Assembly: GCF_902826555.1 (NCBI RefSeq) | Contig: NZ_CADEFI010000016.1 | Location: forward strand, 1 to 32,341 | DNA length: 32,341 nucleotides | From: an uncultured Hyphomicrobium sp. | Lineage (GTDB): Bacteria; Pseudomonadota; Alphaproteobacteria; Rhizobiales; Hyphomicrobiaceae | Direction of reading: 5' to 3' | Part shown: piece by piece, positions 1 through 32,341 of the stretch | Layout: every line of letters starts with the position of its first letter | How positions within the stretch are numbered: position 1 is the stretch's first letter | Notes under the pieces: generated by a model | What the model was told of the DNA's origin: nothing | What the model saw: only the letters and a program-made list of their open reading frames with translations | The model's database searches: none | Position numbers and translations under genes: made by a program

Positions 1-73
1 TTTTTGACGGGTGATGCTTCGGTGGGGACTTTTGACGATTTTCGCCAGTGAGATCAACGGCCCGTTAAGCCCG

Positions 74-150
<77 letters not shown>

Positions 151-265
151 TCGGCCACAATCGACGTTACATGCGTCGCATGACGGGCTCTATACCAGAT
201 TGCGCGGACAGCGCCCAGACCCCGCCCCGCGGGCGTTTGGCCCGGCGAAAGCGATCCCTGCGATG

Positions 266-571
266 CTAGTGGGTCCAAGATCCCAGACGGCCGAACTTGA
301 AGTTGTCGGCGTAGGATTTGCGCACGAGACCGCGCGGCTTGGGCTCGTCGAGCCGATACGGGATGCCGTTGCGCTCGGCATAGGCTATGGCCTCGTCCTT
401 GGTGTCGAACTCGAGACGAAGCTGGGTGCGCGTATCGGACGAGCTGGTCCAGCCCATCAGAGGATCGATCTGGCGCGGCACGGCAGCCTCATACTCGAGC
501 AGCCATTCTTTCGTGCGGGCGGTCCCCGACTGCATGGCGGTTTTGGCCGGTTTGAAAATGCGCGCGGTCAC
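266..571 (-). CDS. NADH dehydrogenase (complex I) accessory subunit, NDUFS4/ETC_C1 family
   Basis: This small soluble accessory subunit of alphaproteobacterial respiratory complex I belongs to the same family as mitochondrial NDUFS4 (18-kDa subunit). The family signature is clear: RIFKPAKTAMQSGTA near the N-terminus, then the invariant DPLMGWTSSSDTRTQ and FDTKDEAIAYAERNG. The frame is open upstream to a TTG at 607, but I prefer the GTG at 571. GAGGA lies 4-5 nt before it, and it yields VTARIFKPAK, where family members normally begin. The protein is then about 101 aa. It lies downstream of bluB in the same direction with an 85-nt gap and may be transcribed separately. No anomaly seen. Confidence 0.9.
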   Translation of the reverse strand: MTARIFKPAKTAMQSGTARTKEWLLEYEAAVPRQIDPLMGWTSSSDTRTQLRLEFDTKDEAIAYAERNGIPYRLDEPKPRGLVRKSYADNFKFGRLGSWTH

Positions 572-656
572 GGGATCCTCGACTCTCGCTCTTGGACTGC
601 GTTTCAATACCCCCGGACCGGCGCTGCGACAAGGGTTGCGCGAGGCGCCAATGGTC

Positions 657-1310
657 TCAGCGGCGCAGGACGAGCTCCGACAGATCGGCGCGTGCCTGCC
701 ATCCTGCTCGCTCGAGCTCCGGATCGAGATGCTCCTCGACGGGCCGGCCGAGGCAGAGATAGGCGATCAGCGACCAGCTTTCGGGCACATCCAGGGCGCG
801 GGTCACAACCTCGGGTTCGAGAATCGAGACCCAACCGACGCCGATTCCCTCGGCGCGGGCGGCAAGCCACAACGTGTTGACGGCAGCCACGACAGAGAAG
901 CGGAGCATCTCGGGCATGGTCTGGCGGCCGAGGCCTGCGCCACGCTCCGTCGCCTCGTCGGCAAAGATCGCGAGCTGGACGGGAGCGGCTTCGAGGCCTT
1001 CGAGCTTGAGACGCGCGTAGAGTGTGCGCACCTCTCCGTCATAGCCCTCGAGCGCGGCCTGATTGGCGCGCCGGAAGGATGTCCGCACGGCCTCGCGACG
1101 CGGCGGGCTTTCGACGCGAACAAAGCGCCAGGGCTGGCAGTTGCCGACCGACGGCGCGTGGGTCGCCAGCTCGATCAAGCGGTCGACGAGGCCATCGGGA
1201 AGCGGATCGGCACGGAAGCGGCGCACGTCGCGGCGCCACAGCACCAGCTCGCGGAAGGCTGCCGCAAACTCGGGACCGAAGGCCGGCGGGCTGGCGCGAT
1301 CTGCGGTCAT
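657..1310 (-). CDS. bluB: 5,6-dimethylbenzimidazole synthase BluB
   Basis: BluB is a flavin-destructase of the nitroreductase fold. It converts reduced FMN with O2 into 5,6-dimethylbenzimidazole, the lower ligand of cobalamin. The protein is about 217 aa, normal for the family. Visible signatures are WRRDVRRFRADP near the N-terminus, HAPSVGNCQPWRFVRV, the central PEMLRFSVVAAVNTLWLAAR, and GWVSILEP followed by YLCLGRP. The ATG at 1310 shares a base with the cobB stop (TGATG), so the two are translationally coupled; a GTG one codon upstream (1313) is an alternative. It is the last gene of the DUF1636-cobA-cobB-bluB unit. Its presence with cobT implies the organism makes its own lower ligand and needs oxygen to do so. 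Confidence 0.93.
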   Translation of the reverse strand: MTADRASPPAFGPEFAAAFRELVLWRRDVRRFRADPLPDGLVDRLIELATHAPSVGNCQPWRFVRVESPPRREAVRTSFRRANQAALEGYDGEVRTLYARLKLEGLEAAPVQLAIFADEATERGAGLGRQTMPEMLRFSVVAAVNTLWLAARAEGIGVGWVSILEPEVVTRALDVPESWSLIAYLCLGRPVEEHLDPELERAGWQARADLSELVLRR

Positions 1311-2644
1311 CACCCGACCCCATCGATCACGTGGAGAAAGGTGCCGGTCACCGATCCGCGCCGCGCGCCGCGCTCAGGCACATTGTTTCCGCTCGCGTCG
1401 TGCGCGGCGACCAGCGGCTCGTCGGTCACCGCCGTCGTGGACGCGAAGTGAAACTCGTGCCCCATGACCTCGGTGCCCGACGGGCCTAATGCAGACGGCG
1501 CCAGGGTGCGTGCACGCCGATAACCGAGGCTCATGCGCGGTTTCGCGAAGGAGGTTTCAACGCCCAACAGGCCGGCCATGGCATGGCGCGCCCCGCTCGC
1601 ATCCTGCAAGCCCTCGCCCAACACCATATAGCCCCCGCATTCGCCGTGAATAAGCACGTTCGCGGACGCCAGGGCGCGCAGGCCCGTGTGGAACCGGGAC
1701 GCGTTCGCGATCCGGCCGGCGTGGAGCTCCGGATAGCCGCCGGGCAACCAGACGGCGTCGGCACTCGCAAGCGGTGCCTCGTCAGCCAGCGGCGAGAAGG
1801 GGATCACCTCGGCTCCAGCGCGGCGCCACCCGGCAAGGAGGTGCGGATAGGAAAACGCGAAGGCGGTGTCGCTCGCGAGCGCAATGCGCTGGCCGGGGGG
1901 CGGAAGACCCGGCGTGGGGCTTGCGGACGTCGGCAGGCGGTGGGGGCGTGCCGCCGCCAGGATCCGATGAAGATCGATGGCTTCCGCCACGACATCGGCG
2001 ATGCGGTCGAGGTGCTCGTCGAGGCCGCTCGTCTCGACCGCCTGCACCAAGCCGAGGTGCCGCTCGGGCAGCGTCAGATCATCACGCCGCGGTAACGCGC
2101 CAAAGCAGGGGAGCCCGATGGCGTCGAGGGCGGGCGTGATCATGTGCGCGTGCGCCGCGCCCGCGACACGGTTCAGGATGACGCCGGCGATGGGCACGTC
2201 GGGGCGATAGCGCGCGCAACCGAGCGCGAGGGCCGCTGCGGTCTCGGCCTGAGCCGACACGTCGAGCACGAGCACGACCGGCCAGCCCGTCAGCGCCGCG
2301 AGATCGGCCGTTGAGGCGCGCGCAGTCTGGCCGGCATCGGCTACGCCATCGAACAGCCCCATGACGCCTTCGGCGACGACGACGTGGGCGGTGTCGCCGT
2401 GATGACAGACGATGTCTGCGAGAACGGACCTGCGCATGGCCCACGTATCGAGGTTGTGCGACACGCGTCCGGCGGCGGCCGTATGAAACGCGGGATCGAT
2501 ATAGTCCGGGCCGCATTTGTAGGGTTGCACCACATGGCCGCGCCGCGCGAACGCGCGCATTAGACCCAGTGCGACCGTCGTCTTGCCTGCGCCGGAGGCG
2601 GGAGCGGCAACGATCAGGCCGGGGGCGCGCGCGACGGCAGTCAT
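1310..2644 (-). CDS. cobB: (Hydrogeno)cobyrinic acid a,c-diamide synthase
   Basis: CobB is an ATP- and glutamine-dependent amidotransferase that amidates the a and c carboxylates of (hydrogeno)cobyrinic acid. At 444 aa it has the normal length. It begins with a P-loop, APASGAGKTTVALG, followed by QPYKCGPDYIDPAFH, typical of the CobB/CbiA synthetase domain. The C-terminal half is a class I glutamine amidotransferase domain with the nucleophilic Cys in GECGGYMVLGEG and a late HEFHFA segment. The ATG at 2644 overlaps the cobA stop by 4 nt, and its own stop overlaps bluB, so the three genes form one tight operon. Confidence 0.95.
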   Translation of the reverse strand: MTAVARAPGLIVAAPASGAGKTTVALGLMRAFARRGHVVQPYKCGPDYIDPAFHTAAAGRVSHNLDTWAMRRSVLADIVCHHGDTAHVVVAEGVMGLFDGVADAGQTARASTADLAALTGWPVVLVLDVSAQAETAAALALGCARYRPDVPIAGVILNRVAGAAHAHMITPALDAIGLPCFGALPRRDDLTLPERHLGLVQAVETSGLDEHLDRIADVVAEAIDLHRILAAARPHRLPTSASPTPGLPPPGQRIALASDTAFAFSYPHLLAGWRRAGAEVIPFSPLADEAPLASADAVWLPGGYPELHAGRIANASRFHTGLRALASANVLIHGECGGYMVLGEGLQDASGARHAMAGLLGVETSFAKPRMSLGYRRARTLAPSALGPSGTEVMGHEFHFASTTAVTDEPLVAAHDASGNNVPERGARRGSVTGTFLHVIDGVG

Positions 2645-3432
2645 GGCCTCACCATGCCGGATGCCAGAATAGCGCGGAGGCCGGCGATAGAGCCGATGAC
2701 GATAACCGCGGGAGCTTCGATCCCATTCGAGCTTGCAGACTCGACGACATCGGCGAGACAGGTGTCGACGACGTGCTCTTGCTCACCGGTGGCGTGCGAG
2801 ATGATGGTTGCAGGCGTTTCCGGATTCATGCCGCCGCGCAGGAATGCCGCCGCGATCTCCTCCAGCTGCGCCAGCGCCATGTAAAGAATGATCGGCTGCC
2901 CGGTGGCGGCGAGCGCTTCCCATGCCCGCGCGGCGTCATCGCCCTCGGCGCGATGGCCGGCAGCGAGGATGATGGCGTGGTTGGTCTCGCGCGTGGTGGC
3001 GGGAATGCCGGCGAGCGCGGACGCGGCCAGCCCGGATGTCAGCCCCGGGACGATGCGATAGGGAATCCCGGCGCCGATCAGCGCGTGCGCCTCCTCTCCT
3101 CCGCGTCCGAACACGAACGGGTCGCCGCCCTTGAGGCGGAGCACGCGGCGACCGCGCTTGGCCTCGACGACGATCAGCTCGTTGATGTCGCGCTGCTGCG
3201 GTGAGGGCCGGCCGCCGCGTTTGCCGGCGAAGTGGATCTCGGCGCCGTCGCGGGCAAGGCGCAGGATGCGTGCATCGACCAGCGCATCGTGGACAATCGT
3301 ATCCGCCGAGCGCAGCGCATGGATGGCCATGACCGTCAGAAGACGAGGGTCGCCGGGCCCCGCACCCACAAGCCAGACCTCTCCCGGCCTCATGTCCGGG
3401 AACGCGGGGAAGATGTCCGGCGGGAAGTCCAT
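2641..3432 (-). CDS. cobA: Uroporphyrinogen-III C-methyltransferase (SUMT)
   Basis: CobA transfers two methyl groups from S-adenosylmethionine to C2 and C7 of uroporphyrinogen III, making precorrin-2. The tetrapyrrole methylase domain fills the 263-aa protein: VWLVGAGPGDPRLLTVMA near the N-terminus (SAM site), YDALV-type HDALVD, AGKRGGRPSPQQRDIN, and LRLKGGDPFVFGRGGEEA, the classic SUMT signature. The C-terminus lacks a CysG-type dehydrogenase domain, so it is a stand-alone SUMT. The frame stays open upstream to 3669, but the ATG at 3432 (MDFPPDIF) places the SAM motif at the usual distance and avoids overlap with the DUF1636 gene. It starts 10 nt after that gene and overlaps cobB by 4 nt. 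Confidence 0.93.
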   Translation of the reverse strand: MDFPPDIFPAFPDMRPGEVWLVGAGPGDPRLLTVMAIHALRSADTIVHDALVDARILRLARDGAEIHFAGKRGGRPSPQQRDINELIVVEAKRGRRVLRLKGGDPFVFGRGGEEAHALIGAGIPYRIVPGLTSGLAASALAGIPATTRETNHAIILAAGHRAEGDDAARAWEALAATGQPIILYMALAQLEEIAAAFLRGGMNPETPATIISHATGEQEHVVDTCLADVVESASSNGIEAPAVIVIGSIAGLRAILASGMVRP

Positions 3433-3442
3433 GGGCTTTGCA

Positions 3443-3862
3443 CTACGTCTTCGACTTGAATCCGACGGGCGGAACGCGGGCAATCCCGCCGCTTCGGATC
3501 GATTGCGGCCTCTCCATCCACGGGACGATGCCATCGGCCGAGCGCGCGAATGCGAGGGCCGCCGTAACGATGTCCCCGACATGGGCCTCGGCGTCGAGAT
3601 CGCCGACGAGATGTGTCCATTTGCCGGGGCCCGCGAAGGCCACCGTACAAGGGCGCCTGCAAACGGCAAGGCATTCGACCGGCGTGACCGTCAGCTGCGC
3701 CAGACCACGGGCCGCGACCTCCCGATCCAGGGCCTCGGCAAGCCCGGCGCCGGGAAGATCGTAGCCCAAGGGCATGTCGTCGCGCTTGCGCCGGCACGTC
3801 GTGCAGACAAAGATCGTCGCGGCGGCGGGCTCACGGCCTTCGGGATCGGGGGAAGTAATCAA
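3443..3862 (-). CDS. DUF1636 family putative metal-binding protein
   Basis: This small Cys-containing protein belongs to the DUF1636 family, often found in cobalamin clusters; its biochemical role is not established. The body shows [13 protein letters not shown] near the N-terminus and [21 protein letters not shown] in the middle. That gives four to five cysteines in a thioredoxin-like 2Fe-2S ferredoxin pattern (C-x2-C ... C-x3-C-x3-C). The C-terminus is GIVPWMERP. The start is uncertain. A TTG at 3862 gives 139 aa, close to family length. The ATG at 3961 gives 172 aa with a low-complexity extension and no clear ribosome binding site. It is the first gene of the cobA-cobB-bluB unit and is divergent from cobU. 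Electron transfer or metal handling for corrin synthesis is inference. Confidence 0.75.
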
Positions 3863-3985
3863 GGTCTTGGGACGCCATAATAAAACGGCTGGAGCAGGGC
3901 GCGCCAGGCGATCAGCGGATTGAGATAGCCTTTCGATGCAAGGGCTGTCAAACAGGGGCATATCGCCGGCCGCCGGACCCACCTC

Positions 3986-4519
3986 ATGACGCTTCAGCTT
4001 CCCCGTCTCACCCTCGTTCTCGGCGGCGCGCGCTCGGGCAAGAGCCGCTACGCGGAAGGGCTCGTCACGGCGCTGCCAACTCCCTGGATCTACGTGGCGA
4101 CGGGAGAGGCGCGCGACGAGGAAATGAAAGAGCGCATCGCCCATCACGTGCGCCGCCGCGGCCCGGGATGGGTGACGCGCGAGGTGCCGCTCGATCTCGC
4201 GGAGGTGATCCAGGCGCACGCGGCCGATCCGCATCCGATGCTCGTCGACTGCCTTACGCTGTGGCTCTCGAACGTCATGCTGTCGGAGCGGGACGTGGCG
4301 GCCGATCGCGCGCGACTGTTGACGGCGCTCGACGAAGCCGCGGGACCGATCGTGCTCGTTTCCAACGAGGTGGGCCTCGGCATCGTACCCGACAATGCGC
4401 TGGCGCGGGCGTTTCGCGACGAGCAGGGGCGACTCAACGCGGCGGTCGCGGCGCTCGCGGACACCGTGGTGCTGATGGCGGCCGGGCTGCCGCTCGTGCT
4501 CAAACAGGCCAAGCCGTGA
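3986..4519 (+). CDS. cobU: Bifunctional adenosylcobinamide kinase / adenosylcobinamide-phosphate guanylyltransferase
   Basis: CobU (CobP in the aerobic nomenclature) phosphorylates adenosylcobinamide and then transfers GMP, giving adenosylcobinamide-GDP for the nucleotide-loop step. The protein is 177 aa, normal for the family. It shows the N-terminal P-loop [14 protein letters not shown], then [12 protein letters not shown], the segment [13 protein letters not shown] carrying the guanylylation-site histidine region, [12 protein letters not shown], and [13 protein letters not shown]. The start ATG is at 3986. Its stop overlaps the cobQ GTG by 4 nt, so the pair is cotranslated. The gene is divergent from the DUF1636-cobA unit across about 120 nt in which no riboswitch-like motif was seen. 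Confidence 0.95.
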
Positions 4520-5994
4520 CCGCACGCGCAATCATGCTCGCCGGCACGGGCTCCGATGTCGGCAAGTCTCTGATCGTTGCCGGGCTGGCGCGGCTGTTCA
4601 CGCGGCGCGGGTTTCGCGTGCGTCCTTTCAAGCCGCAGAACATGAGCAACAACGCGGCGGTGACGAAGGACGGCGGCGAGATCGGGCGAGCGCAAGCGCT
4701 GCAGGCGCATGCAGCGCGCACGGAGCCCACGGTGCATATGAACCCGGTGCTGCTGAAGCCGCAGAGCGAGACCGGCGCTCAAGTGGTGGTTCAGGGTCAG
4801 GTGGTGGGCACCGTCGAGTCGGCGGCTTTTCTGGCCATGAAGCCCAGGCTGATAGAGCCCGTGCTCGAGAGTTTCGGCACGCTCGTCGAAGAAAGCGACA
4901 TCGTGCTCGTCGAAGGAGCGGGCTCGGTGGCAGAGGTCAACCTGCGCGCGGGCGATATCGCGAACCTCGGCTTTGCGCGAAGAGCAGGCGTGCCCGTCGT
5001 GCTGATCGGCGACATCGACCGCGGCGGCGTGATCGCGAGCCTGGTCGGGACGCAGGCCGTACTGCCGGCGGAGGATGCGGCGATGATCGAAGCCTTCCTG
5101 GTCAACAAGTTCCGCGGCGATCCAAGGCTCTTCGCCGACGGCATGAATGCAATCGCCGCGCGCACGGGATGGGCGCCGCTGGGCCTTGTCCCCTATTTCG
5201 CGGGTGCGCGACGGCTGCCGGCGGAGGATGCGCTGGCGCTCGACAGCTACGCGCGAAGCGCAAGCGGCTCGGGCAAGCCGCTCATCGCGGTGCTTGCCTA
5301 TCCGCATATCTCGAATTTCGACGATTTCGATCCGCTGCGACTCGAAAGCTCCGTCGACGTCGTCTTCGTTCGTCCCGGCGACGTGTTGCCGAGCGCAGCG
5401 CAGCTGGTCATCCTGCCCGGCTCAAAGTCGACCATCGCCGATCTCGGAGCGTTGCGCGAAGCTGGATGGGACGTCGATCTCGCCGCCCACATCCGCCGCG
5501 GCGGCCATGTGCTCGGGATGTGCGGCGGCTATCAGATGCTCGGCAGAGCGGTGAGCGATCCGCGCGGCATCGAAGGCCCGCCACAGACCGTGCCGGGACT
5601 GGGTTACCTCGATGTCGAGACGACGCTGCTGGCAACGAAGGTGCTCCACGAGGTCGCCGGAACCCTGTGGCAAAGCGACGTGGCCTTCTCCGGCTACGAG
5701 ATGCACATGGGCGAAACCGTCGGCGAGGGCGTGCGGCGGCCGCTTCTGGATATCCGCGGGGGACGGCCGGATGGCGCGGTGAGCGCAGACGGCCGTATCG
5801 GCGGCTGCTATGTGCACGGGCTTTTCGCGCGCGACGCTGCGCGGGCTTGCTGGCTCAAGCGGATCGGCGCATCGGGCTCCGCGTTCAACTACCAGCAGGA
5901 TCTCGACGCCACGCTCGACCGTCTCGCCGATCACCTCGAAGCGCATGTGGACTGCGATGCACTCTTGGCGCTCAGCCGCGCCCCTTCACTCTGA
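4516..5994 (+). CDS. cobQ: Cobyric acid synthase
   Basis: CobQ is an ATP- and glutamine-dependent amidotransferase that amidates the b, d, e and g side chains of adenosyl-cobyrinic acid a,c-diamide to give cobyric acid. The GTG at 4516 overlaps the cobU stop (GTGA) and gives 492 aa, the usual size. The frame is open further upstream inside cobU, but that part is only a shadow. Motifs in order: [18 protein letters not shown] (P-loop), [60 protein letters not shown], the amidotransferase nucleophile in [11 protein letters not shown], and the C-terminal GCYVHGLF with the catalytic His. All key residues seem intact. Confidence 0.96.
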
Positions 5995-5996
5995 CA

Positions 5997-6977
5997 TCAC
6001 CAGAAGATAACCAGCACGGCGAGCGCAAGCAGACCAACGACGGCGCCTTGCAGAATGTAGGCGATGCGGTAAAGGCGAAGCGCGCGATGGATGTCCGCGG
6101 CGGTGGCGTCGCGGCGGCCGGAGCCCATCCAGGCGTCGTCGACGCGCTTGCCGCCATAGCTGCGCGGGCCGGCGAGCGCGAGGCCAAGCGCGCCCGCCAT
6201 CGCGGCTTCCGGCCAGCCGGCATTGGGCGAGCGGTGACGTGGCGCATCGGTGAGCGCGCTCAGCGCCGCCGTGCGCCAGTCGGCTCCGGGCATGACACGG
6301 GCAGCTGCGACCAGCCAGATCGCCGACAAGCGCGACGCGGGCAGGTTGACGAGATCGTCGAGGCGTGCGGCCGCCCAGCCAAAGGCGAGATAGCGTTCGG
6401 ATTTGTGTCCGATCATGCTGTCGGCAGTGTTGATGGCCTTGTAGGCTGCGCATCCCGGAAGGCCACCGACGATCAGCCAGAACAGCGGCGCAACCACGCC
6501 GTCCGAGAAGTTTTCGGCGAGGCTTTCGATGGCGGCCCGGGACACCCCGGGCTCGTCGAGCGTCTCGGGATCGCGTCCGACGATGCGCGAGACGGCCTGG
6601 CGGCCTCCGGCAAGCCCGCGCGCCTCCAGTGCCTCCGCGACGTCCGTGACGTGGTCGTCCAGACTGCGGGCGGCCAAGAGCGTGCTCGCCAGCAGGGCTT
6701 CGACAATCAGCGCGGCCCATACGGGAAGCGCGAGATCCAACGCGTGGTCGATCAGAAGCGCGGCCGACACCGTGACCAACACGACGGTGGCGAGCGCCAG
6801 GATGCCGCGCAGGCGGGCGCGCGCAAAGGAAAGGTGCCCCTCGTTCCAGACCATCTCTGCGCGCGTGATCAGGGTGCCCATCCACGTGACGGGATGACCG
6901 ATGCGCGTCAGCAGCGCCTGAGGATAGCCGGCTATGGCCTCGACGAGGAGAGCGAGAAATGCCAGCGCGAATGCCAT
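5997..6977 (-). CDS. cobD: Adenosylcobinamide-phosphate synthase (CobD/CbiB), membrane protein
   Basis: CobD/CbiB joins an aminopropanol (phosphate) arm to cobyric acid in the cytoplasmic membrane. At 326 aa it matches the family. There are four to five hydrophobic segments: near the N-terminus, two around residues 60-110, one around 170-190, and one at the very C-terminus. Conserved family blocks are IGHPVTWMGTLI, SLAENFSDGVVAPLFW, INTADSMIGHKSERY, and SPNAGWPEAAMAGALG. The gene follows cobS after a 69-nt gap and ends 2 nt from the convergent cobQ stop. The gene for the aminopropanol precursor (threonine-phosphate decarboxylase) is not in the window. Confidence 0.93.
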   Translation of the reverse strand: MAFALAFLALLVEAIAGYPQALLTRIGHPVTWMGTLITRAEMVWNEGHLSFARARLRGILALATVVLVTVSAALLIDHALDLALPVWAALIVEALLASTLLAARSLDDHVTDVAEALEARGLAGGRQAVSRIVGRDPETLDEPGVSRAAIESLAENFSDGVVAPLFWLIVGGLPGCAAYKAINTADSMIGHKSERYLAFGWAAARLDDLVNLPASRLSAIWLVAAARVMPGADWRTAALSALTDAPRHRSPNAGWPEAAMAGALGLALAGPRSYGGKRVDDAWMGSGRRDATAADIHRALRLYRIAYILQGAVVGLLALAVLVIFW

Positions 6978-7046
6978 CGAGTGTGACCCATGTCGGGAGC
7001 AGGAGCTCGCTGCCTACCATACGTGGGACTTCGGCGAAACAACGCC

Positions 7047-7772
7047 TCACATCGCGAGCAGCGCAAAGAGAAGAAGAGATTCCATGATCTCGATGCTGGC
7101 GCCGTGGCAGTCGCCGGTCATGCCGCCGAGACGCGCACGCCAATAGAGCGCGAAGAGCGCCGCCAGCGGGACGGCCACGAGCAACGCCGGCGCAACGAAA
7201 ACCGAGACAGCGGCCAGCACGAGGCCTTCCAGCGCGACGACCTGTGTGCGGATGCCGGCCGCAAGGCGGCTGCCCAGCCCCTCGGTCAGAGGCGGCACGG
7301 AGCGCCCGAGCGCCAGTGTCGCCCAGCGCGCCCACGCCGTCACGAGCGCGAGCCCGGCTGCGACCTCGGGCAACGGGGCGCGCTCGGCAAGCGCTGCAAG
7401 CAAGACCAGCTTGGCCATGAGCACGAGCGCAATGGCAACGGCGCCGAAGCTGCCGAGGTGGGGATCGCGGGCAACCTCCACGAAACGGTCCGGATTGCCG
7501 TGGGCGGCGCCAAGACCGTCGGCCACGTCCGCCAAGCCATCGATATGGAGGGCGCCGGTCACAAGCACCCAGGCGAGCACGCCGAAGAGCGCGCCGATCC
7601 AGGGATTGACGGCGGTGCCCAAAGCGACGGCTGCGGCGACGAGCGCGCCGATAATCGCGCCGACGACCGGCAGCCAAGGTGCGGCGCGCGCAATGTCCCT
7701 GGCCCCGCCGGCTGCCAAACGCGGCGTCGGGATGCGCGTCAGGAATGCAAGCGCCGCGAGAAAGCCGTTCAT
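7047..7772 (-). CDS. cobS: Adenosylcobinamide-GDP ribazoletransferase (cobalamin synthase)
   Basis: CobS (CobV in aerobic nomenclature) condenses adenosylcobinamide-GDP with alpha-ribazole (phosphate) in the membrane to make adenosylcobalamin (phosphate). The protein is 241 aa with about six hydrophobic segments. The family signature HIDGLADVADGLGA carries the acidic Mg-binding residues. The N-terminal FLTRIPTP and the late GMTGDCHGASIEI are also typical. The ATG at 7772 overlaps the cobC stop by 4 nt, indicating coupling in the cobT-cobC-cobS-cobD run. Confidence 0.94.
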   Translation of the reverse strand: MNGFLAALAFLTRIPTPRLAAGGARDIARAAPWLPVVGAIIGALVAAAVALGTAVNPWIGALFGVLAWVLVTGALHIDGLADVADGLGAAHGNPDRFVEVARDPHLGSFGAVAIALVLMAKLVLLAALAERAPLPEVAAGLALVTAWARWATLALGRSVPPLTEGLGSRLAAGIRTQVVALEGLVLAAVSVFVAPALLVAVPLAALFALYWRARLGGMTGDCHGASIEIMESLLLFALLAM

Positions 7773-8368
7773 GATGCTCGCTCGTTCGGCTGCACGATGT
7801 CGATCAGCTCGCCCCAGAGGCCATGGTCCGCATGGGCGCCCATCTCGACACGGATCAGCGTCGCGCAGGCGATGCGCACCGCCCAGAGGCGTTCGAGCGG
7901 GATGGCGAGCATGACGGAGAGCGCCATGCGGATCGTTCCACCATGGGCGACGACGAGCACCGGGCCGTCTTCACGCGCCGCAAGCCGGTCGAGCGCGGCG
8001 GTGACGCGGGCGCGGACGCTCTGCATCGTCTCCCCGTCCGGTGGCGGGTTCGCGTCGGGATTTTCGTAAAAGGCGGCGAGGAGTGGATCCTGCGCCAGAT
8101 CACTGCGCTGCTTTCCGTCCCAGTCTCCGAAATCGATTTCCGCCCAGTCGGGGTCGATCACGACATCGCCGTCCGCATGCGCTGCCGCGATCTCGGCTGA
8201 AGCTCTCGCGCGCGCCAGCGGCGAAGCGACGATCGCCGACCATGTGCGTCCGGCCGTCTGCCGTGCGATCGCGGCCCGTCCCCGCGCCGAGAGCGGCGGG
8301 TTGGTGCGGCCGAGCAAGGCGCCTTCGGTCTCCGTTGCACCGTGGCGCAGGAACTCTACGACGGTCAT
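7769..8368 (-). CDS. cobC: Histidine phosphatase family protein, probable alpha-ribazole phosphatase
   Basis: This is a member of the histidine phosphatase (phosphoglycerate-mutase-like) superfamily, 199 aa. The catalytic LRHGATETEG sits at residues 6-15, the phosphate-pocket acidic segment EIDFGDWDGK in the middle, and the second catalytic His in VVAHGGTIRMAL. The position between cobT and cobS, with 4-nt overlaps at both ends, makes it the likely phosphatase that removes the 5' phosphate from alpha-ribazole phosphate or cobalamin phosphate. Histidine phosphatases are functionally diverse, so the substrate rests mainly on context. Confidence 0.88.
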   Translation of the reverse strand: MTVVEFLRHGATETEGALLGRTNPPLSARGRAAIARQTAGRTWSAIVASPLARARASAEIAAAHADGDVVIDPDWAEIDFGDWDGKQRSDLAQDPLLAAFYENPDANPPPDGETMQSVRARVTAALDRLAAREDGPVLVVAHGGTIRMALSVMLAIPLERLWAVRIACATLIRVEMGAHADHGLWGELIDIVQPNERAS

Positions 8369-9465
8369 GGCGTGCTCCGGCCGGACACGGCCGCCTCATC
8401 GAAGGTCGCCATGCCGTTGTGGAGCGCGCATGCGAGGCGCAGCACGGCGAGAGCGGTGGCGGCGCCCGATCCTTCACCCAAGCGCAAGTCGAGATCGAGA
8501 ACCGGACGCGCTCCAAGCGCGGCGAGAAGGGTTGCATGTCCACGCTCGGCCGAACGGTGGGAATAGATGAGCCAAGGCGCGCACGACGGGTTGAGGCGCG
8601 TGGCGGCAAGCGCGGCGACGGTGACGATGAAGCCGTCGACGAGCACGGGGCGGCCCGCCTGCGCTGCGGCGATGATGGCGCCGGTGAGCGCCGCGATCTC
8701 GAGGCCGCCGACGCAGGCCAGCACGCGGCGTGGATCGGCTCCCGGCCCGTCGAGCCCATGGCGCGCAAGACTGCTTGCGATGACCTCGACCTTGTGCGTG
8801 ACCCCGGCCGCATCGAGGCCGGTGCCGGCGCCCGCGATTTCATCCGGGGATTTGGCGAGCAGCGCGGCAGCGATGGCAGCTGCGGCCGTCGTGTTTCCGA
8901 TCCCCATCTCGCCGAAGAGCACGAGGTCAGCTGCGACCTCCGCTTCGACCGCGCGCTTGCCGGCCGCCAACGCAAAGGCGAGCTCGTCCTCCGTCAGCGC
9001 CGGCTCGACCGTGAAATCGCGCGTGCCCCGGCACGGCTTGTCAGTCACGACACCGGGCAAAGGTTCGGGCGCCAGCGTGCCCGCGTCGATCACTTTCAAC
9101 GGCACATCGAGCGCCCGGGCCAGCACGGCCACGGCCGCGCCGCCGTTGGCAAAGTTCTTCAGCATCTCGACGGTCACAGCCGACGGATAGGCGGAGATGC
9201 CTTGTGCCGTGACACCGTGGTCGCCGGCGAAAAGGATGATCGGCGCGTTGGCGGCGCGCGGACGCTCCGTCGCCTGGAGAGCCGCAAGCCTGATCGCCAG
9301 CTCCTCGAGCATGCCGAGCGAGCCGGCGGGTTTCGTCAGCATGGCCTGACGGGCGCGCGCCGCCGCCCCATGGTGGGCGGAGGGAGCGGGGCACGGTGTT
9401 TCGATCCAGGTGGAGGGCATCTCTCTTGTGACGGCTCCCGGCATGGCATTCCTGGCTGGCTGCAT
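8365..9465 (-). CDS. cobT: Nicotinate-nucleotide--dimethylbenzimidazole phosphoribosyltransferase
   Basis: CobT makes alpha-ribazole phosphate from nicotinate mononucleotide and dimethylbenzimidazole, the product of BluB. Up to 366 aa. Motifs in order: LTKPAGSLGMLEELAIRLA, LFAGDHGVTAQGISAYP, LFGEMGIGNTTAAAAI, GTGLDAAGVTHK, and LRLGEGSGAATAL, whose Glu corresponds to the catalytic base. The start is uncertain: ATG at 9465 is the longest, ATG at 9444 has a nearby AGGA, and ATG at 9420 is closest to usual family length. It is the first gene of the cobT-cobC-cobS-cobD unit and is divergent from the FAH-family gene. Confidence 0.94.
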   Translation of the reverse strand: MQPARNAMPGAVTREMPSTWIETPCPAPSAHHGAAARARQAMLTKPAGSLGMLEELAIRLAALQATERPRAANAPIILFAGDHGVTAQGISAYPSAVTVEMLKNFANGGAAVAVLARALDVPLKVIDAGTLAPEPLPGVVTDKPCRGTRDFTVEPALTEDELAFALAAGKRAVEAEVAADLVLFGEMGIGNTTAAAAIAAALLAKSPDEIAGAGTGLDAAGVTHKVEVIASSLARHGLDGPGADPRRVLACVGGLEIAALTGAIIAAAQAGRPVLVDGFIVTVAALAATRLNPSCAPWLIYSHRSAERGHATLLAALGARPVLDLDLRLGEGSGAATALAVLRLACALHNGMATFDEAAVSGRSTP

Positions 9466-9583
9466 GGCACGCTATGCGGCGGCCGGCAACTGAGCCGTTG
9501 GCAATTGATCTCGGCTGGCGCCTGTGCGAGCGATGGCCCGGCCGCGGATGTTTGGCGCCCGCGCGTTAACCTCAAGGGACGGC

Positions 9584-10573
9584 ATGAAGCTCAGGCGCGT
9601 AACGGATGGCGCGGCGTTCGCGGTCGAGATCGCGGCGGGCGACGGCTGGGTGGATGCGGGCGCGTTGCTGCGGGGCCTTTCGCCTGCGCTCGCGGACGCG
9701 GATATCGCCCGCTGGTCGGGCGATATCGTGGCCCTGCTCGGGGCGCCCGACGATGTTCGTGCGCGCCTCGCCGAAGCAGCCGCGGCGCTCACGGCCGAGC
9801 CGGCCACTGCAGCGCGACGCGTGGTGCTTCCTTTCGAGCCGCGCTCGTTTCGCGACTTCATGCTCTACGAGCGCCATGCGATCGACGCGGCGCGCGGCTT
9901 CGTGAAGACCTATATGCCGGGCGCCTGGCCGTTCGTTCGCGCCTATGAACGGATCATCGGCCCGCCGTTTCCCCTGCTCAAGCCGTCGCGGCTCTGGTAT
10001 CGCGAGCCGATCTACTACATGGGAAACCACCTGGCCTTCGCGGGCGACGGCGAGGGCATTGCGATCCCGTCCTATGCCGACGGTGTCGACTATGAACTGG
10101 AGCTGGGATTCGTGCTGAAGAGCGCGTTGTACAACGCAGGTGCCGAGGAGGCCGAAGCAGCGATCGGCGGCTTCGTGGTCGTCAACGACTTCACCGCGCG
10201 CTCGGTCCAACGCAACGAGATGCGCTCAGGCTTCGGCCCACAGAAATCGAAGCATTTTCGCAACGGACTTTCGAATGCCGTCGTCAGCGCGGACGAGGTC
10301 CTACCGCGATGGGGCGATCTCAAGGGCGAGGTGCGCATCAACGGAAGGCTTGTCGCGGAACCCTTGAGCGCGGGCGCGCGCTGGACGCTCGGCGAGGCGT
10401 TGGCACACGCCTCGCGCTCAGAACGGCTTTATCCCGGCGAGCTGTTCGCCACCGGTACGCTGCCCGGCGGCAGCGGCATCGAAGCAGGGCGCATGCTCAG
10501 CGCGGGCGATACCGTCGAGATCGCGATCGACGGCGTCGGCCGCCTTCGCAACACCATTTGCCGAGAAGGATGA
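9584..10573 (+). CDS. Fumarylacetoacetate hydrolase family protein
   Basis: This is a metal-dependent FAH-superfamily hydrolase or decarboxylase acting on a beta-diketone or oxo-acid type substrate; the substrate cannot be read from the sequence. The frame opens at 9524, but the ATG at 9584 has AAGGGA 4 nt upstream and yields 329 aa. The conserved core is YMGNHLAFAGDGEGIAIP, the metal-binding acidic pair in VDYELELGFVL, then VVNDFTARSVQRNEM and ATGTLPGGSGIEAGR near the C-terminus. The next gene (cyclase family) starts 4 nt after its stop, so the two probably act in one catabolic pathway, perhaps aromatic ring-cleavage products (inference). Confidence 0.87.
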   Translation: MKLRRVTDGAAFAVEIAAGDGWVDAGALLRGLSPALADADIARWSGDIVALLGAPDDVRARLAEAAAALTAEPATAARRVVLPFEPRSFRDFMLYERHAIDAARGFVKTYMPGAWPFVRAYERIIGPPFPLLKPSRLWYREPIYYMGNHLAFAGDGEGIAIPSYADGVDYELELGFVLKSALYNAGAEEAEAAIGGFVVVNDFTARSVQRNEMRSGFGPQKSKHFRNGLSNAVVSADEVLPRWGDLKGEVRINGRLVAEPLSAGARWTLGEALAHASRSERLYPGELFATGTLPGGSGIEAGRMLSAGDTVEIAIDGVGRLRNTICREG

Positions 10574-10577
10574 GCCC

Positions 10578-11336
10578 ATGCAGGTGATCGATCTCTCGAA
10601 GCCGGTCCGCTTCAACCGCGACGATCCGTTCTTCATGCGGGTCAAGGTCAAGCACAAGCCGCACCGGCTGGCGAAGCTGCTGGTGCGGGCGCTCGGTTTG
10701 CCGTTCCGTCTCTTCCCGCGCGATTTCGCCGGCTGGGCCGACGACACGATCCGCATGGGCGTGCACGCGACGACGCACATCGACGCGCCATGGCATTACG
10801 GGCCGACTTCAGCCGGCGCACGAGCGCAAACCATCGACGAGATCCCGCTCGAACGCTGCATCGGGCCGGGCGTGGTGCTCGACCTTGCGCACAAGGCGGA
10901 CGACGACCCGATCACGGTCGCCGACATGGAGGCCGCGCTCGCGAAATCCGGTGCAACGCTCACCGAGCACACCATCGTGCTGATCCGCACCGGACGCGAC
11001 CGCCTGATGGATACGAAGGACTTCTGGAAGACGGGAACCGGCATGAGTGCTGCTGCCACCGAATGGCTGCTCGACCGGGGCGTCAGCGTCATGGGCATCG
11101 ACCAATGGGGGTGGGATCTACCGTTCCGGGCGCAGATCGCCAAATCGCGCGCGACGGGGGACGCGAGCCTGTTCTGGGAAGCGCACCGGGTCGGCCAGCG
11201 CCGGCCCTTCTGGCACATGGAGCAGCTCACGAACCTCGGCGCGCTACCGCCGTACGGATTCGAGGTTGCGGTGTTTCCCCTCAAGATCGTAGGGGCGTCG
11301 GCGGCTCCCGCGCGGGTCGTGGCGCTTCTTCGCTGA
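10578..11336 (+). CDS. Cyclase family protein (kynurenine formamidase-like)
   Basis: This 252-aa protein belongs to the metal-dependent cyclase/formamidase family. The signature HATTHIDAPWHY (His-x3-His-x-Asp-x3-His) provides the metal ligands. IDLSKPV at the N-terminus and MGIDQWGWDLPF in the second half fit the longer members of this family, which act on cyclic amides or related compounds. It is cotranscribed with the preceding FAH-family gene (4-nt gap). It lacks other kynurenine pathway neighbours, so a kyn role is not supported. Substrate unknown. Confidence 0.85.
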   Translation: MQVIDLSKPVRFNRDDPFFMRVKVKHKPHRLAKLLVRALGLPFRLFPRDFAGWADDTIRMGVHATTHIDAPWHYGPTSAGARAQTIDEIPLERCIGPGVVLDLAHKADDDPITVADMEAALAKSGATLTEHTIVLIRTGRDRLMDTKDFWKTGTGMSAAATEWLLDRGVSVMGIDQWGWDLPFRAQIAKSRATGDASLFWEAHRVGQRRPFWHMEQLTNLGALPPYGFEVAVFPLKIVGASAAPARVVALLR

Positions 11337-11441
11337 GGGAGGCTCTTGGGCACTCCGCTGATTTAGCTATCTATTCTTCCGTTTCATTGCGCCGTTGACG
11401 TCCTATCTACCCCAAAAAAAATCGGCTTCGGGGCTTGGGTC

Positions 11442-11475
11442 GGGAATTTTTCCCTGTAGAATGGGACATTATTCC
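11442..11475 (+). promoter_or_regulatory. Conserved intergenic motif, copy A
   Basis: This AT-rich stretch has GGGAATTTTTC (11442-11452), a 6-nt spacer, and GAATGGGAC (11459-11467), and ends with ATTCC, which mirrors the initial GGAAT. The same two blocks in the same order with a 7-nt spacer recur on the minus strand upstream of xoxF (28909-28945). It lies 30 nt before the ATG at 11505. It may be a promoter or operator; no known consensus was recognised. Confidence 0.45.
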
Positions 11476-11504
11476 ATACCACATGCGATGCCGCCCAGGT
11501 CCCG

Positions 11505-11711
11505 ATGAAGAAGCCCAAGCCCGCGCCGGCACCCACCCAACTCGACCCTAGCCACCCCAATTACGACGCCATCCTGCTCAAACGCGCGCGGCTCGAAGCG
11601 CACCGGCGGCGGCGTGCCGAGAACAGCGGGGCGCTCGAAGGCAAGGGGTGGGAAAGCGCTGCCATGGTGAAGCCGGGCAAGAAGCCGGCCCAACGGCGCG
11701 GCGGAGACTAG
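11505..11711 (+). CDS. Small basic hypothetical protein
   Basis: A 68-aa protein, rich in Lys, Arg and Pro, with no signal peptide or membrane segment. It has a Pro-rich start (KKPKPAPAPTQLDPSHPNYD), a charged middle (LKRARLEAHRRRRAENSG) and a basic tail. I do not recognise the family. Support comes from codon-consistent composition, an isolated position between two well-defined genes, an AGGT upstream of the ATG, and the conserved intergenic motif just before it. Nucleic-acid or ribosome association is possible from its charge but not shown. Confidence 0.6.
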   Translation: MKKPKPAPAPTQLDPSHPNYDAILLKRARLEAHRRRRAENSGALEGKGWESAAMVKPGKKPAQRRGGD

Positions 11712-11802
11712 CGCGCGCCATTGACCCTGCAATCGACGGCCCCATGTTTGCCTTATCGCTACAGCTAATAGGGCGCGGCAGGCAACGACGGGACACCTCG
11801 AT

Positions 11803-12699
11803 ATGAGCCGACCGACAGACGATGCGGACGCGGTCAATCTGGCCACCGACATGCGGAGCCTGTTTCCAAAGTTCGAGCCCTCGCGGCGCGAGGCCATGCT
11901 GACCACGCTCGCCACCGGATTTGCGCTCGCGACGCAGCCGGTTGCGGCCGAAACCACGATCACCACCGACGCGAACGGCCTCGAAGCCGGCGAGGTGCAG
12001 GTTCAGGCGTCCGATCGCGCGATCCCGACCTATCGCGCGAAGCCTGCGCAGGGCGGCCCGTTCCCGGTCATTCTCGTCGTGCAGGAGATCTTCGGCGTGC
12101 ACGAGCACATCAAAGACGTGTGCCGGCGCCTGGCAAAAGCGGGCTATCTCGCGATCGCGCCGGAGATGTACGTGCGGCAGGGCGACGTGGCCGGCTTGAA
12201 GAGCATCGACGAGGTTCGCGCCGTCGTGGCCAAGGTTCCGGACGCGCAGGTGATGAGCGACCTCGACGCGACCGTGCAATTCGCCGCCTCCGACGGCGGC
12301 GATGTCGAGAGGCTCGGTATCACGGGCTTCTGCTGGGGCGGACGCATTACCTGGCTCTATGCCGCGCACACCGCGAAGCTCAAGGCGGGAGTCGCATGGT
12401 ATGGCAGGCTCGTCGGCGAGACGTCTCAGCTCACGCCAAAGCATCCGGTGGACATCGCCGGCGATCTCAAGGCGCCCGTGCTCGGGCTCTACGGCGGGGC
12501 CGACCAAGGCATTCCGCTCGATACCGTCGGGGCCATGCGCGGCGCCTGCGCCAAGGCCGGCAAGACGTGCGATATCGTCGTCTTCGAAGGCGCTCCGCAT
12601 GCGTTCCACGCGGACTACAGGCCAAGCTACCGGGCCGAGGCCGCCAAGGAAGGCTGGTCTCGCCTTCTCGCTTGGTTCAAGCAGCACGGCGTCTCTTAA
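11803..12699 (+). CDS. Dienelactone hydrolase family protein with Tat-type signal
   Basis: This is an alpha/beta hydrolase of the dienelactone hydrolase (carboxymethylenebutenolidase) family, 298 aa. A twin-arginine segment SRREAML (residues 27-33), a hydrophobic stretch and QPVAAE (cleavage near 49) suggest Tat export, or a former lipoprotein-like leader. The catalytic triad is visible: Cys177 in GFCWGG, Asp234 in YGGADQGIP, and His266 in [15 protein letters not shown]. The family cleaves lactone intermediates of chlorocatechol degradation, but many homologues have unknown substrates. It is apparently monocistronic. Confidence 0.88.
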
Positions 12700-12705
12700 G
12701 TCCAG

Positions 12706-12721
12706 CATACCAATTTGTATG
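12706..12721. promoter_or_regulatory. Short dyad CATAC-N6-GTATG
   Basis: Just after the dienelactone hydrolase stop lies CATAC-CAATTT-GTATG, with perfect 5-bp arms. It could be an operator for the downstream PsiF-like gene, of the general shape bound by GntR-type regulators. It is short enough to arise by chance. Confidence 0.2.
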
Positions 12722-12750
12722 GCGCGCGGTCCTTGTTCGCGGCGGGAGCG

Positions 12751-12786
12751 CCTCCAAGGTCTTCCAACATTGGAAGACCTTGGAGG
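12751..12786 (+). promoter_or_regulatory. Perfect 17-bp inverted repeat covering the ribosome binding site of the PsiF-like gene
   Basis: The left arm CCTCCAAGGTCTTCCAA (12751-12767) is the exact reverse complement of 12770-12786, separated by only CA. In RNA this gives a 15-16 bp hairpin with a 4-6 nt loop. The right arm ends in GGAGG (12782-12786), which is the Shine-Dalgarno sequence of the ATG at 12793. The hairpin would therefore fully hide the ribosome binding site. A translational switch is inference. Confidence 0.8.
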
Positions 12787-12792
12787 ACACCC

Positions 12793-13056
12793 ATGCACAA
12801 CCTTATGAGTTTTAAGACTGCGGCGTGCGCAATCGCAGCGTCGTGCGTTCTCGCGAGCGGCGCGCTTGCCGATACCAGCTGCAAGAGCCAGGCAGACGCC
12901 AAGAATCTCCATGGAGCAGCGCAAACGAGCTTCATGGGCAAGTGCGAGAAGGACGCCAAGGCGAAATGCGATTCGGATGCCAAGGCGAAGGGGCTTCACG
13001 GCGCCGCCGCGACCAGCTTCACGACGAAGTGCGTCAAAGACGCGACGGGCGCGTAA
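12793..13056 (+). CDS. Small secreted PsiF-repeat-like protein
   Basis: The 87-aa protein has an N-terminal signal peptide (hydrophobic CAIAASCVLASGALA, cleavage near residue 26). It is followed by two tandem repeats of about 25-30 residues, each with a Cys at either end: C-x-S-x-A-D-A-K-N-L-H-G-A-A...C and C-D-S-D-A-K-A-K-G-L-H-G-A-A...C. This spacing fits the PsiF repeat family, named after a phosphate-starvation-inducible E. coli protein of unknown function. Start at 12793 because GGAGGA lies 6 nt upstream; the open frame from 12715 crosses the inverted repeat. It probably folds in the periplasm with disulfides. Confidence 0.8.
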   Translation: MHNLMSFKTAACAIAASCVLASGALADTSCKSQADAKNLHGAAQTSFMGKCEKDAKAKCDSDAKAKGLHGAAATSFTTKCVKDATGA

Positions 13057-13065
13057 TCGCGAATT

Positions 13066-13105
13066 GAAAGCCCTGGAGCCACCGGCCCCGGGGCTTTCTC
13101 TCGTC
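13066..13105 (+). terminator. Rho-independent-like terminator after the PsiF-like gene
   Basis: GAAAGCCCTGGAGCC (13066-13080) pairs with GGCCCCGGGGCTTTC (13084-13098) around an ACC loop, with one wobble and one mismatch. It is followed by a pyrimidine-rich TCTCTCG. It starts 9 nt after the stop codon. The T-run is weak. Confidence 0.6.
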
Positions 13106-13136
13106 ACTCGGAACTCATCACGCTGGCACGGCTCGC

Positions 13137-13400
13137 CTATCTCTCGCCGACTGCGCTCGATCCGGACTCGCCGCTCGAGGCACCGGAACTCGCCGACGCG
13201 TTGGCGTGGTGCCAGTTTGCCGGCCCCTTTACCACGGGCTTGCCTTGGAAGGTGCCGTCCGCGTTCTGCTCTCTGTTCGCGTTCTCCTGCACACTCGACT
13301 GCTGCGATTCTTTGTCTTTCAGTGTTTTGTCTTTAGCGATCGCAGCCGGGGTGGCGCCGAGAAGGGCCACGAGCGCGATCGCCGTCATCATCTTTTTCAT
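13137..13400 (-). CDS. Small exported hypothetical protein
   Basis: An 87-aa protein with a classic signal peptide (MKKMMTAIALVALLGATP, then AAIAKD). The mature part is hydrophilic: Lys/Asp/Gln/Asn-rich, then a segment with GTFQGKPVVKGPANWHHA, and a Ser/Ala/Gly-rich tail. The ATG at 13400 has AAGGAG about 8 nt upstream, so I use it rather than the longer open frame to 13499. No family recognised. It is divergent from the SH3-like gene at 13593 across 192 nt and convergent with the PsiF-like gene. Confidence 0.7.
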   Translation of the reverse strand: MKKMMTAIALVALLGATPAAIAKDKTLKDKESQQSSVQENANREQNADGTFQGKPVVKGPANWHHANASASSGASSGESGSSAVGER

Positions 13401-13592
13401 CGGGGTTACTCCTTTGCACCCGCGGCACACCGCGGTGCTGGAGGAGAACGTATCGCAAGATTTTCGGTTCCTCTCGTTACGCATCCGTAAACTAAGCATG
13501 CGCGCCTAAGCGCCACTTTGCATCTGCGCTTGGCGGCGACGAGCACGGACGAATAGAATGCCGCTATCGCTCCGTCACTCCAGAGGCCATTC

Positions 13593-14213
13593 GTGATCAA
13601 GTCGTTGACCTGCCTTTCGGCACTCGCCGCGTCGCTCGCCTGCGCGACGACCGCCTTCGCGTTCGAGACCTACAAAGTCACCGGTATCAAAGCCGGCGAC
13701 ACGCTCACGATCCGGGAAGAGCCCGACGATGGCGGCAAGCCGGCAGACTGGAAGGAGCTAGGACGAATCCCAGCCGATGCCAGCGATGTCCTCGGCACCG
13801 GACGCTCGAAACTCGTCGGAGAGCAGCGGTGGTTCGAAATCTCGTTCCGATCGACACGCGGCTGGGTCAACGCCAAGTTCCTCGAAGGCGCCGAATTCGC
13901 CGACCTCAAGGGCGCGACCTTCACGTGCGCTGGCGCGGAGCCGTTCTGGGGCGTGACACTGGGACCGGGCGAAGGCGAATACAGCGATCCGGACTCCCAG
14001 ACCAAGCTGACAACAGATCGCGTTCAACCGGCCACGGCGCGCCTGTTTCCCCTTCTCTATCGTCTCACGGATACCAACGGGCGAAAGGTCCGGGCGACGG
14101 TGTCGCAACAGGACTGGTGCTCGGATGGGATGTCGGAGTACGACTACTCATTCCAGGTCTTGCTCTCGAACGACGACGATTTTCAGCAGGGCTGCTGTGT
14201 CCTCAATCGATGA
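13593..14213 (+). CDS. Exported SH3-like / COG3650-like protein
   Basis: A 206-aa protein with signal peptide (LTCLSALAASLACATTAFA). Residues about 25-105 look like a bacterial SH3 domain (YKVTGIKAGDTLTIREEP ... WFEISFRSTRGWVNAKFL). The C-terminal part has TCAGAEPFWGVTLGPGEG and WCSDGMSEYDYSFQVLL ending in GCCVLNR. These resemble the conserved GTEPFW and CSDGMSD blocks of an exported family (COG3650-like). The start is a GTG at 13593 with AGAGG upstream. SH3b domains often bind cell-wall or protein ligands; the ligand here is unknown. Periplasmic location inferred. Confidence 0.72.
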   Translation: MIKSLTCLSALAASLACATTAFAFETYKVTGIKAGDTLTIREEPDDGGKPADWKELGRIPADASDVLGTGRSKLVGEQRWFEISFRSTRGWVNAKFLEGAEFADLKGATFTCAGAEPFWGVTLGPGEGEYSDPDSQTKLTTDRVQPATARLFPLLYRLTDTNGRKVRATVSQQDWCSDGMSEYDYSFQVLLSNDDDFQQGCCVLNR

Positions 14214-14254
14214 AGCGATCCACGCAATCGTCAGTTTGAAAAGATCGCCGCTGC

Positions 14255-14947
14255 ATGAGAGAGCCCACTAACCCGCGGCGGCCGACCGTTGCCTCGCCCA
14301 GATGGCGCGGAACACGCAACCGCCCATCGCCACATGCGTCTTTGCGCCGATCCTCAAGTCCAATCCTGGCCTGGCTGAAACGCGAAAGCGTTGCGGTCCT
14401 GGCCTTGAGCGGCGCCGCGCTGACGGTGCTGGCCGAGCTGGCGAAGGCCATGCCGTTCGCGCCACCGTTCTCGCTTGTGCTCATGCGATGGCGGGAATTC
14501 ACGAACGATCTCTGGCGTCCGCCCCTCGATCTTGCCGGCATCGACGTTCATCAAGACATCGTTGCCGCGCTCAGCGTCTCGGCGTTCATGGTTCTCTTGG
14601 GGATCGGGGCGAGACTATCGGCACGTCTCAGCGGCCAGCCGTTGGCCCCCATGAGCCTCGGCCGCTTCTTCGACGACCAGACATGGCCGAGCCTGATTGT
14701 GTTCGCAGCCCTGTGTCTCGTGTTCCTGCTGGGTCACGGCGACGCGGACCGATCGGATGTCCTTACTTTCATGGGCAGCGAAGAAGCCGGAAAATATGGC
14801 TTCGCGGTCCTTGTCACGGCCGGCTATTTCGCGGGAGACTTCATCGGCCACCGGCAATTCCACCTCCGGCTCTACCGGCTGGCCTGGATCGTGGCGGCGA
14901 TCTCAGCCGCAAATCTTGCCATGATCCATTTCGGCCCGGCCGGCTGA
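14255..14947 (+). CDS. Hypothetical integral membrane protein
   Basis: About 230 aa with four predicted membrane segments: around residues 45-65, 104-124, 146-163 and 185-225 (two close segments at the C-terminal end). The N-terminal 38 residues are Arg/Pro/Ser-rich, with no good ribosome binding site, so the true start may be further in. The loop between the first two segments is acidic. No recognised family. It ends before the terminator of the convergent TonB-dependent receptor gene. Confidence 0.6.
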   Translation: MREPTNPRRPTVASPRWRGTRNRPSPHASLRRSSSPILAWLKRESVAVLALSGAALTVLAELAKAMPFAPPFSLVLMRWREFTNDLWRPPLDLAGIDVHQDIVAALSVSAFMVLLGIGARLSARLSGQPLAPMSLGRFFDDQTWPSLIVFAALCLVFLLGHGDADRSDVLTFMGSEEAGKYGFAVLVTAGYFAGDFIGHRQFHLRLYRLAWIVAAISAANLAMIHFGPAG

Positions 14948-14989
14948 CGAAAAGGCGGCCTTCGACCTCCGGCAACTTGTGCTTCTACG

Positions 14990-15021
14990 AAAACGACGCG
15001 GCGCCCCGAACGGAGCGCCGC
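14990..15021 (-). terminator. Rho-independent terminator for the TonB-dependent receptor gene
   Basis: On the minus strand GCGGCGCTCC (15021-15012), loop GTTC, then GGGGCGCCGC (15007-14998) form a 10-bp stem with one U-G pair, followed by a short TTTT (14993-14990). It lies 38 nt past the receptor stop. Confidence 0.7.
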
Positions 15022-15058
15022 GCCTCATTTGCAACTTTGGGAGAAGCTGCCGGAAAGA

Positions 15059-17605
15059 TCAGAACTTGTACTTAAATCCGGTCCAGATCGTCCGCCCCTG
15101 GCCGGCTTTGATGCCGTCCTCGCGATCGGCGATGTAAAGCTCATCGAGCAGGTTGTCGCCGGCCACAAAGACGCTGGCACCGGTCCCGGCGATCTTCCAG
15201 TTCGCGCGCGCCGACAGCAGCCAGACGTCCGGCACGAAGCCATCCTCGCCCTCGGGGTCGCCGCCATAAGGCGTGTTGCCCTCGTCCGTGAAGAAGCCGC
15301 CGCGATACGTCCACGACACGCTCGCATCCCAGCCAGCCGCATGCTCGATGCCGACGGTCAGGTGAGCGAAGTGGCGGTAGACCTCGGGAAGCCTGTTGCC
15401 GTTGACGACTTCCTGCTCGAAGTTGGCCGGATCGTCGCAATCGAGACCGGCATCCTCGTCGCATTCAAAGAGCGAGCCCTTTTTGATCTTTGCGTCCGAG
15501 AGCGTGTACGTACCCTCGAAGAAAACATTGAAGGGGCTGCGGGTGAAGGGCTGGCTGTCGAGGCGGCCGTACACCTCAAAGCCATTGATCTCGACCTCAT
15601 CCATCGTGTGATAGACGTTGTTGCCCGCGGCGTCCGTGCCCGCTCCCTTGACCTGATAGTTCTCGATCAAGCTGTGGAACGCGGCGATATCGAAGGTCAC
15701 GCCGCGGATCGCCGTCGAGCGCAACCCGATCTGGAAGTTGTCGCCGATCTCGTCCTCAGGCGGGAAACCGGCAATGGCTTCACGCAGGACATGGGTGGTG
15801 AGACCGCGGTTATAGCCGCCATAAACGGTCGACTTGTAGAGGCCGGTGTAGGCGAAGGAAATGCCCGGCAGAACGTTCGTCGTGTCGAACGAATCCGTTG
15901 TGCGGTCACCGCTATAGCCTTCGATCTCGACGCAGTCGTCGACGCTCGGGTCGATGATGTTGCAATCCGGATCGTTCTCCAGATCTTCGCCCTCGCCTTC
16001 TTCCTCCGTCGCGGCGCGGGTCAAACGCGACACGCGATAATGCTCGAGCCGCAGGCCCGGCGTGACGTTGAAGGTGTTCGTCAGGTGGATGGTCGATTGC
16101 AGGAATGTCGAGAAGGCATTCGCATCCGTGTCGGTATCGAACACGGTGGTTCCGCTCTCGTCACCATCTTCCAGGATCTGGCCCTGACGGCCGAAGAAGT
16201 TCTTGTTGGTGAAGTCATTGTACTCGTAACGGATGCCGACCTGAATGTCTTGGCGCAGACCGCCGATGAACGGCCGGTCGGCGAGCTCAGCCCGTGTCTC
16301 GGCACCGAACTGGCGATAGGTCCTGAGACGGCCAAGCATCACGCCTTCCGGCACGAATACGTCGTCACCGTCGATTTCCGCGGCGAAGCCGTCATCCTCC
16401 TCGCTCGGATCCTCGCCATCGAAGTTCTGATAGCGGTCGCGGCGATGGTGGAAGCCATAGAGCCGCGACGTGATCGTCGTCGTGTCGTCGAGGTAGTAGT
16501 TGTGAACGAGCTGCAGCCTGGTCACGTCGGCGTTGTAGGTGTTGAACCGCGCGCCGGGGTTGACTAGCGACTTCAAATGCCCGGTCTCGAAGAAGAGGCG
16601 CTCGGCATTGCCGGGGCCGTCGTCCTCGTCGCCCTCGAGGTTGGCCTCGTCGTAGTTGTCACGTTGGCGGAAGTGCACGGCCGAGAACGTGACATCCGAG
16701 TTCACGCCCTTGAGGCCGATGGCGCCGTAGAAATCGTTGTAGCGCAGTCGCTCCAGATCCCAGGCGCCGTCCGCTTCCGCACCGCTGTAGGAGAACACGA
16801 CGCCGACGTTGCCGATCCCCTGGCGCGTGTGCACGTGGCGCGTGTTGGAGACGCCCTTGTCGCCGTCCTCGGTGAAGCCGATGGAGGCGCCGATCACCGT
16901 CTCATCGGGGCCGAAGGGCGACAGGTTGCGGAAGTTGACGATGCCGTGGTTGTTGAGCGGGCCGTGATTGATCACGGTGCCGCGCAGCACCTCGATGCTC
17001 TCGAGACGATCGATCGGAGGCACATAGTGCACCGACGGATCGATCCAGACGCTCATGTTGATCGGCTGTCCGTCCTCCAGGTGCAGAACCTTGCGGCCAC
17101 GGCGCGGCGGCGAGCCGCGCACGCCGATGCCGCCGTGGCGTCCGAAGCCGTCGTCGTTGATGACGTTGACGCCCGGCACGCGCGTGAACACGTCGTTGAT
17201 CTGCCGCGGCTGGAACTCGTCGATCTGCTGCGTATCGACGCGCGAGGCCGCAGACGAGAACTGCTCAAGGTTGCCGGGCAGGATGTTCGACGGATTGATC
17301 GGAGACGTCGGGGAATTCTCAGCACGCGCCCTTGCGCCGGCGCTGTTGGCGGCTCCATAGGGTGAGTTCTGCTCAACCGGAGCCTCTTCCGCAACGGGCT
17401 CGACGGCGGGGGCGGGCGCCGCCTTCTTTGCGGCGGGGGCGGACTTCTTGGTCGCGGCCGGCGCCTTCTTCTGAATGACCTGGACTTCCGGCAAACCTTG
17501 GCCGGCCGGCTCGGCCGCCTTCTGCGCAAGCGCCGCGCCCGAGACGAGGCAGCTCGCGCCCGCCATCATCAATATTTTTCCGATTTGAGTTCGGCTGATT
17601 GGCAT
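15059..17605 (-). CDS. TonB-dependent outer-membrane receptor with acidic loops
   Basis: The 848-aa protein has a signal peptide (ASCLVSGAALAQ), a Lys/Ala/Pro-rich linker (residues about 45-75), a plug domain (QINDVFTRVPGVNVINDDG ... GIGVRGSPPRRG ... IDRLESIEVLRGT) and a 22-strand-type barrel ending in the aromatic KYKF. There is no N-terminal signalling domain. Several predicted loops are unusually rich in Asp/Glu: LEGDEDDGPGN, DGEDPSEEDDG, DTDTDANAFS, EEEGEGEDLENDPDC...DDCVE, and ECDEDAGLDCDD, two of them with Cys pairs. Such loops suit a hard cation or a metal-chelate. Its location 2.5 kb from the XoxF accessory operon suggests lanthanide or chelate uptake, but iron-siderophore uptake is the default alternative. 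Start ATG 17605 with GGGGAG upstream. Confidence 0.92.
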   Translation of the reverse strand: MPISRTQIGKILMMAGASCLVSGAALAQKAAEPAGQGLPEVQVIQKKAPAATKKSAPAAKKAAPAPAVEPVAEEAPVEQNSPYGAANSAGARARAENSPTSPINPSNILPGNLEQFSSAASRVDTQQIDEFQPRQINDVFTRVPGVNVINDDGFGRHGGIGVRGSPPRRGRKVLHLEDGQPINMSVWIDPSVHYVPPIDRLESIEVLRGTVINHGPLNNHGIVNFRNLSPFGPDETVIGASIGFTEDGDKGVSNTRHVHTRQGIGNVGVVFSYSGAEADGAWDLERLRYNDFYGAIGLKGVNSDVTFSAVHFRQRDNYDEANLEGDEDDGPGNAERLFFETGHLKSLVNPGARFNTYNADVTRLQLVHNYYLDDTTTITSRLYGFHHRRDRYQNFDGEDPSEEDDGFAAEIDGDDVFVPEGVMLGRLRTYRQFGAETRAELADRPFIGGLRQDIQVGIRYEYNDFTNKNFFGRQGQILEDGDESGTTVFDTDTDANAFSTFLQSTIHLTNTFNVTPGLRLEHYRVSRLTRAATEEEGEGEDLENDPDCNIIDPSVDDCVEIEGYSGDRTTDSFDTTNVLPGISFAYTGLYKSTVYGGYNRGLTTHVLREAIAGFPPEDEIGDNFQIGLRSTAIRGVTFDIAAFHSLIENYQVKGAGTDAAGNNVYHTMDEVEINGFEVYGRLDSQPFTRSPFNVFFEGTYTLSDAKIKKGSLFECDEDAGLDCDDPANFEQEVVNGNRLPEVYRHFAHLTVGIEHAAGWDASVSWTYRGGFFTDEGNTPYGGDPEGEDGFVPDVWLLSARANWKIAGTGASVFVAGDNLLDELYIADREDGIKAGQGRTIWTGFKYKF

Positions 17606-18030
17606 TCCCCACTCCCCTGGTCACGCTGCCGTAGGACATCCACCGGTGATGGCTTGCCGCCGGTATGTTTCCTGATCCCGAACGACCTATGGTCGGAGAG
17701 GGACGGCGAAGGGAATGGCACTACTTCCCGATACTGTCCGGGTGACTTGATTTTATTTTGCTGTGGCAGACGCGCATCTGATTTAGGGTGCCGAACATGG
17801 CAATGTTCCTGTAATTCCAGGAATTTTTCTACTTTACGTACTGCATCTATACTTCCGTATTTCTACTGATCCCCCTGCGCCGACCACTGCGGGGCATAGG
17901 GGCCGTTCGTCTTCGGGAGCGCTCGCAAAGTTGTGAGTCCTCTCCATCCGGGAACGTCTTGCAGTGGGCGAGCCGGCGGGTAAAGTCGGCGGCTCATAAG
18001 CAACGATATAACATTGAATGGGACACCCCG
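17606..18030. promoter_or_regulatory. Divergent intergenic region with two overlapping dyads
   Basis: This 425-nt region lies between the minus-strand receptor gene and the plus-strand DUF3617 gene and holds no convincing gene. It is AT-richer than its surroundings around 17745-17870. Two overlapping dyads lie there: GAACAT-GGCA-ATGTTC (17793-17808) and TTCCTG-TAATTC-CAGGAA (17806-17823), followed by GGAATTTTTC (17820-17829). They are good candidates for a regulator site controlling the receptor. GAATGGGAC, a block shared with the motif upstream of xoxF, occurs at 18016-18024. No cobalamin or other known riboswitch core was recognised. Confidence 0.5.
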
Positions 18031-18546
18031 ATGCCCGCCTCCTCACGTCGCGTCATTGCACTCACCGCCGGCCTCTGCTTGCTCCTCGGCGCTGTCGCCC
18101 AGGCCGCTGATCCGTCCTTGCCGCTGCGCAAGGCCGGACTTTGGGAGCTTTCGACGACCATGGACGAGGGGCTCGGTCCAAAAGACCAGACGCTGACCAT
18201 GTGCATTGACGCGGACATGGAGCGAACGACGGCTGCAGCCAGCGCAGACGAGCACACCAAGCAGTGCTCGAAGTACAGCATCAGCCGTCAGGGCGAGAGC
18301 ACGGTCGTGGACATGGCATGCCAGTTCGCCAGCCGTCACGTTGCAAGCCGCACCGAAATGAGCGGAGATTTCGAGAAGACATTCGAAGTGAAGATCGAAA
18401 GCACCACGTCGGGCGAGCACAATCAACAGACGGTCAGCGTCAAACGGACCATCATCCAGAAGGGCAAATATCTCGGCGAGAGCTGTGGCGATCTGGCCGG
18501 CGGCGAGGCCAAGGGCGCCGATGGCGCCACGATCCTCGTGCAATAA
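18031..18546 (+). CDS. DUF3617 family exported protein
   Basis: 171 aa with signal peptide (VIALTAGLCLLLGAVAQAAD). The mature part fits DUF3617: RKAGLWELSTTMDEG, then LTMCIDADMER, CSKYSISRQG, ACQFASRHVASRTEMSGDF, and a late YLGESCGDL. The four Cys may form two disulfides. The function of this family is unknown. I use the ATG at 18031 since it places the signal peptide correctly; the open frame runs back to 17959. The sensor kinase follows after about 15-75 nt depending on its start, so the two may be cotranscribed. Confidence 0.8.
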   Translation: MPASSRRVIALTAGLCLLLGAVAQAADPSLPLRKAGLWELSTTMDEGLGPKDQTLTMCIDADMERTTAAASADEHTKQCSKYSISRQGESTVVDMACQFASRHVASRTEMSGDFEKTFEVKIESTTSGEHNQQTVSVKRTIIQKGKYLGESCGDLAGGEAKGADGATILVQ

Positions 18547-18560
18547 AATAGCGGTCCTTT

Positions 18561-20051
18561 GTGCTGCCCCCCTTGCGCAAGGCGAGCGCGCCGCCCAGGC
18601 CTGAAGACGCATCCGAGAGGATGCCGGCCGAACTGCGCTCGAAGCTCAGCACGCGATGGAACCAGCTTCCGTTTCGCTGGCAGATCCTGATTACGATTTC
18701 GATCGTGGCGCTGCTCGCGAGCGTGCTCAGCGGCGTGTTCGCCGTTGTCGATGCCCGAAGCCGGGCCGACATCGAAACGCAGGCGAACATCGAGCTATGG
18801 GCCAATCATATCGCTTCGAAGGTGCGGCAGGTCGAAGGGGAAAACCAGCTTCAGGAGTTCGCCAACGCGCTCGATATCGAGATGGCGAACATTCGGCACG
18901 TGTCTGTCACGGTCCGCGATGCGAACGGAAATGCCGTCGAGCCCGCTCACCATCATACGGCAAAGCCCGAGGTGCTCGAAGCGCGCGCGCCGAAATGGTT
19001 CGTTGATCTCGTGCAGCCGGACATCGAATCCCGCATCGTCGATATCGCTCCAGGCGGACGGCTCACCGGGTCCGTCCTGATCAGCGGCGTCCCCGATGAC
19101 GAGATCGCCGAAGCCTGGGAGCTGTTGAAGCTCCTGGCGCTGCTTTGGCTCGGCGCCATCGGCCTGATGATGACCGGCCTCTATTTCATTCTCGGTCTCG
19201 TTCTCAACCCGCTGGCGCGATTGGGAAGCGGAATGCGCGAGCTCGAGGTCGGTCATTTCGGCTTCCGGCTCGACATTCCGCATATCCGCGAGCTCGAACC
19301 GATTGCCGCCGCATTCAACGAGCTCGCTGCAGCTTTGGGGCAAGCCAATGCCGAGAACAGCCGCCTCTATCGGCAGCTCATTGTCGTTCAAGAGGAGGAG
19401 CGGCGCGAGATCTCCCGTGATCTGCACGACGAGTTCGGTCCTTGCCTGTTCGCCATCATGGCGGGGACGTCTGCCGTCGCCCATCACGCGAAGTCTCTTC
19501 CCGCGGCGCAGGCGGCGCCCATCCTGTCCTGCGTCGACGAGATCGTGCAGGTGTCGAACCATCTCAAGAGCCTGAACCGCGGCCTGCTCAACCGGCTGCG
19601 TCCGATCGCGCTCGGCCGCCGCACGATCTCGGACCTGATTTCGGAGCTCGTCGCAACATTCGAACGGCGGCACAACGGCATCGTGTTCCATCTCATCATC
19701 GACGGATTGCCGGCGACTTTCGGCGAAGGTATCGACCTCACGCTCTATCGTTGCGTTCAGGAAGGGGTGACGAATGCCATCCGTCATGGCCGCGCACACA
19801 GCATCACCATCGAATTCCAGGAAACGCAGTCCGGAGGACAGCCGGCCATCGAAGTCCGTGTCACGGACGACGGTCGCGGCATCGGGGAAATGGACCAGTT
19901 CGGCTACGGGCTCTCCAGCATGCGCGAGCGCGTCCATGAATTCGGCGGCTCGGTCAAGATCAGCCCCGTTACCCCGAGCGGTGCCGTTCTCGCGGCGACA
20001 ATTCCCCATTCGAGGGACAGCATGAGCGACGGGACTACTGCGGCGAGCTGA
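18561..20051 (+). CDS. Sensor histidine kinase, NarL/UhpB class (HisKA_3)
   Basis: 496 aa from the GTG at 18561, or 476 from the ATG at 18621. Layout: transmembrane helix at about 41-65, periplasmic sensor region 66-187 (with a His triplet at 130-132 in VEPAHHHTAKPE), second helix around 190-216, HAMP-like linker, then HisKA_3 with EERREISRDLHDEFGPCL (phosphorylated His289) and an HATPase domain with the N-box EGVTNAIRHG, DDGRGIG and GYGLSSMRERVHEFGG. Such kinases pair with LuxR/NarL-type response regulators. None is adjacent; the fragment of one at the right edge of the window is a candidate partner (inference). It is convergent with the WD40 gene. Methanol or metal sensing is plausible from context only. 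Confidence 0.9.
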   Translation: MLPPLRKASAPPRPEDASERMPAELRSKLSTRWNQLPFRWQILITISIVALLASVLSGVFAVVDARSRADIETQANIELWANHIASKVRQVEGENQLQEFANALDIEMANIRHVSVTVRDANGNAVEPAHHHTAKPEVLEARAPKWFVDLVQPDIESRIVDIAPGGRLTGSVLISGVPDDEIAEAWELLKLLALLWLGAIGLMMTGLYFILGLVLNPLARLGSGMRELEVGHFGFRLDIPHIRELEPIAAAFNELAAALGQANAENSRLYRQLIVVQEEERREISRDLHDEFGPCLFAIMAGTSAVAHHAKSLPAAQAAPILSCVDEIVQVSNHLKSLNRGLLNRLRPIALGRRTISDLISELVATFERRHNGIVFHLIIDGLPATFGEGIDLTLYRCVQEGVTNAIRHGRAHSITIEFQETQSGGQPAIEVRVTDDGRGIGEMDQFGYGLSSMRERVHEFGGSVKISPVTPSGAVLAATIPHSRDSMSDGTTAAS

Positions 20052-20069
20052 TCGAGGGGCGCTGCTACA

Positions 20070-21206
20070 TCACGGCGCCTTTTCCGGAACATTCCAGATC
20101 TTTGCGGTTCCATCGAGCGATGCCGTCAGGATCTTCTTTCCATCGGGACTGAATTCCGCCATCTCGACCGCTTTCTCGTGCCCTTCGAGGGCGGCGATCA
20201 GCGTGCCGCTGCGGACGTCCCAAAGGGCGGCGCGATTGTCGTGCGCGGCCGTGACCAGCTTGCCGCCATCCTTGTCGAATTGCACGCTGCTGATCAGCCG
20301 GCGGTGGGCGCCCGACATGGTCGCCAGCAACTCCCCGGTCTTTGCATCGAAGACACGCGCCATCTTGTCGGCCGAGCCGATCGCAACCCGGCTCCCGTCC
20401 GGGCTGAAGTCAGCGCATCGGACGCCGCGGGTCGGCCCGGTCAATTCCAGCAAGAGAGCCCCAGTCTTGGCGTCCCAGATCTTTGCGGATTTATCGCTCG
20501 AGGCCGTGACGATGCGGGTGCCGTCGGGGCTGAACCGGGCCATGGCGATCATGCTTGCATGCCCGCTCAGGGTGAGCAAAACCGCGCCGCTCGCGGCGTC
20601 GAACACGCGCGCTTTGTTGTCGCTCGACGACGTGAGGATCGTCTTGCCGTCGGGGCTGAAGGTGGCACCCGTCACCCATTCGTCGTGGGCCGAGAGGGTA
20701 GCGATTTTTGCGCCCTTGGTGTCCCACACGACGGCGGTCTTGTCGTGCGAGGCGGTGACGATGCGGCTGCCGGTGGCGTCGAAAGCGATCTCCTCGATCA
20801 TGGCCTGATGTCCGACGAAGTCAGCCACATGAGCGCCGGTCTCGGCGTTCCACAGCTTCGCGGAGCCGTCGCGCGTGGCGGTGGCAATCAATTTGCCGTC
20901 GGGGCTGAACGCCACTCGCCATACGCCTTCGCTGAACCCGTCGATCGACAGAAGCTCGGCGCCTGTCGTCGCATCCCATATGCGGACGGTGCGGTCGTTG
21001 GCAGCTGTCGCGACCCGGCTGCCGTCCGGACTGAAGTGCGCGACGGTCAGGTCCGACGTATGACCACGCAACGTCGCGTGCACGAGCGACGCCGGCTCCG
21101 CGCGCGCTGGATTTTCCACGCCCCCCAGCGCCACGCCCAGCGCGGCCAGGAGAAAAAAGGCTTGGCTTGTAGCTCGAATGCGTCTCGTCACCATGCGGCA
21201 CTCCAT
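20070..21206 (-). CDS. Exported WD40-repeat beta-propeller protein (eight repeats)
   Basis: 378 aa from the ATG at 21206 (GAGGTG 7 nt upstream). After an N-terminal signal peptide (AFFLLAALGVALGGV, cleavage around PARAE) the rest is eight WD40 repeats of about 42 residues. Each has the FSPDG-type turn and a closing IWD/LWN/VFD, for example VRIWDATTG, AKLWNAETG, AKIWDAKTG. The repeats are highly regular and fill the protein, predicting a closed propeller that acts as a binding platform in the periplasm. It is the last gene of the xox accessory operon, 5 nt after the preceding stop. WD40 proteins have no catalytic role by themselves; the partner is unknown. Not a PQQ propeller: the W-docking motifs of quinoproteins are absent. 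Confidence 0.9.
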   Translation of the reverse strand: MECRMVTRRIRATSQAFFLLAALGVALGGVENPARAEPASLVHATLRGHTSDLTVAHFSPDGSRVATAANDRTVRIWDATTGAELLSIDGFSEGVWRVAFSPDGKLIATATRDGSAKLWNAETGAHVADFVGHQAMIEEIAFDATGSRIVTASHDKTAVVWDTKGAKIATLSAHDEWVTGATFSPDGKTILTSSSDNKARVFDAASGAVLLTLSGHASMIAMARFSPDGTRIVTASSDKSAKIWDAKTGALLLELTGPTRGVRCADFSPDGSRVAIGSADKMARVFDAKTGELLATMSGAHRRLISSVQFDKDGGKLVTAAHDNRAALWDVRSGTLIAALEGHEKAVEMAEFSPDGKKILTASLDGTAKIWNVPEKAP

Positions 21207-21211
21207 TGTGC

Positions 21212-21670
21212 TCACCTCAAGGGCTGCCACGTCGGATCATCGAAGCGCTCCGGGTAGCGGGCGAGCGCCGTGTCGATCTGGATGATGCCATCGATGGGCG
21301 TCAGCTCCCCACCGCGGCCGGCGACCGCCTCGGCACCCGCGACAATGTCCGCGAGAAGCGTCTTGAGATCGGGTTTCGCCGTGAGCGGCACCGCAGCGTC
21401 GGCCTCGATGCGATCAGCCTCCTTGCGGATCCGCTCCGCGAAGCTGCGCGCGCTTGCGGGCGGCATACGGCGGTGCGTCACGAGGGTGTGGCTGTCGAGC
21501 GTCGCTTTGCGGATGGCGGCCATTCCGGAGCGAAGCACGTCGTCGGCCGGCCACTTTGCGTCTGCACTTGCGGCGATGCCGATCGTTGCCGCGTCCATGA
21601 CCGCCGCGATCAACAGCATCGCTGTCAGGATGGCCAGGCATCTGCCAATGGCGGAGCGCGCGTGTGCCAT
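21212..21670 (-). CDS. Exported hypothetical protein of the xox accessory operon
   Basis: 152 aa, N-terminal signal peptide or anchor (CLAILTAMLLIAAVMDAA). The mature part is mainly helical: ADDVLRSGMAAIRKATLDSH, ARSFAERIRKEADRIEADA, DLKTLLADIVAGAEAVAG, and a conserved-looking end PIDGIIQIDTALARYPERF. The all-helical pattern resembles a four-helix bundle (cytochrome c'-like), but there is no CxxCH, so it does not bind haem c covalently. I do not recognise a named family. It starts 4 nt after the beta-propeller stop and ends 5 nt before the WD40 start, so it belongs to the operon. Confidence 0.75.
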   Translation of the reverse strand: MAHARSAIGRCLAILTAMLLIAAVMDAATIGIAASADAKWPADDVLRSGMAAIRKATLDSHTLVTHRRMPPASARSFAERIRKEADRIEADAAVPLTAKPDLKTLLADIVAGAEAVAGRGGELTPIDGIIQIDTALARYPERFDDPTWQPLR

Positions 21671-21674
21671 GGCG

Positions 21675-22649
21675 TTACGGCTTCACGAGGACGCCCCACG
21701 GCAACCGTCCGACGGGCACCGATTTTTCCGGCTTCAGCGTCGCCACGTCGACGATCGTCATGTCGTTGGTGAGCCCGTTGGCCACGTAGAGCTTGGCGCC
21801 GTCCGGAGAGAGCGCCATGTGCCACGGCCGCTGCCCGACGAGGATGTAATCCTTGATCGCGTAGCTGGCGACGTCGACGACAGCCACACGGTTGGCCGTG
21901 CTGAGCGCGACGAACGCCGTCTTGCCGTCCTTCGTGAAGCGGATACCCATGGGCTGGATCAGCTCGCGCCTGACGCCCGGAATCTCGAAGCCGAATTTCT
22001 TGATGATCTTGCGCGAGACGGGATCGATCACCGCCACCGTGCCGCCGATCTCAGCCGAAACCCACACCAGCTTGCCGTCGCGCGTGAACTCGGCAACGCG
22101 CGGGCGCGTGTCGACCAGCACGTTGGCCGTCACCTTGAAAGTCTCATTGTCGATGAAATGCGCCATGCTGGTCTGTTCGGACGTGGCGACGGTGAACTTG
22201 TTGTCGGGGGAAACCGCCATGCCCTCGGGCTCGACGCCGACCGGGATCTCGGCCAGCACCTTGCCGCTGACCCGCTCGAGCACCGTCACGTATCCCTCGT
22301 CCTCATTGGCGATGTAGATCCGCTCGCCCTTGGGATCGACGTCGAGCAGCTCGGGATCGGGGCCGGATTCCAGCGTGCGCACCACCTCCAGCGTCTCGGT
22401 ATCGACGACGTCCAGCCGGTTGTCGTCGCCGACGCAGACGAGAAGCTCCTTGAAGTCCGGCGTCAACGCCATGCCGCGCGGCCGAGCTCCGGTCGGGATC
22501 GTCTTGACGATTTTGAGCGTCTCGCTGTCGATCACGGTGACGGTGTTGTCCTTTTCGTTGGAGACGAAGATCGTCGCCGCTTCCGCAACTTGCACGTCGA
22601 AAGAAGCAACAGCCGCCGCGAGTACGGCTGCCGCAGAAAAGCGCATCAT
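21675..22649 (-). CDS. YVTN-type beta-propeller protein of PQQ-dependent catabolism
   Basis: 324 aa with a signal peptide (MMRFSAAAVLAAAVASF). Seven-bladed YVTN-type repeats are visible: IFVSNEKDNTVTVIDSET, LLVCVGDDNRLDVVDTET, IYIANEDEGYVTVLERVSG, FVALSTANRVAVVDVAS, and LYVANGLTNDMTIVDVAT. This matches the beta-propeller family that accompanies PQQ alcohol dehydrogenase systems (TIGR03866-type). Its molecular role is unknown; protein binding or assembly in the periplasm is likely. AGGAGAGGA lies upstream of the ATG at 22649. It sits 27 nt after the PQQ-system binding-protein gene, its usual partner. Confidence 0.9.
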   Translation of the reverse strand: MMRFSAAAVLAAAVASFDVQVAEAATIFVSNEKDNTVTVIDSETLKIVKTIPTGARPRGMALTPDFKELLVCVGDDNRLDVVDTETLEVVRTLESGPDPELLDVDPKGERIYIANEDEGYVTVLERVSGKVLAEIPVGVEPEGMAVSPDNKFTVATSEQTSMAHFIDNETFKVTANVLVDTRPRVAEFTRDGKLVWVSAEIGGTVAVIDPVSRKIIKKFGFEIPGVRRELIQPMGIRFTKDGKTAFVALSTANRVAVVDVASYAIKDYILVGQRPWHMALSPDGAKLYVANGLTNDMTIVDVATLKPEKSVPVGRLPWGVLVKP

Positions 22650-22676
22650 GGGTCGTCCTCTCCTAGAGCGATGTTT

Positions 22677-23942
22677 TTATTTGTTGAACCGGCACTTCGT
22701 TTCAGGCTCATCGAAGCCCATGGTGTCGGTGAGAAACTTCTGGTGCAGAAAGCCGTCCTGCGGGGAAATCGAGACCAGCGTGCGCGGGCCCGATAGCAAG
22801 ATCGGCTGGCGCATCTGGTGGTCCCAGGTCCTGAACGTCAGGCCAACTCCCTTGAATCCCGCGACCTCGAAATCCTTGGACAGGATGTAGGCATTGATCT
22901 CGTTCGGCTTGTTCTTGCCGGTCCTGGTCACCGCCTCGCCGACGACGCGCACGCCGAGCCAACTCGTGAAATCCCGCTCGGTCATGAAGCGTTTGGCTTG
23001 CTTTTCGAACCTGTTCTGGAGCTGGGTGCCGGCGTACTGCTCGAACGAGCGATGCCACGCGACGGCCTGCAGCCCCTGCGAGCCGACAACCGGCCTCGGC
23101 TCATAGGTGCGAAACAGCAGATAGTCTCCGAATGCCTCGCCCACATCCGAAACGAAGATCACGTCGTAGTCCGGCGCGCCCTGAGTCAACAGCGGCATCT
23201 GAGTCTGGATCTGCTGATGGCCGGAGTCGGTACGCCGCGATCCCGCATCGAACTCGTACTCGCGCTCGAGCACGATCTTGGCGCCGAATTTCTGCGCCGC
23301 CCGGCGGATGGCCGCGAGATATTCTTTGTCACCCGGCGTCGTGCCGTACACCACGAACCATCTGCGCCACTTTTTCCAAGAGAGATACTGCGCGAGCGCG
23401 TCGGCCCGCATGGCCCAATTGGGAATGACGTGAAAGACGTTGAGCCGGCAATCCTGTTGGCGCAGCTCGTCGCTGCTCGAGCGCACGTTGAAGATGACGG
23501 CGCCCTTCGCCTCGGGCAAATCCGCGACCGCCAGCAGGTCCGACGGCTCGAGATCGGCGACGATGAGGCCCTGCCCGCTCGCGAGCTGAGCCTTGACCAT
23601 GGGCACGATATCCTCGGTCTCCTTCGCCACCACCTCGACCAGCTCGAAATGCTGCTCGACGAGCCGGCCCGTCATGTTGTTTTCTTTGATGGCGAGACGC
23701 GCGCCTTGGATGCCCTCGTCTGTTAGCACCTTGTCGAGGAGCGACAGCGGGGCCGGCTCCGGGTAGCGCTTGGCGACATAAAGCACCTTCGTCACGAGCG
23801 CACCGGGCGCCGCCTCCGCGGGCGCTTCGGGGATGGCGACGGCGGGCGGTGCCACCGCCAACCATCCCCCGAGGAGCACGAGAGCGGCCGCCGAGCCGGA
23901 CTTAACAGACTTAGCCAGGACGAGCAGCCGCTGTCTTTTCAT
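22677..23942 (-). CDS. PQQ-system ABC-type substrate-binding protein
   Basis: 421 aa with an N-terminal signal segment (AAALVLLGGWLAVAPPAVA). The fold is the type I periplasmic binding protein (Leu/Ile/Val-like): TKVLYVAKRYPEPAPLSLLD, DEGIQGARLAIKENNMTGR, GLIVADLEPSDLLAVADL, RRWFVVYGTTPGDKEYLAA, and a conserved C-terminus GPRTLVSISPQDGFLHQK. It matches the ABC-like binding family tied to PQQ-dependent alcohol dehydrogenases (TIGR03863-type). Usually ATPase and permease genes lie close by; none is in this operon. The ATG at 23942 is 1 nt past the cytochrome stop (TGAGATG). Ligand unknown; PQQ, a metal complex or an alcohol product are possibilities. Confidence 0.88.
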   Translation of the reverse strand: MKRQRLLVLAKSVKSGSAAALVLLGGWLAVAPPAVAIPEAPAEAAPGALVTKVLYVAKRYPEPAPLSLLDKVLTDEGIQGARLAIKENNMTGRLVEQHFELVEVVAKETEDIVPMVKAQLASGQGLIVADLEPSDLLAVADLPEAKGAVIFNVRSSSDELRQQDCRLNVFHVIPNWAMRADALAQYLSWKKWRRWFVVYGTTPGDKEYLAAIRRAAQKFGAKIVLEREYEFDAGSRRTDSGHQQIQTQMPLLTQGAPDYDVIFVSDVGEAFGDYLLFRTYEPRPVVGSQGLQAVAWHRSFEQYAGTQLQNRFEKQAKRFMTERDFTSWLGVRVVGEAVTRTGKNKPNEINAYILSKDFEVAGFKGVGLTFRTWDHQMRQPILLSGPRTLVSISPQDGFLHQKFLTDTMGFDEPETKCRFNK

Positions 23943-23943
23943 C

Positions 23944-24552
23944 TCACCACACCTTCTTCTCTTCGCGGCCTTTCCAGACCGTGCGGATCCAGGCGATGGC
24001 CTTCCAGAGCTTGGTCTCGTCGTCGATCAGATCGCGATAGGGCGGCATGGGACCGACGACGCCTTCCTGGCCCTTGCGGGCGTAGCCGTGCTTCTGCAGC
24101 TCCTGGCTACCGAGCGTGATTAGGCGGAACAGCGTGTCGTCGTCACCGCCATAGACCCAGGTCTCGTTGGTGAGCGGCGGGCACATGCCGCCACCACCGC
24201 CTCCGCCGTGGCACCCGTTGCAGGAGAGGCCCATGTAGATCTTGTGACCTTCCTCGGCGATTTTCGGATCTTTGTAGTCGAAGGGATTCTTAAGCTTGCC
24301 CTTCTCCGTTTTCTCGACGCGATCGATGGGTTTCATGGGCGCGCCACCCGCCGCCGCATCAGCGGCAGGAGCAGCAGGAGCCGCTTCCGGTGCCCCGTCG
24401 GCCTTCTTTTCGGCCGCGGCGGGCTCCGATTTCTCTGCGGGTGCCGGCTCGTCTGCGGCACCGACGGCACCGACGAACGCTCCGGTCGAGAGCGCTGCTG
24501 CAAGCAGCAGCCTTACGAATTGGCTTTTCACGTTTAGATTTCCTCGTGTCAT
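23944..24552 (-). CDS. xoxG: c-type cytochrome, XoxG-like electron acceptor of methanol dehydrogenase
   Basis: 202 aa from ATG 24552; a GTG at 24531 with GAGGAAA 8 nt upstream gives a compact signal peptide (KSQFVRLLLAAALSTGA) and is equally likely. After the signal is a 50-residue Ala/Pro/Glu/Lys-rich linker. The haem domain has LSCNGCHGGGGGGGMC (CxxCH plus a third Cys after seven Gly), then TNETWVYGGDDDTLFRLI and the probable axial Met in GVVGPMPPYRDL. This fits the methanol-metabolism cytochrome family (TIGR03874-like), the role usually called XoxG/cytochrome cL: it takes electrons from PQQ in XoxF in the periplasm. The symbol rests on context. It follows xoxJ after 116 nt. Confidence 0.85.
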   Translation of the reverse strand: MTRGNLNVKSQFVRLLLAAALSTGAFVGAVGAADEPAPAEKSEPAAAEKKADGAPEAAPAAPAADAAAGGAPMKPIDRVEKTEKGKLKNPFDYKDPKIAEEGHKIYMGLSCNGCHGGGGGGGMCPPLTNETWVYGGDDDTLFRLITLGSQELQKHGYARKGQEGVVGPMPPYRDLIDDETKLWKAIAWIRTVWKGREEKKVW

Positions 24553-24668
24553 TGCAAGTTTCGCCTCCCGATTTCCGTGCGAACGGCAGCGAGGCACCCA
24601 CCGTCCGTCTCTCCCCCTGTGCTTGCAGAGATTCGTCTGTGGCGCGCCGTTACTCCGGCGTCCGCCGC

Positions 24669-26528
24669 TCATAACTTTTCCTTTCCACCAGTTTCCCCAC
24701 TGCCGTGCTGTCGCGAGCGCTCGGAGATCGTCGACTGGAAGAGCGCGATCGACTTTGCGGCGTCCTCGTTGAGGTTCTCGCGCGCGATGTCGATGGCTGT
24801 CTTGCCGGCGTCCGATTTGAGATTGGGATCCGCGCCGGCCTCGAGCAGCAGGCCGAGCATGGGAATGTTGCCACGCGCGGACGCGATCATGAGCGCCGTC
24901 ACGCGATGCGCGTTGGAGGCGTTCACGTTGGCCCCGCGCTCGACGAGCGCGGTCGCGATGTCGGTCGAGCGCAGACCTTGGCGCCGCTCGATCTCCTTGG
25001 CCGCCTCTCCAACCGCCATCTGGCTCGCCGCGACCATGAGCGGAGTCACCTTCTCCGTTCCTGCGGCGACGTTGACGTTGGCGCCGAGCTCGATCAGCGC
25101 TTTGGCGGCGAGATACTTGCCGCTTTCGATCGCGAGCGACAGCGGACCGAAACCGCCATCGATCGATTCCTCAAGATCGGCGCCAGCGGCAACCAGCGCA
25201 CGGATGGAGGGGACGTGGTTGCGCTCGGCCGCGTGGATGAGCGCCGTGAACCCGTCCTTGTCACGCCCGTTGACATTCGCCTTGAGGGAAACAAGCAGCG
25301 GAATGATCTTCTCGTTGCGGTTGCGCGCTGCTGCCTGGAGTGCGGCGTAACCCTGCGCATCGTGCTTGTTGACGTCGGCGCCCTTCTCCACCAGGAAGCG
25401 GATGCGGTCTGCGTCCGACGCCAGCACCGCGTTGGCGAGCTCGGACTGAACGTCCGCACCTTCTGCCAGCCACGCCTCGAGCCGCGCGCGCGTGACGAGC
25501 TGATCGGGCGATGCCTCGACCTTCGGCCCCTGGCTGATCTCGAACGGCTTCGTATACGAGCCGTGAGACGGCAGATCGCCTGGCACCACGCATTTGCTGC
25601 ATTTGACCAGCGGCACGCCGTAATCGCGCAGGATCTTCTCGATTTCGGTGCGGTTCGCCTCGAGCGCGTAGTCGAGCGCGAACTTGAGCACGACGTTGGT
25701 GGGGCGCACGCCGAGCGAAAGGTCGAACTCCAGGGGCACCTCGTCTTCCATGAGATTGACGGGCAGCACCGAGAGCGGCTCGTTTTTGATGGTGCGGAAC
25801 CAGCCCGCGAAAGGTCCCCACACGGCGGCCACGTCCAGCTTGCCTTCGATCACCTCCTGCACCTGATAGGTCGGCTGCTGCTCGGGCAGGAGATCGCCGT
25901 TGTGGCTGACGGTATGGACGACCACGTTGGTGCTCACGCCGCGTCGCTTCAGCACCTCGCGGATGGCCGAGGTCTGATAGACCCCGATCTTCAGCTGCTT
26001 GAGCTTCGGATCGTCGAGGCCCGAGATGTCGAGTCCGCGGTCGTTGCGCCATGCCAGGACATAGGTCGTTCGGTAGACCGGGTTGGTGGTCAGCACGCCC
26101 GCGTACACGCTCGGCATATCGACAAGCACGTCGCAATCATTGGTCTCGAACGTCTGGCGCGTGATGCCACGCTCGAGGTAGGGGCGCCAGAAGTTGATGA
26201 CCTGAGACCCCATGGAGCGGGCCAGCACGGCCGCGATCTTGTTCTGAAAGCCTTGTCCGTCGATGGACGACAACGGCATGTTGCCGGGATCGCCGCATAC
26301 GCGCAGAGGTCCGAGGCTCTTGGTCTCGAACGCCTTCTTGCCGGCCATCTTGGCGGCCGTCTTCTCAGCCGCCGTAAGCTCGTCGAACTCCTTGTTGGCG
26401 CGGAATCCAGGATCCGCCGCCATGGCCGATCCTACGCCGAGAAGCATGGCGGCCGCGGACAGGATGGGTGCCAGCACGCTAACGGTTGGCAATGAGAATG
26501 ACAAAGCAGTCACGCGCGTCTCATGCAT
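24669..26528 (-). CDS. xoxJ: XoxJ-like quinoprotein-associated binding protein fused to ankyrin repeats
   Basis: 619 aa. Signal peptide 1-37 (ends GVGSAMAAD). Residues about 70-330 form a type II periplasmic binding domain of the MxaJ/XoxJ family (TIGR03871-type): LRVCGDPGNMPLSSIDGQGF, NDCDVLVDMPSVYAGV, YRTTYVLAWRNDRGLDISGL, LKIGVYQTSAIRE, DVAAVWGPFAGWF, and DYGVPLVKCSKC with Cys310/Cys313. Residues about 360-605 are six to seven ankyrin repeats, for example FLVEKGADVNKHD, GFTALIHAAERNHV, LIELGANVNVAA, LLLEAGADPNLKS. XoxJ is thought to help activate or mature XoxF. Known MxaJ/XoxJ proteins are usually about 280-300 aa, so the ankyrin half doubles the protein. The frame is unbroken across the junction, so this is a genuine fusion in this sequence. 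Confidence 0.92.
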   Translation of the reverse strand: MHETRVTALSFSLPTVSVLAPILSAAAMLLGVGSAMAADPGFRANKEFDELTAAEKTAAKMAGKKAFETKSLGPLRVCGDPGNMPLSSIDGQGFQNKIAAVLARSMGSQVINFWRPYLERGITRQTFETNDCDVLVDMPSVYAGVLTTNPVYRTTYVLAWRNDRGLDISGLDDPKLKQLKIGVYQTSAIREVLKRRGVSTNVVVHTVSHNGDLLPEQQPTYQVQEVIEGKLDVAAVWGPFAGWFRTIKNEPLSVLPVNLMEDEVPLEFDLSLGVRPTNVVLKFALDYALEANRTEIEKILRDYGVPLVKCSKCVVPGDLPSHGSYTKPFEISQGPKVEASPDQLVTRARLEAWLAEGADVQSELANAVLASDADRIRFLVEKGADVNKHDAQGYAALQAAARNRNEKIIPLLVSLKANVNGRDKDGFTALIHAAERNHVPSIRALVAAGADLEESIDGGFGPLSLAIESGKYLAAKALIELGANVNVAAGTEKVTPLMVAASQMAVGEAAKEIERRQGLRSTDIATALVERGANVNASNAHRVTALMIASARGNIPMLGLLLEAGADPNLKSDAGKTAIDIARENLNEDAAKSIALFQSTISERSRQHGSGETGGKEKL

Positions 26529-26546
26529 GTGAATTCTTCATGTAAC

Positions 26547-26574
26547 TCTATATCGTTACTAGACGAAGGGACAA
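26547..26574 (-). promoter_or_regulatory. Candidate promoter with overlapping dyad before xoxJ
   Basis: On the minus strand TTGTCC (26574-26569), a 16-nt spacer and TATAGA (26552-26547) resemble a sigma-70 promoter. GTAAC-N8-GTTAC (26542-26559) surrounds the -10 box and could be an operator. It lies about 20 nt before the xoxJ start and after the xoxF terminator. Confidence 0.4.
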
Positions 26575-26642
26575 GCCGACAATCCCCGCGAACTCGATCA
26601 AGTTCCGTTGATCCCGAGGCAGCTTTCCCGTTCCGTCACGGC

Positions 26643-26675
26643 AAAAACGCCCGGTGCCGCGAGGCACCGGGCGTT
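26643..26675 (-). terminator. Strong rho-independent terminator after xoxF
   Basis: Minus strand AACGCCCGGTGCC (26675-26663), loop TCGC, then GGCACCGGGCGTT (26658-26646) form a perfect 13-bp stem followed by a T-run (26647-26643). It begins about 20 nt after the xoxF stop and separates xoxF from xoxJ and the rest. Confidence 0.88.
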
Positions 26676-26695
26676 CCTTCACTTCAGTGACGAGA

Positions 26696-28576
26696 TCACT
26701 CGTAGACCCGGAAGGTGAAGAGCGTGCCAGCCTGCGGGATCTTGTCGAGGTTGGCTGCCTTCGTCATCGCCGTGGCGCCGATCGCACCGAACTTGTCGTT
26801 GAGATCGAGGCCAGCGGTGACGGGTACGCCGATCCAGCCGCCGATGCCGGCGAGGATTGAAACGTACTGCTTGTCCTTCACCTTGTAGGTGATCGGGTTA
26901 CCGATGATGCCGGAGGCGAGCTTGCGGCTCCAGAGCACCTTACCCGACTTGCGGTCGACGGCGCGGAAGTCACCGCCGAGCGAGCCGTAGAACACGAGGC
27001 CGCCGTCGGTCACCATGGTGCCGCCCCAGTTCGGATAGGGATCGGGGATCTCCCAATCCGCCTCGCCGGTCAGCACGTCGAACTTCTTGACCTTACCGGT
27101 TGTGCCGGGCTTCTCGGGATACATGTACACGTTGGCGAACACGTAGACCGTGCCCTGTTGCGTGTGCGTGCGCTCCTGAGGCTCAAGCTCCATGCACCAG
27201 TTGTTGGTGGGGCAATAGAACTTGTTCGGCTCGGCTGGATCGACTGCGCAAGGCTGCTGGTCCTTGCCGCCCATTGCTGACGGGCAGGCCGAGACGTTGC
27301 GACCGCGCTCGAGCGGCGAGTGCTCGCGCACCTTCACCGGACGACCCGTCTTGAGATCGACCTTCTCGGCCCAATCCGTCGTCACGTACTTGTGGGCGCG
27401 CAGAAGCGTGCCGTCCTGACGATCGAGAACATAAGCGAAGCCGTTGCGGTCGAAGTGAACGAGGGCCTTGCGGGCTTTGCCGTCCACGTCCATGTCGACG
27501 AGAATGTTCTCGTTGACGCCGTCATAGTCCCACTGGTCGAAGGGCGTCATCTGGTAGGCCCAGACGGCCTCGCCGGTGTCCACCTTGCGGGCGAAAATGG
27601 TCATCGACCACTTGTTGTCGAACTCGCCCGTGTTGCACTCTTCGTGCGTCTTCTTCGAGCAGCGATACGCGGGGCTCCAGAGGCCCGGGTTGCCGGTCGA
27701 ATAGTAGACGATCTTCAGGTCGGAGTCGTAGCTGAACCACGCCCACGCTGCGCCGCCGCCGATCTTGTAATCGTCGCCGACGTGCGTGTGGATGCCGAGA
27801 TCCTTACCGGCCGTGCCGTAGTGCGGATTGGCCTTGTTGGTCTCGGGCGTGAGGCAGACGTCCTTGTCGGAGCCCGTCGAGTGGCACTCCCAGACCTTCT
27901 TGCCGTCCTTCAGGTTGTAGGCGGTGACGCGGCCGCGGGCCGCGAACTCGTCGCCGCCGAAGCCGAGGATCACGTAGTCGCCGGCGATGAGCGGAGCCGA
28001 GGTGCTCGTCTCGCCCTTCTCGGGCCAGGCGTGCTTCACAACCCACGCCTCTTTGCCGGTCGCGGCGTCGAGAGCGATCAGGAAGCCGTCGAGCGTGCCG
28101 TAGTAGAGCTTGCCGTCGGCGTATGCGGGACCGCGGTTGACGGTGTCGCAGCAGGCGCGCGGCACGGCCGATTCATCACGGTCGGTGGTCTTGACGTAGT
28201 TCCAGATCTGCTTCGGGTGATCGGGGTCCGAGAGATCGAGACCCTGCGCGATGTTGCACTGGGCCATGTTCGGGCAGCCCGAGACGAAGAACAGCATGGG
28301 TTTGCCGCCAACGTCCTCGACGAAGACCGGCTGGCCTTCGTGGCCACGCAGCGCTCCGGTCGACTGCGACCAGACCATCTGCAGGTTCTTGACGTTGTCG
28401 GCGTTGATGTCCTTGAGCGGCGAGTGGCGGGTTAGATGATTGTCGCGCCCCGGTGCGCCCCACTGATTGGGGTCGGCCGCGCGCTTATCGACCTCATCGT
28501 TCGCGAAGGCGGGGGCGGAAAGCCCCAGCATCGCCAACATGAGGCCGCCCGTGAGCAAGCCAAGTTTGTTGGTCAT
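26696..28576 (-). CDS. xoxF: PQQ-dependent, lanthanide-type methanol dehydrogenase XoxF
   Basis: 626 aa from ATG 28576 (AGGAGA about 6 nt upstream), signal peptide ending APAFAND. A quinoprotein eight-bladed propeller oxidising methanol (and often formaldehyde) in the periplasm. The vicinal disulfide that packs on PQQ is Cys142-Cys143 (ACCDTVNRGPAY). Predicted metal ligands are Glu210 (GGDEFAARG), Asn296 (STGNPGLW) and catalytic Asp350, with a second acid at Asp352 (DQWDYDGVNE). Calcium MxaF has Ala at the latter position, so this is the lanthanide signature. Extra Cys pairs (101/107, 231/241, 306/314) are absent from the common XoxF5 type, so this is another clade (XoxF1 or XoxF3 candidates; not resolved here). 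No mxaI-like small subunit gene is present. Confidence 0.97.
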   Translation of the reverse strand: MTNKLGLLTGGLMLAMLGLSAPAFANDEVDKRAADPNQWGAPGRDNHLTRHSPLKDINADNVKNLQMVWSQSTGALRGHEGQPVFVEDVGGKPMLFFVSGCPNMAQCNIAQGLDLSDPDHPKQIWNYVKTTDRDESAVPRACCDTVNRGPAYADGKLYYGTLDGFLIALDAATGKEAWVVKHAWPEKGETSTSAPLIAGDYVILGFGGDEFAARGRVTAYNLKDGKKVWECHSTGSDKDVCLTPETNKANPHYGTAGKDLGIHTHVGDDYKIGGGAAWAWFSYDSDLKIVYYSTGNPGLWSPAYRCSKKTHEECNTGEFDNKWSMTIFARKVDTGEAVWAYQMTPFDQWDYDGVNENILVDMDVDGKARKALVHFDRNGFAYVLDRQDGTLLRAHKYVTTDWAEKVDLKTGRPVKVREHSPLERGRNVSACPSAMGGKDQQPCAVDPAEPNKFYCPTNNWCMELEPQERTHTQQGTVYVFANVYMYPEKPGTTGKVKKFDVLTGEADWEIPDPYPNWGGTMVTDGGLVFYGSLGGDFRAVDRKSGKVLWSRKLASGIIGNPITYKVKDKQYVSILAGIGGWIGVPVTAGLDLNDKFGAIGATAMTKAANLDKIPQAGTLFTFRVYE

Positions 28577-28984
28577 TTCGGTCTCCTCTCCTAGCTGCGA
28601 GGCTTGCAGACTTGAGGAACCAGGCAAGCCGCACCCGGCCGCTCGAAAGGCCCAGCAAGAAGCCTCGAACGGGTCCGTCACGCGCGATTTGTCGCTTAGC
28701 GATACGATCGGGACTCTTGTGTGGGGTCCATCGGCTGTGTCTGCGGTGCCGCAGGAAAAAATCCACAGACGGATCGCTCGTTCTGCTCCCTAGCTTTCAA
28801 GAAACAAGCGCCGACAAACAAGAACGCATGACGACCGGTTCGATCGTTAAGCACGCGGACGTGATCGTCAGCAGGGTGCACCGTAGGGACGTTATACCAG
28901 AACATCGAGGGGGAAACGTCCCATTCGCACTGTGAAAAATTCCCCATCACGGATAGTTGAAAAGCGACGACTGCGCGGACGTCG
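28577..28984 (-). promoter_or_regulatory. Long upstream region of xoxF
   Basis: About 400 nt between the xoxF start and the preceding gene, with no convincing coding frame. It contains the ribosome binding site next to xoxF, a small dyad TCGCT-T-AGCGA around 28690, and, at its distal end, the conserved motif copy B and the terminator of the upstream gene. A long leader or several regulator sites are likely for this normally metal-regulated gene. No specific regulator consensus was recognised. Confidence 0.5.
28909..28945 (-). promoter_or_regulatory. Conserved intergenic motif, copy B
   Basis: On the minus strand GGGGAATTTTTC (28945-28934), a 7-nt spacer, GAATGGGAC (28926-28918), and then a C-rich end (TTTCCCCC) that mirrors the first GGGGAA. 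The two core blocks are identical to those of copy A at 11442-11475. It points towards xoxF, about 330 nt away, and lies just past the upstream gene's terminator. Confidence 0.45.
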
Positions 28985-28988
28985 TCAC
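28959..28988 (-). terminator. Probable terminator of the formylglycine-enzyme-like gene
   Basis: On the minus strand GTGACGAC (28988-28981), a 9-nt loop, and GTCGTCGC (28971-28964) form an 8-bp stem with one G-U pair, followed by TTTTC. The stem overlaps the stop codon. Confidence 0.55.
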
Positions 28989-30088
28989 GGCGCGAGATCG
29001 CGTGCAATGCGAAAACCGACACTAAAATTTCGGAAATCGGGCACGTTGCGCGCCCGCATGGCGGAGCGCATCACCTTGGCGGGAAAGAATGCCGAGCCGC
29101 CGCGTAGGCTCCTGACGCCATGCGCCGGCGGGCGATCGCCAACGGGTGCGCAATCGTCCGTCAGGCGCGGGCGGCCATCCTTCGGTCCCGACGCGTAGTC
29201 GTCGCAATAGAAGTCGGCAGTCCATTCCCATACGTTGCCGTGCACATTGAACAGCCCCCAGGGATTGGGGGCAAAGGCCGCGGCGGGCGCGGGCGCCTTA
29301 CTGTCCCACTCACTCCCGCAACCGGCACAGGCGGCGCGCACGATGCCGTCGGCCGGCATCGCATCACCCCACCAATACGCCGTTATCGTTCCGGCACGGG
29401 CCGCAAATTCCCATTCCGCTTCCGAGGGAAGTCGATAGGCATGTCCGGTTTTCCGGCTCAGCCAGGCCGCATACGACGTCGCGTCGTCGAAGCTGACGCC
29501 GACGATCGGCTGCCCCGGAGCGGTGAGATTCTCACCGAGATTGCGGTAGTATCGGCTCGCTCCGGTCTCGATATTGTGCTGTCCGCCGGGCTCCAGCCAC
29601 TCGGGCGGCTTGCATCCACCGGCCTCGACGCAGGCCTTATACTCGGCGACCGTCGTCACCGTTGCGGCAATGGCGAACGCCGGCACCGATACTTCGGCCT
29701 GTTTCTCATCGTCCGCGTGATCAGGCTCGGATTCCGGTGAACCGATCTTGAACCCCTTCGGGGCCTGAGGAACCGCGACCATCGCCGGGCATATGTCTGC
29801 GCAGTCCCGGAACGGCTTGGCGCCGCCCGTCACGCGCAGCTCCGTTTTCTCCTGGCCGGCTAGCCCCGCACGAACAGACACCAAGGCAAGGTGAAGCTCG
29901 TTCGCGCGCGCGGCCACGAGATCCTTCGCTTGCGGGTCGCTCGAGAGTATGGCCTCGAGCGCTGCTCCATCCTTGGCCGACGCCACATCGCCCGCGCGGT
30001 CTGCGGCGTGCAACGGGACGGCCCACAACAGCAGAGGCGACATGGCGGAAAAGAACGCCAATTGGGAAATCTTCCTGGTGCCCTGCAT
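28985..30088 (-). CDS. Exported formylglycine-generating-enzyme family protein (SUMF1-like fold)
   Basis: 367 aa with signal peptide (AFFSAMSPLLLWAVPLHAAD). Residues 30-100 form a helical, Ala-rich region. The remainder is the FGE-sulfatase domain (C-type-lectin-like): MVAVPQAPKGFKIGSPESEP, PAFAIAATVTTVAEYKACV, QPIVGVSFDDATSYAAWL, YRLPSEAEWEFAARAG, GLFNVHGNVWEWTADFY, SLRGGSAFF and FSVGFRIARDL. True formylglycine-generating enzymes modify sulfatase Cys residues; many bacterial homologues have other roles (such as EgtB-like or binding). No sulfatase gene is near and the protein is periplasmic, so a binding or assembly role is as likely. Start ATG 30088 with AGGGAG upstream. Divergent from the SoxYZ-like gene. 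Confidence 0.85.
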   Translation of the reverse strand: MQGTRKISQLAFFSAMSPLLLWAVPLHAADRAGDVASAKDGAALEAILSSDPQAKDLVAARANELHLALVSVRAGLAGQEKTELRVTGGAKPFRDCADICPAMVAVPQAPKGFKIGSPESEPDHADDEKQAEVSVPAFAIAATVTTVAEYKACVEAGGCKPPEWLEPGGQHNIETGASRYYRNLGENLTAPGQPIVGVSFDDATSYAAWLSRKTGHAYRLPSEAEWEFAARAGTITAYWWGDAMPADGIVRAACAGCGSEWDSKAPAPAAAFAPNPWGLFNVHGNVWEWTADFYCDDYASGPKDGRPRLTDDCAPVGDRPPAHGVRSLRGGSAFFPAKVMRSAMRARNVPDFRNFSVGFRIARDLAP

Positions 30089-30170
30089 GCGAACGCTCCC
30101 TGCGAAGGCGCGAGTCCTATGTTATAGTGTTCATATTTTCAAGCGCATGCTCGCCTGAGGAGGACAGCCA
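30089..30170. promoter_or_regulatory. Short divergent promoter region
   Basis: An 82-nt gap between two divergent genes. It includes an AT-rich centre with TATAGT (30123-30128, plus strand) as a possible -10 box and the strong ribosome binding site GGAGGA before the SoxYZ-like gene. No clear -35 box was seen. Confidence 0.35.
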
Positions 30171-30974
30171 ATGGACCGTCGCTTCTTGCTCGCACTTGCC
30201 TCGTTTTTTGTCTGCTCGCACGCCCTCGCCGCCGACCCCGATTTATGGCCCGATCTCCGCCAGGAGCTGTTCGGCGATCGTGCCATCGTCGAAAACGACG
30301 GGACGGTTACGCTCTATGCACCCGAGAATGCGGAGGACGCAGCGCTGGTCCCGGTCAGCTTGCGCTTTCCCGAAGCCACGTCCCGCTCGATCGTCGCGGT
30401 GACTCTCCTTGTCGAACGCAATCCGGCGCCGGTTGCTGCCGTGTTCAAGTTCGGCGATGCCTTTCGCAACGGACGGGATGTCGGCGAACGCCAGTTGGCG
30501 ACGCGCATCCGGGTCGACTCGTTCTCGCGTGTACGCGCCATCGCCGAGACGGCGGACGGCACGTTGCACATGGTGACGCGCTTCGTCGCCGGCGCGGGCG
30601 GCTGCTCGGCAACGCCTTCCAAGGACATGGAGGCGGCCCTCGCCAGCATGGGCAAGATGAGCATCAAGACCATGACCGAGCCGGTTCGCGGCGACGCATG
30701 GCGCGAGACCCAGGTGATGATCAAGCATCCCAACTTCACGGGCCTGCAGATGGATCCGATCTCGCGCGGCTATGTCCCAGCGCGGTTCGTCAACGATCTC
30801 GAAATCAAGAACGGCGGTACGCTGTTGCTGCGAATGGAAGGCGGCATTTCGATCTCCGAGAACCCGAACCTACGATTCAGCTACGGCTCCACCGCATCGG
30901 GGGACTCGATCGAAGTCACCGCCCGCGACACGGAAGGCGCCACCTTTACCGACCGTTCCGACGGCGGCTCATGA
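30171..30974 (+). CDS. Quinoprotein dehydrogenase-associated SoxYZ-like carrier protein
   Basis: 267 aa, signal peptide (FLLALASFFVCSHALAAD). The first half resembles SoxY: DLWPDLRQELFGDRAIVEND, VPVSLRFPEA, FVAGAGGCSATPSKDMEAAL, where the Cys in GGCS is the likely swinging-arm attachment Cys (usually C-terminal GGCG in free SoxY). The second half resembles SoxZ: VMIKHPNFTGLQMDPISRGYVPARFVNDL split by short linkers and ending with SYGSTASGDSIEVTARDT. This fused form is known beside PQQ dehydrogenase genes (TIGR04557-type); what it carries is unknown. Ribosome binding site GGAGGA 7 nt before the ATG. It supports a link of this side of the cluster to xoxF. Confidence 0.9.
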   Translation: MDRRFLLALASFFVCSHALAADPDLWPDLRQELFGDRAIVENDGTVTLYAPENAEDAALVPVSLRFPEATSRSIVAVTLLVERNPAPVAAVFKFGDAFRNGRDVGERQLATRIRVDSFSRVRAIAETADGTLHMVTRFVAGAGGCSATPSKDMEAALASMGKMSIKTMTEPVRGDAWRETQVMIKHPNFTGLQMDPISRGYVPARFVNDLEIKNGGTLLLRMEGGISISENPNLRFSYGSTASGDSIEVTARDTEGATFTDRSDGGS

Positions 30975-30977
30975 CGA

Positions 30978-32165
30978 TCATTGCTCGCGGGCGAGACGTA
31001 ACAAGTCGCGCGCGAGAATGTCCATGCCCTCCGCGACGTCCGTGTTGACGAGCAGCGACACCGAGAGCCAGTGCGGCGTCGTCGTGCTGGCGGCAATGAG
31101 GTTGTAGGACGTGAAGCCGGGCACGTGGCCCGAGTGGCTATAGAGGTCCGTCGCGTCCGCGTGCTCGATGAACCACCCCATGCCGTAATAAATGTCGGGC
31201 GTTACGCGGGCGCCGTCGGAGAACATCAGGCCGAGAAGATCGGGCGGCAGGATCCTTCCGCCCATCAGCGCGCCATTCCATGTCGCGAGATCCGCGATCG
31301 AACTCGTGATGTCGGCGCTTCCTTTCAACCAGTCGGGCTGATCGAAGACAGGGCGGCTCCTATGAATTGCGGTCGCCTCGATCGCGCCAGGGACCAGCTC
31401 TCCCACAAATGCCGTCTCTTTGAGGCCGGCTTGCGGAAAGATCGCCTCGCTCAGGTATCTCCTGTGAGACTTGGGTGCGCTTTCGCCGAAGGGCACTGCT
31501 TCCTCCATGGCTTCGGCGAGAAGAAAATAGCTCGTATTCGAATACTCGAACGTATTGGGCCAGCCCGACGGCTTGAGCCTCTTGATCTCCGAAAGAAGGT
31601 CCGAGGCCGCGATCCGCCCCCACGGGTCGGTCGACGCCGGCGGAAGGCGCGTGAAATTCGGAAGGTTCGAGGTCATGGTGAGGAGGCTTCGCAGCGTGAC
31701 CGGCTGCTCGTGCGCAGCGGAGCCCATGCCCGGCCAGTGCCCGACGTCGGAAAAGATGCGCGAGAGCGACAGATCGAGGTCGAACGGCGTTCCGTCGCGC
31801 AAAGCGGCACGATGGCCAATCATGTGCAGCATGGCCGCAGCCGTGAACTGCTTTGCGAGAGAGCCCACATGATAGACCGTGTGGATCGTCGCCGGGACGC
31901 CCGGTGCGGCCTCGCGATAGCCCTTCGAGGCAATAAGCCCGCTCTCGGTCGCCACCCCATAAACAAGGGACGCCTTCGGCAGCTCCGGAGCCTCTCGATC
32001 GATGAGCTCCAGAAAATGCGCGATCTGCGCGTCGGCCCTCGCGGCCTTCTGGTCCGACCAGTTCGCGGCGTGGGCAGGCGCAAGCACCACAAGACCCAGC
32101 GCGAGCGCGGCGCCGAGCGGCAGGCATCGTGCCGCACGGGCACGCAATCTTGAAATTGCTGTCAT
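30978..32165 (-). CDS. Serine hydrolase / beta-lactamase family (class C-like) protein
   Basis: 395 aa from the ATG at 32165 with signal peptide (LGAALALGLVVLAPAHAAN). The catalytic pattern of penicillin-binding-protein-like serine hydrolases is present: Ser102-x-x-Lys105 in VGSLAKQFTAA, Tyr207-Ser-Asn209 in FEYSNTSYFLLAEAM, and the third motif HSGHVPGF near the C-terminus. Family members include D-amino-acid peptidases, esterases and class C beta-lactamases; the substrate is not evident. An open frame extends to 32228, but the ATG at 32165 places the signal peptide properly. Convergent with the SoxYZ-like gene (3 nt between the stops). Relation to methanol oxidation is doubtful. Confidence 0.87.
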   Translation of the reverse strand: MTAISRLRARAARCLPLGAALALGLVVLAPAHAANWSDQKAARADAQIAHFLELIDREAPELPKASLVYGVATESGLIASKGYREAAPGVPATIHTVYHVGSLAKQFTAAAMLHMIGHRAALRDGTPFDLDLSLSRIFSDVGHWPGMGSAAHEQPVTLRSLLTMTSNLPNFTRLPPASTDPWGRIAASDLLSEIKRLKPSGWPNTFEYSNTSYFLLAEAMEEAVPFGESAPKSHRRYLSEAIFPQAGLKETAFVGELVPGAIEATAIHRSRPVFDQPDWLKGSADITSSIADLATWNGALMGGRILPPDLLGLMFSDGARVTPDIYYGMGWFIEHADATDLYSHSGHVPGFTSYNLIAASTTTPHWLSVSLLVNTDVAEGMDILARDLLRLAREQ

Positions 32166-32273
32166 GCCGTTCGACGTTTCGACCAACGGCAGCGAGCATA
32201 GAAATTCCGCGACCGCTGAACAAGCCATCGTTGCGAAGCAGCCGGGGAACCGGCGGCGGCCCAGATGGGCGGG

Positions 32274-32341
32274 CTACATTCTGCGCTGGACGGAAAGGCG
32301 GATCAGATCGGCCGTTCGCTCGACGCCGAGCTTCTCCTTCA
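32274..32341 (-). CDS. LuxR/NarL-type response regulator, C-terminal fragment (runs off the window)
   Basis: Only the last 22 codons are inside the window. They read KEKLGVERTADLIRLSVQRR before a final Met and TAG. This matches the end of the GerE/LuxR helix-turn-helix domain (typical K-x-KLGV-x-xxxELIRxA). The rest lies past the right edge. It probably encodes a two-component regulator and is a possible partner of the kinase at 18561-20051. The 108 nt between it and the serine hydrolase start hold no recognised feature. Confidence 0.7.
   Translation of the reverse strand, partial: KEKLGVERTADLIRLSVQRRM

What the first reader, a model, noticed from the sequence alone, without database searches (positions are those of the whole stretch)
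24669..26528. XoxJ-family binding protein fused to an ankyrin-repeat domain
The N-terminal half is a clear MxaJ/XoxJ-type periplasmic binding protein. The C-terminal half is six to seven ankyrin repeats in the same uninterrupted frame. Known XoxJ proteins are about half this size. An ankyrin platform exported to the periplasm and joined to the XoxF activator could recruit XoxF, the cytochrome or the WD40 protein encoded downstream. I know of no described role for such a fusion.
Basis: partly seen in the sequence, partly recalled or inferred. Interest (0 to 1): 0.72.

Follow-up and report, generated by a model that had tools for sequence, protein, structure and literature searches.

The report
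Ankyrin-tailed helper of XoxF1 methanol dehydrogenase
One branch of the rare-earth (lanthanide) methanol-oxidising enzymes is accompanied by its own longer version of the usual helper protein, with an added chain of ankyrin repeats, and this long-kept combination gives a handle on how that branch of enzymes is made to work.

Summary
ORF 24669-26528 (minus strand) is one uninterrupted 619-aa protein with a signal-peptide-like start: a TIGR03871 XoxJ/MxaJ domain, a hinge with a CxxC, and seven ankyrin repeats. It is no artefact: 51 fused relatives occur in 27 of 103 genomes of its family, both halves are under purifying selection, and relatives reach Methylocella and another proteobacterial class.

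The fusion follows one enzyme clade. The gene upstream is a XoxF1-clade methanol dehydrogenase. All 75 dehydrogenases examined that precede a fused J fall in that clade; all 23 that precede a plain J fall outside. Of 397 genomes of the order, 24 have XoxF1 and 23 of those have the fusion; the 24th XoxF1 sits at a contig end; no other genome has it.

So this is XoxJ1, a single-origin, clade-specific form of a known accessory protein, most likely a maturation or activation factor whose ankyrin arm holds XoxF1. What the arm binds is not shown. The gene is named in print; I found no description of its ankyrin half.

The parts
24669..26528 (-). XoxJ1: exported XoxJ/MxaJ-type protein fused to seven ankyrin repeats (619 aa)
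   Evidence: ORF list and sequence; TIGR03871 240 bits over cut-off; Pfam ankyrin families; AlphaFold2 mean pLDDT 86.1
25605..26306 (-). MxaJ/XoxJ-type periplasmic-binding-protein domain (aa 75-308)
   Evidence: TIGR03871 coordinates; PDB 6ONP XoxJ, 125-126 bits
25590..25601 (-). hinge CxxC motif (C310, C313), invariant in 60 aligned fused proteins, in 0 of 27 plain J tails
24708..25493 (-). ankyrin domain (aa 346-607): capping helix and seven repeats, repeat 5 with an inserted helix
   Evidence: Pfam and DSSP of the model
26696..28681 (-). XoxF1-clade methanol dehydrogenase, the partner gene (ORF from GTG; an ATG at residue 36 is a likelier start, by inference)
   Evidence: best PDB 7O6Z XoxF1, 847 bits against 537 for XoxF2 and 496 for XoxF5; XoxF1-diagnostic Asp and WDYDG; trees
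23944..24672 (-). c-type cytochrome (XoxG-like); its longest ORF overlaps the XoxJ1 stop (ATGA)
   Evidence: Pfam cytochrome families; TIGR03872 matched below cut-off; sequence
22677..23942 (-). TIGR03863 PQQ-ADH-associated ABC substrate-binding protein, LutA-like
   Evidence: 459 bits over cut-off 413.6; the name LutA-like is by analogy with passages of PMC9291206 and PMC7391723
21675..22649 (-). TIGR03866 YVTN beta-propeller, LutB-like
   Evidence: 444 bits over cut-off 287.3; a YVTN propeller lies downstream of 61 of 66 fused loci and within 6 kb of 65 of 66
20070..21230 (-). WD40 propeller with a signal-like start; not a constant neighbour (5 of 66 loci downstream)
   Evidence: Pfam WD40; neighbour count
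28985..30088 (-). FGE-sulfatase-domain protein upstream of xoxF1, an occasional cluster member
   Evidence: Pfam FGE-sulfatase 158 bits; seen near several fused loci
30171..30974 (+). quinoprotein-dehydrogenase-associated SoxYZ-like carrier (TIGR04557)
   Evidence: 249 bits over cut-off 140

Best explanation
This is XoxJ1, the accessory protein of the XoxF1 clade. Shown: the J domain and the ankyrin half are one protein with a signal-peptide-like start, the fused J domains form one branch, and they accompany XoxF1-clade dehydrogenases and no others examined. Inferred: like MxaJ and XoxJ, the J domain binds its dehydrogenase during maturation and helps it take up PQQ and metal; the ankyrin half is a second, clade-specific grip on XoxF1 itself, so that this helper serves XoxF1 and not the MxaF or XoxF5 made in the same periplasm. 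Likely docking sites are XoxF1-only surface features, such as the longer cysteine-paired segment after the TGNPGxW motif.
For: Clade tie: 75 of 75 dehydrogenases followed by a fused J lie in the XoxF1 clade (69, 6) and 23 of 23 followed by a plain J lie outside it. Genome tie: 23 of 24 XoxF1 genomes and 0 of the other 373 carry the fusion among 397 (three candidates scored per genome); the exception is a 3.4-kb contig that ends 345 bases past XoxF1. One branch: 68 fused J domains, SH-aLRT 100. Co-divergence: J and XoxF1 tree distances correlate at r = 0.73 over 68 pairs, highest of 2000 permutations 0.11. XoxF1 is upstream in 65 of 66 loci. A cysteine pair in a clade-specific segment: 75 of 75 partners, 0 of 23 others. 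The protein class is reported to bind and mature its dehydrogenase: passages of PMC12997753 and PMC7391723; PDB entry 9ISM holds an MDH alpha subunit and MxaJ. By gene order, Methylocella silvestris XoxJ1 (Msil_3148) is this protein, detected by proteomics and falling with XoxF1 on lanthanum (passages of PMC9291206; locus L041 of strain TVC).
Against: No complex was modelled and no binding measured. Canonical ankyrin binding-face positions are not more conserved than the back of the repeats (mean 0.459 against 0.469, p = 0.63). A YVTN propeller is almost as constant a neighbour as XoxF1 (65 of 66 within 6 kb). Family f31 genomes carry further xoxF1 copies without a J gene beside them: four tandem copies and four solo ones with ample flank, two more near contig ends. 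XoxF1 of Methylacidimicrobium was purified and oxidised methanol as the dehydrogenase (passages of PMC8546591). The J-XoxF1 correlation and shared traits are confounded by shared descent. In M. silvestris deleting xoxF1 changed growth on methanol little.
Confidence: 0.5

Rival explanations
1. The ankyrin half binds the YVTN propeller (LutB-like) or the LutA-like binding protein of the cluster and brings metal or its carrier to XoxF1.
For: A YVTN propeller follows 61 of 66 fused loci within 4.6 kb and lies within 6 kb, either side, of 65 of 66, against 8 of 23 plain-J loci. It is the only one of the four counted downstream genes left in the second cluster of the window's genus. The LutA-like gene follows 43 of 66. 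In M. extorquens lutA and lutB mutants grow slowly with lanthanum and an mxaF lutH mutant at first not at all (passages of PMC7391723); homologues of LutBAH lie beside xoxF1 in M. silvestris (PMC9291206).
Against: LutA- and LutB-like genes also lie near 7 plain-J, non-XoxF1 dehydrogenases (L047, L048, L111, L114, L116, L130, L133), so they do not need ankyrin repeats. In the other-class family most of the propellers score only 128-147 bits against the window's and may be another kind.
Confidence: 0.25
2. One reading: the ankyrin half recruits the cytochrome or the WD40 protein to XoxF1.
For: In the window both genes lie downstream; the cytochrome ORF overlaps the XoxJ1 stop codon.
Against: Cytochrome of this type in 37 of 66 loci and WD40 in 5 of 66 downstream, with the ankyrin half kept. 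A diverged cytochrome, or one encoded elsewhere, would not have been counted.
Confidence: 0.1
3. The ankyrin half holds XoxF1 inactive until needed, as the ankyrin protein Bd3460 of Bdellovibrio holds its endopeptidases.
For: Bd3460 is a precedent for a bacterial ankyrin protein that binds and inhibits cell-wall enzymes (abstract of PMC4686830).
Against: Nothing in the sequences points to inhibition; the J family is described as activating or maturing.
Confidence: 0.08
4. The fusion is an assembly or frameshift artefact, or a neutral accretion.
For: A few copies are frame-broken or truncated (L167, L108, L091, L107).
Against: 51 fused matches in 27 family genomes; relatives in two proteobacterial classes; dN far below dS in both halves.
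Confidence: 0.02

Closest known systems
XoxJ of Methylorubrum extorquens (PDB 6ONP; organism and XoxF5 partner recalled)
   Same: Best solved match to the J half (126 bits); same binding-protein family; the two J-domain cysteines (LRVC and CDL) are shared in the alignment.
   Different: The solved chain has 284 residues and no ankyrin half or hinge CxxC in the aligned part. Plain J matches listed for the window's family are about 29-40% identical to the J half.
MxaJ (PDB 9ISM)
   Same: J-type protein solved in the same entry as an MDH alpha subunit; 93 bits.
   Different: 300-residue chain without ankyrin repeats. The window genome's own MxaJ scores best on TIGR03870 (365 bits) and lies by mxaF.
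XoxJ1 named in Methylocella silvestris BL2 (PMC9291206) and strain LS7-MT (PMC7996495)
   Same: Cognate of xoxF1; the M. silvestris TVC locus L041 has the same gene order and carries the fusion.
   Different: In the passages seen it is only a solute-binding protein or cognate gene; the word ankyrin does not occur in the main text of either paper.
XoxGJ fusion of Methylacidiphilum (PMC8498564, passages)
   Same: Another J protein fused to a second domain in a lanthanide MDH system.
   Different: Fused to cytochrome XoxG; these strains have only XoxF2; no ankyrin repeats mentioned in the passages.
Bd3460 of Bdellovibrio (PMC4686830, abstract)
   Same: Bacterial ankyrin protein that binds cell-wall enzymes.
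   Different: Described as an ankyrin-fold inhibitor, with no J domain mentioned.

Membership tests
XoxJ/MxaJ-type accessory proteins (TIGR03871) | Score over the curated cut-off of TIGR03871 | tested here: met
   240.1 bits against 212.15
XoxJ/MxaJ-type accessory proteins (TIGR03871) | Gene beside a quinoprotein dehydrogenase | tested here: met
   Next to XoxF1, 168 bases apart; 65 of 66 relatives
XoxJ/MxaJ-type accessory proteins (TIGR03871) | Export to the periplasm | tested here: met
   Signal-peptide-like N terminus in 60 of 60 by a loose hydropathy rule of my own; no dedicated predictor and no localisation data
XoxJ/MxaJ-type accessory proteins (TIGR03871) | Single-domain protein of about 280-300 residues | tested here: not met
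   619 residues with an ankyrin half; the size is typical of solved members, not part of the curated model
XoxJ/MxaJ-type accessory proteins (TIGR03871) | Binds or activates its dehydrogenase | not testable with these tools
   Reported for relatives (passages); no assay or complex model here
XoxF1 clade (partner gene) | Groups with Methylacidimicrobium XoxF1 (7O6Z) apart from XoxF2, XoxF5 and MxaF | tested here: met
   SH-aLRT 100 in two quick trees without bootstrap; no XoxF3 or XoxF4 reference was used
XoxF1 clade (partner gene) | Diagnostic Asp (Asp172 of PMC8546591) | tested here: met
   In the window and in 69 of 69 partners; in the six added from another class 3 have Asp, 2 Asn, 1 Ala
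XoxF1 clade (partner gene) | Lanthanide-type DYD motif | tested here: met
   WDYDG in the window; several plain-J enzymes also have it, so it marks metal type, not the clade
Ankyrin repeat | Helix-pair repeats matched by the Pfam models | tested here: met
   Ank_2 96.3 bits, cut-off 27.3; seven helix pairs
Type IV secretion ankyrin effectors (AnkY, AnkH and others) | Score over the NCBIfam cut-off | tested here: not met
   Best 71.3 bits against a cut-off of 600; repeat similarity only

The most novel reading that the evidence does not exclude
XoxJ1 is a disulfide-handling maturation factor. Its hinge CxxC (60 of 60 aligned fused proteins, 0 of 27 plain J tails) exchanges disulfides with XoxF1, which in these bacteria has paired cysteines found in none of the 23 other dehydrogenases examined: pair 341/349 in 75 of 75 partners, and pairs 266/276 and 478/490 that are present or absent strictly together. 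The ankyrin arm would hold the folding enzyme while cysteines, PQQ and metal are set. The XoxF1 of Methylacidimicrobium lacks these cysteines, so its J should lack the CxxC.
Probability: 0.13. Interest if true: 0.8.

Novelty: new variant of a known kind. Interest (0 to 1): 0.6.

Why it matters
How XoxJ and MxaJ serve their dehydrogenases is still being worked out, and XoxF1 is a little-understood lanthanide-enzyme clade: passages of PMC9291206 call for more work on its role and properties. A naturally occurring, clade-tied J with an extra arm and a CxxC gives a ready handle: it suggests who the J protein touches, how one periplasm can keep XoxF1, XoxF5 and MxaF apart, and what may have to be co-expressed to make active XoxF1. 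It may also serve as a genomic marker for proteobacterial XoxF1 systems.

Tried and rejected
Artefact or frameshift: rejected. Type IV effector: NCBIfam effector models are far under their cut-offs. Cytochrome or WD40 as general partner: weakened by neighbour counts. Binding-face conservation of the ankyrin repeats: no signal; the list of binding positions is recalled from ankyrin design work. No XoxF3/XoxF4 reference was used, so five plain-J dehydrogenases (L122, L124, L131, L044, L045) carry no clade name. Plasmids: 185 records matched, 0 covering 80% of the query, and the 30 listed match the J half. Class draw of 385 genomes: only the window's own. Structure search of the model never ran. 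Papers: XoxJ with ankyrin 0, mxaJ with ankyrin 0, xoxF with ankyrin 2, whose passages concern other things. Two papers on XoxJ structure and MDH assembly are not held; I know them only from a review's passages and reference list.

A recount within 6 kb on either side gives YVTN 65, LutA-like 44, cytochrome 38 and WD40 6 of 66 fused loci, and YVTN 8, LutA-like 7, cytochrome 0 and WD40 0 of 23 plain-J loci. I therefore moved 0.05 from the main reading to the YVTN rival. The cytochrome seed is the window's own, so other cytochromes are missed.

Rows dropped or relabelled before counts: small duplicate loci L001-L034 and L051-L073, and L037 and L040 (same places as L134 and L149); dehydrogenase ORFs under 550 aa or at most 380 bits, ten of which score at least 100 bits, among them cut or split XoxF1 copies in L151 and L100; L108 relabelled as fused because its gene is in two pieces; L107 left out of the J tree; 15 of 81 fused loci left out of the neighbour count for short DNA; six plain J genes without a counted dehydrogenase (L113, L127, L128, L129, L046, L049). 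In one search, 72 of 76 fused ORFs showed the CxxC; the four without are L088, L104, L107 and L108, all short. The plain-J set came from my own choice out and, not a random draw.

Full report
What was reported and what is there. The window's minus-strand ORF 24669-26528 codes for 619 residues without a stop. Residues 75-308 match TIGR03871 over its cut-off; residues from about 346 to 607 are ankyrin repeats by Pfam and form a capping helix and seven helix pairs in an AlphaFold2 model of mean pLDDT 86.1. Between them lie an ordered CxxC (C310, C313) and a loose linker (329-335). The pTM of 0.56 says the two halves are not placed firmly relative to each other.

It is real and conserved. In the window's own family, 51 fused matches occur in 27 of 103 genomes (counted from the table); after them the E-value jumps from 9e-170 to 2e-41, where only the J half matches. 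Named holders include Hyphomicrobium zavarzinii ATCC 27496, Methylocella silvestris TVC, a Beijerinckiaceae MAG and a Burkholderiales MAG. In wider draws the fusion is found at E up to 1e-60 in 23 of 397 genomes of the order, in 1 of 385 of the class draw (the window's own) and in 3 of 398 of the phylum draw, own included. Within the genus, dN is 0.07-0.12 and dS 0.63-1.09 for both halves in six comparisons; the higher dS values are near saturation.

It belongs to one enzyme clade. The gene 168 bases upstream is a methanol dehydrogenase whose best solved relative is the XoxF1 of Methylacidimicrobium thermophilum (7O6Z, 847 bits), well ahead of XoxF2 (537), XoxF5 (496 and 484) and MxaF (453). 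It carries the aspartate that PMC8546591 calls diagnostic of XoxF1 (passages). I fetched the surroundings of the fused genes and of a chosen set of plain J genes and asked which dehydrogenase precedes each. In the tree, 69 dehydrogenases followed by a fused J, with 7O6Z and four extra tandem copies, form one clade, and the 23 followed by a plain J lie outside with MxaF, XoxF2 and XoxF5 references. The diagnostic Asp is in 69 of 69 against 0 of 23; the four tandem copies have Ser.

A second test came from the enzyme side. Searching the same 397 genomes for XoxF1 (E up to 1e-230) found 24; 23 are the genomes with the fusion, and the 24th, G110, has XoxF1 on a 3367-base contig that ends 345 bases past it. 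A search from XoxF1 in a family of another class found 7 of 117 genomes; all 7 genes, three of them at 58-65% identity, are followed by a fused J (G1176 is L110). At the diagnostic site the six newly added ones have Asp in 3, Asn in 2 and Ala in 1. The family of G1095 (100 genomes) added only G1095 itself, and the family of G111 (20 genomes) repeated three genomes already counted, 3 with both and 17 with neither.

Not every XoxF1 copy has its own J. In family f31 four tandem xoxF1 copies precede another xoxF1 that has the fused J, and four solo copies with ample flanking DNA have no J beside them (L165, L166, L168, L169); two more lie near contig ends (L170, L171). Each of these genomes has a fused J elsewhere, so it could act in trans.

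One branch, shared history. The 68 fused J domains long enough to use lie on one side of a single branch (SH-aLRT 100, length 1.06) from 23 plain J domains and three solved ones. Distances in the J tree follow those in the dehydrogenase tree (r = 0.73 over 68 pairs; 0.11 at most in 2000 permutations). This shows joint descent, not contact.

Neighbours. Of 66 fused loci with enough DNA held, XoxF1 precedes 65 (the other is a frame-broken copy whose first piece follows XoxF1). Within 4.6 kb downstream the YVTN propeller is found in 61, the LutA-like protein in 43, the cytochrome in 37 and the WD40 gene in 5. Within 6 kb on either side the YVTN propeller is found in 65 of 66, against 8 of 23 plain-J loci. 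The window's genus has two clusters: the one in the window with cytochrome, LutA-like, YVTN and sometimes WD40, and a second with XoxF1, XoxJ1 and YVTN only (G000:C16:32799-37813, locus L050). Since the ankyrin half is kept in both, cytochrome and WD40 are poor candidates for its constant partner; XoxF1 and the propeller are the two that remain.

Cysteines. The hinge CxxC is invariant in the 60 aligned fused proteins, found in 72 of 76 fused ORFs when short and broken ones are included, and in 0 of 27 plain J tails. The segment after the TGNPGxW motif is 30-41 residues long in 75 of 75 XoxF1 partners, with a cysteine pair in each, and 18 or 24 residues in the 23 others, with neither cysteine. 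7O6Z has the long segment without the cysteines. Further pairs are present or absent together: 266/276 in 71 and absent in 4, 478/490 in 55 and absent in 20, 136/142 together in 60, absent in 14, split in 1. This is the basis of the most novel reading. It rests on clade-wide traits that may be linked by descent alone.

Function. Passages of a 2026 review say that XoxJ and MxaJ may bind partly folded apo-enzyme and help insert PQQ and metal (PMC12997753); in M. [quoted passage not shown] In M. silvestris BL2, XoxF1, XoxJ1 and XoxG1 fall 7-, 62- and 7-fold with lanthanum; deleting xoxF1 had little effect on growth on methanol (passages of PMC9291206). I equate its Msil_3148 with the fused gene of strain TVC by gene order, not by sequence. 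The best account is a XoxF1-dedicated maturation or activation factor whose ankyrin arm grips XoxF1. A direct attempt to find a conserved binding face on the ankyrin repeats gave nothing.

Standing. xoxJ1 has been named (PMC9291206, PMC7996495), but the main text of neither contains the word ankyrin, and searches of the open library for XoxJ or mxaJ with ankyrin returned none. Most subscription papers could not be searched. I file it as a new variant of a known kind: a member of the J family by model score and gene place, with a second domain that I found described for no member.

Noticed in passing
window 18561-20051 (+) and 15059-17605 (-): A histidine kinase with a LapD/MoxY periplasmic domain and a TonB-dependent receptor lie beside the xoxF1 cluster, so the region may join sensing, metal uptake and XoxF1.
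   Followed up: partly
L050:4800-9814 (-), beyond the window in the same contig: A second, shorter cluster of XoxF1, fused XoxJ1 (51% identical) and YVTN propeller, followed further on by an mxaF-mxaJ-mxaG set.
   Followed up: yes
L090, L095, L098, L104; L165, L166, L168, L169 (L170, L171 near contig ends): Family f31 genomes carry extra xoxF1 copies without a J gene beside them; the four tandem ones have Ser in place of the XoxF1-diagnostic Asp.
   Followed up: partly
L188:7932-9899, L186, L187: Deep-branching XoxF1-clade enzymes of another class have Ala or Asn at the diagnostic site, and L188 has WDYDA in place of WDYDG.
   Followed up: no
L167:9503-11323, L108, L091, L107: Frame-broken or truncated copies of the fused gene; sequencing error or decay was not decided.
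   Followed up: no
L113, L127, L128, L129: J genes 34-40% identical to the J half, among its nearest plain relatives, with no full dehydrogenase gene in the DNA held; L128 and L129 are on short contigs.
   Followed up: no
window 1310-9465 (-): Cobalamin-type genes (CobB/CobQ-like amidotransferase, tetrapyrrole methylase, DBI_PRT phosphoribosyltransferase) by Pfam.
   Followed up: no
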